Origin: Microbacterium sp. TPD7012
GTDB lineage: Bacteria; Actinomycetota; Actinomycetes; Actinomycetales; Microbacteriaceae
NCBI RefSeq assembly: GCF_003075395.1
Contig: NZ_QDFV01000005.1
Coordinates: forward strand, 186,001-250,000
DNA length: 64,000 nt
Reading direction: 5' to 3'
In this document: positions 1 through 64,000 of the stretch, piece after piece
Layout of the letters: each line of letters starts with the position of its first letter
Position numbering within the stretch: position 1 is the first letter of the stretch
Position numbers and translations under genes: made by a program
Notes under the pieces: model-generated
Seen by the model: the letters and a program-made list of their open reading frames with translations, nothing else
Told to the model about the DNA's origin: nothing
Databases searched by the model: none

Positions 1-47
1 CTCTGCTACCGTCCGACGAAACGCGCGCATCGAAGGAGAGCGACGAG

Positions 48-608
48 ATGAGACCACTGCGGTACGCGATCAACGTCACGCTCGACGGCAGCGTGCATCA
101 CGAGGCGGGGCTCACTCCCGATGAGGAGTTCATGGACTTCTGGACCGCCGAGATGGATCGGTCAGACGCCGAGATCTATGGCCGCGTGACCTACGAGATG
201 ATGGAGTCCGCCTGGCGGCGGCCGGCGGATGGCGTGTGGCCCGACTGGATGAATGAGTCGGAGATCCGCTTCGCCGAGCGCATCGACCGGGCGAAGAAGT
301 ACGTCGTGTCGAGCAGCCTCGCCACGGTGGACTGGAATGCCGAGCTGGTCGAGGGCGACCTGGAAGCGGCGATCCGCACGCTGAAGCAGGAACCTGGCAA
401 GGGCCTCTCCGTCGGCGGCGTGACGCTCACCCTCGCACTGGCAGATCTCGGCCTGATCGACGAGTACACGTTCGCCGTGCATCCGGTGCTCGCCGGAAGC
501 GGTCCGAGACTGTTCGACGGGCTGCGTGAACGCATCGAACTCGAGCTCGTGGAGCGGCAGGAGTTCCGGTCGGGCGTGGTCGTGCAGAGGTACAGGCCGC
601 GGGGGTGA
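48..608 (+). CDS. Dihydrofolate reductase family protein (RibD C-terminal-like)
   Basis: A 186-aa protein of the bacterial DHFR-like/RibD-C group, close to the YyaP/YwjB type. It opens with the family pattern RYAINVTLDG, has the block DAEIYGRVTYEMM (residues about 44-56) and the nucleotide-binding glycine run GKGLSVGGVTLTLALADLGL (about residues 117-136), and ends in LFDGL...VVVQRYRP. These proteins bind NADPH; their physiological substrate is mostly unknown and true DHFR activity should not be assumed. The ATG has a purine-rich GGAGAG/GACGAG region just upstream. It is a single gene converging on the quinone reductase at 725, with a long hairpin in the 116-bp gap. Length is normal for the group. 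Confidence 0.85.
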   Translation: MRPLRYAINVTLDGSVHHEAGLTPDEEFMDFWTAEMDRSDAEIYGRVTYEMMESAWRRPADGVWPDWMNESEIRFAERIDRAKKYVVSSSLATVDWNAELVEGDLEAAIRTLKQEPGKGLSVGGVTLTLALADLGLIDEYTFAVHPVLAGSGPRLFDGLRERIELELVERQEFRSGVVVQRYRPRG

Positions 609-639
609 GCTTGTCGCGCTGCGCGCCTCCGCAGGAGAT

Positions 640-688
640 GTGCGCTTCGCGAGGACGGATGCCGACAAACCGACCTCGCGAAGCGCAC
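640..688. repeat. Long inverted repeat between convergent genes, possible bidirectional terminator
   Basis: The 15-nt arms at 640-654 (GTGCGCTTCGCGAGG) and 674-688 are perfectly complementary. Pairing can be extended by about four more bases with one mismatch, leaving an 11-nt loop. It sits in the 116-bp gap between two genes that end facing each other, so termination in both directions is the simplest role. There is no clear U-tract. Compare the similar long palindromes near 50.7, 51.0 and 56.6 kb. Confidence 0.7.
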
Positions 689-724
689 TTCACCTTCCGG
701 GGCGCACACCCCGACCAAGCTTGA

Positions 725-1654
725 TCACGGAAGGATGATGACCTTGCCCACGATCCGCCCCGCGGCCGCCTCCGCGTGCAGCGCCGGAAGCTGCTCGAGC
801 GGGATACGCCGCGTGACCTCGAGGCGGAGAGCCCCGCTGTCGACCAGCGACACGAGCTCGGCCAGTTTCTCGGCATCGCTGCGGACGAAGACGACGACGG
901 ACCGCACATTCCGCTCGGCGTCGTCAGGTGCGGGCATCCAGGCGGTGGTGCTGACGACGACTCCCCCGTCGCGGACCAGCCGCACGAGCGCGGTGAACTC
1001 GTCCGGTTCGATCGGCGCGAGGTTGAGGAGCAGGTCGACGGGCTCGGAAACCGCGTCGAGCACGACGGTCTCGGTGTGGTCGATGATCTCGTCGGCGCCT
1101 GCGGCGCGCACAGCATCCGCACTCCGAGGGCTCGCGGTGGCGATAACGTAGGCGCCTGCGCGCGTGGCCAGGGCGATCGCGTACTTGCCGACGACGCCGC
1201 CGGCGCCGACGATGAGCACGCGCTGTCCGGCCTGGAGGTCTCCGTCGTCGAAGAGCGCCTGGCGCGCGGTGAGGGCGACGGAGGGGAGCGCTGCGGCATC
1301 CGCGAGCGGCACTGAGGTGGGCGCTGCGGCGAGCGCCTCCGCCGGAGCGACGACGTATTCGGCCGCTCCGCCGTCTTCGGCCATCGGCAGGAAGCCGATC
1401 ACGGCGTCGCCCACCGCGAAGCCCTCGACGCCGTCGCCGATCGCGTCGATCGTGCCCGAGACGTCGTAGCCCGGCACGTGCGGGAGCACGATCGGGATGG
1501 GGAGGAAACCGGCGCGCATGCCGTTGTCAGCGGCACTGAAAGCGGATGCTGCGACGCGCAGCCGCACCTGCCCCGCACCCGGAACAGGCTGCTCGATGTC
1601 GCCGTACTGGAGCACCTCGGGTCCGCCCACTTCGTGGAACCGTACTGCCTTCAT
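725..1654 (-). CDS. NADP-dependent zinc-independent quinone oxidoreductase (MDR family)
   Basis: A 309-aa medium-chain dehydrogenase/reductase of the quinone oxidoreductase (Qor/zeta-crystallin) branch. The N-terminal GroES-like fold begins MKAVRFHEVGGPEVLQYGD. The Rossmann nucleotide-binding motif VLIVGAGGVVGKYAIALA lies near residues 150-167. Zinc-ligand cysteines are absent, as in Qor. It likely reduces quinones or enones with NADPH in the cytosol. The start at 1654 was chosen because it begins the conserved domain and follows an AGAAGGA ribosome site; an upstream in-frame start would translate through the operators. It is divergent from a MarR regulator with two palindromes between, so it is very probably repressed by that regulator and induced by an electrophile or quinone. 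Confidence 0.88.
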   Translation of the reverse strand: MKAVRFHEVGGPEVLQYGDIEQPVPGAGQVRLRVAASAFSAADNGMRAGFLPIPIVLPHVPGYDVSGTIDAIGDGVEGFAVGDAVIGFLPMAEDGGAAEYVVAPAEALAAAPTSVPLADAAALPSVALTARQALFDDGDLQAGQRVLIVGAGGVVGKYAIALATRAGAYVIATASPRSADAVRAAGADEIIDHTETVVLDAVSEPVDLLLNLAPIEPDEFTALVRLVRDGGVVVSTTAWMPAPDDAERNVRSVVVFVRSDAEKLAELVSLVDSGALRLEVTRRIPLEQLPALHAEAAAGRIVGKVIILP

Positions 1655-1675
1655 GATCCTTCTCTCTTTCGTAGG

Positions 1676-1729
1676 TGCTTCGAATTCGAAGCAATAGGAA
1701 GACCGTAGCACTGCTTCGAATTCGAAGCA
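1676..1729. promoter_or_regulatory. Paired 18-bp operator palindromes for the MarR regulator
   Basis: The perfect palindrome TGCTTCGAATTCGAAGCA occurs twice, at 1676-1693 and 1712-1729, with a 36-bp centre-to-centre distance. They fill the 92-bp region between the quinone reductase and marR. The right copy ends just before the marR -10 (TATACT, 1735-1740), so binding should block both promoters. Assignment to the adjacent MarR is inference from position and symmetry. Confidence 0.88.
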
Positions 1730-1746
1730 ACACGTATACTGGGTGC

Positions 1747-2247
1747 ATGAGCACACAACCTCCTCGGCTCTCTCCCACGGAGCTCGCGGCCTACTTCGCC
1801 TTCACCGAGGTGAGCAGCCTGCTGCGGCACGCGGTCGAGAAGCAGCTGAAGGATGTCGGGCAGCTCAGCTACGTGCAGTTCCAGCTGCTGGCGCGGCTCG
1901 GCGATGCCCCCGACGGCAGTCAGCGGATGACGGATCTCGCGGACGGCGTCGTCTACAGCCGCAGCGGCCTGACCTATCAGGCGCAATCCCTCGAGGAGCG
2001 CGGTCTGGTCACGCGTGCGCCGTCACCCGAGGACGAGCGGAGCACGATCGTCGCGATCACGGCCGAGGGCCGCGAGGTGCTGGCCACGGTGTTCCCGGGA
2101 CACATCGAGGCCGTGAAGAGTCTGCTGTTCGAGTCGCTGACGGACGCCGACGTCGAGGCGCTCTCGCGGATGATGACGCAGGTCAGCGGACACCTGCGGG
2201 CGAATCCCCCGCGGTCCGCCGGCCGACGCAAGGCGAAGGCCGACTGA
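1747..2247 (+). CDS. MarR family transcriptional regulator
   Basis: A 166-aa winged-helix repressor. The recognisable MarR core runs from FTEVSSLLRHAVEKQLKD through LSYVQFQLLARLGDAPDG to the wing GLVTRAPSPEDERSTIVAIT, followed by the dimerisation helices. The C-terminus is basic (SAGRRKAKAD). The start at 1747 lies 6 bp after TATACT, so the message is probably leaderless; there is no ribosome site. It is divergent from the quinone reductase and the two palindromes between them imply autoregulation plus control of the reductase. Typical ligands of such pairs are quinones or phenolics, but nothing here shows the ligand. Confidence 0.9.
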   Translation: MSTQPPRLSPTELAAYFAFTEVSSLLRHAVEKQLKDVGQLSYVQFQLLARLGDAPDGSQRMTDLADGVVYSRSGLTYQAQSLEERGLVTRAPSPEDERSTIVAITAEGREVLATVFPGHIEAVKSLLFESLTDADVEALSRMMTQVSGHLRANPPRSAGRRKAKAD

Positions 2248-2279
2248 CACCCCTGGGTCGCTGAGCTTCCCCCACCCCC

Positions 2280-2311
2280 GGTCGTTGAGCGAGCGAAGCG
2301 AGACGAAACGC
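2280..2311 (+). repeat. Dispersed intergenic repeat, copy 1
   Basis: This copy reads GGTCGTTGAGCGAGCGAAGC followed by GAGACGAAACGC. Related copies lie at 53523-53554 and, inverted, at 38895-38955. Around this copy (2248-2387) are several shorter fragments of the GGGTCGCTGAG type. No gene is visible in this 140-bp gap between marR and the HAD gene, which converge. Repeats of this style are common between genes in Microbacterium (recalled, not searched). Confidence 0.7.
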
Positions 2312-2387
2312 CCCGGGGTCGCTGACCTCGACCCGTTGGGTCGCTGAGCCTGTCGAAGCGCGCCACCCCCGCGCCCCGCAACGCGCT

Positions 2388-2984
2388 TCAGACCCCGACC
2401 CCCTCCGCCCGCAGCGCGACACGAAGCCCGTCCGCTGACGTGAAGCGATGTGTCGGCATCCCCAGTTCTTCCGCACCGACGAGCTTCGAGGCGGAGTCAT
2501 CCGTGAAGAAGACCTCCGCACCCGCGAGCCCGAGGGCGTCGAGCACGTGCTGGAACGCCCGGATGTCGGGCTTCGCCCAGCCGATCTCCGCGGAGTTGAA
2601 GATGGCGTCGAAGTGCGCGGTGAGGCCCAGCGCCGCGGTCTCGGCGGGGATCGTGTCGGTACCGTTGGTGAGGATGGCCGTGCGGATGCCGGCGGCACGA
2701 AGCGCGTCCGCGATCGCGAGCACCTCTGGGTCGACCTCAGATGGCTGTCGCCCCCACTCTTCTGCCGCCGCCACCGAGCCGAGCGATGCGCCGACCCGGT
2801 CGACCCACAGGCGACGGGAGATCGCGCCGGTCGTCACCTGTTCGAGCAGATCCGGCTCGAAAGCCGTCTGTAGCACAGCGCCGGGTGCGAGCCCATGTCT
2901 GGTCTCGATGTCGGCGGTGAAGTCCGCATCGAAATGGCGGACGACACCGTCGAGGTCGAAGAGGACTGCGCGAATCGGAGGCAT
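2388..2984 (-). CDS. HAD superfamily hydrolase
   Basis: A 198-aa haloacid-dehalogenase-like phosphatase. Motif I is AVLFDLDGVVRHFDA (nucleophile D in DLDG, residues about 6-20), motif II is ILTNGTD (about residue 108), and motif III/IV is WAKPDIRAFQHVLDALG...FFTDDSASKLVGAEELGM. All catalytic elements are present. The substrate is unknown; this is the PGP/epoxide-hydrolase-like subfamily with an alpha-helical cap. The start at 2984 begins the motif; there is no strong ribosome site. It lies 20 bp after the TetR gene on the same strand, so it is probably the last gene of the racemase-tetR-HAD operon. Confidence 0.87.
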   Translation of the reverse strand: MPPIRAVLFDLDGVVRHFDADFTADIETRHGLAPGAVLQTAFEPDLLEQVTTGAISRRLWVDRVGASLGSVAAAEEWGRQPSEVDPEVLAIADALRAAGIRTAILTNGTDTIPAETAALGLTAHFDAIFNSAEIGWAKPDIRAFQHVLDALGLAGAEVFFTDDSASKLVGAEELGMPTHRFTSADGLRVALRAEGVGV

Positions 2985-3004
2985 GCGTTCAGGGTGCCGA
3001 AGAG

Positions 3005-3643
3005 TCACCGCCCGCTGCCGCCAACCGACCCGAGGATCGCGGTGAAGCCCGCTTCGAGCGACCCCGCGAGCGCCGGGGCATCGCCGAGGTAGCCGTTCAC
3101 CATCGCGCCGTCGCGGAGGATCATGAGCTGGTTCGCGACCGAAGTCACGTCGCGCGCGCCCGCCTGACCGGCGATCCCGGAGAAGAAGTCGATCAGCCAG
3201 GCTCGGTGCGCGTCGACGGCCACGCGGACCGGATCCGCGGGGTCGGGATACTCCGCGGCCGCGTTGATGAACGCGCATCCGCGGAATCCCGGGCTGCAGC
3301 TGGCCGCACCGATACCGGCGGCGATCCTGCGCGCTGTCGCGAGCGCGTCCCCCTCACGGACCGTGCTCTTCATCCACGTCTGCTCGGCGGCGGACTGCTG
3401 CTCGAGGTAGGCGACGACGAGGTCGCTCTTCGCGCGGAAGTGCCGGTAGAACGTGACCTTGGTGATGCCGACCTGCTCGATGATGCGGTCGGCACTCGTC
3501 GCGCGGATGCCGTGGTGGTAGAACAGCTCGTTGGCGGCGTCGAGGATCCGCTGCCGCGTGTTCGCGCCGCTCGACGGCTTCGCCGCGGGGGCGGGCGTCT
3601 CATCGTGCACGTCGGACTCCGGTCTGGTTCGGGCGGATGGCAT
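3005..3643 (-). CDS. TetR family transcriptional regulator
   Basis: A 212-aa repressor. After a 25-residue polar N-terminus comes the TetR DNA-binding domain TRQRILDAANELFYHHGIRA with recognition helix region GITKVTFYRHFRAKSDLVVA. The ligand-binding C-terminal half includes CSPGFRGCAFINAAAEYPDP, a block common in TetR_C-type regulators of this subgroup. The start at 3643 follows GGAGG with a 6-nt spacing; a longer reading frame would overlap the upstream racemase. It is transcribed with the racemase (16-bp gap) and the HAD gene (20-bp gap). A 22-bp palindrome upstream of the operon at 4470-4491 is a candidate binding site. Confidence 0.9.
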   Translation of the reverse strand: MPSARTRPESDVHDETPAPAAKPSSGANTRQRILDAANELFYHHGIRATSADRIIEQVGITKVTFYRHFRAKSDLVVAYLEQQSAAEQTWMKSTVREGDALATARRIAAGIGAASCSPGFRGCAFINAAAEYPDPADPVRVAVDAHRAWLIDFFSGIAGQAGARDVTSVANQLMILRDGAMVNGYLGDAPALAGSLEAGFTAILGSVGGSGR

Positions 3644-3659
3644 CAGCGCCTCCAGGATT

Positions 3660-4355
3660 TCATGGTTCCTGCAGCGCTGCGGCGAGCGCGGCATCGACAT
3701 GGAGTGCCGTGGTCGGGAAGACGGGCACCGGCGAATCCTCCGCAGACACCAGCAGTTCGATCTCGGTGCAGCCGAGGATGACGCCTTCGGCGCCCTGCGC
3801 CACGAGCTCGTCGATCACCTCGCGGTAGAACGCGCGGGACTCGGGGCGGATGACACCGTGCACGAGCTCGTCGTAGATGACGGCGTGCACTCCGGCGCGC
3901 TGCTCAGCGTTCGGGATGAGGACCTCGATCCCCTGGGCCTCGAGCCGTTCGCGATAAAACGGCTTCTCCATCGTGAAGGCGGTGCCGAGGAGCCCCACCC
4001 TGCGGATGCCGGCGCCGAGCACGGCCGCGGCGGTGGTGTCGGCGATGTGGAGGAACGGGATGCCGATCACGGCTTCGATGCGGTCGGCGACGAGGTGCAT
4101 GGTGTTGGTGCAGAGCACGATGAGGTCGGCGCCCGCGCGCTCGAGACCACGAGCATGGTCGGCGAGCAGCGTGCCCGCGGCGTCCCAGTCGTCGCGGGCC
4201 TGCAGGTCTTCGACCTCGGCGAAGTCGAGCGAGTCGAGGATGATGCGCGCGGAGTGATGCCCGCCGAGCTGTTCCCGCACGCGTTCGTTCGCCAGGCGGT
4301 ACCACTCGAGCGAGGATTCCCAGCTCATCCCACCGAGCACGCCGATCGTCTTCAT
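3660..4355 (-). CDS. Aspartate/glutamate racemase family protein
   Basis: A 231-aa cofactor-independent amino-acid racemase of the Asp/Glu family. The N-terminus MKTIGVLGGMSWESSLEWYR is diagnostic of the YgeA/aspartate racemase branch. The two catalytic cysteine motifs are both present: LIVLCTNTMH (about residue 82) and VILGCTEIELL (about residue 195). It should interconvert L- and D- forms of an acidic or broad-range amino acid. The start at 4355 begins the conserved fold. It is first gene of a probable operon with tetR and the HAD phosphatase. Nothing indicates the exact substrate. Confidence 0.88.
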   Translation of the reverse strand: MKTIGVLGGMSWESSLEWYRLANERVREQLGGHHSARIILDSLDFAEVEDLQARDDWDAAGTLLADHARGLERAGADLIVLCTNTMHLVADRIEAVIGIPFLHIADTTAAAVLGAGIRRVGLLGTAFTMEKPFYRERLEAQGIEVLIPNAEQRAGVHAVIYDELVHGVIRPESRAFYREVIDELVAQGAEGVILGCTEIELLVSAEDSPVPVFPTTALHVDAALAAALQEP

Positions 4356-4469
4356 CGGCGTCGCGCGATCTGCTCGTGGATGGGGAGAAGGGTCGGTCGC
4401 ATGCACTGAATGTATCCCCGGAGCTGATGTGGTCGCTTGCGCTCGATGTCGAGGCAGGCTAGCGTCCAT

Positions 4470-4491
4470 GTAGACGTACTAGTAACTCTAC
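4470..4491. promoter_or_regulatory. 22-bp imperfect palindrome, candidate TetR operator
   Basis: The outer arms GTAGA (4470-4474) and TCTAC (4487-4491) and the inner palindrome TACTAGTA (4477-4484) share one centre; 9 of 11 half-site positions match. It lies in the 168-bp divergent gap between the racemase operon and the membrane protein at 4524. Size and symmetry suit a TetR dimer, and a TetR gene is the second gene of the left operon. Assignment is inference. Confidence 0.5.
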
Positions 4492-4523
4492 TGGTCGATC
4501 TCCATCAGAAAGAACCGCTGAAC

Positions 4524-5084
4524 ATGTCTGAGACCCCCTCCTCCACCTTGAGCAGCGCCCTGCGCCGCCTCTACTTCGTCCGCTTCGGGTTCACACTCGT
4601 CTGGGCGGCGCTGCTGTTCCTGACCGGCGGCGCCATGGGTCCGTTCCTCACGATCCTGCTGATCGTGTATCCGCTGTTCGATGCGGCATCCGTCTACTGG
4701 CAGATCCGCGCGGAGGGCGATGATCGCCGGGCGAAGGTCTCGGAGTGGATCAACGTCGTCGTCAGCGTGCTGGTCGCGATCACGCTGGGCTGGACGTCGA
4801 CGGTGTCCACCTCCGTCGCCCTGACCGTGTGGGGCGTGTGGGCGATCGGCGCCGGACTTCCGCAACTGATCACCGCCATCCGCAACCGCCGCTCCGGCGG
4901 GCAGGTTCCGCAGATGCTGTCGGGCGGCATCTCGCTCTTCGCCGGCGGGGCGTTCGTCGCGCAGGGGTTGGCGGGCAGCGAGATGATCGTCGGGGTCGCC
5001 GGGTATGCGCTGGTCGGTGCGGTGTTCTTCCTGGCGTCGGCGGTGCGGCTGTCGGTGGTGCTGCGGAGGAAGGTCGAGGCGTGA
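4524..5084 (+). CDS. Integral membrane protein, DUF308/HdeD-like
   Basis: A 186-aa protein with about six hydrophobic segments (FVRFGFTLVWAALLFLTG; MGPFLTILLIVYPLFDAASV; INVVVSVLVAITLGW; ALTVWGVWAIGAGLPQLIT; MLSGGISLFAGGAFVAQGL; VAGYALVGAVFFLASAVRLS). The arrangement of paired short helices and the ALTVWGVWAIGAG block resemble HdeD/DUF308 membrane proteins, whose role in actinobacteria is unknown. The start at 4524 precedes the first hydrophilic N-terminus MSETPSSTL; no strong ribosome site is visible. It is divergent from the racemase operon and shares its palindromic control region. Confidence 0.7.
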   Translation: MSETPSSTLSSALRRLYFVRFGFTLVWAALLFLTGGAMGPFLTILLIVYPLFDAASVYWQIRAEGDDRRAKVSEWINVVVSVLVAITLGWTSTVSTSVALTVWGVWAIGAGLPQLITAIRNRRSGGQVPQMLSGGISLFAGGAFVAQGLAGSEMIVGVAGYALVGAVFFLASAVRLSVVLRRKVEA

Positions 5085-5086
5085 CC

Positions 5087-5812
5087 TAGGGCGTGTCTGA
5101 CAAAGATGAGCGCGTGATCCGGGTCATTCCCGCGGGATGATGGGCGAGTGTCCTCTTCCCTTATCCCGCCGTGGCCGGTGACGCCGCCCACGCATGGCCG
5201 GGTGTCGCTCCGTTCAGTCAGGGACGATGACGTGACGATGGTGCGGGAGTTGGCGACTGACCCGTATGTGCCGCTCGTCGGGTCGTTACCCGCCCGCGCG
5301 AGCGATGCGGAGGCCCTGGCTTGGGTGGCGCGCCAGCAGTCACGCCGCTTAGACGGAACTGGCTTCTCCTTCGCGGTTGCCGACGCGCAGACGGGCGCGG
5401 CCGTGGGGCATTGTGGGCTGTGGCTCGCGGAACTTGGAGAAGGTCGCGCGACCGCGGGCTATGCGATTGTTGAGTCTGCCCGCGGCCGCGGATACGCGAC
5501 CGACGCGCTCATCGCAGTCACTCAGTTTGGATGGACGATCCCTGGCTTGTTCCGCATAGCGCTCTACATCGAACCGTGGAACACAGCCTCTCTTCGTACC
5601 GCTGAACGCGCGGGATACGCATTGGAGGGCGTCTTGCATAGCCATCAGGAGATCGGTGGCGAACGTCGCGACATGCGCGTCTACGCCGCGATCCGCCCTG
5701 AGGAGTAGCACCTCGCCCTCCTATCTGGGCGGGAGCACCAAAGTGTCTTCCGCGCCGCGATGCTTCTCAACGCGGTCATCGCATGGTCCAAGGCATTGTC
5801 AGACCCGCCCTA
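5087..5812. mobile_element. Inverted-repeat-bounded segment carrying a GNAT gene (candidate non-autonomous transposon)
   Basis: The left end TAGGGCGTGTCTGACAAAG (5087-5105) and the right end CATTGTCAGACCCGCCCTA (5794-5812) are inverted repeats matching at 17 of 19 positions. If the repeat starts at GGGCG, the outer TA on both sides could be a target duplication. The 726-bp segment contains one complete gene (GNAT) and no full transposase. After the GNAT gene an open frame reads ...EHQSVFRAAMLLNAVIAW... and stops with TAA in the right repeat, as transposase tails often do; this may be a remnant but was not matched to any family. Element family is undetermined. Confidence 0.55.
5148..5708 (+). 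CDS. GNAT family N-acetyltransferase (RimJ/RimL type)
   Basis: A 186-aa acetyltransferase. The RimJ/RimL-like fold is shown by VSLRSVRDDDVTMVRELATD, the beta-strand GAAVGHCGLWLAELGEGRATAGY, the acetyl-CoA pyrophosphate-binding loop SARGRGYATDALIAVTQFGW (residues about 109-128), and the C-terminal N-x-x-S-x-R motif EPWNTASLRTAERAGYALEG. The substrate is unknown: protein N-terminus or small molecule. The start is GTG at 5148; nearby ATGs are out of frame. Third positions are somewhat richer in A/T than in neighbours, in line with its location inside an inverted-repeat-bounded segment. It may be a passenger gene. Confidence 0.85.
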   Translation: MSSSLIPPWPVTPPTHGRVSLRSVRDDDVTMVRELATDPYVPLVGSLPARASDAEALAWVARQQSRRLDGTGFSFAVADAQTGAAVGHCGLWLAELGEGRATAGYAIVESARGRGYATDALIAVTQFGWTIPGLFRIALYIEPWNTASLRTAERAGYALEGVLHSHQEIGGERRDMRVYAAIRPEE

Positions 5813-6319
5813 ACTGCGCGCGAGCAGCCCTTCGCCGTCGCGAACCCAGGTGAGATTCGAGCTGTCGCGGAATGACATCCCGACGATGCGGCGTTTCCTC
5901 GACTTGGTCACCGGGCGGATCTCGTCGTCGAAGGAACGCAGCCGTGACGCGAACTCCCACGCGTAGGCCTCGTCGCTCTCGCCGAGGTAGTAGGCACCGG
6001 GCGGAAGGATCGTGAGCTGGATCGGGCGCCGTTCGCTCTCGTACGCATCGGTGACGCGCACCTCGACGTCGTAGATCGCCTGCTCGGAGGAGTTCACCAC
6101 CACGACACCGTAGGTCGTCTGCTCCTCTCCGATGCGGGATGCGACCCAGGCGAACACCTTGCTCGCCTGCGACTGCATCTCCCGCGCGGTCGCGGCTTCG
6201 TCTCGCTTGGCTTCGATGCCGAAGAGACGACCTGCGTGTTTCGCGCCGAGGACGGCCGCGAAGAGCGCGCCGATGGCGGTCAGGGCAGTGATGACGTCTG
6301 CGACGGAGCCGAGTTGCAT
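5810..6319 (-). CDS. Hypothetical membrane-anchored protein, 3' end formed by the inverted repeat
   Basis: A 169-aa protein with one N-terminal membrane segment (VADVITALTAIGALFAAVLGA), a charged helix (EAKRDEAATAREMQSQASKV) and a beta-rich domain (YGVVVVNSSEQAIYDVEVRV...LTILPPGAYYLGES...SFRDSSNLTWVRD). I do not recognise a named family. The protein at 9990-10685 has the same plan and a matching tail (VFQDSSGAAWRR). The stop codon TAG (5812-5810) is the first three bases of the right inverted repeat of the neighbouring element, so the original C-terminus was probably replaced; the last conserved block is intact, so any loss is short. Convergent with the GNAT gene. Confidence 0.65.
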   Translation of the reverse strand: MQLGSVADVITALTAIGALFAAVLGAKHAGRLFGIEAKRDEAATAREMQSQASKVFAWVASRIGEEQTTYGVVVVNSSEQAIYDVEVRVTDAYESERRPIQLTILPPGAYYLGESDEAYAWEFASRLRSFDDEIRPVTKSRKRRIVGMSFRDSSNLTWVRDGEGLLARS

Positions 6320-6471
6320 GCGGCCACTGTACGAGCGTCATCCGGCGTCTCGCGGGCGACCGGCCGGGAGATCACGGCGGCATATCGGTGTACTCGTCGG
6401 TCCCGCTTCCGTCACGTTGGCCGGGACTCGACGGATCGTCCAGCCGTAGCTGACGATCCGTCGATCATTCG

Positions 6472-6624
6472 TCAGCGCTGGCGACAGTGATCGCACATAC
6501 GGTATCCGCCGGTTCCGGCTACGCGGTTCCGCGGCGGAATCTGACTGCCGCTGGGACAGTCGTTGTACACGTGGTGGACGTCCGGGTTGCTGGGATTGCT
6601 CGAGTGGTAGGCCGGGACTCGCAT
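6472..6624 (-). CDS. Small 50-aa protein with CxxC-type zinc motif
   Basis: A 50-codon gene starting MRVPAYHSSNPSNPDVHHVY and ending GYRMCDHCRQR. Three cysteines (NDC at residue 23, CDHC at 44 and 47) plus His16/His17/His46 could form a zinc knuckle. A good ribosome site AAGGAG lies 7 nt before the ATG. Short proteins with the pattern HHVYxDC...G..I...R..GTGGYxxCxxC are familiar in actinobacteria, with no known role (recalled, not searched). It is divergent from the DUF2510 gene; a 13-bp perfect inverted repeat lies in between. Confidence 0.7.
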   Translation of the reverse strand: MRVPAYHSSNPSNPDVHHVYNDCPSGSQIPPRNRVAGTGGYRMCDHCRQR

Positions 6625-6670
6625 GAGGCTGCTCCTTTGCATCGTAAGTACCGGACGATCTCCGGCACTT

Positions 6671-6708
6671 CATGTATCAGGAGTTCGCAACGACGCTCCT
6701 GATACATG
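6671..6708. promoter_or_regulatory. 13-bp perfect inverted repeat in a divergent control region
   Basis: The arms CATGTATCAGGAG (6671-6683) and CTCCTGATACATG (6696-6708) are exact complements around a 12-nt loop. It lies in the 168-bp gap between the small zinc-motif gene (start 6624, minus) and the DUF2510 gene (start 6793, plus). It is not between convergent ends, so an operator or 5'-UTR hairpin is more likely than a terminator. A second short palindrome CGATATATCG lies at 6745-6754. Confidence 0.55.
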
Positions 6709-6792
6709 GAGTGGGCGCTGACCAAATCGCGACATCGCCGACCCCGATATATCGATAGTGTTCGCCCATACCCGAACAGAGAGCCGGCAACG

Positions 6793-7713
6793 ATGCCACA
6801 GACATCTCAGGGCTGGTACGCCGACCCGAATCAGTCCGCCCAGCAGCGTTGGTGGGATGGGACGCAGTGGACGGAGCACACCGCTCCGCTCGGCCAGGCC
6901 CCGGTTGTCGCGGCGGACCCGCCGGCGAAGTCGTCGAAGCGCACGGTGGCGCTGATCGTCGGCGGCGTCATTCTGGTGATCCTGCTGGTGACGCGCAGCC
7001 TCGGAGCGATCCTCCTTCTCGCCGGAGCCGTCCTGTTCTTCGTCGCGATCTATGGAATCGTGCGCGGCTCGGCCAGGTTCTTCCGGGTGCGGTCGCGGGG
7101 AGCCGCCTGGGCGGCCCTCGGTATCGCCCTTGTGCTGATGTTCGTCGGGACCGGAGCCAACGCTGCCCTGGGAGGCCCCGGGTCGAACCCCGGGAACGCG
7201 GGCAGCGACGCGGAGGCCAAGCCGTTCGCGTCGACACCTACCGAGAAGCCATCCCCCTCACCGAAGCCGACCACCTACAAGAACGTCGAGGAATCCACCT
7301 CGATCCCGTTCGAACGCGCCGCCGTGGAGGATCCGAACATCGATGTCGGACAGACCGTCATCACGACAGAGGGGGTCAACGGAACGAAGGTGACGACCTA
7401 CCGCGTGACGTACGTGGACGGCAAAGAGGTCTCGCGTGAAGTCTCGGGCGTGGTCGTGACCGTCCCGCCGGTGAACGAGGTGACATCCACAGGCACACGG
7501 CAGCCGGCTCCGCCACCCGCGCCTGTGCCGTTTGTGCAGCCAGCCGGGGATTGCCACTCGAATTACGCAGGTGTCTGCGTTCCGATCGATTCCGATGTCG
7601 ACTGTGAGGGCGGAGGCGGCAACGGTCCGTCGTACATCAGCGGACCGTTGACCGTCGTGGGGCCGGATGTGTATGAGCTCGATCGTGACGGAGATGGCAT
7701 CGCCTGCGACTAG
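6793..7713 (+). CDS. DUF2510 / G5-like / Excalibur domain membrane protein
   Basis: A 306-aa protein. Residues 5-30 form a DUF2510 module (QGWYADPNQSAQQRWWDGTQ). Three hydrophobic segments follow (VALIVGGVILVILLV; GAILLLAGAVLFFVAIYGIV; WAALGIALVLMFVGT). A Ser/Thr/Pro-rich linker leads to a G5-like beta domain (VITTEGVNGTKVTTYRVTYV). The C-terminus is an Excalibur calcium-binding motif ending ELDRDGDGIACD, with paired cysteines (DCHSN, GVCVP, DCEGG, IACD) that suggest an exported, disulphide-bonded part. It probably acts at the envelope, perhaps binding peptidoglycan or Ca2+; the exact function is unknown. The start at 6793 begins the DUF2510 block. Monocistronic. Confidence 0.82.
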   Translation: MPQTSQGWYADPNQSAQQRWWDGTQWTEHTAPLGQAPVVAADPPAKSSKRTVALIVGGVILVILLVTRSLGAILLLAGAVLFFVAIYGIVRGSARFFRVRSRGAAWAALGIALVLMFVGTGANAALGGPGSNPGNAGSDAEAKPFASTPTEKPSPSPKPTTYKNVEESTSIPFERAAVEDPNIDVGQTVITTEGVNGTKVTTYRVTYVDGKEVSREVSGVVVTVPPVNEVTSTGTRQPAPPPAPVPFVQPAGDCHSNYAGVCVPIDSDVDCEGGGGNGPSYISGPLTVVGPDVYELDRDGDGIACD

Positions 7714-7779
7714 CCATTCGTCAGTGACGCTCGTGCGGTGCTGAGCCCTTCGCGGCAGACGCCCTTCCCTGGAGCTCCT

Positions 7780-7863
7780 ATGTCTGCAACGACGATCAGT
7801 GATCGAGCCCGTTATCGGGCGAATCCCACGGTGCTTCAGGCGCTGAAGAATCCGCGGATCTGA
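7780..7863 (+). pseudogene. Truncated duplicate of the 5' end of the SulP transporter gene
   Basis: The frame from ATG 7780 reads MSATTISDRARYRANPTVLQ... for 27 residues and then stops (TGA 7861-7863). It is nearly identical to residues 1-26 of the SulP protein starting at 8378 (MSATTVDDRARYRANPTVLQ). The similarity continues upstream into the leader (GACGCCCTTCCCTGGAGCT versus GGCGCCCTTCCCCTGGAGCT). A fragment of about 100 bp was therefore duplicated, and the small PLDNc gene now lies between the copies. Whether the short peptide is translated is unknown; the ribosome site was copied with it. Confidence 0.8.
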
Positions 7864-7896
7864 GCGACGATCAACCCAGCTTGATCGTCGCTCCGG

Positions 7897-8154
7897 TCAC
7901 GCCGCGTCCGAACCCGCGGCGGCGGCTTTCCTCCGCGCTTCGGCACGCCTCAGGCGTCGACTTGCGATCAACCACACCGATGCACCGATGACCGGAATCA
8001 GGATGATCCCGAGCGCCCAGAGTGTTGCTGCAGCCGCGCCGACCGCTGCCTTCGTTCGGTACAGCGTGATCAGGGCGACCACCGCAAGGGCCACGGCCGC
8101 AATCCAGGCCACGGACCAGGCCACGTCCCAGGGTCCTGGAATCAACGGGTTCAT
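7897..8154 (-). CDS. Small membrane protein with phospholipase-D-nuclease N-terminal (PLDNc) domain
   Basis: An 85-aa protein with two transmembrane helices (WSVAWIAAVALAVVALITLY and ATLWALGIILIPVIGASVWL) and a basic Arg/Ala tail (RRLRRAEARRKAAA). The hairpin with the L..I.IPV.GA..WL pattern is the PLDNc_N module, often found alone in actinobacteria. Function unknown. ATG 8154 has AAGGAG 4 nt upstream. It lies, on the opposite strand, exactly between the truncated sulP copy and the intact sulP. Confidence 0.75.
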   Translation of the reverse strand: MNPLIPGPWDVAWSVAWIAAVALAVVALITLYRTKAAVGAAAATLWALGIILIPVIGASVWLIASRRLRRAEARRKAAAAGSDAA

Positions 8155-8377
8155 GAATCTCCTTCGCGCGGCAGCCGGGCCCGACCAGACTACGACCCGT
8201 CGCGAACCCCCAGATGGAGCGCGGGTCCGCCATGATCGATGACATGCCGGCCACTATCCAGGACCTGTCCCGGCAGTCCGACGGTGGCTGAGCGGCAACG
8301 AGTCCTTCGGCTTTCGGCATCCGCTCTACGCTGGAACGTCTGCCTCTTCCCGCAGGCGCCCTTCCCCTGGAGCTTTC

Positions 8378-9880
8378 ATGTCTGCAACGACGGTCGACGA
8401 TCGTGCCCGTTATCGGGCGAATCCCACGGTGCTCCAGGCGCTGAAGAATCCGCGGATGCTGACGCGCGAGGTCCTGGCCGGACTCGTCGTCGGGCTCGCG
8501 CTGATCCCCGAGGCGATCGCGTTCTCGGTGATCGCCGGGGTCGACCCGAAGGTGGGGCTGTTCTCATCGTTCATCATGGCGGTGTCGATTGCTTTCCTCG
8601 GCGGACGTCCGGCGATGGTGACGGCGGCGACCGGAGCCGTGGCGCTGGTGATCGCTCCGGTCGCGCCGACGTACGGGCTGGACTACTTCATCGCGACGGT
8701 GATCCTCGCGGGGGTTTTCCAGGTGATCCTCGGGGTGCTCGGCGTCGCGAAACTGATGCGGTTCATCCCCCGCAGCGTCATGGTCGGGTTCGTGAACGCG
8801 CTGGCGATCTTCGTGTTCAGCTCGCAGTTCCCGCAGCTGATCGATGTGCCGTGGCTGGTGTATCCGCTGGTGGCGCTCGGGATCGTCGTGATGATCGTGA
8901 TGCCGAAGATCACCAAGATCGTTCCGGCTCCGCTCGTGTCGGTCGTGATCGTGACAGGAGTCGTGCTGGCGTTCGCGATCACCGTGCCGACCGTCGGCGA
9001 TCAGGGCGAGCTGCCGCGCAGTCTTCCTTCGCTGTTCATCCCGAACGTGCCGCTGACGTGGGAGACGTTCACGATCATCGCGCCGTTCGCGCTCGGAGTC
9101 GCGGTGGTCGGACTGCTGGAGTCGCTGCTCACCGCCAAGCTCGTCGACGAGATCACCGACACCCACTCGCGCAAGGGACGCGAGGCGTGGGCGCAGGGAG
9201 TGTCGAACGTGCTGTCGGGCATGTTCGGCGGCATGGGCGGCTGCGCCGTGATCGGTCAGACGATGATCAACGTGAAGGCGTCCGGGGCGCGCACCCGCAT
9301 TTCGACGTTCTGCGCCGGGGTCTTCCTGTTCCTGCTGGTCGTGGTGTTCGGCGACTTCGTTGGGACGATCCCGATGGCGGCTCTCGTAGCCGTGATGATC
9401 ATGGTCGCGATCGGGGCGTTCGACTGGCACAGCGTGCGTCCGTCGACGTTGAAGCGGATGCCGAAGAGCGAGACCTTCGTGATGGTGGCCACGGTTGTTC
9501 TGGTCTTGGTGACGCACAATCTGGCGGTCGGGGTTGTGGGTGGGGTGCTGGTGGCCTCGGTGCTGTTCGTGCGGAGGGTGGCGCACTTCGTGACGGTTCG
9601 TCGGGTGCTGAATGAGGCTGGGGAGGTGGTGACGTATGTCGTGGAGGGGGAGCTGTTCTTCGCTTCGAGCAATGATCTGACGACGTTGTTCTCTTACTCA
9701 GACGATCCGGAGCGGGTGGTGATTGATCTGTCGGGGTCGCATGTGTGGGATGCGTCGACCGTTGCGGCGTTGGATGCGATTGAGACGAAGTATGCGGCGT
9801 TGGGGAAGACGGTGGAGATCGTTGGGATGAATGACTCGAGCGGATGCTTCCACGCGAGCCTGAGCGGAGGGTTCGAATAG
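8378..9880 (+). CDS. SulP family inorganic anion transporter with STAS domain
   Basis: A 500-aa SLC26A/SulP transporter. The family signature begins at LTREVLAGLVVGLALIPEAI and continues through about 10-12 hydrophobic segments (for example VTAATGAVALVIAPVA and GMFGGMGGCAVIGQTMINVK, the conserved SulP substrate-site region). Residues about 400-500 are a cytoplasmic STAS domain (VVYVVEGELFFASSND-like start; VVIDLSGSHVWDASTVAALD). Expected substrates are sulfate, bicarbonate or another anion; the sequence cannot decide. The length is normal. The start at 8378 follows GGAG. A truncated copy of its first codons lies about 600 bp upstream. It is the last ordinary gene before the island. Confidence 0.92.
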   Translation: MSATTVDDRARYRANPTVLQALKNPRMLTREVLAGLVVGLALIPEAIAFSVIAGVDPKVGLFSSFIMAVSIAFLGGRPAMVTAATGAVALVIAPVAPTYGLDYFIATVILAGVFQVILGVLGVAKLMRFIPRSVMVGFVNALAIFVFSSQFPQLIDVPWLVYPLVALGIVVMIVMPKITKIVPAPLVSVVIVTGVVLAFAITVPTVGDQGELPRSLPSLFIPNVPLTWETFTIIAPFALGVAVVGLLESLLTAKLVDEITDTHSRKGREAWAQGVSNVLSGMFGGMGGCAVIGQTMINVKASGARTRISTFCAGVFLFLLVVVFGDFVGTIPMAALVAVMIMVAIGAFDWHSVRPSTLKRMPKSETFVMVATVVLVLVTHNLAVGVVGGVLVASVLFVRRVAHFVTVRRVLNEAGEVVTYVVEGELFFASSNDLTTLFSYSDDPERVVIDLSGSHVWDASTVAALDAIETKYAALGKTVEIVGMNDSSGCFHASLSGGFE

Positions 9881-9989
9881 ATCCGCACCCCCTGTTTCCG
9901 CGGACCGCGTCTCGCTCCAACGGGCATCCTCTGGACCGACGCCGACTGCGCCTGATGCAGTACGCCCTCCGGATCTGAGATCCTGAGGC

Positions 9990-10685
9990 ATGCTCTCTCC
10001 ATGTCCCCCCGGATGGCTCTGTCTCGCGCTGCCAAACCTTGAGTGGGGATCCCTAGCGGAGTGGGCGACCGCCGCAATTGCGGCAGCCGCTCTGATCGCC
10101 GCCGGATTTTCGGCCTTCTATGCGCTGCGAGCCGCAAACCATGCTCAGAAGCAAGCCGAGATCGCTCAAGAATCGCTGACCGCAGACACGAAAGTTCGCG
10201 AGGAGCAACAAGCGCGTTTGGTGTACGCGGTTGAAAAGAGTTGGGAAGTATCTGAGCGAGGAGAGGAGCATGATTCCTACTACGAGAAGACCGCGAGCGA
10301 TCCCGCACTCCTAACACGGGGCCCGGAAGGCAGTCAGGTTTACACCCGCAGCGTCGTGGAGTTCGGATTCACCGTGCGCAACCTAAGCGACGAGCTTGTG
10401 GGCCCGCTCGCCGTGTGGGCGAGGGACCGAAACAGCCGTGCTTTCTCAGCACTCCTAGCGACCTCCACGGTGCTCGAGCCGCAAAGCTCGGCCGAGTTCC
10501 TTGTCCTCTTTCCGATCCCGGACGGCATTGACCTCAGGGATGCGGAGGAGCAGGGGGTTTTGCACCTGGAACCAGTGATCGTTTTTCAAGATTCTTCGGG
10601 TGCCGCGTGGCGCCGAACCGGCCACGACACGATACGGCGTGACGAACACGGCCCCCTGTCTCCGGCCCTGTCACAGTTCGAATAG
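9990..10685 (+). CDS. Hypothetical membrane-anchored protein related in plan to the gene at 5810
   Basis: A 231-aa protein with one N-terminal membrane helix (AEWATAAIAAAALIAAGFSA), then a charged helix (NHAQKQAEIAQESLTADTKV REEQQARL) and a beta-rich domain (VEFGFTVRNLSDELVGPLAV; VLEPQSSAEFLVLFP; PVIVFQDSSGAAWRR). No named family recognised. Order of elements and several short blocks match the 169-aa protein at 5810-6319, so the two may be distant paralogues. ATG 9990 has GAGG just upstream. Third positions are noticeably less G/C-rich than in the SulP gene, marking the start of the atypical region. The following 233 bp (10686-10918) contain no gene that I can see. Confidence 0.6.
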   Translation: MLSPCPPGWLCLALPNLEWGSLAEWATAAIAAAALIAAGFSAFYALRAANHAQKQAEIAQESLTADTKVREEQQARLVYAVEKSWEVSERGEEHDSYYEKTASDPALLTRGPEGSQVYTRSVVEFGFTVRNLSDELVGPLAVWARDRNSRAFSALLATSTVLEPQSSAEFLVLFPIPDGIDLRDAEEQGVLHLEPVIVFQDSSGAAWRRTGHDTIRRDEHGPLSPALSQFE

Positions 10686-10918
10686 CGCACGTCCGATGCA
10701 GCTGGCTCATCTTGCTATCGGTTCACCTCATTTCCGCAATAGCCCCATACCAGCGTTCCGTGGCAAGAGAGCCGCCGTCGAATCACATCCCACCCGCGAC
10801 ATGACTCTCCGATGAGCTGCGCCATCGTCTTCAAACCGGCGCGTGGCGCCGATGTCGGTCAAATGAGCCATTATCTTCAGTAGGCCCATCGGCGGGCCGA
10901 GGACGAAGGGCATCAGGC

Positions 10919-12205
10919 ATGGACGATGTGGATCTCTCAGAGATCGAGCTGATTGCAGATGGGGACGGGCTCGCGCTTATCGGACCGTCTACCGCCGTGG
11001 AACAGTTCTTGACTGCCAACCGCCTCGAATCTCGCGACCTCGAACTGCCGCGGCTCGGCAAAGCGTTCGGTGGAGGGTCCGCCGCTCTCAAGGCGGGTTC
11101 GGAAATCACGGCAAACTCCGGCCGTTGGATGAAGCTCACCGAGGAATCGTGGGCCGCTGCCCAGAAGCTTCCAAAGGTGACTAATACGTCAAGCGGAAAT
11201 CTGCACGCGACACTCCGAGCCCCGAGCGGCCAGTTCGCGAAGAATCTGCAGTTCCTCAAGACACCGGGGGCGATGCTAACGAATCCGGCAATGCTCGCGG
11301 GCGTCGCGGGGATCATGGCCCAGCTCGCTATGCAGCAGACCATGGACGAGATCACCGACTACCTCGCGATCATCGACGAGAAGGTCGATGACGTGCTCCG
11401 AGCGCAAAAGGATGCTGTGCTCGCCGACATGATTGGCGTTGACATGATGCTCGAAGAGGCACTGACGATCCGCAAGGAAGTCGGTGGCGTCTCGGAAGTG
11501 ACCTGGTCTAAGGTTCAGGGATCGTCGATGACGATCGCGCGCACGCAGGCATACTTCTTGCGGCAGCTCGATGCGCTGGCAGAAAAGCTGGAGAGCAAGT
11601 CAGTGAACGAGCTCGCTGACCTGTCGAAGAAGGTCGACCGTCAGGTGCAGGATTGGCTGGCGGTGCTCGCACACTGCTTCTACCTGCAGGAGTCGACCGG
11701 CGTCATCGAGATCGACCGCGTCCTCCAGACCTCGCCGGAGGAACTCGACCGACACCGAATCGCACTCCGCACAGCTCGCGCGAATCGCGCGGAACTGATC
11801 ACGCGAACGACGCGGCAGCTCCTCGAACGGATGGACGCAGCGGCGGCTCTTGCGAACTCGAAGGTGCTCCTCAACCCGATCGAGTCGCCGGCTATCGTCC
11901 GCTCCAGAAATGCCGTCAGTAATTCTGTAGGGACCTTCCATGAACGTCTCGGCATCGAAGCAGCCGCCGACGCACTTGAGTCCCGTCGCTGGTCGAACGC
12001 AGTCTCGGATACGCGCGACGACTGGCTCAAAGCCGGCGGTGACAGCGTTGACACGGCGCTCCGCATCGGCACGGAAGGCGTGGAGGCGGCCGCACGTATC
12101 GGCGCCGAAGGCGTGGACAAGGCAAAGGAAATCGCAGGATCGTTCGCCGACTTCGCTGGACGCGCTTTCCGACGCCGTGCGCCGAAGGGCGAGGCTGACG
12201 AGTGA
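10919..12205 (+). CDS. Uncharacterised alpha-helical, coiled-coil protein (possible membrane-active component of a defence cassette)
   Basis: A 428-aa protein of no family I recognise. An acidic N-terminus (MDDVDLSEIELIADGDGLAL) leads to a hydrophobic stretch near residues 118-138 (LTNPAMLAGVAGIMAQLAMQ). Long helices rich in heptads follow (TMDEITDYLAIIDEKVDDVL; LAEKLESKSVNELADLSKKV; ELITRTTRQLLERMDAAAAL). The tail has 11-residue repeats around TALRIGTEGVEAAARIGAEG VDKAKEIAG and a basic end. One hydrophobic hairpin flanked by coiled coils resembles alpha-pore-forming proteins in outline only. Its stop overlaps the start of the HNH gene (GTGA), so it is translationally coupled to that cassette, and it is probably the first gene. 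Confidence 0.55.
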   Translation: MDDVDLSEIELIADGDGLALIGPSTAVEQFLTANRLESRDLELPRLGKAFGGGSAALKAGSEITANSGRWMKLTEESWAAAQKLPKVTNTSSGNLHATLRAPSGQFAKNLQFLKTPGAMLTNPAMLAGVAGIMAQLAMQQTMDEITDYLAIIDEKVDDVLRAQKDAVLADMIGVDMMLEEALTIRKEVGGVSEVTWSKVQGSSMTIARTQAYFLRQLDALAEKLESKSVNELADLSKKVDRQVQDWLAVLAHCFYLQESTGVIEIDRVLQTSPEELDRHRIALRTARANRAELITRTTRQLLERMDAAAALANSKVLLNPIESPAIVRSRNAVSNSVGTFHERLGIEAAADALESRRWSNAVSDTRDDWLKAGGDSVDTALRIGTEGVEAAARIGAEGVDKAKEIAGSFADFAGRAFRRRAPKGEADE

Positions 12206-12828
12206 GCAGCAGCGCCGCGATCGACGACGGCGGTACTGTCGCGAGGACCTACTTCGAACTCTTCGCTATGCCGAAACCCGTCCGCATCATGGGCCGCAGT
12301 TCGAGTATCACCAACTCGTTCGTGAATGGAGTCATCCCCGTCGTCATACCGAGTGAGTCGGAGGTGCGGGAGGCGCTCCACACTCTCCGGATGCTTGAAC
12401 AGATCTCTTGCGCATACTGCGGAGACACGAGCACCGAATGGGATCACCTTCGGCCCCTCGTCGAGGGGCAGCGACCTACCGGGTACATCTCCGAGATTCG
12501 CAATCTCGTACCCGCTTGCGGCAAGTGCAATCAGAGCAAGGGCAACAAGCACTGGCTCACCTGGATGCGCAGCGCCGCGCGGTTGTCACCCACGAGTCGG
12601 GGCATCGTCGATATCGAGGAGCGGATCGCCCGACTCCAGGAGTACGAGAGCGGCGGCGTGCCGACGAAGATCGACTTCGAAACGGTCGCCGGCGCCGACC
12701 TCTGGGAGCGCCATTGGGAGCATCACAAGCGGCTGCTGGAGCTCATGCGCGAAGCCGACGCGGATGCACAGCAGATCCGGATCCGCGTCCGTGAAGCTTA
12801 CGACGCGCAGCGCACGGTGGCCGGCTGA
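12202..12828 (+). CDS. HNH endonuclease
   Basis: A 208-aa protein with a classical zinc-bound HNH core: C70-x2-C73, then the W-D-H motif with His82, then C106-x2-C109 followed by NQSKGNKHW. The order C-x2-C / DH / C-x2-C / N is that of McrA-like and phage HNH nucleases. The N-terminal 60 residues and the C-terminal helical 80 residues are not recognised. It should cut DNA, metal-dependent. The start is GTG 12202, overlapping the upstream stop by four bases; its own stop overlaps the DUF6361 ATG by one base (TGATG). Such tight coupling supports a single complex or pathway with neighbours. Confidence 0.85.
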   Translation: MSSSAAIDDGGTVARTYFELFAMPKPVRIMGRSSSITNSFVNGVIPVVIPSESEVREALHTLRMLEQISCAYCGDTSTEWDHLRPLVEGQRPTGYISEIRNLVPACGKCNQSKGNKHWLTWMRSAARLSPTSRGIVDIEERIARLQEYESGGVPTKIDFETVAGADLWERHWEHHKRLLELMREADADAQQIRIRVREAYDAQRTVAG

Positions 12829-14015
12829 TGGCATCGGTCGTGACCTGGCTCGACGTTTCTGCCGAGGAACAGCGGCGGATGCGGGAGCTAGCCGCACTGT
12901 TCACCGTCCGGGACAGCCGTGATGAGCTCGGACTGGGCCTGCTGCGCGACAGCATCTCTGACGCACTCTTCCCGGGCACTTCAACCCTGCACACCCGCGC
13001 CCGCTATCTCCTCTTCGTCCCCTGGTGCTTCCAGCACGCCGCCCGCGCAAAACCAGAGCAGCGCTGGCGACGATTGGACGAGACCGAGCGCTCTATCATC
13101 TCTCCTCTTCGATCGTCTGCCGATCCGACCGGCCTTCTCGGCGAGCGTGCAGGCGCAGCACTCAAGAATCTTCCATCGTCCGCATACTGGTCGATGCTGC
13201 AGCGCTACGGGATCCTCTCTCATCCGGCCACCCGCGCTGAGGCCCTCGCTGCCTCCGCTATGAGGCGTTCCGTCGACGACGACGGACAGACGACTGCCTC
13301 ATCGATCTGGTCTGTACCGTCTATACCGGACGGGTTCCCCGAGAGCATCCCCGAGGGGTTCGCCCTCGCGCATGACGAGGCCACCTGGCTACGCGACCGC
13401 ATACTCGAACATGCACAGGGCTCTCTCCTCACGCACCTCGTACAGCACCGCCCCGAAGACGATAGTTCGGCGCCATGGACGGATGCTGCCGCCATCGCCG
13501 CTCCGGAGCGTGCCGCCCGAGTGCTTCAGCAAGCCGAAGACTTCTCTGCTGTGATGCACGGCGCGCAGCTGCTCTACAACCTCATGCTCGCCAGCGACGC
13601 TCACCGTCTTGACGTCGCCGATGAATCCCGGATCATCGAATACCGCGAGCGGCTCGAGGCGTGGGATCGAGAGTTGACTCCCCGAGCTCACAAATGGCAA
13701 CTGAGCGATCTCCTTCATGTCCTGCGCGAGGAGCACGGCTCCGCTCCGACGGTCGCGCCGAGCACTCGCGACTTCATCACGCGATGGACAAGCCTCGTGC
13801 AGAGCACGAACGCCGGCGCGCTCGTCGATGATGAGGGTGCGAAGGCGCTCATAAGACAGAGGGAGCGTGTTGCGAAAGGCGCCAAGGCACGCTTGAACAA
13901 CCAGCGACGGCTCGCGAGCTGGGGTGGCGCATCGGGTAGTGCACGGCTCACGTTCCGCTGGAGCACAGTGCGCGGGATCCTCACTGACATCGATGACGGG
14001 CTCCAACGTGCTTGA
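12828..14015 (+). CDS. DUF6361 family protein
   Basis: A 395-aa protein. Its opening (VTWLDVSAEEQRRMRELAAL, then RDELGLGLLRDSISDALFPG and TRARYLLFVPWCFQ) matches what I know of DUF6361, a family of unknown function of about 400 residues. No catalytic motif stands out; the protein is mostly helical, with many Arg/Glu pairs. DUF6361 genes tend to sit beside phospholipase-D-like and helicase genes (recalled, to be checked), exactly as here. The start at 12828 overlaps the HNH stop by 1 bp; the 3' end overlaps the PLD gene by 23 bp. Family assignment is by memory of the N-terminal pattern. Confidence 0.7.
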   Translation: MASVVTWLDVSAEEQRRMRELAALFTVRDSRDELGLGLLRDSISDALFPGTSTLHTRARYLLFVPWCFQHAARAKPEQRWRRLDETERSIISPLRSSADPTGLLGERAGAALKNLPSSAYWSMLQRYGILSHPATRAEALAASAMRRSVDDDGQTTASSIWSVPSIPDGFPESIPEGFALAHDEATWLRDRILEHAQGSLLTHLVQHRPEDDSSAPWTDAAAIAAPERAARVLQQAEDFSAVMHGAQLLYNLMLASDAHRLDVADESRIIEYRERLEAWDRELTPRAHKWQLSDLLHVLREEHGSAPTVAPSTRDFITRWTSLVQSTNAGALVDDEGAKALIRQRERVAKGAKARLNNQRRLASWGGASGSARLTFRWSTVRGILTDIDDGLQRA

Positions 14016-15792
14016 GCCCGATTCGCGGTCCCTGCTGTCCGAGCTCCTACACCCACCGCCCGGGTTCACGCTCTCACATGCGGTCGGCACGACATTCACG
14101 CTGACGCTCGAAGCCGCCCTCGCCGTGCCGCTCTCTCTCGTCGGCTCAGGAACTACCGACGACGATGCGGTCGGGATGATCAGCGCGGTGCGACGTGCGG
14201 TCGAGCGCACCGACGTGTTCGCTCAAGCCGGATACATCGGTCTCGGCGCCGCGAGCGACCTGGTCGCAGTACTCGAACCGATGATTCATCCGGTCGTGAC
14301 CAAGCCGGGCCGGCTGTTCCACCCCAAGGTATGGTTCCTCGAGTTCGCTGCCGGTGACGAGCGCCGCTACCGCTTCGTCTGCAGCAGCCGCAATCTTACG
14401 AACGACCACACGTGGGATGCAGTCGTCGCGCTTGACGGCGTACCAGCCGAGGCGGCAGACGCTTTGACGCGTCGTACGAACGACGGCATGGCGCATCTTC
14501 TGCGCTGGCTGTCCGCGGAAACCCGCGTTGCGCCGCGGATGAGTGCTGCCCGCAGCGCACGCATAGCCGAGCTCGCCGAGTCGTGGCAGACGATCCGTTG
14601 GGAGCATCCGGAGCACGTGCGTCGCCTTGCGGTTCATGTGCTCGGCATCGGTGTCGATACTGCTCCTTCCGTTAGAGGCTCCCACACGCTGATCGTGTCG
14701 CCGTTCGTGACCGACGACGGCCTCAAACACGTGCGCGCTCTGCGTAGCGGCGAGACGATTCTCGTGAGTCGTCCCGAGCAGCTCGACCGGCTGAATCCGC
14801 CCTCGTTCGACAATCTCTCTATGCGGATCCTTGACGGCTTCGTCGATCAGGCGCTGACCGGAGCCGAAGCTGGCGAAGCCGTCACCACTGGACTGAGCGG
14901 CCTCCATGCCAAAGTGATCGTGCATGACCGCCCGGGTGGTGGTTCGACGATGCTCATCGGTTCTGCGAACGCGACCGGTCCGGCCTGGAGCTCGAACGTC
15001 GAAGTAATGGTGGAGCTCGACGGCCCAACCAAGAAGCTCGGCGTCGCCTGCGTCTCGGAGGCTATCGCACCGTTGCTCGAGGAGTACGTGACGGCAGGCG
15101 GAGCCACGGCGACCGATGACGAGACAGCCGAACGCAACCTCGATAGCGCTCTCAGGGGTCTCGCCTCCTCCCTTATCGCGCTGCGGATTCACGAGGGCGA
15201 TTCCTACACGTTCTCGCTCTGGGCACACGATCCCATCCCGACGGTCCCTGAAGAGCTCTCTATTTCTTGGCGTCTCTTAACCCAGGCTGACGCCGTGCTC
15301 GGCGCATTCCCTCCGGAAAACGCTCCGTTCATATCGCGATCGATGTCGCTCGCCGAGATCACACCATTCATCGTGGTGTTTCTCGAAGATCAATCGGGCC
15401 GGCGCGCGCAGACGATTCTCGTCGCCGAGGTCATCGATGATGTGCCCGAAAGGCAAGATGCGATCGTCGCGGCCCATCTGACGGAGCCCGACGCTTTTGC
15501 CCGGTTCGTCCGGCTCATGCTCCAGCAGCCGGGGACCGGCTTGGGATCGGTCGGAGGGGCCTTTGGTTCGTTCCGCTCGGCCTTCGGCGGAGGCGTCACC
15601 GAAGACGGTTCGGGATTGCTGGAACTGCTGGTGCGCGCCGCGGCGACGAACCGGGAGGCCCTGGCGGACATCGAGCGCGTGCTGTCGCATCTGCGTCTCG
15701 ACGACCGCGCCGCTACCTTGCCCTCGGGATTCAGCGAGGTCTGGGCGTCCGTGATCGGTTCTCTCGAGATGGAGGCCTTTGATGGCCGTTGA
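13993..15792 (+). CDS. Phospholipase D-like nuclease with two HKD motifs
   Basis: A 599-aa PLD-superfamily protein. HKD motif 1 is H110-P-K112 with E117, followed by SSRN (131-134). Motif 2 is H305-A-K307 with D312, followed by GSAN (323-326). This is the complete bilobed active site, so phosphodiesterase/nuclease activity on DNA or RNA is likely. The C-terminal 250 residues form an unassigned beta-rich and helical region. The start at 13993 (ATG) gives a 23-bp overlap with DUF6361; GTG 14008 would give 8 bp and is an alternative. The stop overlaps the helicase start by 11 bp. DISARM pairs a PLD protein (DrmC) with a helicase, but other DISARM parts are missing here. Confidence 0.85.
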   Translation: MTGSNVLEPDSRSLLSELLHPPPGFTLSHAVGTTFTLTLEAALAVPLSLVGSGTTDDDAVGMISAVRRAVERTDVFAQAGYIGLGAASDLVAVLEPMIHPVVTKPGRLFHPKVWFLEFAAGDERRYRFVCSSRNLTNDHTWDAVVALDGVPAEAADALTRRTNDGMAHLLRWLSAETRVAPRMSAARSARIAELAESWQTIRWEHPEHVRRLAVHVLGIGVDTAPSVRGSHTLIVSPFVTDDGLKHVRALRSGETILVSRPEQLDRLNPPSFDNLSMRILDGFVDQALTGAEAGEAVTTGLSGLHAKVIVHDRPGGGSTMLIGSANATGPAWSSNVEVMVELDGPTKKLGVACVSEAIAPLLEEYVTAGGATATDDETAERNLDSALRGLASSLIALRIHEGDSYTFSLWAHDPIPTVPEELSISWRLLTQADAVLGAFPPENAPFISRSMSLAEITPFIVVFLEDQSGRRAQTILVAEVIDDVPERQDAIVAAHLTEPDAFARFVRLMLQQPGTGLGSVGGAFGSFRSAFGGGVTEDGSGLLELLVRAAATNREALADIERVLSHLRLDDRAATLPSGFSEVWASVIGSLEMEAFDGR

Positions 15793-18700
15793 CGTCGAAG
15801 CGGTCATGCGGGGGTTGAAAGGCTTTCAACGCGACGCCGTCAGCCATGTGATCGATCGCTTCTACGGTGATCGCGACGGCAGCGGAAGGTTCCTCGTCGC
15901 CGACGAGACGGGCCTCGGTAAGAGCGTGATCGCGCGCGGAGTGATCGCGAAGACGATCGAACATCTGCAGAATGCCGACGGTGTCGATCGGATCGACATC
16001 GTCTACATCTGCAGCAATGCCGACCTCGCGAATCAGAATCTACGGCGGCTGAACGTCACCGGAGACAAGCACATCGCAGTCGCAACCAGACTGACTCTGC
16101 TGGCCCGCGAGAGCCACCGGCTCACAGAGCACGAAGGGTCGAGCGGCAAGAAGGTCAACCTCGTCTCGTTCACCCCCGGCACCTCGTTTAAAGACAGCGG
16201 CCTCCGCTGGGGCAGCGCGGAGGAACGCGCACTCCTCTGCATCCTCCTCGAAGGAATCTTGCGGCCCGAGCGCGAGATAAAGCGCGCGGGCCGGTTGATC
16301 CTGCAGGGCGCGGTGCAGAAGCTGTCGAGCTTCGAGCGGCGCATCAGTCGGATGCTCGACGACCTCGGCCCCACCGGTCCCGACGAACGAATCACGGACG
16401 TTTTTGCCAACGCCATCGAAGCGGACGGCACACTCCAGAGGGTCGTCGCCCTGCAGGAGCGCGTGCACGTTCACGGACGCAAGCCGGATTCGGGCGATTT
16501 GTGGCGTGAGGCGGCCGACCTCGTGGCTGCGTTGCGGCGCCATCTTGCGCAGGCCAGTGTCGATGCACTCGAGCCCGACCTGGTCATCCTCGACGAGTTC
16601 CAACGGTTTCGATCGCTCCTCGATCCGTCAAGCGGCAGCGAGGCCGCGGAGCTCGCCGACAGCCTTTTCACCTACGGCGACGCGAAAGTGCTGCTCCTCT
16701 CGGCGACACCATATAAGCCGTTCACCACGGCTGACGACGCCGACGACGATCACCAGCGCGACTTCCTCGAGACGATCGGGTTCCTCGCCGGGCGTGACGT
16801 GTCACGGGTCGCGGAGGTTAAGACCGCGCTGGAGGCTCACCGCCTAGCGCTAGTCACCGGCGGCGATGCGGCAGCGTCTGCGGCGTCCGTTCGCAACGCA
16901 CTGCTTCCCTACATGTCGCGCTCCGAGCGCCCTCCGCTGGCTCGCAACCAGGACATGGTGATCGATCGCCCGCTCGACGGAGGCGTACCGAGCGCGGCCG
17001 AGATCGCCGACTGGGGATCACTGCATCGCCTCGACCGACATCTGGGCGCGCACATCGACATCGAGCAGTGGAAGTCGATCCCCTACTTCGCGACGTTCAT
17101 GGACACGTACAAGTCCGGCTCACGCGTGCGCGACCTGCTAGATGGCGACGGCAGCAAGACCATCGCCCCACTACTTTCCGCTGCGCGCGGGATCCGGTTC
17201 GACGATGTCCGAGCCCGGGCGGAGATCGATCTCGGAAACGGGCTGCTTCGCGCCCTCGCAGAGGATACGGTCGGCCGAGGGTGGTGGAAGCTTCTGTGGA
17301 TGCCGCCCTCGATGCCGTACCTGCGACCTGGACGGATCTACTCCAGCGTCGATGGCGACGTGACGAAGCACGTCGTCTTCTCCGCGTGGAACGCAGTACC
17401 CACGGCGATCGCCGCCCTGCTGAGCCACGAGGCTTCGCGGCTGGCACACCGCGGCCGGAGCCGAGCATCGGATTCGAGCGCTGCGCGCTTGGCATGGTCG
17501 GTCAACGAGGACGGACGACCCACGCAGATGAGTGCTCTGGCCCTGTTCTGGCCGCACCCGGGTCTGGCGTTCGCAGCGGATCCGCTGTCGTCGGCGCGTC
17601 GGGCGGGTGGGCCCACGGATGCCCGGACGGTGGCGGAAATGGTGGACTCGAGCGGAGACGATATCGAACCCTCGTCAGCCTTCTTCACCTACCCCGGGGC
17701 GATCCCGCCCGGGGTCAAGCCGTCCCAGGTGGCGGCCATGGTCGGCGGAGAGCCGGATGTCGAGGAGTCGGAAGCGAGTGGCCGGTTCGCCGACTATCTC
17801 GAGGCAGCAACCGGGGCGATGCGTGGTGCAACATCCGGACACCCCGATCTGGGATGGCTGGCCGCCCATGCGCCGGGTTCGATCGCATTCCGCGCAATGC
17901 ATGCGGCCTCGTCCCCGGAAGCGTCTGGGGCGGGTGTCTGGCGAGCCGCTTGGCATCTGTCACTCGCGTTGCGTTCGCTATTCGCGAGACCCGAGACCTC
18001 GGCGCTGTTGGACACTCTGGACGAGACGGATGCTCCCTACTGGAGAGTCGTGCTCGACTACTGCGCCGACGGCAACCTGCAGGCCGTGTTGGACGAGTAT
18101 CTTTATCAGCTCCGCAGCGAGGCCGGTGGCGGGCTGCTCGACGACGAGGGTCTGATGCTCGCGGCGATACAGATCGGTGGGGCGGTACGGATGAAGCCCG
18201 CCATGTTGCAGGGGCACGAGGCGACGGCAGAACGTTTGCCGATACGGTTTCCCACGCGCTTCGCCGTTCGGTATGGCGGAGCAGGCACGGATGCTGACGA
18301 GAAGGTCGCCGCGCGTCAGAGCGGCGTGCGGGCAGCGTTCAATAGTCCATTCGCACCATACGTGCTCGCGTCGACGAGCGTCGGACAGGAAGGCATCGAC
18401 TTCCATTGGTGGAGTCATGCTGTTGTGCATTGGAACCTGCCTTCAAACCCCGTCGACTTCGAACAGCGCGAAGGCCGCGTGCATCGTTACATGGGTCACG
18501 CTGTCCGGAAGAACGTCGCGGCGCGGCACTGGGACGACGTGCTGTCGTCGGAGAATGCGCCGTGGGACGCGGCCTTCGACGCGGCGCTCGCTTCATCGGC
18601 GACGTCAGACTTGGGGCAGTTCGCACCGTGGTGGGTCTACGACGGTGATGCCCGGATCCATCGACGTATCGCGTCGTTCACGTTGAGTCGTGACCATGAC

Positions 18701-18853
18701 CGATACAAACGATTGCTGGATGCGTTGACGTTGTACCGCCTGACCTTGGGACAACCCCGGCAAGAGGACATGCTGAGACTGATGCGGCAGAACGGAGTCG
18801 AGAGGGATCTCGAAGCGGGGGCGATAGACCTGCGAGCCCCCGGAAAGGGATAG
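15782..18853 (+). CDS. Large superfamily 2 helicase of the defence cassette
   Basis: A 1023-aa SF2 helicase. Motif I is DETGLGKS (K47), motif II is DEFQ (271-274), motif III is SATP (307-310), motif V is GQEGID (868-873) and motif VI is QREGRVHR (895-902). The long insertion (about residues 330-850) between the RecA lobes is unusual and matches no domain I recognise. ATP-driven translocation on DNA is expected. ATG 15782 is preferred over TTG 15779. The gene is the last of an operon of five overlapping genes and ends 12 bp before the stop of the convergent HNH gene. It most resembles helicases of phage-defence loci rather than housekeeping enzymes. Confidence 0.87.
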   Translation: MAVDVEAVMRGLKGFQRDAVSHVIDRFYGDRDGSGRFLVADETGLGKSVIARGVIAKTIEHLQNADGVDRIDIVYICSNADLANQNLRRLNVTGDKHIAVATRLTLLARESHRLTEHEGSSGKKVNLVSFTPGTSFKDSGLRWGSAEERALLCILLEGILRPEREIKRAGRLILQGAVQKLSSFERRISRMLDDLGPTGPDERITDVFANAIEADGTLQRVVALQERVHVHGRKPDSGDLWREAADLVAALRRHLAQASVDALEPDLVILDEFQRFRSLLDPSSGSEAAELADSLFTYGDAKVLLLSATPYKPFTTADDADDDHQRDFLETIGFLAGRDVSRVAEVKTALEAHRLALVTGGDAAASAASVRNALLPYMSRSERPPLARNQDMVIDRPLDGGVPSAAEIADWGSLHRLDRHLGAHIDIEQWKSIPYFATFMDTYKSGSRVRDLLDGDGSKTIAPLLSAARGIRFDDVRARAEIDLGNGLLRALAEDTVGRGWWKLLWMPPSMPYLRPGRIYSSVDGDVTKHVVFSAWNAVPTAIAALLSHEASRLAHRGRSRASDSSAARLAWSVNEDGRPTQMSALALFWPHPGLAFAADPLSSARRAGGPTDARTVAEMVDSSGDDIEPSSAFFTYPGAIPPGVKPSQVAAMVGGEPDVEESEASGRFADYLEAATGAMRGATSGHPDLGWLAAHAPGSIAFRAMHAASSPEASGAGVWRAAWHLSLALRSLFARPETSALLDTLDETDAPYWRVVLDYCADGNLQAVLDEYLYQLRSEAGGGLLDDEGLMLAAIQIGGAVRMKPAMLQGHEATAERLPIRFPTRFAVRYGGAGTDADEKVAARQSGVRAAFNSPFAPYVLASTSVGQEGIDFHWWSHAVVHWNLPSNPVDFEQREGRVHRYMGHAVRKNVAARHWDDVLSSENAPWDAAFDAALASSATSDLGQFAPWWVYDGDARIHRRIASFTLSRDHDRYKRLLDALTLYRLTLGQPRQEDMLRLMRQNGVERDLEAGAIDLRAPGKG

Positions 18854-18865
18854 ACCGCCGAGAAA

Positions 18866-20047
18866 CTAGGAAAGGCTCCGCTGCCATTGCGACCATGCGT
18901 GCTCTAGGGCGAGATCGTGTGGACGGTGCGGGAGGTGCGCAAGCGATTCTCTCGTGATCCCCAACTCCGCAAGCGTTCTGCCTTCGCGGGTCGCCACTCT
19001 GAGAGACTGCGGCTCAATTGCCCAAAGTGACGAGTCAAGCATCCGGTGGTGATTGCTACATAGAGCTATGCCGTTGCGGGGGTCGTCAGCGCCACCAGAG
19101 GATTTTGAGCGAAGGTGCGCCGCCTCGATAACGGTTGAGATGGCAAGATCGCACACCGCGCAGAGGTCGCCGTAGCGCTGCTTGACCCTGAACGCGAACC
19201 GCGCCTGGTTGGGTCGCGAACGTCTGAGAGCCCAGCGATCGGTATCGTCAAGAGAAACGAGACTGAAAGGCAGTTCGTCTTCGGCGGGGGCAGGCGGCAA
19301 CGTCGCGTCCTCAAGGAAGGTGAGAAGAGCGGTCGACGTAGATTCGTCTATTTCTTCGACGAACGCCCGGTAGACCGCCCGCATCTGGGCGCTAGCCTTG
19401 GCGAGAGTGATGACGAACACCGGCATCGCCAGCTCGTACGCTCGCCGGGTTGCATTGATCTCGGCGCGATCACGGCCCCCGGTACTTGTGGCCGGGAAGT
19501 GGTAGACAACACCGGATTCAGAGATCTGGTTGGCGTACTTGACCCCAAGGTCGAGGAACGTTAACGCTATGCCGTGCGGAGCATGCTCGTGTCGCGTGTT
19601 CTCGACATCGACGTAGATTCCTCGAGCTCCCGCGTAAAGCCCTGCCTTGCGGACCTCTTGTGGTGCAACGAACGTAACATCCACGCGCGTGACGAGTTCG
19701 CTCCACAGCTTCTCCCGCCGCACTACCTCGAGATCGTGCCCGGCGGCGCCGGATCGGTTCAAACCCTCGGATACCGACCATCCCTCCTTCGTCAGCGCCC
19801 AGATGCCATCGGCTCGCGCCTCGAGCAAGCCTTGTTCGACCATGCGCTGACGCTCGAAGGACGTCCGGTTCCGCCATTTGGTCTCGAACTGACGCGTGGT
19901 TTGAGGCAAGAGATCGTCATCTGACCAGAGATGGCCGTAAGCCTCCTCGAAGGCATCCAACACGTCTCGCCTCCGAGCGCTCCCTCCGGCCGCGACAAGT
20001 TGTAACAGGAGCCGAGTACGAAGGGCGGCATGCGAGGTGAGGGGCAT
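18866..20047 (-). CDS. HNH endonuclease with N-terminal winged helix, restriction-like
   Basis: A 393-aa protein with three parts. Residues 1-100 are a winged-helix domain like the Mrr N-terminal module (LLLQLVAAGGSARRRDVLDA; GLLEARADGIWALTKEGWSV). The middle, with YAGARGIYVDVENTRHEHAP and VVYHFPATSTGGRDRAEINA, looks like a sequence- or modification-recognition domain found before HNH domains. The C-terminal HNH nuclease has LCAVCDLAISTVIEAAHLRS and IALCSNHHRMLD, all zinc and catalytic positions present. This plan fits type IV or solitary type II-like restriction. It stands alone on the minus strand between two defence operons, divergent from the SNF2 helicase with a 99-bp gap. Confidence 0.8.
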   Translation of the reverse strand: MPLTSHAALRTRLLLQLVAAGGSARRRDVLDAFEEAYGHLWSDDDLLPQTTRQFETKWRNRTSFERQRMVEQGLLEARADGIWALTKEGWSVSEGLNRSGAAGHDLEVVRREKLWSELVTRVDVTFVAPQEVRKAGLYAGARGIYVDVENTRHEHAPHGIALTFLDLGVKYANQISESGVVYHFPATSTGGRDRAEINATRRAYELAMPVFVITLAKASAQMRAVYRAFVEEIDESTSTALLTFLEDATLPPAPAEDELPFSLVSLDDTDRWALRRSRPNQARFAFRVKQRYGDLCAVCDLAISTVIEAAHLRSKSSGGADDPRNGIALCSNHHRMLDSSLWAIEPQSLRVATREGRTLAELGITRESLAHLPHRPHDLALEHAWSQWQRSLS

Positions 20048-20146
20048 GGACTCAGCATGCCGGTATATCGCTCGGCCTGTGAGGTCCCGTCGACAGATCG
20101 CAAGCCAGGGAGCGCCACACGGTGCAGGTATGGGAAGCTAGCAACA

Positions 20147-23100
20147 ATGCGCATCATCGACAACGTCAGCGACCTCCTCGGGGATGATCTCAAAGCCGAG
20201 ATCAAGCCCGGGTCGAAGGTCCGAATCGCTGCGTCAACTTTCTCGATCTTCGCATTCGAGGCGCTCCGCAAGGAGCTCGAGCAAGTCTCGGATCTGGAGT
20301 TTATCTTTACCTCGCCATCGTTCGTCACAGAGAAAGTCACAGACAAGCTTCGCAAGGAGCGACGCGAGTTCTTCATTCCGGGTGGTCCACGCAAACCGGC
20401 CGAATCGAGCCTGGCCGGCTCTGACTTCGAGATCAGACTGCGCAACAAACTCACTCAACGTGCGATCGCTCGTGAGTGCGCCGACTGGATACGTCGGAAG
20501 GTGACGTTCCGTTCGAATGCCACAGGTAATCCGATGCAGCAGTTCGCAGTGCTCGACGACACGAGCGCCTACACGCAGCTGCAGGGCTTCACCACCGCTG
20601 ATCTCGGCTATGAACGGGGCAATGCGGTGTCGAGCTTCGTGAATCGCCTCGATGAAGCGCCCATGACGGCGCAGTACCTGCAGCTGTTCGAACAGATCTG
20701 GAACAACCCGGATCAGGTCGAGGACGTCACCGAAGCCGTGAGCGAGCAGATCGCGAGCGTGTATGCCGAGAACAGCCCCGAGCGGATCTACTTCCTGATT
20801 TTGTACAACCTCTTCTCCGAGTTCCTCGACGACCTCAGCGAAGATGCACTACCAAACGACCGCACGGGGTACCAGGACACGAAGATCTGGCAGAGCCTTT
20901 ACAACTTCCAGCGAGATGCGGCAACGGGGATCATCAACAAGCTCGAGACGTACAACGGCTGTATCCTCGCTGACAGTGTGGGCCTGGGTAAGACGTTTAC
21001 AGCGCTAGCGGTCATCAAGTACTACGAACTGCGGAACAAGAGCGTGCTCGTCTTGGCGCCGAAGAAGCTCGCTGACAACTGGACGAACTACAACTCTCCC
21101 TACACGACGAACCTGTTCCACGAGGATCGGTTCGGCTACACCGTTCTCGCGCACACGGATCTTTCCCGGACGCGCGGCGAGTCGCTCGGCAAGGATCTTT
21201 CTCGCCTCAACTGGGGCACGTTTGATCTAGTTGTGATCGATGAGTCGCACAACTTCCGCAATGCTGGCTATTCGGAGGAGCGGGAGAGTCGCTATCAGCG
21301 GCTCATGCGTCAAGTGATCCGCGAGGGCGTGAAGACCAAAGTGCTGATGCTCTCGGCGACTCCAGTGAACAACCGCTTCAACGACCTGAAGAACCAGTTG
21401 CAACTGGCCTACGAAGGAGAGAGCGAAGAGCTCGAAAAGCACCTGACCCTATCCACTTCGGTCGAGAATGTTTTCCGAGACGCGCAGCGAGCTTTTAACG
21501 TCTGGTCGAAGCTCGAGCCGTCGGAGCGAACCGCGGAGCGAATCCTGCAAATGCTCGACTTCGACTTCTTCGAGTTGCTCGATGCCGTCACAATTGCCCG
21601 GTCGCGCAAGCACATTCAGGCCTATTACGACATGACCGACATCGGCGCCTTCCCGCGTCGTCTGCCGCCGGTAGCGATCCGGGAGCCGCTGACGGATCTC
21701 TCGGATGTCCCCGCGTTCGATGAGATTTTTGAGCGCCTCGAGCAACTGACCCTCGCCGTTTACCGACCGCTTTCTTACGTGTTCCCTAGCCGGCGCGCGA
21801 TCTATGAAGCGGCTCTCGGAGAGAAGAACGTGGACAATTTCCGCGGTGGCGCCGGACAGCAAGGGCGCGAGCAGGGCGTCAAGAAGCTGATGACGGTGAA
21901 CCTGCTGAAGCGCCTCGAAAGCTCCGTCGAGGCGTTCCGGCTTACGCTCGGAAGGATCGAGAGGATCACCGATACGACACTCGGTCAGGTGAAGCACGGC
22001 AACTCCGTTGTGAGTGCCGATGATGACGATCTCGAGCTCGATGTTGACGACCCAGACGATGCTGAGCTGAGTTCGTTCCTCATCGGAGGCGGCCTGCGGA
22101 TAGCGCTGAGCGATATCGACACGGAGTCCTGGAACCACGACCTAACCCATGATCTCGAGGTCTTGCGGCAGCTGCTCGACGAAGTGCGCCGCGTGATCCC
22201 TGATCGCGATCTCAAGCTGCGCCGTCTGCATAAGGTAATCGAGGACAAGATCGATAACCCGCTTAACTCTGGCAACCGGAAGGTGCTGATCTTCTCGGCA
22301 TTCGCAGACACTGCGGACTATCTGTACCGTGAGCTCGGCCCCGTACTCGCGCGGCGCGGGCTGGAGACCGCGGTCATCACGGGCTCCAGCCACGGCGTAC
22401 GTACAACGCTCGGAACCGGGTTCGACGCGCAAGAAGCGATGTCACTGTTCTCCCCGCGCTCGAAGCATCGCGAACTGACGATGCCCGGAGAGACTTGCGA
22501 GATCGACATTCTCATAGGCACCGACGTGATCAGCGAAGGCCAGAACCTCCAGGACTGCGACTTCCTCATCAACTACGACATCCACTGGAACCCCGTGCGC
22601 ATCATCCAGCGCTTCGGCCGCGTGGACCGCATCGGCTCGACGAACGACGTGATTCAGCTCGTAAATTTCTGGCCGGATATCTCGCTGGACGCGTACATCA
22701 ACCTCAAGGAACGCGTGGAAGGGCGAATGATCATCGCAGACATCGCTGGCACCGGCGACGACAATGTCCTCGATCCGGGAGGCGCCGAAGCCGCGTACCG
22801 GCGAGAGCAGCTGCGGCGCCTGCAAGACGATGTCGTCGATCTCGAGGACGTACGAACTGGCGTATCAATCACCGATCTTGGACTCAACGACTTCCGTATG
22901 GATCTACTCGGGTTTATGAAGCAGCACGGCGATCTGCACGGTCACCAGATGGGGTTGCATTCTGTCATCGCAGCTGATGAGGCCGAGGGGCTGCCGCCGG
23001 GAGTGATCTTCGCGCTGCGAAACGTGAATGCACCGAATGACGTGAACCGCGGCAACCGTCTGCATCCGCACTATCTTGTCTATCTCGGCGAAGACGGGCG

Positions 23101-23413
23101 CGTGATCGCTGACCACACCGAGGCAAAGCGTCTGCTCGACCTGCTCCGAGCTGGCTGCCGAGGCATTGACCAACCAATGGTCGATGTCGTCGCAGCATTC
23201 AACGCTGAGACGCGCGATGGCGCTGCGATGAGTCGTTACTCGACACTGCTCACAGACGCGATCCGATCCATGATCGACGTCACAGATGAACGTGACATCG
23301 ACAGCCTCTTCACCGCCGGTCCGACGACGGCACTGATGCAGGGCATCAGCGGGCTGGACGACTTCGAGTTGATCGCCTTCGTCGCCATCGTCGATGAGTC
23401 CGCCAATGACTGA
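20147..23413 (+). CDS. SNF2-type helicase with N-terminal PLD-like domain
   Basis: A 1088-aa protein. The first 170 residues (VRIAASTFSIFAFEALRKEL...FIFTSPSF) look like a phospholipase-D-like fold, without a clear HKD. The SNF2 helicase core has GLGKT (279-283, K282), DESH (365-368), SATP (403-406) and QRFGRVDRIGS (821-831). It is expected to translocate on duplex DNA. The start at 20147 was chosen because upstream in-frame codons read through the divergent promoter region. The 3' end overlaps DUF4391 by 8 bp, and methylase and Res follow, so it is the first gene of a type III-like restriction-modification operon. Such helicases are not part of classical EcoPI systems. Confidence 0.88.
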   Translation: MRIIDNVSDLLGDDLKAEIKPGSKVRIAASTFSIFAFEALRKELEQVSDLEFIFTSPSFVTEKVTDKLRKERREFFIPGGPRKPAESSLAGSDFEIRLRNKLTQRAIARECADWIRRKVTFRSNATGNPMQQFAVLDDTSAYTQLQGFTTADLGYERGNAVSSFVNRLDEAPMTAQYLQLFEQIWNNPDQVEDVTEAVSEQIASVYAENSPERIYFLILYNLFSEFLDDLSEDALPNDRTGYQDTKIWQSLYNFQRDAATGIINKLETYNGCILADSVGLGKTFTALAVIKYYELRNKSVLVLAPKKLADNWTNYNSPYTTNLFHEDRFGYTVLAHTDLSRTRGESLGKDLSRLNWGTFDLVVIDESHNFRNAGYSEERESRYQRLMRQVIREGVKTKVLMLSATPVNNRFNDLKNQLQLAYEGESEELEKHLTLSTSVENVFRDAQRAFNVWSKLEPSERTAERILQMLDFDFFELLDAVTIARSRKHIQAYYDMTDIGAFPRRLPPVAIREPLTDLSDVPAFDEIFERLEQLTLAVYRPLSYVFPSRRAIYEAALGEKNVDNFRGGAGQQGREQGVKKLMTVNLLKRLESSVEAFRLTLGRIERITDTTLGQVKHGNSVVSADDDDLELDVDDPDDAELSSFLIGGGLRIALSDIDTESWNHDLTHDLEVLRQLLDEVRRVIPDRDLKLRRLHKVIEDKIDNPLNSGNRKVLIFSAFADTADYLYRELGPVLARRGLETAVITGSSHGVRTTLGTGFDAQEAMSLFSPRSKHRELTMPGETCEIDILIGTDVISEGQNLQDCDFLINYDIHWNPVRIIQRFGRVDRIGSTNDVIQLVNFWPDISLDAYINLKERVEGRMIIADIAGTGDDNVLDPGGAEAAYRREQLRRLQDDVVDLEDVRTGVSITDLGLNDFRMDLLGFMKQHGDLHGHQMGLHSVIAADEAEGLPPGVIFALRNVNAPNDVNRGNRLHPHYLVYLGEDGRVIADHTEAKRLLDLLRAGCRGIDQPMVDVVAAFNAETRDGAAMSRYSTLLTDAIRSMIDVTDERDIDSLFTAGPTTALMQGISGLDDFELIAFVAIVDESAND

Positions 23414-24086
23414 TCACGTCCTCTTCCGATGGCCCGAACGCGCGGCCTTCGGCCGCACCGTACCAAAGACGCGATTCTACGAGCGAGGCAACATCCATGC
23501 CGGGATGCGTGAGAAGTTTGTGGACGACATCCAGCGCATCACCTGGGCCTACAAGCTCGCCGACGATACAATCCATCTCCGCGGCACCGCCACGGTACCG
23601 GAGATCCAGGTCTTCACCGTTGAGACCAAAGGCGCGGATGTCTCCGACGACGTGCTCACCGCCATTGACAAAACGGTGCACTTCCCAATCATCTTCGAGA
23701 TCGTCGGCAACATGCGCGTGCGTACTGTCGCCGCGCAGAAGACACTTCACAGTAGTACCCCGACCATCGGCGCCTACTTCACCACCGAATGGCATCCAGC
23801 CGAGACTTCGCGCCGTCCGCTCCCGACGGCACTCGATCTACCAGGCCTGTACGAGGCGATTCTTGCAGCACTATTGCCCATGGCGACGCGCACCGGTGAG
23901 ACAGTGTCGGCAGCCACCGGCAGGCTGGACCGCGCCCGAAGACTTCAACGCGAGATCGCCATACTGGAGCGCAAGCTGCGCACCGAGCCACAACTCAACC
24001 GCAAGATCGAACTCCGCAGTCAGATCAGGGAACGCACGGCAGTGCTTACCGAGCTGACCGGCCCCGAATCGAGCAGCAAGGAATGA
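23406..24086 (+). CDS. DUF4391 domain protein
   Basis: A 226-aa protein. The opening LFRWPERAAFGRTVPKTRFY, the block FVDDIQRITWAYKLADDTIH and IQVFTVETKG are characteristic of DUF4391, a family that accompanies type III-like methylases and helicases. The C-terminal 60 residues form a charged coiled coil (LDRARRLQREIAILERKLRT), suggesting a scaffold or subunit role. No catalytic residues are known. ATG 23406 is used (8-bp overlap with the helicase); ATG 23394 is the alternative. Its TGA overlaps the methylase ATG (ATGA), showing translational coupling. Confidence 0.85.
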   Translation: MTDHVLFRWPERAAFGRTVPKTRFYERGNIHAGMREKFVDDIQRITWAYKLADDTIHLRGTATVPEIQVFTVETKGADVSDDVLTAIDKTVHFPIIFEIVGNMRVRTVAAQKTLHSSTPTIGAYFTTEWHPAETSRRPLPTALDLPGLYEAILAALLPMATRTGETVSAATGRLDRARRLQREIAILERKLRTEPQLNRKIELRSQIRERTAVLTELTGPESSSKE

Positions 24087-25912
24087 CCGTGCACAAGCGC
24101 AAGATGCTTTCGCCAGATTTCACCCAGCGCAACATAGACCTGATCGCCGAGCTGTTCCCTGCGGTTGTCACCGAGTCGAGGGATGCGGAAGGCAACATTA
24201 CTCTCGCCGTTGACTTCGATCTGCTGCGCCAGGAGCTCTCCGACCATGTCGTCGATGGGCCGCAGGAGCGCTACCGGCTCGACTGGCCCGGCAAGCGGGC
24301 CGCCGCCTTCGCGGCGAACGCGCCGATCTCGAGGACTCTGCGCCCCGTGCTCGAGGAATCTGTCGACTTCGACACTACGAAGAACCTGTTCATCGAAGGC
24401 GACAACCTCGACGCCCTCAAGCTTCTTCAAGAGTCCTACCTCGGCAAGGTTAAGCTCATCTATATCGACCCGCCCTACAACACAGGCAACGACTTCGTCT
24501 ACGAGGACGATTTTGCCCAGTCGAGCGCCGATTACCTCGCCCGCTCAGGCCAGACTTCCAAGACGGGTGAGCGCCTCATGGCAAACACGGAGGCTAATGG
24601 TCGCTTCCACTCCGACTGGCTGAGCATGATGTATCCACGTCTTCGACTTGCACGCAACCTTCTGCGGCCTGACGGCGTCCTGCTGGTCTCGATCGATGAC
24701 ACAGAGATTGCGAACCTCCGGGCCATGCTCGATGAGATTTTTGGGCGCTCTAACCTCATCACCCAGATCGCGCATAAGGCTCGTGCCTCGGTGTCGAACG
24801 ACAAAGTCGTTTCTCAGAACCACAACCACATCCTTCTGTATGCTCGCGACTTCGAAGCCGTGTTTGCGCAGCGCGCTTCGATCGGGCTCGACCCCGACCT
24901 CAGCGGCTTCGCCAACCCCGACAATGATCCCAGAGGTCCCTGGAAGGCAACGCCCGTCGATGGCCCCGGCGGGGCAAAAAAGGGAAACCCGTTCTACGAG
25001 TTCCTCGGCGTAGAAGGGCACTGGCGCTACTCCAAGGAAACGATGGGTCACAAGCACGCCGATGGGCTGATCATCCGCACCGCGTCTGGCCTTCAGCAAA
25101 AGTATTTCCTGAGCCAAGCACGCGAGAGCCGAAAGACAGTCACGAGCTGGTGGGACGACGCCGGGTTCACGTCAACTGCAACGCGCCGCCTGACTCAGCT
25201 AATGGATGGCGCTCTCTTTGACACACCGAAGCCGGTCGAGTTACTGGACCGGATGATCAATATGTTCACCTTCAGCGACAAGAACGCGATTATCTTGGAC
25301 TTCTTCGCTGGCAGTGCGACAACTGGACATGCTGTCATGGCCGCCAACGCCAAAGACGGCGGCGACCGCCGTTTCATCCTTGTGCAACTCGATGAGAAGC
25401 CCAACGCGAAGTCTGAGGCCGCGGCTGCCGGGTACACTTCGATCGCCGCGGTCGCGCGCGAGCGATTGCGTAGGGCGGCCCAAGCGGATGGGGCCGACGC
25501 AGCGGATCTTGGCTTCCGCGCTCTCACCGTGGACTCAACTAACCTTGCCTCCGTTCTAGCCACCCCTGATGAAACAGGGCAAGGCGAACTCCTCGGCCTG
25601 GTTGACAGCATCAAACCCGATCGTTCCGGTGACGACTTACTATTCCAAGTGCTTCTGGACTGGGGTCTCGATCTTGCGGCACCTATTGCGCGAGAAGAGG
25701 TCGCCGGGCGAGAGGCGTTTTCCGTAGACGACGACGCACTTATCGCGTGCTTCGCTACAGAGGTTTCGGACTCGGTCGTGCGAGCGATCGCGGACCGCCA
25801 CCCGTTGCGCGCCGTGTTCCTGGACGTGGGCTTCGCAAGCGACGCGGCGCGCATCAACGCCGAGCAGATATTCCGCGAGGTGTCCCCCGAGACAGAAGTT
25901 AGGGCGATCTAG
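24083..25912 (+). CDS. Type III site-specific DNA methyltransferase (Mod)
   Basis: A 609-aa amino-methyltransferase of the beta class. The catalytic motif IV DPPY is at 129-132, followed by NTGNDFVYEDDF; the SAM-binding motif I DFFAGSATTGHAV is at about 406-418. The order IV before I and the long region between them (target recognition domain, about 220-390) are typical of type III Mod. It should methylate adenine (N6) in one strand of an asymmetric site and supply specificity to Res. The start overlaps the DUF4391 stop. The gap to Res is only 4 bp. The target sequence cannot be read from the protein. Confidence 0.93.
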   Translation: MTVHKRKMLSPDFTQRNIDLIAELFPAVVTESRDAEGNITLAVDFDLLRQELSDHVVDGPQERYRLDWPGKRAAAFAANAPISRTLRPVLEESVDFDTTKNLFIEGDNLDALKLLQESYLGKVKLIYIDPPYNTGNDFVYEDDFAQSSADYLARSGQTSKTGERLMANTEANGRFHSDWLSMMYPRLRLARNLLRPDGVLLVSIDDTEIANLRAMLDEIFGRSNLITQIAHKARASVSNDKVVSQNHNHILLYARDFEAVFAQRASIGLDPDLSGFANPDNDPRGPWKATPVDGPGGAKKGNPFYEFLGVEGHWRYSKETMGHKHADGLIIRTASGLQQKYFLSQARESRKTVTSWWDDAGFTSTATRRLTQLMDGALFDTPKPVELLDRMINMFTFSDKNAIILDFFAGSATTGHAVMAANAKDGGDRRFILVQLDEKPNAKSEAAAAGYTSIAAVARERLRRAAQADGADAADLGFRALTVDSTNLASVLATPDETGQGELLGLVDSIKPDRSGDDLLFQVLLDWGLDLAAPIAREEVAGREAFSVDDDALIACFATEVSDSVVRAIADRHPLRAVFLDVGFASDAARINAEQIFREVSPETEVRAI

Positions 25913-25916
25913 CCTG

Positions 25917-28900
25917 ATGAAGCTTCAGTTCAAGGTTCAGGATTATCAGACCGAGGCCGTCGATGCCGCGGTCGAAGTGTTCGCTGGGCAGCCGTACGCC
26001 GATGGGGTGAGGTACCGCATCGATCCCGGCAAGGACGCTGCGCTGACGCTGCTGGACGACGCCGGTCTGCGTAACACCGAGATTGCGCTCACACCGCCTC
26101 AGTTGCTTGAGAACGTGCATGCGGTGCAGCGTGCGCGCGGGCTGGAGCTGTCTAAGGAGCTCAAGGACCCGGTCAAGAAGTCGGCGGCACCGATCAACCT
26201 CGATATTGAGATGGAGACCGGCACGGGCAAAACATACGTCTACATCAAGACGATCATGGAGCTACACAAGCGGTATGGGTGGTCGAAGTACATTGTGGTC
26301 GTGCCGTCGATCGCGATCCGTGAGGGCGTAAAGAAATCGTTCGACATCACTGCCGAACACTTCCAACAGCTGTACGGCACCAGGCCGCGCACGTTCGTCT
26401 ACAACTCATCGCGACTTCACGAGCTGGAGCGGTTCTCCTCGGACGCGGGGGTGCAGGTGATGATCATCAACATCCAGGCATTCAACGCCACCGGCAAGGA
26501 CGCCCGGCGCATCTACGAGGTGCTCGATGACTTCCAGTCGCGCAGGCCTATCGATGTGATCGGAGCGAACCGGCCGATTTTGATCATCGACGAGCCGCAG
26601 AAAGTCGAGGGCGACGCCAAGAAGCCGTCGAAGTCGCTAGAAGCGCTCGGGCTGTTCAACGCCCTGTTCGCACTGCGGTACTCAGCAACCCACAAGATCG
26701 AGCGGACGAAGGTGCACCGCCTCGACGCGGTCGACGCCTACAACCAAAAGCTGGTAAAGAAGATCGCGGTGCGGGGCATCACCGTGAAACACTTGGCCGG
26801 TAGTACCGCGTACCTTTACGTGGATGGGTTGGAGGTCGGCAAGGGCGCGGACTTCCCCAAGGCCCGCGTCGAGCTGGAGGTGCAGACCGCCAGCGGTATT
26901 AAGCGTCAGGTTCGGCGGCTGAGTCAGGGCACGAACCTGCACGACATCTCCGGCGGCATCGAGGCGTATAAGGGCCTTTTCATCCGGAATGTCGACGCGA
27001 ACCGCGACATCATCGAGCTGAGCAATGGTGACACCCTCGGCGCCGGCGAAGTCACGGAGGACGTCGCCGAGGACCAGAAGCGACGCATCCAGATTCGCGA
27101 GGTCGTTCGCGCGCACCTGAATAAGGAGCGTGAGCTGTTCGCGCAGGGCATCAAGACACTGTCGCTTTTCTTCATCGACGAGGTTGCAAAGTACCGCGAC
27201 TATGACCGCGAGGACACCCTCGGCGAGTATGCCCGAGTGTTTGAGGAAGAGTACGCGGCGGTGCTCGCCGACTACCTCGGCCAGCTTGACCTCGACGAAT
27301 CAGCCGAGCGCTACCGCAAGCACGTTGAGGCGATCCCGGTGCGCTCGACCCACGAGGGCTACTTCTCCATCGACAAGAAGACTAAGCAGTTCGTCGATGG
27401 GAAGATCGCAGCGCGCGGCGATTTCGCCGGCCAGTCGGACGACGTGGATGCGTATGATCTGATCCTCAAAGACAAGGAGCGGCTGCTGTCCTTCGAGGAG
27501 CCGGTGCGGTTCATCTGGTCGCACTCGGCGCTACGCGAGGGTTGGGACAACCCGAACGTGTTCGTGATGGGCATGCTAAAGAAGAGCGACAACACCACGA
27601 CGAGACGGCAGGAGATCGGTCGAGGCTTGCGATTGTCGGTCGACCAGCACGGCGAGCGGATGGACAACCCCGTCACCGTTCACGACATCAACGAGCTGAC
27701 CGTCGTCACCGACGAGTCATACACTGACTTCGTCACCGCCCTCCAGAAGGAGATCATCGAGTCGCTGTCTGCCCGACCGCGCACGGCGAGCGTCGACTAC
27801 TTCACCGATAAGCACATCACGCTCGGCGACGGGTCTATGAGCGCAATTCACAAGGCAGCCGCGCAGGCTCTGTATTTCCACCTGATTAGAAACGATTATA
27901 TCGATGAGGCAGGCCTCGTGACGCAGACATACAAAGAGGCACGAGCCGACGGCACCCTCGCGACCCCGACGTCGGATGTGCTCAAACCGATCATAGATTT
28001 CGTCTGGCCCCTCGTCGATGCGCTCTACCTCGATGTGCCGAAGCCTACCGATGGCCGCAAGCCGAAGAAGATCCCGTTCAACGAGGCGAACTTCAAGAAG
28101 CGCGAGTTTCAGGAGCTGTGGGGACGAATCAATCGCAAGGCCGTCTACCAGGTCGAGTTTGACTCCAATGAGCTGATTGCCAACTGCATTCGCACGCTCG
28201 ACACGTCGCTCAACGTCACGGTCATGCAATACATCGTCGAGGCCGGCAATCAGATCGTCGGTCTCGAAGTCGAGCAGCTGGAGGCTGGCACCGGCTTCAA
28301 AGTCTCGGAAACGAAGGTCGAACACTCGGCCGTGTCAGCAGGCTCGACGGTCAAGTACGACCTGCTGGGGGAGATCGCTGAGAAAACGCACCTCATTCGC
28401 CGCACCTGCGCGGCGATCCTGGCAGGTATCCAGCCGGGTACTTTCGCAAAGTTCAAGCAGAACCCGGAGCAGTTCATCACCGAAGCCTCACGGCTGATCA
28501 ACGAGCAGAAAGCCACGGTGATCGTCGAGCACCTCAGCTACGACCCTCTCGACGCCCGCTACGATTCGTCGATCTTTACGGAGAACCAGACCGCTCAGGA
28601 CTTGTCTAAGGCGGGTGACAAACTGAAGAAGAGCGTGTACGAATACACCATCACCGACTCCAAGGTCGAGCGGTCGTTTGTCGAGAAGCTCGACGTCAGC
28701 GACGAGGTGGTCGTGTACTCGAAGCTGCCACGCGGGTTCTTCATACCTACCCCGGTCGGCGACTACAACCCCGACTGGGCGATAGCGTTCCGCGACGACG
28801 ACACAAAGATTAAGCACGTCTACTTCGTCGCCGAGACCAAAGGCTCAATGTCGACTATGCAGCTCAAGAGCATTGAGAACGCCAAGATCGAGTGCGCCCG

Positions 28901-29006
28901 CAGATTCTTCGCGTCACTCAACGAGGCTTCTGAGGGCGGCATCGTCAGCGTCAAGTACGACGTTGTGGACAGTTATGACTCGCTGCTCTCAGTCGTTGGG
29001 GCGTAG
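25917..29006 (+). CDS. Type III restriction enzyme helicase-nuclease subunit (Res)
   Basis: A 1029-aa protein. The SF2 motor has ETGTGKT (Walker A, K105) and DEPQ (225-228, in ILIIDEPQKVEG), and later IWSHSALREGWDNPNVFVMG and QEIGRGLRL (motifs V-VI). The C-terminal PD-(D/E)xK nuclease is visible: PD953 and E973-T-K975 (NPDWAI...FVAETKG). It therefore has all parts needed for ATP-dependent cleavage. The N-terminus (FKVQDYQTEAVDAAVEVFAG) is of the BPTD_3080-like Res branch. It completes the operon SNF2 helicase-DUF4391-Mod-Res. Third positions are less G/C-biased than flanking chromosomal genes, indicating transfer. Confidence 0.93.
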   Translation: MKLQFKVQDYQTEAVDAAVEVFAGQPYADGVRYRIDPGKDAALTLLDDAGLRNTEIALTPPQLLENVHAVQRARGLELSKELKDPVKKSAAPINLDIEMETGTGKTYVYIKTIMELHKRYGWSKYIVVVPSIAIREGVKKSFDITAEHFQQLYGTRPRTFVYNSSRLHELERFSSDAGVQVMIINIQAFNATGKDARRIYEVLDDFQSRRPIDVIGANRPILIIDEPQKVEGDAKKPSKSLEALGLFNALFALRYSATHKIERTKVHRLDAVDAYNQKLVKKIAVRGITVKHLAGSTAYLYVDGLEVGKGADFPKARVELEVQTASGIKRQVRRLSQGTNLHDISGGIEAYKGLFIRNVDANRDIIELSNGDTLGAGEVTEDVAEDQKRRIQIREVVRAHLNKERELFAQGIKTLSLFFIDEVAKYRDYDREDTLGEYARVFEEEYAAVLADYLGQLDLDESAERYRKHVEAIPVRSTHEGYFSIDKKTKQFVDGKIAARGDFAGQSDDVDAYDLILKDKERLLSFEEPVRFIWSHSALREGWDNPNVFVMGMLKKSDNTTTRRQEIGRGLRLSVDQHGERMDNPVTVHDINELTVVTDESYTDFVTALQKEIIESLSARPRTASVDYFTDKHITLGDGSMSAIHKAAAQALYFHLIRNDYIDEAGLVTQTYKEARADGTLATPTSDVLKPIIDFVWPLVDALYLDVPKPTDGRKPKKIPFNEANFKKREFQELWGRINRKAVYQVEFDSNELIANCIRTLDTSLNVTVMQYIVEAGNQIVGLEVEQLEAGTGFKVSETKVEHSAVSAGSTVKYDLLGEIAEKTHLIRRTCAAILAGIQPGTFAKFKQNPEQFITEASRLINEQKATVIVEHLSYDPLDARYDSSIFTENQTAQDLSKAGDKLKKSVYEYTITDSKVERSFVEKLDVSDEVVVYSKLPRGFFIPTPVGDYNPDWAIAFRDDDTKIKHVYFVAETKGSMSTMQLKSIENAKIECARRFFASLNEASEGGIVSVKYDVVDSYDSLLSVVGA

Positions 29007-29182
29007 CTGCGCACCGGGTTGCAAGCCACCTGCCGCGGACCGCGAGTTCAGACGGCACGCCGGCGAACTCAGCGTCGTATCACGGCGACTCACTCTGGAT
29101 CGTCACCTCAGATCACGGCGGCACAACGAAGACCCGCTCGCTTCCATCCCGCCCGCACACGCGGCGCAACGATAATGGACGG

Positions 29183-30010
29183 GTGTATAACCTGATTGTC
29201 GGCGCCACAGGCGGATCCATCCATCGCAGCAGGATGCTGGAGTTCACATCGGAAGATGCCACCCAATTCGCTGAATCAAGCCCTCGCTACCAGCGCCTCC
29301 TGACCCTCCCCACCCTGCTGATGCCTGAGTTGAACGACACGAGCGAACCACCATACGCGCGTGTCGGCAAGATAGACGAGATCACGCTCGAATCAGGCAC
29401 AACTGTCGCCTTCAGGTTTCGGGCGAACGATGCGGTTGCAGCTATCCAAAGCGATCGCATCGCTGAATTGACCAGTGAACTGGGCGTAGACAGCTGGGAG
29501 CTTGATCGAACACATTGGGCCGTTAAGAACGTCGACCTCTACGATGCCGTCTTGACGCGCGAATCGGGTCCAGGGTCAGAATCTGCTGCCCTTTCGATCC
29601 CGACTCACCTTGCTCGCGAGAGAGACCTCGTCGCCGTAATGATGCCGTTCGCTGGCTTCGATCACGTCTACGACGCCATACGGAGCGCCGCCGCTGATGC
29701 CGGCCTACGGTGCCTGCGCGCTGACGACATCTGGGAAAGCCATAACATCATGGACGACGTTCTTAGTTTGATTTGGCGGGCCCAGATCGTAGTTTCCGAC
29801 CTCACCGGTAAGAATTCCAATGTCTTTTACGAGACCGGGATCGCGCATACGCTCGGTCGACATGTAGTCCCGCTCGCCCGGACACTTGCGGACGTTCCCT
29901 TTGATCTTCAGTCGATACGTACGCTCGAGTACCTCCCGAACACCGAAGGCTTGGAGGCCCTTCGATCTGCTCTCACTCGGCGCTTGCGGACTCTCGCCAT
30001 GTCGGGCTGA
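29183..30010 (+). CDS. Protein with C-terminal nucleoside-deoxyribosyltransferase/TIR-like domain
   Basis: A 275-aa protein. The C-terminal 130 residues read VAVMMPFAGFDHVYDAIRSA, CLRADDIWES, LIWRAQIVVSDLTGKNSNVF YETGIAHTLG: the Rossmann-like fold shared by nucleoside 2-deoxyribosyltransferases and a TIR-like group, with the conserved Glu in YETGIA. Members are often found in anti-phage loci, where some cleave NAD or nucleotides. The N-terminal 140 residues are unassigned. The start is GTG 29183, 6 bp after GATAAT, so probably leaderless. It is separated from Res by 176 bp with no gene visible and has its own promoter; it may be an independent effector. Confidence 0.7.
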   Translation: MYNLIVGATGGSIHRSRMLEFTSEDATQFAESSPRYQRLLTLPTLLMPELNDTSEPPYARVGKIDEITLESGTTVAFRFRANDAVAAIQSDRIAELTSELGVDSWELDRTHWAVKNVDLYDAVLTRESGPGSESAALSIPTHLARERDLVAVMMPFAGFDHVYDAIRSAAADAGLRCLRADDIWESHNIMDDVLSLIWRAQIVVSDLTGKNSNVFYETGIAHTLGRHVVPLARTLADVPFDLQSIRTLEYLPNTEGLEALRSALTRRLRTLAMSG

Positions 30011-30182
30011 CGAGAGACTTGCCATCCCGATTCCATGCAGCGTATGTAGGAAGCACAGATTGACCCCGTCGCATGGGCGCATTCGGTTTCAACTCAGTTT
30101 CTCCATCACTTATCACCTTGCGACCACGTTGGCGCAGCATGGCGATGCCATCCGAACGCACGACCGAGGCGTCGTCTCGAGG

Positions 30183-30791
30183 CTAGGCTCCTCCAAATCG
30201 TTCCCCCGAGCTCACCTGCTGCGCCACCCGCCGCAACGCCAGCAACAACGGCTCCACCAGCACCGACCCCAGCACGACGTACCGCACCGCGGCCTCCGCG
30301 GACTCCGTCGGCACCCCGGCGATCTCGGCATCCGCAATTCGTCGCATGCTCGCGAGGTACTCCGCCATCGCGGCATCCGGCACGACGAACCCCGCACTCT
30401 CCAGCCCCTGCAGCGCCCGCGCCACTGCGCTCAGCACCGCCGGATCGCACATCCCCGGCTTCCACCCGAGCCCGGTCACAAGAAGCTCGGCCTCCGTCAG
30501 ATCCAGTGCTTCATCCGCCGGCGGAGTGATCGCCGCATGCGCGGTCCCCAGCAGGTCGTGCGGGCTCTCCGGCGGATCATCCAGCGCCGCCAGCACACGT
30601 CGCGTCTCAGCGATGCTCACTCCGGCATCGAGCAGCGCCCGGATCACCCGCAGCCGCTCCACGTGCTTCCCGCCATAGGCGGCCTGGGTCGGCGCGCTGC
30701 GCTCACCCTCGGGCAGCAGCCCCTCGCGCAGGTAGTACTTGATCGTCGGCACGGTCACGCCCGTCTGGGCTGACAGTTCAGAAATTCTCAT
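30183..30791 (-). CDS. MerR family transcriptional regulator
   Basis: A 202-aa regulator. The N-terminal MerR winged helix is clear: RISELSAQTGVTVPTIKYYL REGLLP. The second helix-turn-helix part is HVERLRVIRALLDAGVSIAE. The C-terminal half, MCDPAVLSAVARALQGLESA to ADAEIAGVPTESAEAAVRYV, is an effector domain without metal-binding cysteines apart from one, so a small organic ligand is more likely than a metal. ATG 30791 is preferred (AGAGG 5-6 nt upstream); GTG 30797 is an in-frame alternative. Divergent from the DUF4188 gene with a 70-bp region holding four alternating half-sites. Confidence 0.88.
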   Translation of the reverse strand: MRISELSAQTGVTVPTIKYYLREGLLPEGERSAPTQAAYGGKHVERLRVIRALLDAGVSIAETRRVLAALDDPPESPHDLLGTAHAAITPPADEALDLTEAELLVTGLGWKPGMCDPAVLSAVARALQGLESAGFVVPDAAMAEYLASMRRIADAEIAGVPTESAEAAVRYVVLGSVLVEPLLLALRRVAQQVSSGERFGGA

Positions 30792-30800
30792 GGCCACCTC

Positions 30801-30846
30801 TTGACTTCGATAGTAGCGCTATCCATTATGGATAGTGAAACTATCC
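30801..30846. promoter_or_regulatory. MerR operator/promoter region with four alternating half-sites
   Basis: GATAG at 30809-30813, CTATC at 30819-30823, GATAG at 30831-30835 and CTATC at 30841-30845 alternate at about 10-12-bp steps. Two larger palindromes result: CTATCCATTATGGATAG (30819-30835) and GGATAGTGAAACTATCC (30830-30846). A TTGACT at 30801-30806 with a -10-like CATTAT at 30824-30829 (17-bp spacer) could drive the DUF4188 gene through the operators. Assignment to the adjacent MerR is inference. Confidence 0.7.
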
Positions 30847-30861
30847 AACCAAGGAGACATC

Positions 30862-31392
30862 ATGTCGAAAGTCATCACGGGCCGCATGACCCACCGCCAC
30901 GAGGGCGAGCTCGTCGTGTTCCACATCGGGATGCAGATCAACCGCTGGTGGCGGCCCGACCTGTGGCTGCCGACGTTCTTCTCGATGCCGCCGATGCTGC
31001 GCGAACTCTCGACCGACCCCGATTCGGGCATGCTCGGTTACCAGCTGCTCTTCGGATCCGGCGGACCCTACGTCGTGCAGTACTGGTCCTCGGTCGACAA
31101 GCTCTACGCCTACGCGTCCAGCCCGTCACAGGAGCACCGCCCCGCCTGGACCCGCTTCAACAAGATGGCGCGCAAGGCTCCGGGAGCGGTCGGCATCTGG
31201 CACGAGACCTTCCTCGTCGACCGGGCCGAGAGCGTGTACGTGTCGACGAAGCCGATGGGGCTGCCGAAGGCGACGGAGATGGTCGAGGTAGGGAAGCGGC
31301 AGGATCGGGCGCAGGCGCGGTTCGCGGACGGGCGGACGGTGTCTGGCCAGGCGCAGTCCCCGGAGATCTTGAGCGAACCGCGCCTCCCCTAG
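30862..31392 (+). CDS. DUF4188 family protein
   Basis: A 176-aa protein with the DUF4188 pattern: RMTHRHEGELVVFHIGMQIN, RWWRPDLWLPTFFSMPPML, QLLFGSGGPYVVQYWSSVDK and AVGIWHETFLV. The family resembles small monooxygenase/antibiotic-biosynthesis-monooxygenase folds and fluoride- or halogen-linked genes, but no function is proven. ATG 30862 has an excellent ribosome site AAGGAGA. Paired and divergent with a MerR regulator, so probably inducible. Its stop codon (31390-31392) touches the 5' strand of the TPP riboswitch that follows. Confidence 0.8.
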   Translation: MSKVITGRMTHRHEGELVVFHIGMQINRWWRPDLWLPTFFSMPPMLRELSTDPDSGMLGYQLLFGSGGPYVVQYWSSVDKLYAYASSPSQEHRPAWTRFNKMARKAPGAVGIWHETFLVDRAESVYVSTKPMGLPKATEMVEVGKRQDRAQARFADGRTVSGQAQSPEILSEPRLP

Positions 31393-31492
31393 ACTTCCTT
31401 CCAACCACAGGGGAGTCCCGGCAGGGGCTGAGAGGGCGCTGACGCAGCGCCGACCCTTACACCTGATGCGGGTCATGCCGCCGTAGGAAGTC
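31392..31492 (+). promoter_or_regulatory. TPP riboswitch (THI element)
   Basis: The conserved TPP aptamer core is present: ACAGGGGAGTCCC (31407-31419), GGGGCTGAGAGGG (31424-31436), a short variable hairpin GGCGCTGACGCAGCGCC (31435-31451), then ACCCTTACACCTGAT (31453-31467) and GCGGGTCATGCCGCCGTAGG (31468-31487). An 8-bp P1 stem is exact: GACTTCCT (31392-31399) with AGGAAGTC (31485-31492). The 3' P1 strand contains AGGAAG, the ribosome-binding site of the ATG at 31500, so TPP binding should block translation. No terminator is needed. It controls the MFS gene. Confidence 0.95.
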
Positions 31493-31499
31493 GAGTCAT

Positions 31500-32771
31500 A
31501 TGTCGCGCCTCATCACCGAGCCCGAAACGTCCTCCCGAGCACGAAAGGCCGTTCGCGGCGGATTGCTCGGCAACTTCGTCGACCAGGTCGATATCTTCCT
31601 GCCGGTGATCGCGCTCGCCCCCGCAGCCGCGGTCGTGCTGGGCCCCGACCCCGCTCAGACCGGCCTGATCTTCGTCGCCACCCTGTTCGGACGCCCGCTC
31701 GGAGCCGCCATCTTCGGAAGCCTCGCCGACCGCTACGGCCGCACGAGCACCACCAAGGTCGCGATCGCCGGCATCGCGATCACAACGCTCTTGATCGCCC
31801 TGATCCCCAACCACGACCTCGGTGGTGAAGCAACCCTCTGGGCGTTCGTCGCCCTCCGTTTCGTCGGCGGCATCTTCCTCGGCGGCGAATACTCCGCGGC
31901 GATCCCGCTCGCCATGGAATGGTCTGCCCCACGCCGGCGCGGCCTGCTCAGCGGCGGCATCATGGCCATGTCCCCACTCGCGAACTCATTCATCGCCGCG
32001 CTCACCCTGACGCTCCTGCAGGCGCTCGGAGCCGACGACTACGCGATGTGGGGATGGCGGATGCCGTTCATCGCCGGCGCCCTGCTCGCGGTGGCGCTGC
32101 TCTTCTACTACTCCGCCGGGGTCCACGACTCCCCGGTCTCGACGAGCGTCCCCCACCGCACCCGACCTCTGACCGACATCCTGGTCGGACCGTTCCGCCG
32201 CCAGCTCTGGCAGGTGTTCACGCTGATGACCGCCCTCTGGCTGTTCACGCAGATGGCGATCCCCGTGCTGACCGGCCTGTTGAGCAAAGCACCCCAGATC
32301 GGCCCGACCACCGTGCCGCTCATCATGCTGGTCGCCACCCTCGTCTCGGCTGCGGCAATGATCGCCAGCGGTGCGATCTCGCAGCGGATCGGACGGCGCC
32401 GCTTCTTCGTCGTCTTCGGAGGCCTCGCGATCATCGCCGCTCCACTGGCCCTCCCGTGGGCGATGTCCTCGCAGGGAGCTGGCGCCGTGCTGGCCGTCAC
32501 CGTCGTGCAGATCGTCACCGTGTCGGCCTACGGCCCGGTCGGCGCCTACCTCGCCGAGCGGTTTCCCGCTGCCGTGCGGTCGAGCGGATACGGGGTCGGC
32601 TACTCGCTCTCCATGGTGATCCCAGCGCTCTACCCGTTCTGGCTGCCCGGGTTGCAGAGCATGCTCGGCGCGGGCCCTGCGGTGGCCGTCGTGCTCGCCG
32701 CGGCGGCTGCGCTGCTCATCATCGGGGCGCTCCTCGGGCCCGAACCCGACCGGGAAGCGCGGTTGGAGTGA
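31500..32771 (+). CDS. MFS transporter under TPP control, probable thiamine or precursor uptake
   Basis: A 423-aa 12-helix major facilitator. The metabolite-H+ symporter signature is visible: RPLGAAIFGSLADRYGRTST in loop 2-3, then RFVGGIFLGGEYSAAIPLAM (sugar/MHS-type helix 4-5), the central loop near 210, and SQRIGRRRFFVVFGGLA in loop 8-9. Because the messenger starts with a TPP riboswitch, the substrate is probably thiamine, HMP or thiazole; this is inference from regulation, not from the sequence of the transporter. Start 31500 has AGGAAG as ribosome site inside P1 of the switch. Monocistronic. Confidence 0.88.
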   Translation: MSRLITEPETSSRARKAVRGGLLGNFVDQVDIFLPVIALAPAAAVVLGPDPAQTGLIFVATLFGRPLGAAIFGSLADRYGRTSTTKVAIAGIAITTLLIALIPNHDLGGEATLWAFVALRFVGGIFLGGEYSAAIPLAMEWSAPRRRGLLSGGIMAMSPLANSFIAALTLTLLQALGADDYAMWGWRMPFIAGALLAVALLFYYSAGVHDSPVSTSVPHRTRPLTDILVGPFRRQLWQVFTLMTALWLFTQMAIPVLTGLLSKAPQIGPTTVPLIMLVATLVSAAAMIASGAISQRIGRRRFFVVFGGLAIIAAPLALPWAMSSQGAGAVLAVTVVQIVTVSAYGPVGAYLAERFPAAVRSSGYGVGYSLSMVIPALYPFWLPGLQSMLGAGPAVAVVLAAAAALLIIGALLGPEPDREARLE

Positions 32772-32825
32772 AGGGCGCGGGGATGCGGCCGCGGTGCCGC
32801 AACCCTTCGCTCGTCCGCCGACCGC

Positions 32826-33038
32826 TCACCTGGACCCCAGTCTCCGAAGGGTGGGCCGCTCCGCTCGTCGCTCGCGCTGAGCGACGATCGCGAAGCCGAG
32901 TGCTGTGAGGAAGGCGAGCATGGCAAGCCCCCATGCGAGGACAGCGAAATGCACGGGAAGCATCAACGATGCGAGCAGAAACGTCAGGCCGACGATCGGA
33001 AGAGCCACCGTCAAGCGCTGCGCGAGAGTCTGGGGCAT
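32826..33038 (-). CDS. Small two-helix membrane protein
   Basis: A 70-aa protein, MPQTLAQRLTVALPIVGLTF..., with two hydrophobic helices (TVALPIVGLTFLLASLMLPV and AVLAWGLAMLAFLTALGFAI) and a basic end (AQRERRAERPTLRRLGSR). Function unknown. ATG 33038 has AAGGA 7 nt upstream. It converges on the MFS transporter and is divergent from the secreted protein at 33245. Confidence 0.6.
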   Translation of the reverse strand: MPQTLAQRLTVALPIVGLTFLLASLMLPVHFAVLAWGLAMLAFLTALGFAIVAQRERRAERPTLRRLGSR

Positions 33039-33145
33039 CGTCGTCCTTCTGGTCGGCCGCGGCGAGTTCATCGGGCTTCACCAGAGGCGCTGCCCGCATC
33101 CATCGTGACCATTTCGGCAGCGTCAGATCAAGGCATGAGGCGCTC

Positions 33146-33163
33146 CGTGGCCCCAGGGCCACG
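33146..33163. promoter_or_regulatory. Hairpin/dyad with a CCCTGGGG core upstream of the secreted protein
   Basis: CGTGGCCC (33146-33153) and GGGCCACG (33156-33163) are exact complements with a 2-nt centre. The core, read on the minus strand, is CCCTGGGG, the same word that is repeated upstream of the regulator/kinase genes at 35223-35251. It lies about 85 bp before the ATG at 33245. It could be a response-regulator site; the link is inference. Confidence 0.4.
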
Positions 33164-33244
33164 AACTGGTCGAGCGGCTGTACCGGCTGGTGGCCGCCAC
33201 GTACGGTGAGCCGGAGTTGGTTCTCACCGGTGAAAGGAAACCGC

Positions 33245-34216
33245 ATGAAGACTCGATTCCGTCGCACGCCGCTGGTCGCGGGAGCGGCATTATTCGCCCT
33301 GGTACTCTCTGGCACGACTCCCGCATTCGCTGCTTCCGATGCAGACCCGGATGCGGTTGCCGAGGCTGTGACAGCAGCGGCACCGACCGCCCTGGATGCG
33401 TTGGCTGTCGAGCAGGCTGGAGATCAGTTGCGAACCTCCTTCACTGAAGGCGGGCAGGCGGAATTCAACGTCGACCCCGTCGACGGGTTGTCGTTCACCA
33501 CCGATACCGGCGAGGCTGGCGCGTCGTTGTCGTTGCCTGGCGCGGCAGACCTGGGCTCGGCGGTTGTGAGTGATGACGGTTCCGTGACTTACGCCGGCGA
33601 TGCTCAGGTTCCGTCCGTGAACATTCTGGCCGCGGACGACGCCGTACGGGTCAGCACCGTTATCGCTGCCGCCACCCAGACCGAGTCTTTCGCCTACGAC
33701 TTCGGCGCCGGCGCAACTGTGGAGATCCAGGAGGACGGCAGCGCACTCGTGCTGACCGACGGGGAATCGACGGGCGGTGAGGATGTCGAAGTGATCCTCG
33801 CTCGCGTGGATGTCCCCTGGGCCACGGACGCAGCGGGGAAGACCGTCGAGACGCACTATGTGGCCGACGGGAGTGTCCTGACGCAGGTCGTGAAGCACCA
33901 GTCCGAGGGAACCGCGTATCCCGTGGTGGCGGACCCGTCGTTTGATCAGCCGAACATCTTCCAGTACCGCGTTCGGTTCAACCGTGCCGAGACTGCGACG
34001 ATCGCGCAGTACGGTCTCGCCTCGCTCGGTGGCGCAGTGTGCGGTCCGGTCATGGCCCTCGCCTGCATCTTGGCGGCGGGTGCCGTAGCGTGGAACGCAG
34101 GTGTTGCGCAGAACTCGAATCCCAAGCGTTGCGTGCAGATCACGGCCACGAACACGTACTCGGCCGCGAACATCATCTGGTGGGTCGACACGTACGCCGG
34201 CGGACCATGCAAGTGA
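33245..34216 (+). CDS. Secreted protein with C-terminal hydrophobic cysteine module (possible antimicrobial/toxin)
   Basis: A 323-aa precursor. A clear Sec signal peptide (MKTRFRRTPLVAGAALFALV..., cleavage after residues AFA near 29) leads to an acidic Ala/Asp-rich region, then the actinobacterial motif YPVVADPS (from residue 225). The last 90 residues change character: aromatic/basic (FQYRVRFNRAETATIAQYGL), then a Gly/Ala hydrophobic core (LGGAVCGPVMALACILAAGA) and a polar end with two more cysteines (KRCVQIT...GGPCK). Four cysteines could form two disulphides. This layout suggests a processed C-terminal membrane-active peptide. ATG 33245 has AAAGGAAA upstream. A small membrane protein follows after 15 bp. 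Confidence 0.6.
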   Translation: MKTRFRRTPLVAGAALFALVLSGTTPAFAASDADPDAVAEAVTAAAPTALDALAVEQAGDQLRTSFTEGGQAEFNVDPVDGLSFTTDTGEAGASLSLPGAADLGSAVVSDDGSVTYAGDAQVPSVNILAADDAVRVSTVIAAATQTESFAYDFGAGATVEIQEDGSALVLTDGESTGGEDVEVILARVDVPWATDAAGKTVETHYVADGSVLTQVVKHQSEGTAYPVVADPSFDQPNIFQYRVRFNRAETATIAQYGLASLGGAVCGPVMALACILAAGAVAWNAGVAQNSNPKRCVQITATNTYSAANIIWWVDTYAGGPCK

Positions 34217-34231
34217 TGAGGAGAAGCGATC

Positions 34232-34462
34232 ATGACCAACTCGGTTCACGCTAAGCAGTCTTGGTTCCAGACCATCACTCGACCGGCTTCACGGATGGTC
34301 TTCACGATTCTCGCGCTCGTCGCGTTCTTCGCCGGCGTAGCGCTTGGCGTGGCCTTTCCGGAGTATCAGCTGTGGTTCCAGGTACCGGCGGTGATAGTCC
34401 TGATGGCCTGGTTCGTCGTCATGACGCAGCGATATCGCCGCGCAAGGGCACCGCGCGCGTGA
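34232..34462 (+). CDS. Small membrane protein, possible immunity partner
   Basis: A 76-aa protein with two helices (MVFTILALVAFFAGVALGVA and FQVPAVIVLMAWFVVMTQRY), a polar N-terminus and a basic tail. It starts 15 bp after the secreted protein with a strong GAGGAGA site, so the two are co-transcribed. A short cotranscribed two-helix protein is the usual form of bacteriocin immunity proteins, but no sequence family supports this. A terminator hairpin follows 12 bp downstream. Confidence 0.6.
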   Translation: MTNSVHAKQSWFQTITRPASRMVFTILALVAFFAGVALGVAFPEYQLWFQVPAVIVLMAWFVVMTQRYRRARAPRA

Positions 34463-34473
34463 TCATTCGGTGA

Positions 34474-34511
34474 AGAAGGTGGGTGCCGCGTATAGCGGCA
34501 CTCCACCTTCT
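34474..34511. terminator. Bidirectional terminator hairpin
   Basis: AGAAGGTGG plus GTGCCGC (34474-34489) pairs with GCGGCAC plus CCACCTTCT (34495-34511) with one bulged T and a 5-nt loop, a 16-bp stem. It lies between the convergent small membrane protein gene and the response regulator gene, so it can serve both. No U-tract longer than three is present. Confidence 0.75.
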
Positions 34512-34533
34512 GGCTTTGGATCGGCCAGCCCCC

Positions 34534-35184
34534 TCAGATGCTGATGATTCCGAACTCCGTGGCCCGAAGCACGATCTGGAGCCGGTTCTCGACGCCCCAA
34601 GCATGGTTGATGCGGCGGATGTCCGCCTTCACGGTGCCCTCCGCGTAGTGCAGTTCCTGGGCGATCTCCGCGTTCGACAGGCCCTGGGCAATCAACTCGA
34701 TCACCTGGTGTTCGCGATCACTCAGCACGGGCGCATGCGTCTTCCCGACATCTCCGGAATCGATCGCGGCACGAACGAATCTCGACTGGATCTCCGGTGA
34801 GACGACGCGGTCGCCGGCGTGAGCTGCGACGACAGCGGCGATGATCTCATCGGGAGTCGAGTTCTTCACGAGGTACCCGCACGCGCCGGCGCGAAGGACC
34901 TCGAGCGCGCGCCATTCGGTCGTGAAAGTGGTCAGAGCGACGACACGGCAGCGCGGGTTCCACTCAAGGACGCGCCGGGTTGCCTCGACCCCGCCGATGT
35001 CGCGCATCTTGATGTCCATCAGGATGACGTCGGGCGAAGACCTCTTGCACGCCTCGATCACCTCTGAACCGTCGGACGCCTCGCCGACGAGCGTGACCCG
35101 GTCATCGGAAGTGAGAAACGCACGAAGAGCATGACGCACCAGTGCTTCATCGTCGACGACGAGTACTCTCACGGCTTCTGTCAC
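34534..35184 (-). CDS. NarL/FixJ-type response regulator
   Basis: A 216-aa two-component regulator. The receiver has VLVVDDEALVRHALRAFL (acidic pair DD), the phosphoacceptor Asp in DVILMDIKM (about residue 56), T in VVALTTF and K in GYLVKNSTPDE. The LuxR helix-turn-helix is LSDREHQVIELIAQGLSNAE IAQELHYAEGTVKADI. It starts with GTG 35184. It is divergent from the peptide/kinase genes; the kinase at 35489 is the clear partner. Direct repeats of CCTGGGG in the shared control region are likely binding sites. A strong hairpin ends the gene together with the secreted-protein operon. Confidence 0.93.
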   Translation of the reverse strand: MTEAVRVLVVDDEALVRHALRAFLTSDDRVTLVGEASDGSEVIEACKRSSPDVILMDIKMRDIGGVEATRRVLEWNPRCRVVALTTFTTEWRALEVLRAGACGYLVKNSTPDEIIAAVVAAHAGDRVVSPEIQSRFVRAAIDSGDVGKTHAPVLSDREHQVIELIAQGLSNAEIAQELHYAEGTVKADIRRINHAWGVENRLQIVLRATEFGIISI

Positions 35185-35223
35185 CTGTTCACGCTATCGC
35201 GCGCTGTGCTGGCGAGATCTAGC

Positions 35224-35267
35224 CCTGGGGCCACGCTTTCGAGTCCTGGGGTGAGAGCCGCCTAGGG
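35224..35267. promoter_or_regulatory. Direct repeats CCTGGGG, 21 bp apart, candidate response-regulator sites
   Basis: CCTGGGG occurs at 35224-35230 and 35245-35251, a spacing of two helical turns, and a variant CCTAGGG at 35261-35267, just before TTGACG (35268-35273). They lie in the 144-bp divergent gap between the response regulator and the small peptide gene. Same-face tandem repeats are typical for dimeric response regulators. Inference only. Confidence 0.5.
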
Positions 35268-35291
35268 TTGACGACAGAATCATGCCGTGTT

Positions 35292-35307
35292 CCACGACGA
35301 GTCGTGG
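35292..35307. promoter_or_regulatory. 16-bp perfect dyad before the peptide gene
   Basis: CCACGAC (35292-35298), GA, GTCGTGG (35301-35307). It ends about 10 bp before the GAGGAG ribosome site of the 34-aa peptide. It may be an operator or a 5'-UTR hairpin that affects translation of the peptide. Confidence 0.4.
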
Positions 35308-35328
35308 CCCGAAGTTGAGGAGACCCAC

Positions 35329-35433
35329 GTGGGACTGAACCTGTTTGGCATCGGCTTGCTGGCACGAGTCTTCGCCGGGAGCAACGCCGATCTCGGAAAC
35401 TGGCTGTGCAAGACACTCGGCATCTGTGCGTGA
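35329..35433 (+). CDS. Small 34-aa peptide with two cysteines (possible signal or bacteriocin-like peptide)
   Basis: GTG 35329, with a strong GAGGAG site 6-7 nt upstream, opens a frame of 34 codons: MGLNLFGIGLLARVFAGSNA followed by DLGNWLCKTLGICA. The first half is an amphipathic/hydrophobic helix; the end holds C27 and C33, six residues apart, which could form a disulphide or thioether ring. It lies between the response regulator (divergent) and the kinase; a kinase start at GTG 35426 would overlap its stop by 8 bp. Position and size fit an inducing peptide for the adjacent kinase or a small antimicrobial peptide. No family recognised. Confidence 0.6.
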   Translation: MGLNLFGIGLLARVFAGSNADLGNWLCKTLGICA

Positions 35434-35488
35434 ATCACCCCTGAGCGGCGTTCGAGCGCTGCGCGCCGCAGAGGGTGCGCGGCTCTCG

Positions 35489-36658
35489 ATGGGACGATTG
35501 ATCCGTTCGCGCAGATTCTGGGAGCAGCGCTCACTCCATCCCGTGGCACGGCTCTTCTTGGTCGCAGTCGTGGGCGTGCTGGTGTGTATCGCGATCGGAT
35601 TCATCGTCGCGCACGGAACGTTCAGCCGCTTCGACCTCCTCGCGATCGCCTTCTACGCCGCCCTTGCCACCTTCGCCTGGCACCCGACGATCGCAGCGCT
35701 CATGGTGATGTTCATCGGCAGCGTCGGGGTAGTGTTCACCGGCAGCGGCGGAGACCTCCTGGAACTCGCGATTGCCCTCAGCCTCGTCGCTGCAACCTGC
35801 GTCCCCTGGGTGATCATCGCTCACGGATTGCTCCTCGCTGCTCTCACGACATACATCGCCGTCAGCGGATCGACCCTGGCAACGGGGGGCGTCTTCGGCA
35901 TCTTGGGCATCGCCATCATCGCCTTTCTGGCCGGACTCGCGTTCAGGCTGGTCGCGGCGCGCGAGGCGATCCTCGTCGCCGAACGCGCGCGCGTCGTCAA
36001 GGATCTCGAGGCGATCGCACGCGAAGAGCAGGAGCGGATCGCCGACGAACTTCACGATGGAATCGCTCACGACCTCACTCTCATCCTCTTCCACGCTCGC
36101 GCCCTGCCGAAGCAGACGGATGACACGGAGCGGGAAGTGTCACTCACCACGATCGAGGAGTCCGCAGAGCAGGCCCTCGACAGCATCCAATCGCTGCTCT
36201 CCCTGATGCGGGACACACAGACAGAGGCACCCGCAGCGCGGCCCAGCAGATACGACGGAGTCGCGCGGGAGGCGATCAGCTCGCTCGGCGGTCTGCTGAA
36301 CGACGCAGGCATCCCCACCCGGGTATCAGCGCCGAACACGCAACTCGCAATCTCATCCGTATCCGAGCGTCTCCTCACTGAGATCGCGATCGAGGCGGTC
36401 ACGAACATCATCAAGCATGCACCGAACTCGCCGACGGCGAGCCTCGACATCATCGACAAGGTCGACGGGGTGGAGCTTGTCGTGAAGAACACCGCCCCCT
36501 CCAACCTCGCGGCGAGACCGATCAGTTCGGGCGGACGGGGGCTGAGCCGTGCGCGGCAGCGCCTTGCTCGCGACAACGGCGAGCTGGAGTGGGGGCACAC
36601 GGACGAAGGATGGGTTCTTCGAGCCATCGTCCCTGCCACGCCCGAACAGCGCAGCTGA
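35489..36658 (+). CDS. NarL-type sensor histidine kinase
   Basis: A 389-aa kinase. Four or five N-terminal membrane helices (for example FLVAVVGVLVCIAIGFIVAH and LSLVAATCVPWVIIAHGLLL; no large extracellular domain) precede a linker helix and the HisKA_3 box RIADELHDGIAHDLTLILFH (phospho-His in ELHDG). The HATPase part has NIIKHAPNSP (N box) and SGGRGLSRARQRLA (G box). Short helical sensors without a periplasmic domain often sense peptides or membrane stress. ATG 35489 is used; GTG 35426, in frame and overlapping the peptide stop, is an alternative that would couple the two genes. Partner: response regulator at 34534-35184. Confidence 0.92.
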   Translation: MGRLIRSRRFWEQRSLHPVARLFLVAVVGVLVCIAIGFIVAHGTFSRFDLLAIAFYAALATFAWHPTIAALMVMFIGSVGVVFTGSGGDLLELAIALSLVAATCVPWVIIAHGLLLAALTTYIAVSGSTLATGGVFGILGIAIIAFLAGLAFRLVAAREAILVAERARVVKDLEAIAREEQERIADELHDGIAHDLTLILFHARALPKQTDDTEREVSLTTIEESAEQALDSIQSLLSLMRDTQTEAPAARPSRYDGVAREAISSLGGLLNDAGIPTRVSAPNTQLAISSVSERLLTEIAIEAVTNIIKHAPNSPTASLDIIDKVDGVELVVKNTAPSNLAARPISSGGRGLSRARQRLARDNGELEWGHTDEGWVLRAIVPATPEQRS

Positions 36659-36705
36659 CTGCGCAGTCTGTAGGGGCACGAGAGGCTCCGGGTAAACTCA
36701 CTCCC

Positions 36706-36771
36706 ATGTCGAGTCCCGAGTCAGACAGGTCAGGGGCTGCCGGTCACACCGCCAGCCCCCGGATCCGCTGA
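36706..36771 (+). CDS. Leader peptide upstream of the Cmx exporter
   Basis: A 21-codon frame, MSSPESDRSGAAGHTASPRI R, begins 7 bp after a -10-like TAAACT (36693-36698), so it is probably a leaderless start. A hairpin (36733-36759) lies inside it. Short leader peptides precede inducible chloramphenicol exporters (for example cmlA and the Rhodococcus cmr gene, where attenuation has been reported). Stalling of ribosomes by the drug could change hairpin formation downstream. Translation not proven. Confidence 0.5.
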   Translation: MSSPESDRSGAAGHTASPRIR

Positions 36772-36852
36772 ACCCGACGCCCGCTGTCTGTGCGGGCGCC
36801 GATCCGTCGTCTCCGGGCGATGGCCGTGGTGACCAAGAAGCTCCCTTTCTTG
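36733..36852 (+). promoter_or_regulatory. Three hairpins in the cmx leader (attenuator-like)
   Basis: Hairpin 1: GGGGCTG (36733-36739) plus CGGT pairs with ACCG plus CAGCCCC (36753-36759), one C-C mismatch. Hairpin 2: CGCCCGC (36778-36784) with GCGGGCG (36792-36798). Hairpin 3: CAAGAA (36834-36839) with TTCTTG (36847-36852), close before the GGAG site of the exporter. The order leader ORF, two GC hairpins, ribosome-site-proximal hairpin suggests translation-dependent attenuation. Confidence 0.45.
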
Positions 36853-36874
36853 ATCTCTCACCTCGGAGTACTCG

Positions 36875-38035
36875 ATGCCTTTCTCTCTCTATCTGCTTGC
36901 CTTGGCGGTCTTCGTCATGGGCACCTCGGAATTCATGCTCGCGGGGCTGCTTCCCGCCATCGCGAGCGACCTCGACGTCTCGGTCGGCACCGCCGGCCTG
37001 CTGACATCGGCCTTCGCTGTCGGCATGGTCGTCGGCGCACCCCTCATGGCCGCCTTCGCCCGCCGCTGGCCGCCACGCCTCACCCTGATCGCCTGCCTGC
37101 TCGTCTTCGCCGGATGCCACGTCGTCGGAGCCCTCACCCCGACGTTCGCGGTCCTGCTGATCACGCGCATCCTGAGCGCTCTGGCGAACGCGGGCTTCCT
37201 CGCCGTCGCGCTGACCACGGCGACCGCACTCGTCCCCGCCGACCGAAAGGGACGCGCCCTCGCGGTGCTGCTCTCGGGCACGACCATCGCCACCGTCGCC
37301 GGCGTTCCGGCGGGCGCCCTGTTCGGCACCGCACTCGGATGGCGGTCGACCTTCTGGGCCATCGCCATCCTCTGCCTTCCGGCCGTGCTCGGTGTGCTGC
37401 GCGGCATCCCGAAGACGGCAGGACACAGCGCCCCGTCGTCACTTCGACGTGAGCTGCGTGAGCTGACCTCACCGCGCCTCCTCATCGCGATGGCCCTGGG
37501 AGCCCTGGTCAACGGCGGCACGTTCGCGGCGTTCACCTTCCTGGCACCGGTCGTCACCGACATCGCCGGACTGGATGCCGGATGGGTCTCGGTCGCGCTG
37601 GTGCTGTTCGGCGTCGGATCTTTCCTCGGCGTCACGATCGCGGGACGGCTGTCGGACCGTCACCCCGGAATCGTGCTCGGCGTCGGCGGACCGCTGCTGC
37701 TCGCGGGCTGGATCGCGATGGCCCTGACCGCCGCGCATCCGGTGCTGCTGCTCGCGCTGGTGTTCCTGCAGGGGATGCTGTCGTTCGGCGTGGGCAGCAC
37801 ACTCATCGCGCGGGTGCTGTACGCGGCATCCGATGCTCCGACGATGGGCGGATCGTACGCGACAGCCGCGCTGAACGTCGGGGCGGCGGTCGGGCCTGTG
37901 CTCGGCGGAGTCGCGCTCATCGCGGGAGTGGTCGCGCCGATGTGGGTGGCCGCAGGGCTGACGGCGCTGGCACTCGTCGTCGCGGTGGTGTCGCGGCGGT
38001 CGATCGCACCTGCCTCCGCGGGCGCGGCGGGCTGA
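36875..38035 (+). CDS. cmx: Cmx/CmrA-type chloramphenicol efflux MFS transporter
   Basis: A 386-aa 12-helix drug:H+ antiporter. The N-terminus PFSLYLLALAVFVMGTSEFM LAGLLPAIAS and the blocks AGLLTSAFAVGMVVGAPLMA, ALTTATALVPADRKGRALAV, LLSGTTIATVAGVPAGALFG and SYATAALNVGAAVGPVLGG agree closely with the Cmx/CmrA exporters of Corynebacterium and Rhodococcus as I remember them. It should export chloramphenicol. The start at 36875 has GGAG with a 6-nt spacing. A leader peptide and hairpins precede it, so expression is probably inducible. Resistance level cannot be predicted; some chromosomal homologues act weakly. Confidence 0.85.
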   Translation: MPFSLYLLALAVFVMGTSEFMLAGLLPAIASDLDVSVGTAGLLTSAFAVGMVVGAPLMAAFARRWPPRLTLIACLLVFAGCHVVGALTPTFAVLLITRILSALANAGFLAVALTTATALVPADRKGRALAVLLSGTTIATVAGVPAGALFGTALGWRSTFWAIAILCLPAVLGVLRGIPKTAGHSAPSSLRRELRELTSPRLLIAMALGALVNGGTFAAFTFLAPVVTDIAGLDAGWVSVALVLFGVGSFLGVTIAGRLSDRHPGIVLGVGGPLLLAGWIAMALTAAHPVLLLALVFLQGMLSFGVGSTLIARVLYAASDAPTMGGSYATAALNVGAAVGPVLGGVALIAGVVAPMWVAAGLTALALVVAVVSRRSIAPASAGAAG

Positions 38036-38067
38036 CACCCCGGTGGAAACCCTGCGAGGATCGCACA

Positions 38068-38367
38068 GTGAGCGCGACCGTGACGATCCCCGCAGGGATC
38101 ACCGTCATCGTCGACGACGGCAGCCGCCACGACCTCACCCCCGGGACCTATCCCGTCCACGCCACCACCGCGACCGGACAGCAGGTGCCCACCGGCGACC
38201 GCCCCCACTTCCTCGAGGTCGATCTGCCGACCGGCGGCACGACCGGCATCGGCATCATCCTCGTCCGCATCCCGGCATACGACGACGAGTTCCCCGTGCA
38301 GACCGCGGGCGGCACTGTGCGGTTCGCGATCAACGACCACCTGACCGCCAACTCAGGGGCGCACTGA
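38068..38367 (+). CDS. Hypothetical 99-aa protein
   Basis: Starts at GTG 38068 with AGGA about 8 nt upstream, 32 bp after the exporter. The sequence (SATVTIPAGITVIVDDGSRH; GTYPVHATTATGQQVPTGDR; FPVQTAGGTVRFAINDHL) is beta-rich and hydrophilic with no signal peptide or membrane segment. No family recognised. It could be co-transcribed with cmx. Its 3' end overlaps the convergent membrane protein gene by 15 bp. Confidence 0.6.
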   Translation: MSATVTIPAGITVIVDDGSRHDLTPGTYPVHATTATGQQVPTGDRPHFLEVDLPTGGTTGIGIILVRIPAYDDEFPVQTAGGTVRFAINDHLTANSGAH

Positions 38368-38802
38368 CGGCACGCGCCAAACCCTCACTTTCCGCCGCCT
38401 GTGGACGTACGACATGATCGTGTACCAGACGAGCATCGGCGCCAGCGTCACGACGATGATCGTCGGCTGCCAGTCAGGGCGAAAACCAGCGAGGGCCCAG
38501 CCCGCCGCGCCGATCGCGTTCACCGCGGTGGTCCCCACGAGGTGGCTCGTGGGACGCGTCAGAATACCGAACCAAGACACCTTCTCGGGAAATGACTCTT
38601 CGTACCTCGCCATCATGAGGAGGTGCCAGGTGACGACCCCGAGCACAGCGGGCCCGTTGAACCACCAGCGATGATCGGGCATCGATACGCCCGCGGTGAT
38701 GAGCGCAGCGAAGCCGACCAGCACAGTGCAGGTCACCCATCGGGGAGCCCCGGGCTCGAAGATCGTCGCGAACCACGATCGCGGGTGTGAAGCATCAGGC
38801 AT
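38353..38802 (-). CDS. Hypothetical integral membrane protein
   Basis: A 149-aa protein with about four hydrophobic helices (VTCTVLVGFAALITAGVSM; WWFNGPAVLGVVTWHLLMMA; LVGTTAVNAIGAAGWALAGF; TIIVVTLAPMLVWYTIMSYV) and a basic end. No family recognised. ATG 38802 was chosen because AAGGAGG stands 5-6 nt upstream; an in-frame ATG at 38817 lacks a good site. Single gene. Confidence 0.65.
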   Translation of the reverse strand: MPDASHPRSWFATIFEPGAPRWVTCTVLVGFAALITAGVSMPDHRWWFNGPAVLGVVTWHLLMMARYEESFPEKVSWFGILTRPTSHLVGTTAVNAIGAAGWALAGFRPDWQPTIIVVTLAPMLVWYTIMSYVHRRRKVRVWRVPSVRP

Positions 38803-38894
38803 CGGCGCCTCCTTCATCTCAGGGCGCTTGTGTAACCCTTAGAGAAGTACACATATGAGGACGTTTGCAATATACGGCGTCGGAGCGGCGCAGA

Positions 38895-38955
38895 CGTTTC
38901 GTCTCCTCGCTGCGCTCGTCGCTCAACGACCGGGCGGGTTGGCTCAACGACCGGG
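38895..38955 (-). repeat. Dispersed intergenic repeat, copy 2 (inverted), plus partial copy
   Basis: On the minus strand this reads GGTCGTTGAGCGACGAGCGC then AGCGAGGAGACGAAAC (38895-38931), with a second partial unit CTCAACGACCGGG (38943-38955) directly against the TetR stop codon. Same family as 2280-2311 and 53523-53554. The 153-bp gap 38803-38955 contains nothing else apart from a short A/T-rich stretch near 38850-38875. Confidence 0.7.
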
Positions 38956-39525
38956 TCAGGCCGCGATCCCCCGCAGCAGCACGCTCACCGTCGCATCGAC
39001 CCGCTCGTCTCCCAACGGCCGCCCGAGCAGCGCGGCGTAGCTCGCCATCGCGACGAACTGGTCCGCGATGGCGGCGGCATCGGCATCCGCCCGCACGTCG
39101 CCGGCCTCGACCGCCAGCTCGACCCGCGCCGACACCCACTCGCGGATCGGCGCCGCCAGCTTCTCGTTCAGCGCGAGCCCGAGCTCGGGATCGGATGCCG
39201 TGATCACGATCAGCGCCCGCGCGATCGCGACGCCGTCGGCATCCGCGAGGGCGGTGCTCATCGCCGAGAACCAGGCGCGCAGGTCGGCGGCGAGGTCCGC
39301 GGTGAACGGCACCGCGACGTCCGCCCCGGGCAGCCCGCCCTCGAGCAGCGCTTCGCCCAGGATCGCGGCCTTCGACGGCCACCACCGGTAGATGGTCTGC
39401 TTCGAGACGCCCGCGGCCTCCGCCAGTCCCTCGATCGTCACGGCCTCGTACGCGTGCCTCGTCAGCGCGGCGCGCATCGCGTCGAGCACCGACTGACGGG
39501 CTTTCTCACTGCGAGGACGAGGCAC
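38956..39525 (-). CDS. TetR family transcriptional regulator
   Basis: A 189-aa repressor. The DNA-binding domain reads ARQSVLDAMRAALTRHAYEA, VTIEGLAEAAGVSKQTIYRW WPSKAAILGE; the C-terminal part (TADLAADLRAWFSAMSTALA; ARALIVITASDPELGLALNE) resembles the TetR_C_11/AcrR-like ligand domain. Start is GTG 39525 at the conserved N-terminus PRPRSEKARQ; a longer frame would run through the promoter. It is divergent from an SDR oxidoreductase with a 75-bp gap that holds an A/T-rich dyad, so it probably represses that gene and itself. Confidence 0.9.
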   Translation of the reverse strand: MPRPRSEKARQSVLDAMRAALTRHAYEAVTIEGLAEAAGVSKQTIYRWWPSKAAILGEALLEGGLPGADVAVPFTADLAADLRAWFSAMSTALADADGVAIARALIVITASDPELGLALNEKLAAPIREWVSARVELAVEAGDVRADADAAAIADQFVAMASYAALLGRPLGDERVDATVSVLLRGIAA

Positions 39526-39553
39526 GTTCTCAGGGTACTCAGGCGTATGCTGA

Positions 39554-39565
39554 TCTATAAATAGA
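39554..39565. promoter_or_regulatory. A/T-rich dyad in the tetR-SDR gap
   Basis: TCTAT (39554-39558) and ATAGA (39561-39565) flank AA in a 75-bp divergent region. It includes a -10-like TATAAA (39556-39561). A half-site GTAT/ATAC pair is nearby. Candidate operator for the adjacent TetR; inference. Confidence 0.4.
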
Positions 39566-39600
39566 CGCTCCGTTGCGTAACTCGAACAAGGAGAACGAGC

Positions 39601-40602
39601 ATGGCCCTCACCGCCCACTCCACCATCGGCGACTGGATGAACGACCCGACCGGCGGGCCGCTCATCCGCGCACTGTTCGAGAAGACGGGCGCCGACCCCT
39701 CTCTGCTGACCCCCGTGCTCGGACTCCCGCTGCAGCAGCTCGTCGCGATGAGCCAGGGCGCCATGCCCCAGTCGATCGTCGATGACCTCGTGCGCGCAGC
39801 CAACGGCGGCGAGATCCCCGCCGACGACGAGTCCGCGGGCTGGACCGAGAAGCCCACCTCCGGCCGCTTCGCCGGCAAGACCGTGATCGTGACCGGCGCG
39901 GCATCCGGAATCGGCAAGGCCACGGCCTCGCGCATCGCCCGCGAAGGCGGACGCGTGATCGCCAGCGACATCGCCGCGGAGAAGCTCGACGCGCTGAAGG
40001 CGGAGCTTCCGGATGCCGACATCGTCACGGTCCCCGGTGACCTCACGAAGCAGGACGCGATCGACGCCGTGCTCGCCGCCGCGGGCGACCGCATCGACGG
40101 CCTCGCGAACGTCGCCGGCATCAACGACGACTTCTCCCCCGCCGGTGAGACGACGGATGCCGTCTGGGACCGCGTCATCGCGATCAACCTCACCGCGCCG
40201 TTCAAGCTCATGCGTGCGGTGCTCCCGGTCATGGAGGCTGCGGGTCGCGGCGCGATCCTCAACGTCTCGAGCGAAGCGGGTCTGCGCGGAAACTCCTCGG
40301 GCAACGCGTACACCGCCAGCAAACACGGGATCATCGGCGTCACGAAGTCGGCGGCATTCATGTACGGGCCGAAGGGCATCCGCGTGAACTCGGTCGCCCC
40401 GGGTGGCGTGGCCACCGGCATCCCGATGCCCCCGAACATGTCGGAGTACGGCTCCGGCCGTCTGGGTCCGTTCCAGCAGGCGATCCCGACCGTCGCCACG
40501 GCCGAGCACCTCGCGGCATCGATCACGTTCCTGCTGTCGGATGACGCGGTCAACATCAACGGCGCGATCCTCGCCAGTGACGGGGGATGGTCAGTGCAGT
40601 AG
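39601..40602 (+). CDS. SDR family oxidoreductase with N-terminal extension
   Basis: A 333-aa classical short-chain dehydrogenase. The NAD(P) motif is VTGAASGIGK (residues about 99-108), NNAG-like sequence is NVAGIND, the catalytic Ser is in ILNVSSEAGL, and Y-x3-K is AYTASKHGI; the C-terminus ends NGAILASDGGWSVQ. The first 85 residues (GGPLIRALFEKTGADPSLLT PVLGLPLQQL) are an extra helical region absent from ordinary 250-aa SDRs. Substrate unknown. ATG 39601 follows AAGGAGAACGAGC. Divergent from TetR, likely inducible. Confidence 0.9.
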   Translation: MALTAHSTIGDWMNDPTGGPLIRALFEKTGADPSLLTPVLGLPLQQLVAMSQGAMPQSIVDDLVRAANGGEIPADDESAGWTEKPTSGRFAGKTVIVTGAASGIGKATASRIAREGGRVIASDIAAEKLDALKAELPDADIVTVPGDLTKQDAIDAVLAAAGDRIDGLANVAGINDDFSPAGETTDAVWDRVIAINLTAPFKLMRAVLPVMEAAGRGAILNVSSEAGLRGNSSGNAYTASKHGIIGVTKSAAFMYGPKGIRVNSVAPGGVATGIPMPPNMSEYGSGRLGPFQQAIPTVATAEHLAASITFLLSDDAVNINGAILASDGGWSVQ

Positions 40603-40624
40603 GGGCTGACCTAGTCTGAACCGC

Positions 40625-41050
40625 ATGGTTCGGATCTCCCACATTCTCGCCGCCGACGACGACGCTCTCACCGCGTTGAACCGGCTGCTGCCGCAGCTCT
40701 CATCGACCGCGAAGGTCTTAGAGATCGCCGATCTCCAAGAGATCGTCTCCGCAGACACGACACTGTTCCTGGCATATGTGGATGAGGTCGCGGTCGGCAC
40801 CCTCTCGCTGATCTTCTACCGGACGCCGTCGGGTCTACGGTCGCGGATCGAAGACGTCGTCGTCGACCGATCTGCGCGCGGTCACGGCCTCGGGCGGGCG
40901 TTGACGCGCGCGGCAGTCGATGCTGCTCGCATGCGCGGAGCGCGCAGCATCGATCTCACCTCGCGTCCGTCGCGCGTGGCCGCGAATGAGCTCTACAAGT
41001 CGGAAGGCTTCCAGTTGCGGGAGTCGGCCTCGTACCGCCTTTCGCTATAG
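40625..41050 (+). CDS. GNAT family N-acetyltransferase
   Basis: A 141-aa acetyltransferase with the acetyl-CoA loop VVVDRSARGHGLGRALTRAA (residues about 78-97, pattern R-x2-G-x-G/A) and the end helix VAANELYKSEGFQLRESASY. The core is SADTTLFLAYVDEVAVGTLS. Substrate unknown. The ATG lies 7 bp after TAGTCT (40612-40617), so a leaderless message is likely. It follows the SDR gene after 22 bp and could also be read from there. Confidence 0.85.
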   Translation: MVRISHILAADDDALTALNRLLPQLSSTAKVLEIADLQEIVSADTTLFLAYVDEVAVGTLSLIFYRTPSGLRSRIEDVVVDRSARGHGLGRALTRAAVDAARMRGARSIDLTSRPSRVAANELYKSEGFQLRESASYRLSL

Positions 41051-41105
41051 ACCCCGCCGCGCAAGGGGCTGGCCGCCCTCGACAACCGCTTTCTACAATC
41101 GCCTC

Positions 41106-41492
41106 ATGCTCGCCATCGTCTCGATCGTCATCCGTGTGAACGACCTGCCTTCTCAACTCGAGTTCTGGAAGGCCGCCCTCGACTACATCGAGCGCGATGC
41201 GCCCAGCGACGATTGGGCCGTGCTCAAGCCGCGCTATGCCGATGCTCCGTGCATCGCGCTCGACGCTCATCACTCCGAACGCGTGCTGCCTCCGCGCATC
41301 CACCTCGACATCTATGCCGAGGATCAGGCCGCTGAGGTCCGGCGACTCGTCGACCTCGGAGCGCGCGAGGTGCCGTGGGACGGACGACCCGACGACGCCG
41401 ACTACATCATCCTGGAAGACCCCGAAGGCAACCGCTTCTGCATCGTCGACCGCCCGCACTGGCCGGGCTGGCAGCGGATCCCCGCGCGCTGA
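41106..41492 (+). CDS. VOC family (glyoxalase/bleomycin-resistance-like) protein
   Basis: A 128-aa protein of the vicinal-oxygen-chelate superfamily: IVSIVIRVNDLPSQLEFWKA ALDY opens one beta-alpha-beta-beta-beta unit, and HLDIYAEDQAAEVRRLVDLG, YIILEDPEGNRFCIVDRP closes the second. The metal-ligand positions His/Glu are only partly recognisable. Function unknown. ATG 41106 is 6 bp after TACAAT (41094-41099), so leaderless. Convergent with the hemerythrin gene with a 3-bp gap. Confidence 0.85.
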   Translation: MLAIVSIVIRVNDLPSQLEFWKAALDYIERDAPSDDWAVLKPRYADAPCIALDAHHSERVLPPRIHLDIYAEDQAAEVRRLVDLGAREVPWDGRPDDADYIILEDPEGNRFCIVDRPHWPGWQRIPAR

Positions 41493-41495
41493 GGG

Positions 41496-41969
41496 TCACA
41501 GCGGCCCGAGCACCCTCCCCGGATCAGCATCCAGCTCCAGCGTCTCGAGCACCGTGAGCAGCTGCCGCTCCTCGAAACGGAAATGGCTCTCCATGATCGC
41601 CGCGATCCCTTCGAGGTGCCGCGACAGCTCGTCGGGTGGGGCCGCCGAATCCACCGCGGCCTGCAGCCCGCCGATCAGGTGCCCGATCATCGAGTGATCC
41701 TGCTCGAGCTTGCGCAGCGTGTCCCGCAGTTCCGGGTGCGCCGCGGCGATCGCCGGGAACAGCTCCCGATCCTCGCCCTCGTGATGCGCCGTCAACGCCA
41801 TGCAGAAGCCATGGCAGAACAGCAGCAGATCGCGAGTCGCCGATCCACCCGGCGGTTCGCCGGAAGCAAGAGCCTCCTGCGTGATCGACAGTGCTTTGCG
41901 CAACCGCTCGTGGACGCTGCGCAGTTCCATGCTCCAGGCCACGAGCCTGGTCTTCTCGCCCTCAGTCAC
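41496..41969 (-). CDS. Hemerythrin domain protein
   Basis: A 157-aa four-helix protein with the iron ligands of the hemerythrin-like family: RSVHERLRKAL (H), MALTAHHEGEDRELFP (H-H-x3-E), EQDHSMIGHLIGGL (H) and MESHFRFEERQLL (H-x3-E). It may bind a non-haem di-iron centre for O2 or redox sensing. The start is GTG 41969, which has no ribosome site of its own; it overlaps the stop of an 11-codon frame at 41962-41997 with a strong site. Convergent with the VOC gene. Confidence 0.85.
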   Translation of the reverse strand: MTEGEKTRLVAWSMELRSVHERLRKALSITQEALASGEPPGGSATRDLLLFCHGFCMALTAHHEGEDRELFPAIAAAHPELRDTLRKLEQDHSMIGHLIGGLQAAVDSAAPPDELSRHLEGIAAIMESHFRFEERQLLTVLETLELDADPGRVLGPL

Positions 41970-41997
41970 GTGAGGGCGAAGGGGTCGACGTGTTCAT
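41962..41997 (-). CDS. Upstream 11-codon ORF coupled to the hemerythrin gene
   Basis: ATG 41997 with AAGGAG 7 nt before it reads MNTSTPSPSRD and stops at 41962-41964; the hemerythrin GTG at 41969 lies inside it in another frame (8-bp overlap). This looks like translational coupling through a mini-ORF. Alternatively a one-base indel has separated the true start from the gene. Which is right cannot be decided here. Confidence 0.4.
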   Translation of the reverse strand: MNTSTPSPSRD

Positions 41998-42129
41998 CGT
42001 CGTGCTCCTTCGGATCCCACGCCTCCATGTCTGACACAGCCTGCCACCGACACGCGACGCTTCCGACACGCTAACAGGCCGACATCCGTCGCGGCCACCG
42101 GGTCCACCGCACGGGGGATGCGCCCTACT

Positions 42130-42603
42130 TCACTGAGAAGGGCGTTCGACTCGCACAGAGCTAGGCTCGCTCGACTCGTCGTCCGCGTCCGCGTCCGCGT
42201 ACGCACCCTCGTCCCGCCCGCGCGCTCCGACAGCACGGAAGTAGGCCTTCGACGAGGAGTGGAACATCAGGAGCACGGCGACGAGCGCCATCCCCGCTGC
42301 CAGGAACATGAGCGCGAAGAACCCCACCCCGCCCGACAACACGGCGAGGTAGCCCAGTGCGGCCGGGAGCAGGAGCATCCCGAACCGTGCCCACGACCGG
42401 CCGAGCATGACCAACACCGTCAGCACGGCGATCACGAGCCACACGGCGGTTCCGATCCACCCGACAGGCGACCCCCAGGCGATGGTGAACAGGGCGACCG
42501 GAGCGAACGCCACGGCCACCGCCAACAGGATGACGCTCACCACCGTGAGAGCCACGATGAGGATGGGTGGCATCGAGTTGCGGTTCTGCTCAGCGGTCGG
42601 CAT
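42130..42603 (-). CDS. Hypothetical four-helix membrane protein
   Basis: A 157-aa protein with four hydrophobic helices (ILIVALTVVSVILLAVAVAF; WIGTAVWLVIAVLTVLVML; FGMLLLPAALGYLAVLSGG; FFALMFLAAGMALVAVLLM) and an acidic, disordered C-terminus (GAYADADADDESSEPSS). No family recognised. ATG 42603 lies 6 bp after GATACT (42615-42610 on the minus strand), so probably leaderless. A 132-bp gap to the uORF of the hemerythrin gene holds nothing obvious. Confidence 0.65.
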   Translation of the reverse strand: MPTAEQNRNSMPPILIVALTVVSVILLAVAVAFAPVALFTIAWGSPVGWIGTAVWLVIAVLTVLVMLGRSWARFGMLLLPAALGYLAVLSGGVGFFALMFLAAGMALVAVLLMFHSSSKAYFRAVGARGRDEGAYADADADDESSEPSSVRVERPSQ

Positions 42604-42682
42604 CCGTCCAGTATCGCCTGCGCCCCTCGCCGATCCCGTGCACTCACGCGTGCCGGCGCTCGCTCGACGACCGGGGCCAACG

Positions 42683-43435
42683 TCAGGGGACCACGTCGCG
42701 GTCCACGAAGTCGACGATGGTGCGCGTGAACAGATCGGGGTCCTGGATGCTCCAGATATGACGCATCCCGGGCGCCACCCAGGTGCGCGTCTGCGGCATC
42801 GCCCTCGTCAGCGCCGTGAACGCCACCCGCACGTCCTTCGGCTCGCGCTCTCCCGCGATCGCGAGGAGGGGCCCGGCGTAGTCGAACCGGCCGGCGGGCA
42901 TCGAGCCCGCGAAGATCTCGCCGTACATGCCGTGTGCCGTCTCCGCGCTCACCCCTCGCCCGGCGGCGATGAACTGCTCGCGAGCATCCGCGGGAATCCG
43001 GAACATCGCCGCCTGCATGCGCCAGAACCACCGTCGGTCCCACGCGCGCAGCTGCCACTCCGCCAGACGCCGCTGGGTACCTCGGATGCCGGTCATCATC
43101 GCCCCGGTCACCATGCACGAGCGGATGACGTCCGGATGCCGCGCCGCCAGGTGCACGGCGATCACACCGCCCATCGACAGCCCCACCACATGGGCCTTTC
43201 CGTCGACCGCCCGCTCCCGGATGATCGCGGCGACGTCATCCGCCGCCCCATCCAGCCCCGGCCAGCGCTCGGCGGCCCGCGTGTTGAAGCCGACTACGTC
43301 GGGCGTGATCAGGTGTCTTCCGGCGAGGCGCTCGACCTGCGGCTCCCACATCCAGTTGCCGACGTTGCCGCCGTGCAGCAGGATGATCGACTCGCCTGCC
43401 CGCTCACCATGCTCGATCGGATATTCCGCGTCCAT
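42683..43435 (-). CDS. Alpha/beta hydrolase
   Basis: A 250-aa alpha/beta-fold hydrolase. The oxyanion region is SIILLHGGNVGNWMWEPQVE, the nucleophile elbow is VVGLSMGGVIAVHLAA (Ser in G-L-S-M-G), the acid lies in LLAIAGEREPKDVRV and the catalytic His in APGMRHIWSIQDPDLF. Probably an esterase or similar with an unknown substrate. ATG 43435 overlaps the PadR stop by one base (TGATG), so it is coupled to the regulator that most likely controls it. Confidence 0.9.
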   Translation of the reverse strand: MDAEYPIEHGERAGESIILLHGGNVGNWMWEPQVERLAGRHLITPDVVGFNTRAAERWPGLDGAADDVAAIIRERAVDGKAHVVGLSMGGVIAVHLAARHPDVIRSCMVTGAMMTGIRGTQRRLAEWQLRAWDRRWFWRMQAAMFRIPADAREQFIAAGRGVSAETAHGMYGEIFAGSMPAGRFDYAGPLLAIAGEREPKDVRVAFTALTRAMPQTRTWVAPGMRHIWSIQDPDLFTRTIVDFVDRDVVP

Positions 43436-43959
43436 CACGAGCCCTCCGCGGCGACGGCGCGCCTGGTCGACGCGAGCCATTGCAGCTCGGCCTCACCCTG
43501 CCGGATGCCCGCATCGAGAGTCGCCATCCGCAGCACGGCACCGAGGTCACCGGTCGCCGAGGGAAGAGCGCGCAGCTGTTCGAGCCCTTCGCGGATCGCC
43601 GCCTCGCGCTCGTCGAGCAGGGCGAGGATGCCGTCGACGCCGAGCGATGCGGCGAAGAACAGCCGTGCGAGGAAGGGCTCCTTCGGCTGCAGATCCTCGA
43701 GCGGCGAGCCGAGCCATGCCGCGAGCTCGTGCCGTCCGGCATCCGTCAGAGAATGCACACGACGGTCGGGCCTCCCCTGCTGCGGGATCGTCTCGGTCGC
43801 GATGGCCCCGTCGGTCTCGAGACGGTCGAGCGTGCGGTAGATCTGCGACTGATCGGCATGCCAGAAGTGGGCGACCGATCGCTCGAACGCGCGACCGAGG
43901 TCGTACCCACTCTGCGGGGCCACGTCGAGGAGGCCGAGGATCGCGTGTCGGAGCTGCAT
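43435..43959 (-). CDS. PadR family transcriptional regulator
   Basis: A 174-aa regulator. The PadR winged helix is LRHAILGLLDVAPQSGYDLG RAFERSV, followed by QIYRTLDRLETDGAIATETI and RPDRRVHSLTDAGRHELAAW; the C-terminal helical domain (Vir-like, KEPFLARLFFAASLGVDGIL) serves dimerisation. The ATG at 43959 begins the conserved part; longer frames would extend into the promoter repeats. It is the first gene of an operon with the hydrolase (1-bp overlap), and direct repeats in its promoter suggest autorepression. Confidence 0.9.
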   Translation of the reverse strand: MQLRHAILGLLDVAPQSGYDLGRAFERSVAHFWHADQSQIYRTLDRLETDGAIATETIPQQGRPDRRVHSLTDAGRHELAAWLGSPLEDLQPKEPFLARLFFAASLGVDGILALLDEREAAIREGLEQLRALPSATGDLGAVLRMATLDAGIRQGEAELQWLASTRRAVAAEGS

Positions 43960-43963
43960 GACG

Positions 43964-43988
43964 ATATAGGACCACACATATATAGGAC
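43964..43988. promoter_or_regulatory. Direct repeats ATATAGGAC in the padR promoter
   Basis: ATATAGGAC occurs at 43964-43972 and 43980-43988, 16 bp apart, just upstream of the PadR ATG (43959) on the minus strand. It is the most A/T-rich spot of the neighbourhood and covers the place where the -10 should be. Candidate PadR operator; inference. Confidence 0.45.
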
Positions 43989-44035
43989 TGCGCAAGTATG
44001 TTCATGCGCCGACGATTCAGTCTCGACGTCGGGCT

Positions 44036-44527
44036 TCACGCCGACGCCTCCTGCTCGACCAGCTCCGCGAGCGCGGCGGTGACAGAACCCCAACCGTCGA
44101 AGAAGCCCAGCTCCTCGTGGTGCGCACGCGCCGCGGGAGTGCCGTGCCGCACGATGACGCGGTAGTCCGTGCCGTCGGGGTGGTCATCGAGGATGATCTC
44201 CGCGGTCATGGCGACCGGCTCCGGGTCGGCGGGGCGCCACGCGCTCGTCACCGCATTGGTGAACACGAGCCGGCGTCCTTCCTCCACGACGAGGAAGATC
44301 GAGTCGACGTGCGGCACGAACTCATCCCCGTCCTCACTCATCCGCGTGACGAACCCGCCGCCCGGGGTGACGTCGAGTCGGTCGACCCGGCTGACCATGG
44401 GGGCCGGGATCCACCACTTCTCGAGCCGCGCAGGCTCTGTCCACGCTCGCCAGACGTCGGACGGCGATGCGCGGATCACACGCTGCAGGCTGAGATCGTG
44501 CTCGGGGTCGATGGTCACGTCGGTCAT
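44036..44527 (-). CDS. SRPBCC (AHSA1-like) domain protein
   Basis: A 163-aa START/Bet v1-fold protein of the AHSA1-type (activator of Hsp90 ATPase homologue 1-like). Typical blocks: LQRVIRASPSDVWRAWTEPA RLEKWW, VDRLDVTPGGGFVTRM and RHGTPAARAHHEELGFFDGW. It probably binds a hydrophobic ligand; function unknown. Its ATG overlaps the ArsR stop (ATGA), the usual ArsR-SRPBCC arrangement seen in actinobacteria. Confidence 0.88.
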   Translation of the reverse strand: MTDVTIDPEHDLSLQRVIRASPSDVWRAWTEPARLEKWWIPAPMVSRVDRLDVTPGGGFVTRMSEDGDEFVPHVDSIFLVVEEGRRLVFTNAVTSAWRPADPEPVAMTAEIILDDHPDGTDYRVIVRHGTPAARAHHEELGFFDGWGSVTAALAELVEQEASA

Positions 44528-44859
44528 GATGTCTCCTGAGGATCGGTGAGGAAGTTCTCGAGGCGGTCGGTGCGCTCTTCCCAGAGGCTCCGCTGCTCGG
44601 CGAGCCAGTCGTCGACGACGGCCAGCCGCTCGCGGTTGAGCGTGCAGGTGCGCACCCTCCCCGACTTAGCCGTGCGGATGAGCCCGCTCGCCTCGAGCGC
44701 CCGCACGTGCTTCATGAACGACGGCAGGGTGATGGGGAACGGACGCGCCAGGTCTCCGACGCTCACCGGCCCGCGCCCGAGACGCCGAACGACCTCTCGT
44801 CGGGTCGGGTCCGCGAGGGCGAGGAACACCTCGTCCAGCGGCTGTGAATGGTTAGCCAT
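44524..44859 (-). CDS. ArsR family transcriptional regulator
   Basis: A 111-aa winged-helix repressor of the metal-independent ArsR group: LDEVFLALADPTRREVVRRL, SVGDLARPFPITLPSFMKHV RALEASGLI and RTAKSGRVRTCTLNRERLAV. No metal-binding cysteines are present in the recognition helix. ATG 44859 begins the conserved region; an AATACT lies 7 bp upstream. A 12-bp palindrome TGCC-TAAG-GGCA (44883-44894) lies in the 37-bp gap to the next gene and is a possible operator. Coupled to the SRPBCC gene. Confidence 0.88.
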   Translation of the reverse strand: MANHSQPLDEVFLALADPTRREVVRRLGRGPVSVGDLARPFPITLPSFMKHVRALEASGLIRTAKSGRVRTCTLNRERLAVVDDWLAEQRSLWEERTDRLENFLTDPQETS

Positions 44860-44896
44860 GCGGAACAGTATTGCGGACACTATGCCTAAGGGCAAA

Positions 44897-45628
44897 CTAT
44901 TCTTTCGAACGCACCGGCATCCGCCCCACGGCGGCACGCACCATGGCGGCGTTGGTCGAGGCAGGCATCCCGTCGGGGAGCGTCAGCACGTCTTCGAGAC
45001 CGATCCGCGTATCCAGACCCCGTTCGACGGCGAGGTCGAAGGCCGCCCACGCGGAATCCTCCTCGCCGTGCAGGAGGATCGGGATGCCCGGCTCCTCGGC
45101 GGTCACGTGTGCGATCAATCCCTCGGCGTGGCCGCGCACGACGTCGGCCGCCTCGTCGGGCAGCTCGATCAGCACCCGCAGGCAGTCGCCGCGCACGGGC
45201 GAGCGCCGCCACGCCGCAAGTCCCGACGAATCCCACACCCCCGCCTCGACGCCGACGCCGCGGCTGAGCAGCAGCGCGGCCACGTCGTCGGCGCCCGCCT
45301 CATGCCAGTTCACCGAGGCGAAGTCGGGGAGCTCAGTCCATCCGGCGATCGCCGCGAGCCGGAGCTCGACGTCGGGCTCGGCCCATGCGCCTGTCGTCAC
45401 GCCCACGGGGACACCGGGGCACGCCGCCCGCACCGCGCGGAGCCACTGCGCGACATCGCCGGCCTCGAGGCTGTCGCGACCTCGTTCATCCTTCGGGTGC
45501 ACGTGGATGGCACCGGCTCCCGCAGTCACCGCCTGCGCCGCGTCACCCGCCACGACGCTCGCGTCGGTGCTCAACCACGGATGCTGTGCCACATCTCGCG
45601 CGCCGTTGACGCATGCCTGCAGCAGCAT
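44897..45628 (-). CDS. 3-keto-5-aminohexanoate cleavage (BKACE) family protein
   Basis: A 243-aa beta-keto acid cleavage enzyme homologue. The family opening LLQACVNGARDVAQHPWLST, the GAGAIHVHPKDERGRDSLE block (metal-binding His-x-His in HVHP), and GDCLRVLIELPDE are visible. BKACE enzymes condense a beta-keto acid with acetyl-CoA using Zn2+; specificity is variable. It is shorter than the ~280-aa norm, as in actinobacterial members. ATG 45628 is used; an in-frame GTG at 45670 would add 14 residues and start 3 bp after the DUF2188 stop. Likely operon with DUF2188. Confidence 0.8.
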   Translation of the reverse strand: MLLQACVNGARDVAQHPWLSTDASVVAGDAAQAVTAGAGAIHVHPKDERGRDSLEAGDVAQWLRAVRAACPGVPVGVTTGAWAEPDVELRLAAIAGWTELPDFASVNWHEAGADDVAALLLSRGVGVEAGVWDSSGLAAWRRSPVRGDCLRVLIELPDEAADVVRGHAEGLIAHVTAEEPGIPILLHGEEDSAWAAFDLAVERGLDTRIGLEDVLTLPDGMPASTNAAMVRAAVGRMPVRSKE

Positions 45629-45673
45629 CCGTCGACCGGGACGGTCATCGGCATCCGCCTCGGGCAGCACCCG

Positions 45674-45901
45674 TCAGCCGATCAGGTCGCGCGGGTGGAC
45701 GGCATAGACGCCGCTGTCGGGAGAGGGGCCCTCTTCGGTGCGCACGGTGTGGGTGACCTGACGCGCGACGGCCGCACCCCGCCCGACCTTGATGGCCTCT
45801 GCCTCGGTCAGGAAGCTCGCACCCAAGGTGCGCGACTCCCCCTCGATGCGGTTGAACCAGATCCCGTCGCGCTGAAATGTCTCGATGTCGCCTGCGGCCA
45901 T
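45674..45901 (-). CDS. DUF2188 domain protein
   Basis: A 75-aa protein with the DUF2188-like pattern (IETFQRDGIWFNRIEGESRT; LTEAEAIKVGRGAAVARQV; THTVRTEEGP), a short beta-alpha-beta unit of unknown function. The start at 45901 has AGAAGGGA upstream; an ATG at 45922 is too close to a ribosome site. It is upstream of and close to the BKACE gene. Confidence 0.75.
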   Translation of the reverse strand: MAAGDIETFQRDGIWFNRIEGESRTLGASFLTEAEAIKVGRGAAVARQVTHTVRTEEGPSPDSGVYAVHPRDLIG

Positions 45902-45980
45902 GCCGTATCCCTTCTCTCGCATTCCTTTCTACGATGCGGCGCCGACATGCGAGAGCCCCTTGACAGAGAAATCGGCCGCG

Positions 45981-47171
45981 TCAGAGTGCGCGAGTCTCCA
46001 GCGCTTCGCCCATGGCGGAGAACGCCTCGGCGAGGATCGGGCGGGGCGTCGCGAACACCACCCGCACGAAGCCTTCGTATCCGTGGCCGAGCAGACGGCC
46101 CTCGGTGAGCACGACCCCGGCCTGCTCGCGGAAGAACGCCGCGGGCGGGCCCTCGATGTCGAGCGCGCGCGTGTCGATCCAACCGATGTATGTCGCTTCG
46201 GGGATGCGATACGCGGCGCCGGGAAGGTGAGCCGCGACGAGGTCACCGAGAACGCGGCGTGATCCGTCGAGGTAGTCGACGACGTCCGTCAGCCAGCGGC
46301 GACCGTGTCGGTAGGCGGCCGTCGACGCGACGACGCCGAGGGTCGCCGCACCGTGCTGCACCGCGAACCCGAACTGCCGGTAGCGCTCCTGGTCGGCGTC
46401 GTTCGAGGTGATCAGCTGCGCGGTCTTGAGACCGGGGATGTTCCAGGCCTTCGAGGCGCTCGTGCCGGTCACCGTGTGCGCGGCGGTCGCCGCCGACACC
46501 GAGGCGTAGGGGACGAACGGGCTGCCGTCGTAGCGCAGCGGGGCGTGGATCTCGTCGGCGAACACACGGCCGCCGTGCCGCTCCACGATCTCGGCGATCG
46601 CCTCGAGCTCGGCCCGATCGGCGATCGTGCCGGTGGGGTTGTGCGGGTTGCACAGCACGAGCGTGCGGGCACCGGCGGCGAAGGCCTCGTCGATGCGCTG
46701 CAGGTCGTGCCGCCACCGTCCGTCGACCTCCACACCGGGAACCTCGATGACCGGATGCCCGATCGCCGGGAGATATGTCAGGAACGGCATGTAGGCCGGC
46801 GTCGGCACGATCACGGCCGATCCGGCGGGGGCGTACTCCTGCACCGCGACGCCGAGAACAGCCATCACGTCGGAGACCGGATGCACGCGCTCGGGGTCGA
46901 CGGCCCAGTCGTACTCCTCGCGCATCCAGTCGGCCGTCGCCACTCCGAGGTCCGCGGCCAGCGGCGGCGACAGGTACCCCAGGTTCTCCTCGTCGATCGC
47001 CCGATGCATCGCCTCCGCGATCTCGGGAGCGACGCCGAAGTCCATCTCGGCCACCCACGCGCCGATCCGACCGGGATGAAGGCTCCACTTGCGACTGTGC
47101 GGCCGGTCGAGGTGCAGGCGCGTGCGCGCGTCGAACGGGTGCGACGGGAGGGGCGGACAGTCCTCGCTCAT
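45981..47171 (-). CDS. MalY/PatB-type PLP-dependent aminotransferase / cystathionine beta-lyase
   Basis: A 396-aa fold-type I PLP enzyme. MalY/PatB features: opening FDARTRLHLDRPHSRKWSLH, WVAEMDFGVAPEIAEAM, YLSPPLAADLGVATADWM, then NPHNPTG (substrate/PLP), FADEIHAPLRYDG (Asp with cofactor), and TSASKAWNIPGLKTAQLI with the Schiff-base Lys in SASKAWN. The end has FREQAGVVLTEGRLLGHGYE GFVRV. C-S lyase or aminotransferase activity on cystathionine or cysteine conjugates is expected. ATG 47171 used; ATG 47183 is also possible. Next gene upstream is gnd. Confidence 0.9.
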   Translation of the reverse strand: MSEDCPPLPSHPFDARTRLHLDRPHSRKWSLHPGRIGAWVAEMDFGVAPEIAEAMHRAIDEENLGYLSPPLAADLGVATADWMREEYDWAVDPERVHPVSDVMAVLGVAVQEYAPAGSAVIVPTPAYMPFLTYLPAIGHPVIEVPGVEVDGRWRHDLQRIDEAFAAGARTLVLCNPHNPTGTIADRAELEAIAEIVERHGGRVFADEIHAPLRYDGSPFVPYASVSAATAAHTVTGTSASKAWNIPGLKTAQLITSNDADQERYRQFGFAVQHGAATLGVVASTAAYRHGRRWLTDVVDYLDGSRRVLGDLVAAHLPGAAYRIPEATYIGWIDTRALDIEGPPAAFFREQAGVVLTEGRLLGHGYEGFVRVVFATPRPILAEAFSAMGEALETRAL

Positions 47172-47253
47172 CTGCCCCAACATACGGACGATCCCGCCCC
47201 GACGCATGCCGCGTTTCCGTGCATGACGGCTCCGCGAGCCGACTCCGCGCCGC

Positions 47254-48318
47254 TCAACTGCCCTTGCCGGACTCCGCCCGGCGGCTGCCGGCTTCGAGCA
47301 CGTCGCCGGCCGGGAGCTCCTGGTGCCCGCCGAACTGTAGTCGCATGGCCGACAGCACCTGGTTGGCGAAGCGGTCCTCGTCGCGCGACGCGAAGCGCTC
47401 GAAGAGGGATGCCGCGAGCACGGGGACCGGAACGCCCACGTCGACCGCTGCCTTGACCGTCCATCGCCCCTCTCCAGAATCCGACACGCGCCCAGCCAGG
47501 CCGTCGAGCGTCGGGTTCTGGTTCAGCGCCGCCGCCGTCAGGTCGAGCAGCCACGACGACACCACGGATCCGCGACGCCAGAGCTCGGAGACCTTCGCGG
47601 TGTCGATCGGGAACTGGTAGAACTCGGGCTCCTCGAGCGGGGCGATCTCGGCCGAATGCTGAGCCTCGCGAATGCCGGCATCCGCGTTCTCGAGCAGATT
47701 GAGCCCTTCGGCGAGCGCGGCCATGATCCCGTACTCGATGCCGTTGTGCACCATCTTCACGAAGTGCCCGGCCCCCGAGGGGCCGCAGTGCAGGAAGCCC
47801 TGCTCCTCCGGAGCGAACTCGCCGGTGCGGCCGGGCGTGCGCTCGATCTCACCCGGACCCGGCGCGATCGTGCGGAAGATCGGCTCGAGGCGCTGCACCG
47901 CGGCATCCGGCCCGCCGACCATCAGGCAGTAGCCGCGCTCCAGCCCGAAGACGCCGCCGCTGGTGCCGACGTCGATGTAGTCGATGCCGCTCTCGCGGAA
48001 CGCGGCCGCGCGACGCACGTCGTCGCGGTAGTTCGAGTTGCCGCCGTCGATGAGGGCGTCGCCGGGTTCGAGCACCGCGGCCACCTCGTCGGCCACCTGA
48101 CCGGTGAGCGAGGCGGGCACCATCATCCAGACGGCACGCGGCACCTGCAGCTTCGACACCAGGTCGGGGATGCTGTCGGCGCCGACGGCCCCCTCGGCGA
48201 CCAGCGCCTGCACGGCATCCGCGTTCACGTCGTAGACGACGCAGTCGTGGCCTGCGCGCATCAGCCTGCGAACGATGTTCGCACCCATCCGTCCGAGTCC
48301 GATCATCGCCAGCTGCAT
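47254..48318 (-). CDS. gnd: 6-phosphogluconate dehydrogenase, decarboxylating (short, NAD-type)
   Basis: A 354-aa enzyme of the pentose phosphate pathway that oxidises 6-phosphogluconate to ribulose 5-phosphate, releasing CO2. The N-terminal Rossmann fold [20 protein letters not shown], the substrate motif [13 protein letters not shown], the block [20 protein letters not shown] and the catalytic region [23 protein letters not shown] are all present. It is of the short (about 300-350 aa) GntZ/YqeC-like class rather than the long 470-aa class. ATG 48318 has GGAGGGG upstream. Single gene with a 202-bp gap to the kinase. Confidence 0.93.
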
Positions 48319-48521
48319 GGGATTCCCCTCCGAGTACGTGTGCGATCGTCGGCGCGCCATGCGCGCCTGGTGGCGATGCTACGCCTCCGCGGTGTCGGCA
48401 TCCGGTCGGGATCGGCTCTCACCCACTGTTTTCGCGGCGCGTCAAGGCAGGAGATGCCCAGGATGGCGCGGGATACTGTCAGTGGAATACAAGACCCGGA
48501 TGCCGGAACGAGGAGTGCGTG

Positions 48522-49394
48522 ATGACGCTGGAGGTTCTCTCTCCTTCGTCCGCCCTGCTCGACGGACGCTATGTCCTCCAGGATCGGGTCGGACAGGGCG
48601 GCACCGCCACCGTCTATCGCGCCGAGGACACCTACGTCGGACGGACCGTCGCGATCAAGATGCTCCACCGTGGCGAGGGTGCGCTGCGCAACGCCGATCG
48701 CGCGCGGACCGAGGAGGCCCTTCTCGCCTCGCTGAGCCACCCCTCTCTCGTCGCGCTGTTCGATGCGCAGCTGCGGCGACGGCGTCCGCAGTACCTGGTC
48801 ATGGAGTTCGTCGACGGTCCGACCCTCGCCGAACGCATGGCTGCGGGACCGGTGCCCGCCCGGCAGCTCGCGCATCTGACGCGCGATCTCGCCGAGGGCC
48901 TGGCCGCGGTGCACGCCGCCGGCATCGTCCACCGTGACGTGAAGCCCTCGAACGTGCTCCTCGCGCCCCGTCGCACCCGCCGCGGAGGACAGTGGGCCGC
49001 GAAGCTCGCCGACTTCGGCATCGCCTGCGAGCTCGACGATGCGCGGATGACCTCGTCGGGACACGTGCTCGGCACACTCACCTACATGGCGCCGGAGCAG
49101 CTGCGCGATGCCGACCCCGGCACCGCGGTCGACATCTTCGCCCTCGGCCTGGTGATGCTCGAAGCCCTGACGGGTGAGGCCGGATACGCCGCGCTCGGGA
49201 CGGGCCGCGTCGCCGCGATCCGACGCCTGACCACGAAGCCGTTCATCCCGGCCTCTGTCGATCCCGACTGGCGACGGCTGCTCGAGCACATGACGCGCCT
49301 CGACCCGCGCGAGCGCCCGACGGCCGTCGAGGTGGCCCGTGCCGCTCGCGCCCTGGTGCGCGGGGACCGGCGCGTGGAGCTCAGCGCCGCCTGA
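48522..49394 (+). CDS. Serine/threonine protein kinase (PASTA-less, soluble)
   Basis: A 290-aa eukaryotic-type kinase. The glycine loop is VGQGGTATVYRAED, the Lys is in VAIKMLH, the catalytic loop is IVHRDVKPSNVLL, the DFG is KLADFGIACELDD, and APE is YMAPEQLRDADPG. All catalytic residues are present. It lacks a transmembrane segment and PASTA repeats, so it is cytosolic; the substrate is unknown. ATG 48522 lies 6 nt after GGAG and is preferred to GTG 48519. The 203-bp upstream gap holds a -10-like GATACT near 48470. Its 3' end overlaps the convergent MFS gene by 14 bp. Confidence 0.92.
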   Translation: MTLEVLSPSSALLDGRYVLQDRVGQGGTATVYRAEDTYVGRTVAIKMLHRGEGALRNADRARTEEALLASLSHPSLVALFDAQLRRRRPQYLVMEFVDGPTLAERMAAGPVPARQLAHLTRDLAEGLAAVHAAGIVHRDVKPSNVLLAPRRTRRGGQWAAKLADFGIACELDDARMTSSGHVLGTLTYMAPEQLRDADPGTAVDIFALGLVMLEALTGEAGYAALGTGRVAAIRRLTTKPFIPASVDPDWRRLLEHMTRLDPRERPTAVEVARAARALVRGDRRVELSAA

Positions 49395-50601
49395 CCCCTG
49401 CGGATCCTGCCTCGACAGGTCGTCCCGACGCCGCGGGAGCCTGCAGGAAGCTCGTCCCCCACGCGACCACGATCGCCACGACCGCGATGCCCATCCCGAC
49501 GATCACCGCGAACGCCTCTCCCCACTGCTCAAGTGCGATCCCGCCGGCGAGAGATCCGAAGGCGATCCCGACGTTCACCGCGGACGCCGGGAGTGACGCG
49601 GCGAGGGGCGCCCCGGGACCGGCGAGAGCCACGACGCGATGCTGGATCGACGGGGCTGTGCCCATCCCCAGCATCCCGATCCCGAGCACGGAGAGTCCCA
49701 CGATCCACGGGTTTCCGCCGAACAGCAGCAGGGCGCCCAACGAGATCAGCACACCGAGGGCCCCGACGATCAGCATCCGTGCGGCGTTCGCATCGGCGAA
49801 ACGCCCGCCGATCGCCGATCCGAGAGTGGTCGAGATCCCGTAGACGAGCAGGTAGACCGTGACGAGCGGGCCGGTGAGTCCGGTCAACTCGGCGAGGAAC
49901 GGAACGAGATACGTGATCGCCGCGAGCATCGCCGCGAAGGTGAGGAAGCTCACGCTCAGCACGGCGAGCACACGGGGAGCGAAGGCATGCCGCGCCTGTC
50001 CGACAGCGCCGCTGCCCGCGTCCGTCGGGACCGACGGCAGCACGACGAACAGCACGACGAGCACCGCGGCCGCGACGATGACGACCGCGACGAACGATCC
50101 TCTCCAGCCGACCGACTGCCCGAGCAGGGTCCCGATCGGAAGGCCGAGCGCGCTCGATGTCGCGAACCCCGAGATGACCACCGACATCGCGCGGCCGGTG
50201 CGCTCCGGCGGCACGATCGACGTGGCAGTCACCATCGCCGCGGCGATGAACAGGCCCTGCGCGGCACCGATCACGACGCGTGCGACGAGGAACATCGGGT
50301 AGTCCGCGAACAGCGCGGGCAGCAGATTCGCCGCCAGGAAGACGGATGCCGTCGCCAGCAGCACCTGCCGCCGGTCGAAGCGCGTGGTGAGGAAGGTGAG
50401 CAGTGGCCCACCGATCGCGAGCCCGAGCGCATTGGCGGTTACGAGCGCTCCCGCAGCAGCGAGCGAGACCGACAGATCGGCGGCGATGAGGTCGATCATC
50501 CCGACGACGAGCATCTCGGCGCAGCCCATGACGAATGCTCCGGCGAACAGCGCCGCCAATACGGCTGCCGGGCGGACGCGCTTCCGGGTGGTCGCGATCA
50601 T
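49381..50601 (-). CDS. MFS transporter, drug exporter type
   Basis: A 406-aa 12-helix transporter. The drug:H+ antiporter region LLTFLTTRFDRRQVLLATAS (motif A) and the helix-5 pattern GLFIAAAMVTATSIVPPERT GRAMSVVISGFATSSALGLP IGTLLG (motif C-like) are present, as in DHA1 exporters. Substrate unknown. ATG 50601 follows GAGAGATC. The upstream region has two 18-bp operators (50619-50669), so the gene is repressor-controlled. Convergent with the kinase. Confidence 0.88.
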   Translation of the reverse strand: MIATTRKRVRPAAVLAALFAGAFVMGCAEMLVVGMIDLIAADLSVSLAAAGALVTANALGLAIGGPLLTFLTTRFDRRQVLLATASVFLAANLLPALFADYPMFLVARVVIGAAQGLFIAAAMVTATSIVPPERTGRAMSVVISGFATSSALGLPIGTLLGQSVGWRGSFVAVVIVAAAVLVVLFVVLPSVPTDAGSGAVGQARHAFAPRVLAVLSVSFLTFAAMLAAITYLVPFLAELTGLTGPLVTVYLLVYGISTTLGSAIGGRFADANAARMLIVGALGVLISLGALLLFGGNPWIVGLSVLGIGMLGMGTAPSIQHRVVALAGPGAPLAASLPASAVNVGIAFGSLAGGIALEQWGEAFAVIVGMGIAVVAIVVAWGTSFLQAPAASGRPVEAGSAGVRRR

Positions 50602-50618
50602 GATCTCTCCTCGCTGTC

Positions 50619-50669
50619 TGCAACTCCACAGTTGCACAAAGAGTGCCCTAGTGCAACCCCCAAGTTGCA
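50619..50669. promoter_or_regulatory. Two 18-bp palindromic operators upstream of the MFS gene
   Basis: Sites TGCAACTCCACAGTTGCA (50619-50636) and TGCAACCCCCAAGTTGCA (50652-50669) share TGCAAC-N6-GTTGCA and are 33 bp apart (three helical turns). On the minus strand a -35-like TTGCAC and a -10-like AACTGT, separated by 17 bp, lie within them, so a dimeric repressor would block transcription of the exporter. No regulator gene is next to it. Confidence 0.65.
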
Positions 50670-50676
50670 GTTCGAT

Positions 50677-50737
50677 GCTCCCGTGGCAGTTGTGGCGGGT
50701 GTTTCGGCCGCAGACCCGCCACAACTGCCACGGGAGC
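50677..50737. repeat. 24-bp perfect inverted repeat
   Basis: The arm 50677-50700, beginning GCTCCCGTGGCAGTTGTGGC, is fully complementary to 50714-50737; the loop is 13 nt (GTTTCGGCCGCAG). One of the longest perfect palindromes in the window. It lies directly upstream of the operators of the MFS gene, in a 593-bp stretch (50602-51194) without a confident gene. The sequence is unrelated to the other long palindromes. Confidence 0.8.
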
Positions 50738-50742
50738 GCGAC

Positions 50743-50937
50743 TCAGGCGACGTCGAAGCCGGCGGACGGCTCGACGATCTCGGCACCGTCGGCGAGGCCG
50801 TCCCAGGAGCGCGTGAGCCGGTCGAGCGACTCGGCTCGCGCCGACTGGAAGAACGTGCGGTCGGTTCTCGCGTCGGGTCGAGCCGGCGGTGGCGGCGGCA
50901 TCCGGATCGTCGGCCCGGAGGAGCTGCGTGCGGCCAC
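50743..50937 (-). CDS. Weakly supported small ORF in the gap before purL
   Basis: A 64-codon frame starting at GTG 50937 ends in SLDRLTRSWDGLADGAEIVE PSAGFDVA. Its last 40 codons have almost exclusively G/C third positions, which argues for coding. However, a frame on the opposite strand (ending IRIVGPEELRAATSALASRL AAASSYA, stop near 50983) looks equally plausible for the right half, the start lacks a clear ribosome site, and no family is recognised. It could be a gene remnant. Confidence 0.25.
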   Translation of the reverse strand: MAARSSSGPTIRMPPPPPARPDARTDRTFFQSARAESLDRLTRSWDGLADGAEIVEPSAGFDVA

Positions 50938-50996
50938 CTCGGCTCTGGCCTCCCGTCTTGCCGCGGCATCCAGCTACGCCTGATCGGGCGGGCGGT

Positions 50997-51094
50997 GTGC
51001 ACGATTCAGCAAGAATGCGCTCGAAGCGCGAGCACCGTCGCGGATTCACTCGGAAGCCGGTTCTCGCCGCGGAGTTTTTTGCTGAATTGTGCAC
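50997..51094. repeat. Long inverted repeat with 19-nt arms, RNA-like pairing
   Basis: The arm 50997-51015 (GTGCACGATTCAGCAAGAA) pairs with 51076-51094 (ending TTTTTGCTGAATTGTGCAC). The two differences are G-T pairs that remain paired as G-U in RNA when read on the plus strand. The 60-nt interior contains a smaller palindrome GCGCTCG...CGAGC (51018-51033). It lies about 100 bp before purL. Compensating wobble suggests an RNA hairpin or a mobile palindrome. Confidence 0.55.
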
Positions 51095-51194
51095 GCGGTG
51101 GGACCCGCATCCGGTCCCACACGCCCCGAATCCGGCCGCACCCGACCGCCGGTAGACTGGAACCGCCCCGCCGGCCCCTTCCTTTGGAGTGCGC

Positions 51195-53531
51195 GTGACC
51201 ACCGCCCCTGCACCTGTCCACAAGCACGTCCCCGACTCCGTCGAGAACGCGATCGCGACGCCCGAGAAGGAGCAGCCGTACGGCGCCCTCGGCCTCAAGG
51301 ATGACGAGTACGCGCGCATCAAGGAGATCCTCGGCCGCCGCCCCACGTCGGGCGAGCTGGCGATGTACTCGGTCATGTGGTCGGAGCACTGCTCCTACAA
51401 GTCGTCGAAGAACTACCTGCGCCGCTTCGGCCAGAAGGTCTCCGATGAGATGAAGGAACGCCTCATGGTCGGCATGGGCCAGAACGCGGGCGTCATCGAC
51501 GTCGGCGAGGGCTGGGCCGTCACCTTCAAGGCCGAGAGCCACAACCACCCCAGCTTCATCGAGCCCTTCCAGGGTGCGGCGACCGGCGTCGGCGGCATCG
51601 TCCGCGACATCATCTCGATGGGCGCCCGCCCGGTCGCGGTCATGGACGCCCTTCGCTTCGGCGCGATCGACCACCCCGACACCGCCCGCGTCGTGCACGG
51701 CGTGACGAGCGGCATCAGCTTCTACGGCAACTGCCTGGGACTGCCGAACATCGGCGGCGAGACCGTCTTCGACTCGGTCTACCAGGCCAACCCGCTCGTG
51801 AACGCGCTCGCGGTGGGCGTGCTCCGCCACGAAGACCTCAAGCTCGCCAACGCGACCGGCGTCGGCAACAAGGTGGTGCTCTTCGGCGCCCGCACGGGTG
51901 GCGACGGCATCGGCGGTGCCAGCATCCTGGCATCCGATTCCTTCGACTCGACCGGCCCGACCAAGCGTCCCGCAGTGCAGGTCGGTGACCCCTTCGCCGA
52001 GAAGGTGCTCATTGAGTGCTGCCTCGAGCTGTACCGCGGCGAGCTCGTCGAGGCGATCCAGGACCTCGGCGCGGCAGGCATCTCCTGCGCGACCAGCGAG
52101 CTGGCGGCCAACGGCAACAGCGGCATGAAGGTCTCGCTCGACAACGTGCTGCTGCGCGACCCCACGCTCACGGCAGAGGAGATCCTCATGTCGGAGTCGC
52201 AGGAGCGCATGATGGCGATCGTCGCGGCCGAGAAGCTCGACGCCTTCCTCGAGGTCGTGAACAAGTGGGAGGTGGAGACCTCCGTGCTCGGCGAGGTCAC
52301 CGGAGACGGCCGCCTCATCATCGACTGGCAGGGCGAGCGCATCGTCGACGTCGACCCCTCGACCGTCGCGGTCGACGGCCCGGTCTACGACCGTCCGGTC
52401 GCGTACCCGACCTGGATCGACGCGCTGCAGGCGGATGCCGCGGAGAACCTGCCCCGCTCCAACGACCCGGAGGTGCTGCGCGAGCAGTTCCTGAACCTGG
52501 TCGCGTCGCCGAACCTGGCCGACACGAGCTGGATCACCAACCAGTACGACTACTACGTGCTCGGCAACACCGCTCTCAGCTTCCCCGATGATGCCGGCAT
52601 GATCCGCGTCGACGAGGAGTCCGGCCTCGGGTTCGCGATCTCCACCGACGCGAACGGCCGCTACTGCCAGCTCGACCCGTACGCCGGCGCGCAGCTCGCG
52701 CTGGCCGAGGCGTACCGCAACGTCGCCGTCACGGGCGCGGTGCCCACCGCCATCACCGACTGCCTGAACTTCGGATCCCCGGAGAACCCCGAGGTCATGT
52801 GGCAGTTCGGTCAGACGGTCGACGGCCTCGCCGACGGATGCTACGAGCTCGGCACCCCGGTCACCGGAGGCAACGTCTCGTTCTACAACCAGACCGGCGA
52901 CGTGCCGATCCACCCGACCCCGCTCGTCGGCGTGCTCGGCATCATCGACGATGTCTCGCGCCGCATCCCCTCGGGGTGGCAGGACATCGGCCAGAACATC
53001 TACCTGCTCGGCACGACCTCGACCGAGCTCTCCGGTTCGGCCTGGGCCGACGTGGTGCACCAGCACCTCGGCGGACTGCCCCCGAAGGTCGACCTCGCCG
53101 GCGAGAAGCGCCTCGCGGGCCTGCTCTCGGCAGCACGCGACGAGTGGCTGATCTCCTCGGCGCACGACGTCTCCGAGGGCGGCCTCGGCCAGGCCCTCGC
53201 CGAGGGCGTCTCGCGCTTCGGCGTCGGCGCCCGCGTGTGGCTGAACGAGATCATCGAGCGCGATGGTGTGGATGCCGCGTCGGCGCTGTTCTCGGAGTCG
53301 ACCGGCCGCGTCATCGTGACGGTGCCCCGCGAGGACGACGTGAAGTTCCGCGGCCTGTGCGAGGGTCGCAACTACCCGGTGCTGCGCATCGGCGTGACCG
53401 ACAGCGAGCCGCAGCTCGAGGTGCAGGACGTCTTCACGGTCTCGGTCGACGAGCTGCGCGAGCGCTCGAAGGCCACGCTGCCGTCGTACTTCGGCCCGAC
53501 CGTCGCGGAGCCGGCCGACTCCGGTCGTTGA
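51195..53531 (+). CDS. purL: Phosphoribosylformylglycinamidine synthase subunit PurL
   Basis: A 778-aa enzyme of purine synthesis that makes FGAM from FGAR with ammonia from PurQ, with PurS as third subunit (short actinobacterial/Gram-positive PurL). Evident motifs: [20 protein letters not shown] (catalytic His, early), [63 protein letters not shown] and later [10 protein letters not shown]. Full length. GTG 51195 is used because GGAG stands 5-6 nt before; an in-frame GTG at 51189 is possible. purQ and purS are not in the window. The stop codon lies inside a dispersed repeat. Confidence 0.96.
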
Positions 53532-53554
53532 GCGACAGAGGCGAGACGAAACGC
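53523..53554 (+). repeat. Dispersed intergenic repeat, copy 3
   Basis: Reads GGTCGTTGAGCGACAGAGGC then GAGACGAAACGC, ending exactly at the base before the ATG of the next small gene. It contains the purL stop codon TGA (53529-53531). The only possible ribosome site of the small gene (GAGGCGAGACG) is therefore part of the repeat. Confidence 0.7.
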
Positions 53555-53701
53555 ATGAGCGAACTGAGCAAGCCCGACGACGACTACGGCGACCTGGGCG
53601 AGCCGCGCAACCGCCGCATCCGGATCATCGCCTGGACGGTCATCGTCGCGCTGATCCTCGGCGGCGGCGGCGCGACCGTGCTGACGCTGATCTTCGGCTG
53701 A
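53555..53701 (+). CDS. Small 48-aa single-pass membrane protein
   Basis: Starts ATG 53555 and reads MSELSKPDDDYGDLGEPRNR, then a basic turn and a helix (IIAWTVIVALILGGGGATVL). N-terminus acidic and inside; a typical tail-anchored type of tiny actinobacterial membrane protein of unknown function. It is 23 bp downstream of purL, probably on the same transcript; G/C-biased third positions support coding. Confidence 0.6.
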   Translation: MSELSKPDDDYGDLGEPRNRRIRIIAWTVIVALILGGGGATVLTLIFG

Positions 53702-53878
53702 CCCGCGGCTCTGCCGCACTCACCCGGTCGCGGGGCTCGTCGACGCGCGCAGCACGACGGGTCGATTTCTCGTCCACAGCGAGCCGCTGAACGACCTTCT
53801 TCACCGACCCCGGCGAAGGGCGCCGGAATGGGAGACCCCCCTCGGAGGATGCAGAGCACCACGAGCAAAGGGGACCCC

Positions 53879-54601
53879 ATGACCGAAGCGAAACTGGACC
53901 TGATCGCCCAGCTGCTGGCGAAGGCCGAGAGCACGACGCCCGAGGAGGCAGAGGCGCTCACCGAGCACGCCGAGCGGCTGATGGTGAAATACGGCATCGA
54001 GCAGGCGCGCCTCGACGAGCGCCGCGCCCGATCCGGTCAGTCCGGTGAGGAGATCGTCCAGGAGCGGATCGTCTTCACCGGCACCTACGCGCGCGACATG
54101 CGTGAGCTCGGCACGCGGGTGGCGCTGGCGCTCGACACGGTGCGCCCGTTGCACGCCGACCAGGCGGCCGGGTCGGTGCTCTACCTCGTGGGCTACGCCT
54201 CCGACGCGCAGCAGGCGCGCGTGCTCACCGCGAGTCTCGAGGTGCAGGCGATGGTGGCGATGCGGGCGTGGTGGGCCGCCCAGCGCGACAGTTACCGGTG
54301 GGGCACCGAAGGCGACAGGCGGCGCGCGCGCAGCGGGTTCATCCGGGGGTTCGCGGCCGGCGCGGCCGAGCGCATCGACGACAGCCGGCGCCGCATCATC
54401 GAGGAGTCCGGAAGCGGAACCGACCTCGTGCTCGCCTCCCGCCGCGAACGGGTGGACGCCGTGATCGACCGGATGCCGACGCGCCGAGCACGCGGGCGTC
54501 AGGGAGCGGATGCCGGGGCCTATGTGCACGGGCACCGCTCGGGTCGCGAGGCGCGAACCGGCGAGCGCGCCGTGACGCCCGGCCGCGGGGTCGCACGATG
54601 A
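53879..54601 (+). CDS. DUF2786 family protein
   Basis: A 240-aa protein. The N-terminal DUF2786 motif is KLDLIAQLLAKAESTTPEEA EALTEHAERLMVKYGI, followed by a helical region with LYLVGYASDAQQARVLTASL and RSGFIRGFAAGAAERI and a basic Gly/Arg-rich end. Function unknown; homologues are also found on phages. ATG 53879 has AAGGGGA 6 nt upstream. The C-terminal 45 residues are low in complexity. The preceding 177-bp gap holds no gene. Confidence 0.85.
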   Translation: MTEAKLDLIAQLLAKAESTTPEEAEALTEHAERLMVKYGIEQARLDERRARSGQSGEEIVQERIVFTGTYARDMRELGTRVALALDTVRPLHADQAAGSVLYLVGYASDAQQARVLTASLEVQAMVAMRAWWAAQRDSYRWGTEGDRRRARSGFIRGFAAGAAERIDDSRRRIIEESGSGTDLVLASRRERVDAVIDRMPTRRARGRQGADAGAYVHGHRSGREARTGERAVTPGRGVAR

Positions 54602-54665
54602 GCCGACCGATGCGCACCGACGACGCGCACTGCGGCGTGTCGGTGCCTCTGCCTAGGGTGAGGGG

Positions 54666-55016
54666 ATGACGACCGACCTGCGCGCACTCCTGCAAGAGCT
54701 GCGCGCGCAGGCGGCGGAACGGGTCAGCACTACAGCCGCGACCCTCGACGAGCTCACGCATGATCGCGAGGGCTCGAACGACGACGACGAGCATGACCCC
54801 GAGGGCGTCACCCTGTCATCCGAATGGTCGCGCCTGACGGGTCTGGCCGAGGCCGCGGCATCCGAACTGCGGCAGGTCGACGAGGCGATCGCTCGGATGG
54901 ATGCCGGCACGTACGGCGTCTGCGCGAACTGCGGTCGGCCGATCCCGCCGGCGCGCCTCGAGGTGCGGCCTTTCGCCGTCCACTGCGTCGCCTGCGCCGA
55001 GAAGCTCGGCCGCTGA
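54666..55016 (+). CDS. TraR/DksA family zinc-finger protein
   Basis: A 116-aa protein with a coiled-coil N-terminal half (LRALLQELRAQAAERVSTTA; LASELRQVDEAIARMDAGTY-like region) and the DksA/TraR zinc finger CANCGRPIPPARLEVRPF...CVACA near residues 88-112 (Cys-x2-Cys twice). It probably binds RNA polymerase through the secondary channel; whether it senses ppGpp is not shown. ATG 54666 is 6 bp after TAGGGT, so probably leaderless. Confidence 0.88.
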   Translation: MTTDLRALLQELRAQAAERVSTTAATLDELTHDREGSNDDDEHDPEGVTLSSEWSRLTGLAEAAASELRQVDEAIARMDAGTYGVCANCGRPIPPARLEVRPFAVHCVACAEKLGR

Positions 55017-55040
55017 GCGCGATCGGCGTACCCTGAGGGC

Positions 55041-55379
55041 GTGAACGGAGGAGCCGTGACCATCCACCCCAGAGACGTGAGCCGCGACGAAGACATCGAG
55101 GGTCGTCTGCTCGGCTCGCCCGTGAGCATCATGCGCGAGTACATCACCACTCCGGGCCGCGGGCCTCGACTGCACCGGCATCCGTACGCCGAGACATTCG
55201 TGATCCACCACGGCCGCGCGCTGTTCACGGTCGGCGAGGAGCAGGTCGTGGGCGTGGGCGGGCAGATCCTCGTCGTCCCCTCGCTCGTCACCCATCGCTT
55301 CGAAGTGCTCGACGGCGGCACCTACGAGGCCACCCACGTGCATGCGAGCGACCGCTTCATCACGGAGTGGCTCGAGTAG
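55041..55379 (+). CDS. Cupin domain protein
   Basis: A 112-aa single-domain cupin. Motif 1 is GPRLHRHPYAETFVIHHGRA (H-x-H-x5-E pattern plus His) and motif 2 is GGQILVVPSLVTHRFEVLDG with the conserved His. A metal centre is therefore likely; the reaction is unknown. The start is GTG 55041, 6 bp after TACCCT (leaderless); GTG 55056, which follows GGAGGA, is an in-frame alternative giving 107 aa. Short gaps to both neighbours, all on the plus strand. Confidence 0.85.
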   Translation: MNGGAVTIHPRDVSRDEDIEGRLLGSPVSIMREYITTPGRGPRLHRHPYAETFVIHHGRALFTVGEEQVVGVGGQILVVPSLVTHRFEVLDGGTYEATHVHASDRFITEWLE

Positions 55380-55423
55380 ATCCGGCCGAACCCGACGTCG
55401 GCGTGCGCGAGTAGCATCCCCTC

Positions 55424-55861
55424 ATGGCAATCAGACTTGAGAACGTCGGCATCGCCGTGCGCGACCTCGACGAGACGATCTCCTTCTTCTCCGACCTCGG
55501 GCTCTCCGTGCTCGGCCGCGACGAGGTCAGTGGAGAATGGGCCGACACAGCCGTCGGTCTCGACGGCAACCACGCCAGGATCGCGGTGCTCCAGACGCCG
55601 GACGGCCAAGGGCAGATCGAGCTCTTCGAATACATTCACCCCGAGGCGATCGAGACCGAGCCCACGCTGCCCAACGAGATCGGGATGCACCGCATCGCCT
55701 TCGCCGTCGACGACATCGACGAGTCCCTGGCGATCGCCGCCCGGCACGGCTACCACCCGCTCCGTGGCGTCGCGAACTACCAGGACGTCTACAAGCTCAC
55801 GTATCTCCGCGGCCCCAGCGGCATCCTGGTGATGTTCGCGCAGGACCTCACGAAGAGCTGA
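55424..55861 (+). CDS. VOC family protein (methylmalonyl-CoA epimerase/glyoxalase-like)
   Basis: A 145-aa vicinal-oxygen-chelate protein. First module: IRLENVGIAVRDLDETISFF SDLGLSVLGR, with NHARIAVLQTPDGQGQIELF E providing a metal-ligand Glu. Second: GMHRIAFAVDDIDESLAIAA, LTYLRGPSGILVMFAQ. H and E ligands at the expected places suggest an active metal site. Close relatives are lactoylglutathione-lyase-like or epimerase proteins, substrate open. ATG 55424 is 6 bp after TAGCAT (leaderless). Confidence 0.88.
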   Translation: MAIRLENVGIAVRDLDETISFFSDLGLSVLGRDEVSGEWADTAVGLDGNHARIAVLQTPDGQGQIELFEYIHPEAIETEPTLPNEIGMHRIAFAVDDIDESLAIAARHGYHPLRGVANYQDVYKLTYLRGPSGILVMFAQDLTKS

Positions 55862-55988
55862 GCATCCCGCGCCAGATCAGCTCGGTCGCCGCCCGGAGGC
55901 GCGCGACCACCACCGGCTCGCTGATCCGATCCCCGCGCACGACCAGCCGTCCCAGCGGATGACGCCGCGGTCTGGCTACGATTCCCGT

Positions 55989-56612
55989 GTGGACAAGCAG
56001 ACGACGACCGCGCTCCTCCGCGAGCACTTCTTCCCGCTCCTGAAGGGGCAGGGGTTCGCGCGCAACGGGGACGTGCTGCGCCGCGCCGACGACCCGGTCG
56101 TGCACGTCGTCGAAGTCGTGCACCAGCCACGGCGCGGCGTCTTCCGCATCGACGTGGGCGTGCATCTGACCCTGCTGGGCGACATCTCTCGCCACGTCAT
56201 CGATCCGACGAAGATCCGCGAAGCGGACTGCGCCTGGCGGTCGTCGATCATCCCCGGGTTCCGCAACAATCACGACCCCGACTTCGTCTACGGTTCGACC
56301 GCCGAGCAGGCGCAGGAGTCGGTGTCGTTCCTCGTCTCGGAGTGGGACCGGCAGTCCAGCGCCTTCTTCGGCCGGCTCGCCACCTGGCCGCAGGACTTCC
56401 ACGAGGCGGCGCGCGCGGCAGTGGTCGATCCTCCGCATCCGGCCCACCTGCTCACCTGGGCGCGGGTCGCGGCGCTGGCCGGTGACCTCGAGCTCGCCCG
56501 TCGCTGCGCCGAGATCTCCCTGCCGAGCGTGCCCGAGCGCGCGACCGGTCTGCGCGCAGATCTCGAGGCGATCGTGAACGACCCGAGCACGGCGGTGCCG
56601 CAGCTGCGCTGA
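55989..56612 (+). CDS. DUF4304 domain protein
   Basis: A 207-aa protein with DUF4304-like sequence: LREHFFPLLKGQGFARNGDV LRR, VVEVVHQPRRGVFRIDVGVH, and a helical end DLELARRCAEISLPSVPERA. The family is of unknown function, sometimes next to toxin/immunity-type genes. GTG 55989 follows TACGAT (55977-55982) by 6 bp, so probably leaderless. A hairpin of 28-nt arms follows in the gap to the convergent dehydrogenase gene. Confidence 0.8.
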   Translation: MDKQTTTALLREHFFPLLKGQGFARNGDVLRRADDPVVHVVEVVHQPRRGVFRIDVGVHLTLLGDISRHVIDPTKIREADCAWRSSIIPGFRNNHDPDFVYGSTAEQAQESVSFLVSEWDRQSSAFFGRLATWPQDFHEAARAAVVDPPHPAHLLTWARVAALAGDLELARRCAEISLPSVPERATGLRADLEAIVNDPSTAVPQLR

Positions 56613-56634
56613 TGGTCCTCGGCGGTACGCGTCG

Positions 56635-56707
56635 TCGGGAGGAGTTCGCCGCGTCGGGCGGAGGTTTTCCGTGCGCACGTCCGCCCGACGGCGGGAACTC
56701 CTCCCGA
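56635..56707. repeat. Long inverted repeat with 28-nt arms between convergent genes
   Basis: Arms 56635-56662 (beginning TCGGGAGGAGTTC) and 56680-56707 match at 25 of 28 positions, with a 17-nt loop; the mismatches are clustered at the middle five bases. It fills most of the 116-bp gap between convergent genes (DUF4304 and dehydrogenase), so bidirectional termination is plausible. Longest arms of the palindromes seen here. Confidence 0.75.
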
Positions 56708-56728
56708 ACGAGTGGGCCGAGGCGATCC

Positions 56729-57811
56729 CTACCCCGCGACGGCCTCCGCGATCGCGGCACCGAGCTCGACCGTGGTCGCCGTGCCGCCGAGGTCGGGGGT
56801 GAAGGGCGCGGCATCCGCTCCGCGGGCGAGCACGTCCTCGATCGCGGCGAGCACGGCGGCTCCGGCATCCGGGTGGCCCAGGTGCTCGAGCATCATGGCG
56901 CCGCACCAGATCTGCCCGATCGGGTTCGCGATGCCGCGCCCGGCGATGTCGGGAGCCGAGCCGTGCACGGGCTCGAACAGGCTGGGGAAGTCCCCCTCCG
57001 GGTTGATGTTGGCGCTCGGCGCGATGCCGATCGTCCCGGTGCAGGCGGGACCGAGATCGGAGAGGATGTCGCCGAACAGGTTGCTCGCCACGACCACGTC
57101 GAACCAGTCGGGGTGCAGCACGAAGTTCGCCGTGAGGATGTCGATGTGGAACTGGTCGCGGCGCACCTCGGGGTAGTCGGCGCCGACCGCGGCGACGCGC
57201 TCATCCCAGTAGGGCATCGAGATCGAGATGCCGTTGCTCTTGGTCGCCGACGTCAGGTGCTTGGCCTCGCGGCGTTGCGCCAGGTCGTACGCGTAGCGCA
57301 GCACCCGGTCGACGCCGGTGCGCGTCATCACGGTCTCCTGCAGCACGAACTCGCGGTCGGTGCCCTCGAACATCCGGCCGCCGATCGAGGAGTACTCGCC
57401 CTCGGTGTTCTCGCGCACCACGTAGAAGTCGATGTCGCCCGGCTCACGACCGGCGAGCGGCGAGACCACGCCGGGCATGAGCCGCACCGGCCGCAGGTTC
57501 ACGTACTGGTCGAACCCGCGCCGGAACTGGATGAGGCTCCCCCACAGGCTCACGTGATCGGGCACGACGTCGGGCCAGCCGACCGCCCCGAAGTAGATCG
57601 CATCGAAGCCGCGCAGCGTCTCGAACCAGTCGTCCGGCAGCATCCGCCCGTGCTGCTGCCAGTACGTCGCGCTCGCGAAGTCGAACTCCGTGAACTCGAG
57701 GTCGATGTCGAATCGGGACGCCGCGGCGCGCAGCACCCGCAGCCCTTCCGGCATCACCTCGGTGCCGATGCCGTCTCCGGCGATCACGGCGATGCGGTGG
57801 GTGGTCGTCAT
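56729..57811 (-). CDS. Tartrate/D-malate/isopropylmalate dehydrogenase family enzyme
   Basis: A 360-aa NAD-dependent decarboxylating dehydrogenase of the isocitrate/isopropylmalate family. RIAVIAGDGIGTEVMPEGLR at the start, FYVVRENTEGEYSSIGGRMF (substrate loop) and ATKSNGISISMPYWDE plus NLFGDILSDLGPACTGTIGI APSANINPEG and FEPVHGSAPDIAGRGIANPI are typical. The RENTEGEYSS substrate loop resembles the tartrate dehydrogenase/D-malate (TtuC/DmlA) branch rather than LeuB. ATG 57811 has GGAAGGAA. Next to the ABC operon on the same strand but separated by 49 bp; could be co-transcribed. Confidence 0.85.
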   Translation of the reverse strand: MTTTHRIAVIAGDGIGTEVMPEGLRVLRAAASRFDIDLEFTEFDFASATYWQQHGRMLPDDWFETLRGFDAIYFGAVGWPDVVPDHVSLWGSLIQFRRGFDQYVNLRPVRLMPGVVSPLAGREPGDIDFYVVRENTEGEYSSIGGRMFEGTDREFVLQETVMTRTGVDRVLRYAYDLAQRREAKHLTSATKSNGISISMPYWDERVAAVGADYPEVRRDQFHIDILTANFVLHPDWFDVVVASNLFGDILSDLGPACTGTIGIAPSANINPEGDFPSLFEPVHGSAPDIAGRGIANPIGQIWCGAMMLEHLGHPDAGAAVLAAIEDVLARGADAAPFTPDLGGTATTVELGAAIAEAVAG

Positions 57812-57860
57812 GGGGTTCCTTCCGGTAGCAGCAGGGCGATCGTTCCGGTCGAGGCGGGGG

Positions 57861-58844
57861 TCAGAGAACGTCGAGCTCGTCGGGGTGATGGCAGGCGACC
57901 CGGTGGGTGCCGCCGTGGTCTTCGAGCTCGGGCACCACCTCGGCGCACACCTCGGTGGCCTTCCAGCAGCGGGTGCGGAAGCGGCATCCGCTCGGCGGCG
58001 ACACCGGACTCGGCACGTCACCGGTCAGCACGATGCGCTCGCGCGCCCGCTCGGCCCGCGGGTCGGGAACCGGGATCGCCGACAGCAGCGCCTGGGTGTA
58101 CGGATGCCGGGGCCGCTCGTACAGGTCGTCGACGGGTCCTTCCTCCACGAGCTTGCCGAGGTACATCACTCCGACGCGGTCGCTGAGGTGTCGCACCACG
58201 GACAGGTCGTGCGCGATGAACAGGTACGTGAGCCCGAGGTCGCGCTGCAGATCGTCGAGCAGGTTCAGCACTCCGGCCTGCACGCTCACATCGAGGGCGC
58301 TGACGGGCTCGTCGAGCACGATCACCTCGGGCTCGACGGCGAGAGCCCTGGCGATGCCGAGCCGCTGCCGCTGACCTCCGGAGAACTCGTGCGGGAAGCG
58401 GTCGGCGTGCGCGGGGTTGAGCCCGACCTGCGCGAGCAGCTCCTCGACCCGGCGCTCGTGCTGGCCGCGGTGCAGCCCGTGGATCACGAGCGGTTCGGTC
58501 AGCGTCGCCCGCACGGACTTCCGCGGATTGAGCGAGGCGTACGGGTCCTGGAACACGAACTGCACGCGCCGGCGCAGCGCCCGCAGCCGCCCGCCCTCGA
58601 CGCCGGTGATGTCATCGGCGCCGAGCCGGATCGAGCCCCCGTCGCTGGTCTGCAGGCGGGCGACGCTGCGGCCGAGCGAGGACTTGCCGCATCCGCTCTC
58701 GCCCACGAGGCCGAAGGTCTGTCCGCCGTCGATCGAGAGGCTGACGTCCGACACGGCCTGCACGACGTCGCGCGTGCGGCCGAAGAGACCGCCACCGACC
58801 TTGTACTCCTTGACGAGGTTCTGCACGGTCAGGCTCGTGCTCAT
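57861..58844 (-). CDS. Peptide/nickel ABC transporter ATP-binding protein (DppF/OppF type)
   Basis: A 327-aa ATPase subunit of a Dpp/Opp-type importer. Walker A is GESGCGKSS, the Q-loop is FVFQDPYASLNP, the signature is FSGGQRQRLGIARALAVEP, and Walker B is VIVLDEPVSALDVS; the C-terminal oligopeptide-binding-protein domain ends with the cysteine cluster (CRFRTRCWKATEVC). ATG 58844 overlaps the stop of the DppD gene (ATGA). It is the last gene of the operon. Confidence 0.92.
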   Translation of the reverse strand: MSTSLTVQNLVKEYKVGGGLFGRTRDVVQAVSDVSLSIDGGQTFGLVGESGCGKSSLGRSVARLQTSDGGSIRLGADDITGVEGGRLRALRRRVQFVFQDPYASLNPRKSVRATLTEPLVIHGLHRGQHERRVEELLAQVGLNPAHADRFPHEFSGGQRQRLGIARALAVEPEVIVLDEPVSALDVSVQAGVLNLLDDLQRDLGLTYLFIAHDLSVVRHLSDRVGVMYLGKLVEEGPVDDLYERPRHPYTQALLSAIPVPDPRAERARERIVLTGDVPSPVSPPSGCRFRTRCWKATEVCAEVVPELEDHGGTHRVACHHPDELDVL

Positions 58845-59848
58845 GACGCCGCCTCCTTCTGCCATTCGTCCACGCGCACGCAGGCCGCTGTATGCCCGGA
58901 GCCCACCGGCACCGCGGGCGGAACCGCCGCATCGCACAGCCCCGCGACCGCGTGCGCGCAGCGCGGAGCGAAGCGGCACCCGGCAGGCCATGCGGTCGCC
59001 ACCGGCGGCTGACCCGCGATCTGGTACAGCCTCTCGTCGCGCGACGCCCGCCGGTCGATCCGCGGCAGCGACGCCAGGAGCCCCGCCGTGTAGGGGTGCG
59101 CGGTTTCGTAGAAGAGCGGATCGACGTCGGCCGTCTCGACCAGCCCGCCCGCGTACATGACCATGACCCGGTCGGCGGTGCCGGCGACGACGCCGAGGTC
59201 GTGGGTGATGAGCAGCACCGTCGTGCCGGTGCGGCGTTGCACCTCGCGCAGCACCTCGAGCACCTGCGCCTGCACGGTCACGTCGAGCGCGGTCGTCGGC
59301 TCGTCGGCGATCAGCAGGTCGGGTTCGTTGGCGATGCTCATCGCGATCATCACGCGCTGGCGCATGCCACCCGAGAACTCGTGGGGATAGCGGTCGACGC
59401 GCAGTTCGGGCGAGGGGATGCCGACGACGTCCAGCAGCTCGATCGCCCGTGCCTTCCGCTCGGCCGTGGTGGTGTCGGGACGGTGCACGCGCACGGCCTC
59501 GATCAGCTGCTCGCCGACGCGCATGACCGGGTTGAGAGCGGTGAGCGCGTCCTGGAAGACCACGGCGATGTCCTTGCCGCGCACCTCGCGCAGCGCGGCA
59601 TCCGACATCCCCACCAGCTCGGTGCCCCGGAATCTGATCGACCCGGTGACGACCGCCTTCTTCGGCAGCAGCCCCATGATCGCCATCGCGGTCATCGACT
59701 TGCCGGATCCCGACTCCCCGACGATCCCGACCGTCTCGCCCTCGCGCAGCACGAACGACACGCCCTCGATGGCCCTGGCGAGTCCGGCATCCGTCGGGAA
59801 GCTGACCGACAGGTCCTCGACCTCCAGCAGCACCTCGCCGCCGCTCAC
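58841..59848 (-). CDS. Peptide/nickel ABC transporter ATP-binding protein (DppD/OppD type)
   Basis: A 335-aa ATPase subunit. Walker A is GESGSGKSM, the Q-loop is [11 protein letters not shown], the signature is [19 protein letters not shown], Walker B is [14 protein letters not shown], and the His-switch is [12 protein letters not shown]. The C-terminal cysteine pattern is [19 protein letters not shown]. Together with DppF it forms the heterodimeric motor. Starts at GTG 59848, which overlaps the DppC stop by 4 bp; ends with ATGA overlap to DppF. Confidence 0.92.
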
Positions 59849-60747
59849 AGGTTCTTCCCCTGCGGGTCGAGCGCATCGCGCAGTCCGTCGCCGATGAAGT
59901 TCACGCACAGCACGGTCACGAGGATGAAGAGTCCGGGGAAGTACAGCAGGTACACCTGCGGGGTGCCGACGTAGCCGGCGGCCTGGCTGAGCATCGAGCC
60001 CCAGCTGGTCTGCGGCGGCTGCACCCCGAACCCGAGGAAGCTCAGCGTCGACTCCGCGATGATCGAGGATGCAACGGCCAGGCTCATCGCGACCACGATC
60101 ACCCCGGCGAGGTTCGGCAGCAGGTGCGAGACGACGATGCGGATGCCGGATGCTCCGATGCCGCGTGCCGCGTCGATGAAGTCCTTCTCGCGGAGGGACA
60201 GCACCTGCGCCCGCACGACCCGGGCGATGTAGGTCCAGCCGAGCGCCGTGAGCGCGAGGACGATGGTCGTCGGCGAGGGCCCGAGGCCCTGCAGGATCAC
60301 CGCGAGCAGGGCGATCGCGGGGACGATGAGGAAGAGGTCGGTGATGCGCATGATGAGCTCGCCGATCCAGCCGCCGACGTAGCCCGAGATCGCGCCGAGG
60401 GCCGTGCCGACGACGGTCGCGAGCAGGGCGACGGCGAGGCCGATCGCGAGCGAGATCTGGCCGGAGAAGAGGATCTCGCTCAGGTAGTCGCGGCCGAGCT
60501 CGTCGGTTCCGAGCCAGTGCGCCCCCGAGGGCGGGGTGGGCCCGGTGAGGAGGTCCTGGCGCCCCTGCGGATAAGGAGCGATCCAGCCGGCGCCGAAGCA
60601 CGCGATCAGCAGGATCACCAGCACGATCAGGCTCACCACGCCGAGTCGGTGCCGCAGGAAGCCCTTCAACAGCTGACGGGTGGGCGCCTTCTGCGGCTCC
60701 TGCTCGGCGAGCAGCTCCTCGCGCCCCGCGATGCCGGCACCGCTCAT
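59845..60747 (-). CDS. Peptide/nickel ABC transporter permease (DppC/OppC type)
   Basis: A 300-aa permease with an N-terminal cytosolic segment and about six membrane helices (RLGVVSLIVLVILLIACFGA; ISLAIGLAVALLATVVGTAL; ELIMRITDLFLIVPAIALLA; and others). The inner-membrane signature EAA-like loop is AARGIGASGIRIVVSHLLPN. The SGAHWLGTDELGRDYLSEIL FSGQ segment is the OppC_N-associated block. ATG 60747 overlaps the DppB stop (ATGA). Confidence 0.92.
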   Translation of the reverse strand: MSGAGIAGREELLAEQEPQKAPTRQLLKGFLRHRLGVVSLIVLVILLIACFGAGWIAPYPQGRQDLLTGPTPPSGAHWLGTDELGRDYLSEILFSGQISLAIGLAVALLATVVGTALGAISGYVGGWIGELIMRITDLFLIVPAIALLAVILQGLGPSPTTIVLALTALGWTYIARVVRAQVLSLREKDFIDAARGIGASGIRIVVSHLLPNLAGVIVVAMSLAVASSIIAESTLSFLGFGVQPPQTSWGSMLSQAAGYVGTPQVYLLYFPGLFILVTVLCVNFIGDGLRDALDPQGKNL

Positions 60748-61709
60748 GACAGTCTCACTCTCGGGTCGAGCACCGCGTAGGCGATGTCGGCGACCAGGTT
60801 GCAGATCACGACCGCCACGGCGACCACGATCATCCAGGGCAGCAGCACGAACACGTCGCCCGCGACGAGCGACTGCAGGAACAGACGCCCCATGCCGGGG
60901 ATCGCGAAGATCTGCTCGGTGACCACGAGCCCGCCGATGAGGATCGCCGCATCCAGCGCGACGACCGTGACGAACGGGGCGAGCGAGTTGCGCACCGCGT
61001 GCCGCCAGATCACCTGGCGGCGCGGCACGCCCTTCGCCCGGGCCGTGCGCACGTAGTCGCTCGAGAGCGCATCGAGCATCGCGGCACGGCCGAACCGGCT
61101 CCACGACGCGATGAGGGCGATCATGAGCGCGGCGACGGGCAGGATCAGATGGCGGATGTAGTCGAGCACGCCGGTCTGCCCCGGCGAGTTGAGCCCGATG
61201 AAGTACAGCGGCGGCTCGCTGAGCCCGAACGCCTCCTTCGGCCAGACCGCGAACGTCTGGATGAGGATGAGGCCGAACCAGAACGCCGGCATCGCGATAC
61301 CGAGGTACGAGGCACCCGTGAGCAGATTGTCGCCCAGGGAGTACTGCCGCACCGCCGAGTAGACGCTCACTCCGCCCGCGATGAGGACCGCGATCAGCAG
61401 CCCCCAGAACGCCAGCTGCAGCGTGGGCCACAGCGCCTCGCCGATCAGCGGGAGCACCGGGGTGCCGGTGCGGGTGCTCAGACCCCAGTCCCCGACGACC
61501 ATCGACCGCAGCCAGAGGAAGTACTGCTCGGGGATCGAGCGATCCAGGCCCAGCCGCTCGATCTCGCGGGAGAGAGCGGTCGGATCCTGCGCCAGGCGGA
61601 GCTTGGCGAGGGGGTCGAACGTCGCTCGCACCGCCCAGAACAGCACGAAGGAGGCGACGAGGATCACCGGGATCGAGTAGAGCACCCGTCGTGTGATGAA
61701 CGTGATCAT
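60744..61709 (-). CDS. Peptide/nickel ABC transporter permease (DppB/OppB type)
   Basis: A 321-aa permease with six membrane helices. The N-terminal MITFITRRVLYSIPVILVAS, the AxAxG segment YVRTARAKGVPRRQVIWRHA VRNSLAP (EAA loop, contacts the ATPase) and GLVVTEQIFAIPGMGRLF are typical of DppB. ATG 61709 lies 43 bp after the substrate-binding-protein stop. Confidence 0.93.
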   Translation of the reverse strand: MITFITRRVLYSIPVILVASFVLFWAVRATFDPLAKLRLAQDPTALSREIERLGLDRSIPEQYFLWLRSMVVGDWGLSTRTGTPVLPLIGEALWPTLQLAFWGLLIAVLIAGGVSVYSAVRQYSLGDNLLTGASYLGIAMPAFWFGLILIQTFAVWPKEAFGLSEPPLYFIGLNSPGQTGVLDYIRHLILPVAALMIALIASWSRFGRAAMLDALSSDYVRTARAKGVPRRQVIWRHAVRNSLAPFVTVVALDAAILIGGLVVTEQIFAIPGMGRLFLQSLVAGDVFVLLPWMIVVAVAVVICNLVADIAYAVLDPRVRLS

Positions 61710-61752
61710 GACGTCGCCTCCTTCCTGTCCGCGTCCGTGTCCGACCGCGGGC

Positions 61753-63465
61753 TCAGCCCGCGAGTCCCCACTCGGCGAGGTTCCAGAACGGACCCTCCAT
61801 GGGGTTGATCTGCAGCGGACCGCCGATCTTCTCGTCCCACAGCAGCACGTTCGGTACGGTGTCGAGCGGGAGAGACGGCACGTTCTCGGCGATCAGCGCG
61901 TCGGCCTCGTGCGAGACCTCGATGCGCGCATCCGTGTCGATCTCGTTGTCGACCTGGCTGAGCAGATCATCGAGTCCGGGGATGTTCGTGCGGTAGAAGT
62001 TGATGCCGGAGAAGCCGTTCGCCTCGCTCGGGATGTTGACCGACGAGAAGGTCGCGCTGAGCGTGGGGTCGGCGAAGGTGTCGACGAGCGCCCAGATGCC
62101 GGCCTGGAAATCTCCCTCGGGAGCGATCGTGCCGAACAGGTCGGCAGGGGTGACCTGGTCGATCGTCATCTCGAACCCGGCATCCGCCAGCTGCGACTGC
62201 AGCACCTGCACCGTGAGGTCGCGGCGCTTGTTGCCGGCGAGGGTCTTGATCGAGAAGGTCGCGGTCTCGCCGCCCTTTGCCCAGACGCCGTCGCCGTTCT
62301 TCTTCCAGCCGTCGCCCTCCATCAGCTCGTCGACCTTGTCGAGATCGAGCGAGTACTGCGAGAAGTCGTCGGATGCGAACGGCGCGACCATGGGCGAGTT
62401 GAAGCTCTGCTGCGCCTCATCGATGCCGAGGCTGCCGAACAGGCGCTTCACGATGGCGTCGCGGTCGATCGAGTAGGCGAGCGCCTGGCGCACGGCGACC
62501 GAGTCGAAGGGGGCGGCGGCGTTGTTCAGCCAGATCGCCTCGAGGTTGCCGCTGCGTGCGTCGACCTGGGACTTGATGCCGGGGAGCCCCGCCTCGATCT
62601 GCGTGAGGGCGTCGAGCTGCGGCGACGGGTAGAGGGCGCTGACCTGTCCGCTCTTGAGGGCCTGGAACGCGGCGGTCGTGTCGGGGAGGAAGAGGAACGT
62701 GACCTTGTCGAGGTGCGGCTTCTCGCCCCAGTAGTTCTCGTTCGGCACGAGCGTGACCGAGGTGCCCCTGGTCCACTTCTCGATCTTCCAGGGCCCGCCG
62801 CTGAAGTCGTAGCCCTCGGCCATGATCGCCGCGCGATCCTGACCCTCGAGCAGGTGCGAGGGCATCACGCCGTACACGCTGAAGAGCGTGCGCCATCCCG
62901 CATACGTGGAGTTCAGCGTGACGACGACGGTCTTCGGATCGCTCGCGTCGATCGCGGTGATGCGGTCGTAGCCGGTCTTGTCGAAGATGTCGTCGCCGTC
63001 GCGGATCTGCAGCGCGGTGTACTCGAAGTCGGCCGAGGTGATGGGCTCGCCGTCGGACCACACCGCGTCGGGGTTGATCTCGTAGGTGATGGTCTGCGTG
63101 CCGTCGGCGGCGACCTCGGTGGTGGGCTCGCCCGTGACGAGATCCGAGGCCACCGGCTGCCACTCGTCGTCGACGAGGCGGGTCTGGAAGACACCGGGCA
63201 TGGTCGGGATCTGCATGATGTACGAGCCCCAGATGGAGCCGCCGCAGGTGGCGATCCAGTCGGTGCAGTCCGGCTCCTGCTCGGCGCCGATGACGATCTC
63301 GCCGCCGTCGACGACGGCGACCTCCTCGTTCGTCCCGGTCGGGGCGGGCGACGGGCTGCAGGCGGCCAGGGAGCCGATGAGCGCGGCCGCGGTCAGAGCA
63401 GCGAGGATGCCGCGACGGGAAGGCCGGGAAGAGGGTACAGCGGTGCGAAGCAGTGATTTCGACAT
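61753..63465 (-). CDS. Peptide ABC transporter substrate-binding lipoprotein (family 5)
   Basis: A 570-aa solute-binding protein. The signal peptide (RRGILAALTAAALIGSLAAC) ends in a lipobox with the acylated Cys near residue 36. SBP_bac_5 hallmarks: ITYEINPDAVWSDGEPITSA DFEYT, YDRITAIDASDPKTVVVTLN, and PVRQALAYSIDRDAIVK-like block VAVRQALAYSIDRDAIVKRL. It captures oligopeptides or similar ligands outside the membrane for DppBCDF, and is the first gene of the operon. Upstream promoter at 63535-63563. Likely regulated separately from the motor. Confidence 0.93.
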   Translation of the reverse strand: MSKSLLRTAVPSSRPSRRGILAALTAAALIGSLAACSPSPAPTGTNEEVAVVDGGEIVIGAEQEPDCTDWIATCGGSIWGSYIMQIPTMPGVFQTRLVDDEWQPVASDLVTGEPTTEVAADGTQTITYEINPDAVWSDGEPITSADFEYTALQIRDGDDIFDKTGYDRITAIDASDPKTVVVTLNSTYAGWRTLFSVYGVMPSHLLEGQDRAAIMAEGYDFSGGPWKIEKWTRGTSVTLVPNENYWGEKPHLDKVTFLFLPDTTAAFQALKSGQVSALYPSPQLDALTQIEAGLPGIKSQVDARSGNLEAIWLNNAAAPFDSVAVRQALAYSIDRDAIVKRLFGSLGIDEAQQSFNSPMVAPFASDDFSQYSLDLDKVDELMEGDGWKKNGDGVWAKGGETATFSIKTLAGNKRRDLTVQVLQSQLADAGFEMTIDQVTPADLFGTIAPEGDFQAGIWALVDTFADPTLSATFSSVNIPSEANGFSGINFYRTNIPGLDDLLSQVDNEIDTDARIEVSHEADALIAENVPSLPLDTVPNVLLWDEKIGGPLQINPMEGPFWNLAEWGLAG

Positions 63466-63534
63466 GGACGGATCTCCAGTGAGCGTGCGACGAAGGAACA
63501 GTGCAAGAGGTGCTGTGGTGCGGGTGGTGGTCTG

Positions 63535-63563
63535 ACTCTAGAGCCGACCGGAAGAGATAGCAA
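63535..63563 (-). promoter_or_regulatory. Promoter of the peptide ABC operon
   Basis: On the minus strand: -35 TTGCTA (63563-63558), 17-bp spacer, -10 TAGAGT (63540-63535), about 70 bp before the ATG at 63465. Good spacing and 4-of-6 type matches; no operator palindrome is evident. Prediction only. Confidence 0.5.
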
Positions 63564-63572
63564 GCACTTTAG

Positions 63573-64000
63573 TCAATGTTCGTGACTAGGAGCGATGCCA
63601 GTGGCGTCCCAGCGCTCTCCGGCAAGGGTGCGGAGGGCCAGTTCCTGCATGCGGCGCTGGTCGTGAGCGGCGCCTTCGAGCCCGGTGGGCTCATGCCCGC
63701 CCTCGAAGATGTCGAGCACGGCGTCGCCGCCGCCGGCGCGCAGCCGGTCGACGTAGCCCTGCACGCCGACCACCGGGGTGCGGGTGTCGATCGAGCCCTG
63801 ATTGATCCAGACCGAGGCGCGCACGTCATCGAGGTACGAGATCGCCGAGAAGCGGGAGACGAGCTCGGGCGGGACCCACGAGCTCCAGACCGAGCGCACG
63901 GCCGGATTCATGGCCTGGATGGTCACCGACCAGTCGGCGACCGCCACGTGGGCGAGGCCGCCGGCGAACAGCTCCGGAAGCCGGCCGACGCTCAGCAGCG
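63573..64000 (-). CDS. Prolyl-oligopeptidase/dienelactone-hydrolase-like alpha/beta hydrolase, N-terminal part missing
   Basis: The frame is open to the right window edge (first full codon ends at 63998), so only the C-terminal about 142 residues are present. SAISYLDDVRASVWINQGSI DTRTPVVG holds the catalytic Asp of the alpha/beta-hydrolase fold and DIFEGGHEPTGLEG the His; the arrangement G..D..TPV...Y.DRL...GGD...I.E.GHEP is that of S9 peptidases. The nucleophile Ser would be outside the window. A 107-bp gap separates it from the peptide importer genes, suggesting a functional link with peptide use. Confidence 0.7.
   Translation of the reverse strand, partial: LLSVGRLPELFAGGLAHVAVADWSVTIQAMNPAVRSVWSSWVPPELVSRFSAISYLDDVRASVWINQGSIDTRTPVVGVQGYVDRLRAGGGDAVLDIFEGGHEPTGLEGAAHDQRRMQELALRTLAGERWDATGIAPSHEH

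What the first reader, a model, noticed from the sequence alone, without database searches (positions are those of the whole stretch)
10919..18853. Overlapping cassette of coiled-coil protein, HNH, DUF6361, two-HKD PLD and SF2 helicase
Seen: five same-strand genes overlap by 4, 1, 23 and 11 bp, and every catalytic motif is intact (HNH C70/C73/H82/C106/C109; HKD H110-K112 and H305-K307-D312; helicase K47, DEFQ 271-274). Known: PLD nucleases pair with helicases in DISARM, but its DrmB (DUF1998) and methylase are absent. Inference: a self-contained anti-phage system with two nuclease types, an ATP motor and a membrane-active-looking protein; I know no named system with exactly this set.
Basis: partly seen in the sequence, partly recalled or inferred. 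Interest (0 to 1): 0.8.

Follow-up and report, generated by a model that had tools for sequence, protein, structure and literature searches.

The report
Known Azaca defence system, two add-ons
Three of the five genes are a phage-defence system already named Azaca, sitting in a swap-in defence island; the two genes in front are separate add-ons, one of them an unnamed protein that also turns up beside many other defence systems.

Summary
The five overlapping same-strand ORFs exist as described, with the stated motifs. Genes 3-5 (12828-18853) match PADLOC's ZacA, ZacB and ZacC over nearly their full lengths (411, 484 and 1049 bits): the named Azaca system. In 29 other Azaca loci examined, zacA and zacB are side by side in all 29 and zacC is found in 28 (one contig ends there); the HNH gene is in 0 and a gene-1 (g1) relative in 3, directly adjacent in 2. 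None of 80 fetched g1 loci contains ZacA or ZacB. The block lies in a roughly 20 kb island (about 9835-30184) whose site holds different cargo in two siblings. Likely mechanism (inferred): the ZacC helicase moves on foreign or abnormal DNA and the two-HKD ZacB cuts it; ZacA's role is unknown. The new part is g1, an actinobacterial long-helix protein without a Pfam, NCBIfam or PADLOC match. It often lies just downstream of DNA-targeting defence operons (Dpd/DISARM-like, PglX, type I RM, Wadjet, Azaca), but in most loci near none that I could recognise, and the excess shrinks when lineages are counted once. Interest: modest for the cassette, moderate for g1.

The parts
12828..14015 (+). zacA (DUF6361)
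   Evidence: PADLOC ZacA 410.8 bits, residues 1-393 of 395; Pfam DUF6361 213.9 bits
13993..15792 (+). zacB, two-HKD PLD-like nuclease
   Evidence: PADLOC ZacB 484.2 bits, residues 6-591 of 599; both HxK motifs, GSAN and E337 invariant in 19 sequences
15782..18853 (+). zacC, SF2/SNF2-type helicase
   Evidence: PADLOC ZacC 1049.5 bits, residues 3-1020 of 1024; K47, DEFQ 271-274, SAT 307-309 and C-terminal helicase motifs invariant in 18 sequences
12202..12828 (+). HNH nuclease gene, not an Azaca component; rare accessory
   Evidence: Pfam HNH 31.1 bits; relatives in 2 other genomes of 297 in the order, neither with a ZacB match in the search
10919..12205 (+). g1: unnamed long-helix protein, found beside many actinobacterial defence operons and also alone
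   Evidence: no Pfam/PADLOC/NCBIfam match up to E 0.01; 126 relatives in genome contigs, 80 fetched; neighbours
9835..30184 (.). variable island between conserved SulP transporter and MerR-type regulator genes
   Evidence: nucleotide homology to sibling G970 (L191) stops at 9834 and resumes at 30185; G970 and G967 carry other cargo there
18866..20047 (-). Mrr_N + HNH restriction-type protein, neighbour in the island
   Evidence: Pfam Mrr_N 37.9 bits, HNH_2 40.4 bits
20147..29006 (+). type III RM cluster: PLD-SNF2 helicase, DUF4391, Mod, Res; neighbour in the island
   Evidence: PADLOC C3a139 392.1 bits, MTase_III 690.6, REase_III 1015.6; Pfam DUF4391 150.7

Best explanation
The block is an Azaca system (zacABC, 12828-18853) in a swap-in defence island. 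Two separate island genes, a rare HNH nuclease and the unnamed helical protein g1, sit in front of it, probably in the same transcript (inferred from the overlaps). Shown by sequence: a recurrent three-gene unit of a helicase with intact ATPase motifs, a two-HKD PLD-type phosphodiesterase with intact catalytic residues, and DUF6361. Inferred: ZacC binds and moves along invading or abnormal DNA and brings or licenses ZacB, whose two HKD motifs form one active site that cuts the DNA; ZacA would be an adaptor, recognition or regulatory subunit. The unit has no methylase of its own, so discrimination must come from DNA structure, ends or phage factors. HNH and g1 act on their own or as optional back-ups.
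For: PADLOC near full-length matches to ZacA/B/C. In 29 other loci zacA and zacB are neighbours in all and zacC is found in 28: 12 plasmid loci, among them Cronobacter, Rhizobium-group bacteria, Phaeobacter, Haliscomenobacter and the archaeon Halomarina, and 17 chromosomal loci. Catalytic residues are invariant. The ZacB profile hits 7clg_A 'Putative helicase' at E 4.5e-6 over the second HKD region (that 7clg is the PLD-helicase restriction enzyme SauUSI is recalled). PMC12278908 (passage) lists Azaca (ZacC) among defence systems with a helicase; PMC10482375 (passage) counts Azaca among Actinobacteria-enriched systems of unknown mechanism. Island context.
Against: No experiment; DNA tracking and cutting are inferred from motifs. 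ZacA has no credible match among solved structures, so its role is a guess. The 4 and 1 bp overlaps, and g1 beside Azaca also in G436 (11 bp upstream) and G670 (160 bp downstream), leave room for a functional link of g1 with Azaca. The window's Azaca is a divergent branch: best ZacB identity 52%, then 43, 37 and 31-36% in the other 13 genomes. In two of the 12 plasmid loci a Zac gene looks interrupted in the annotation (zacB in L097, zacA in L100).
Confidence: 0.78

Rival explanations
1. A genuine five-gene variant of Azaca in which g1 and HNH are obligate subunits (an expanded system with two nuclease types).
For: Overlapping starts and stops; g1 directly beside zacABC also in G436 and G670, and the three Azaca-adjacent g1 proteins do not group on the tree.
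Against: HNH in 0 of 29 other Azaca loci and g1 adjacent in 2 of 29 (both are chromosomal, 2 of 17); 0 of 80 g1 loci contain ZacA or ZacB (some loci are short).
Confidence: 0.12
2. g1 is a promiscuous accessory or back-up effector of DNA-targeting defence operons, in this window next to Azaca; possibly a membrane-acting helical bundle comparable with JukB.
For: PADLOC families among 54 immediate co-directional upstream neighbours of g1: DrmMI-type 9, PglX 4, MkoA 2, PDC-S66 2, ThsB1 2, REase_I 2, C3a187 2, ZacC, JetD and PD-T4-6 one each (first 25 of 69 families listed). 42 downstream neighbours: UzuA 2, and PDC-S11, PDC-S14, DpdE/DrmD, ZacA, MkoA one each (first 25 of 36 listed). 51 distal genes: no family in more than one member. 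The structural aligner lists JukB for both models (Z 10.7, rmsd 3.5, 158 aligned; Z 10.4, rmsd 3.6, 158 aligned); PMC13282480 (passage) says JukB forms tetrameric pores.
Against: Thirteen of the upstream hits are two arrangements (Streptomyces Dpd/DrmMI, Micromonospora PglX; the PglX rows are one lineage on the tree); counted once each, the excess over downstream and distal genes is much smaller. The distal set also holds several different defence genes (JetD, ZacA, Cas7e, methylases). 63 of 102 g1 loci show no defence-type homologue within six genes under my reference set. MukF (Z 12.1) and designed helical proteins score as high as or higher than JukB, and Z under about 13 is not meaningful for helical bundles. 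Foldseek finds nothing at E 0.001 or better. No transmembrane-grade segment.
Confidence: 0.3
3. DISARM-like or Dpd-like system.
For: PLD plus SF2 helicase; weak DrmC, DrmD and DpdE hits.
Against: Best DrmC hit 24.2 bits against ZacB's 484.2; NCBIfam DrmC 23.2 bits against a cut-off of 133; no DrmB or DISARM methylase in the listings for the five genes.
Confidence: 0.01

Closest known systems
Azaca (ZacA-ZacB-ZacC) of PADLOC; Millman et al. 2022 as cited in PMC10952713
   Same: all three proteins, their order, close spacing, domain content and catalytic motifs
   Different: divergent branch; two extra genes in front in this genome
SauUSI-type PLD-helicase restriction enzyme (PDB 7clg; this identity is recalled)
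   Same: active-site region like ZacB's second HKD; nuclease joined with a helicase
   Different: one fused protein against three separate ones; its target (modified cytosine, recalled) is not known for Azaca
Hachiman (HamA-HamB)
   Same: helicase sensor with a separate nuclease effector (abstract of PMC12278908 in a search listing); used here only as a working analogy
   Different: no sequence comparison with HamA/HamB was made; the PADLOC listings for the Zac proteins show no Hachiman model
Juk system, JukB (for g1)
   Same: g1's bundle superposes on JukB at Z about 10.5
   Different: not above unrelated bundles; no JukA search was made; g1 relatives seen here are actinobacterial

Membership tests
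Azaca | ZacA (DUF6361) present, full length | tested here: met
   410.8 bits, residues 1-393 of 395; DUF6361 213.9 bits
Azaca | ZacB, PLD-like with two HxK motifs | tested here: met
   484.2 bits; residues invariant in 19 sequences
Azaca | ZacC helicase with intact ATPase motifs | tested here: met
   1049.5 bits; K47, DEFQ, SAT invariant in 18 sequences
Azaca | contiguous order A-B-C on one strand | tested here: met
   window; same order in 28 of 29 other loci, the 29th cut by a contig end
Azaca | protects cells against phages | not testable with these tools
   needs a plaque assay
DISARM | DrmB (DUF1998) and methylase in the operon | tested here: not met
   none in the Pfam, PADLOC and NCBIfam listings for the five genes (for the HNH gene 25 of 26 PADLOC families were shown)
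DISARM | DrmC-level PLD match | tested here: not met
   23.2 bits against the NCBIfam cut-off of 133
Septu (PtuA-PtuB) for the HNH gene | PtuB-level match with a PtuA ATPase next to it | tested here: not met
   best PtuB hit 24.2 bits over the HNH core; no PtuA match in the listings for the neighbouring genes
Juk (JukB) for g1 | JukB fold | tested here: inconclusive
   Z 10.7 and 10.4, tied with or below unrelated bundles
Juk (JukB) for g1 | JukA sensor gene beside it | not tested
   no JukA model was searched by name

The most novel reading that the evidence does not exclude
g1 is the founding member of an undescribed actinobacterial defence protein family: a shared, exchangeable add-on recruited again and again to the end of unrelated DNA-targeting defence operons (Dpd/DISARM-like, PglX, type I RM, Wadjet, Azaca, UvrD-type). 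There it could serve as a common second-line effector, perhaps acting on membranes through its long helical bundle and amphipathic C-terminal repeats.
Probability: 0.25. Interest if true: 0.65.

Novelty: new member of a known kind. Interest (0 to 1): 0.36.

Why it matters
It shows that the eye-catching cassette is an existing system (Azaca) with variable company, which prevents a false 'new system' claim, and it gives alignments of ZacA, ZacB and ZacC (22, 19 and 18 sequences) with the residues to mutate in a system whose mechanism is listed as unknown (PMC10482375, passage). It also points to g1, a widespread actinobacterial protein without a Pfam, NCBIfam or PADLOC match, whose position beside several defence operons is a testable hint of a general accessory role.

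Tried and rejected
Five-gene unit as one system: rejected by co-occurrence. DISARM/Dpd: rejected. Septu/PtuB for the HNH gene: rejected. Sequence relatives of g1 in the PDB: only two chance-level hits. g1, ZacB and ZacA in viral contigs: no confirmed relative; each scan used two short conserved patterns, so this is a weak negative. ZacB in phage records: 1 of 50,697, covering 59% of the query. Fold of g1: full model poor (pLDDT 59); residues 96-347 better (pLDDT 81); no Foldseek match at E 0.001 or better in PDB or BFVD. MukF, 14-3-3 and JukB resemblance judged compatible with a common arrangement. Promoter and terminator scan: one promoter-like site (1.0 expected) and no terminator-like site (4.8 expected); uninformative. 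Searches for 'Zac' names gave nothing usable (including two papers opened without a relevant passage) until the system name Azaca, recalled, was searched.

Weak points of the g1 statistics: the reference set was picked largely from genes seen upstream of g1, so its upstream excess is partly circular. The PADLOC scans do not have that bias, but they list only the first 25 families (of 69, 83 and 36) and count per family, not per protein; nine upstream hits are one Streptomyces arrangement and four one Micromonospora lineage. The partner labels on the tree were set by hand; two of the six labelled type I RM (L066, L183) have the RM genes on the opposite strand. Dropped before counts: L178 and L180 (same genomes as L053 and L078); L005, L032 and L151 (short upstream genes) of the 57; L015, L025 and L046 had no distal gene; g1 rows under 350 or over 560 aa were left out of the tree. 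Genes were called with a small script of my own, which missed zacB in L153 and L167 and the HNH relative in L156; co-occurrence was therefore recounted on the DNA.

Full report
What is there. The position of D312 in the second HKD of ZacB is always acidic in the alignment (D 14, E 5 of 19).

What it is. PADLOC gives near full-length matches of genes 3, 4 and 5 to ZacA, ZacB and ZacC (410.8, 484.2 and 1049.5 bits). That these are the three proteins of Azaca I recognised from memory; papers confirm it in part: PMC12278908 (one methods passage) names 'Azaca (ZacC)' among defence helicases, PMC10952713 (one table passage) puts a PLD-like domain in Azaca and cites Millman et al. 2022, and PMC10482375 (one passage) counts Azaca among systems of unknown mechanism enriched in Actinobacteria. 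I did not see the original Azaca paper.

Is the five-gene set a unit? ZacB was found in 17 of 297 genomes of the order, own included, and in 33 of 72,556 plasmid records. I examined 17 other chromosomal loci (16 plus G038, found; fetched) and 12 of the 33 plasmid records. By tblastn on the DNA of these 29 loci, ZacA and ZacB are present side by side in 29 and ZacC in 28 (L162 is cut by the contig end); the window's HNH gene has no relative in any; g1 has one in 3. It is directly upstream of zacA by 11 bp in G436 (L151), directly downstream of zacC by 160 bp in G670 (L152), and about 9 kb away on the other strand in G617 (L153). In G634 a distant g1 relative (32%) lies about 15 kb away, outside the stretch of that count. 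Conversely none of the 80 fetched g1 loci contains ZacA or ZacB (flanks up to 10 kb, some loci shorter).

The HNH gene. Relatives were found in 2 other genomes of 297 in the order, the same two again among 345 of the class, and at about 32% identity in two Hymenobacter plasmids. In G268 it lies near a ResIII-type helicase and Eco57I-type methylase pieces, in G398 near a UvrD helicase and an integrase. It looks like a rare island nuclease rather than an Azaca subunit.

Gene g1. It has no Pfam, PADLOC or NCBIfam match up to E 0.01, and among 63 relatives only scattered weak Pfam hits, the best E 0.0018. It is common: 126 relatives confirmed in genome contigs, 80 kept; 45 of 297 genomes in the order, own included; 4 plasmid records. 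In 102 loci a defence-type homologue lies within six genes in 39 and within three in 35: at position -1 in 23 of 102, -2 in 18 of 100, -3 in 19 of 98, against 3 of 96, 3 of 95 and 5 of 93 downstream; the reference set was chosen partly from these upstream genes, so this is biased. PADLOC scans free of that choice: 54 co-directional upstream neighbours gave DrmMI-type 9, PglX 4, MkoA 2, PDC-S66 2, ThsB1 2, REase_I 2, C3a187 2, ZacC 1, JetD 1, PD-T4-6 1 among the 25 of 69 families listed (a protein may count in more than one); 42 downstream neighbours gave UzuA 2, PDC-S11 1, PDC-S14 1, DpdE/DrmD 1, ZacA 1, MkoA 1 among 25 of 36 listed; 51 distal genes gave no family in more than one member, though several different defence genes are among them, one being the ZacA of G617. 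If the Streptomyces Dpd/DrmMI arrangement and the Micromonospora PglX lineage are each counted once, the upstream excess becomes small. On a tree of 101 g1 proteins the three Azaca-adjacent ones do not group (3 changes, at least 2 forced by supported branches), the four PglX ones are one lineage, and 73 rows carry no partner label. So g1 is a separate gene that has come to lie beside Azaca more than once, beside several other systems, and often beside none that I recognised.

Structure of g1. The full-length model is poor (pLDDT 59). Residues 96-347 give pLDDT 81: a short beta hairpin, one very long helix and a helical bundle. No Foldseek hit reaches E 0.001. The VIA-align list is headed by MukF entries (Z 12.1, rmsd 3.2, 140 aligned), then a designed protein and JukB (Z 10.4, rmsd 3.6, 158 aligned); by the tool's own yardstick this is no evidence of kinship. 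No segment reaches transmembrane-grade hydropathy; C-terminal segments have high helical hydrophobic moments.

Where it lies. DNA homology to the sibling G970 (96% and 95% protein identity in the two flanking genes searched) stops at window 9834, after a SulP transporter gene, and resumes at 30185, at a MerR-type gene. Between them G970 has what look like a cytosine methylase, a short Vsr-like ORF and large unknown proteins, and G967 has genes that look like type I RM (labels by eye). So the block is cargo of a variable site. The island also holds an Mrr_N-HNH protein and a type III RM cluster with a PLD-SNF2 helicase and DUF4391.

How it likely works. Shown: conserved ATPase and PLD catalytic residues in relatives that share 26-61% identity with the window's proteins. 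Inferred: ZacC moves on DNA, ZacB cuts it, ZacA couples or recognises. Nothing here shows what is recognised.

Verdict. Observation confirmed, reading partly supported; Azaca is known; g1 is the part worth following.

Noticed in passing
window 9835-30184; L191, L192: Variable site between SulP and MerR-type genes: the window genome and two siblings (G970, G967) carry three different cargoes there.
   Followed up: yes
window 20147-29006: Type III RM cluster with a PLD-SNF2 helicase (PADLOC C3a139) and DUF4391 in front of Mod and Res.
   Followed up: partly
window 18866-20047 (-): Mrr_N + HNH protein, weakly like phosphorothioate-dependent restriction enzymes (45.7 bits, below the cut-off of 180).
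   Followed up: no
L092, L093, L096, L097, L098 upstream of zacA; L162 and L169 nearby: A PD-(D/E)XK nuclease plus UvrD-helicase pair is annotated directly upstream of zacABC in five of the 12 plasmid loci fetched; what looks by eye like a similar pair lies near two chromosomal ones. Possible second partner of Azaca.
   Followed up: no
L160:7584-8687: An EcsC-family protein gene (97.3 bits) lies immediately upstream of zacA in G038, where the window has HNH.
   Followed up: no
L075, L080 and seven other Streptomyces loci: Recurrent gene run: DruE-like helicase, DpdE-type SNF2 helicase, DrmMI-type methylase, then g1.
   Followed up: partly
window 9990-10685 and 29183-30010: Two genes at the island edges without a Pfam match up to E 0.01.
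   Followed up: no
window 12002-12172 (g1 residues about 362-418): g1's C-terminus has a repeated amphipathic pattern (GVEAAARIG-type), reminiscent by eye of lipid-binding 11-residue repeats; the model has low confidence there.
   Followed up: partly
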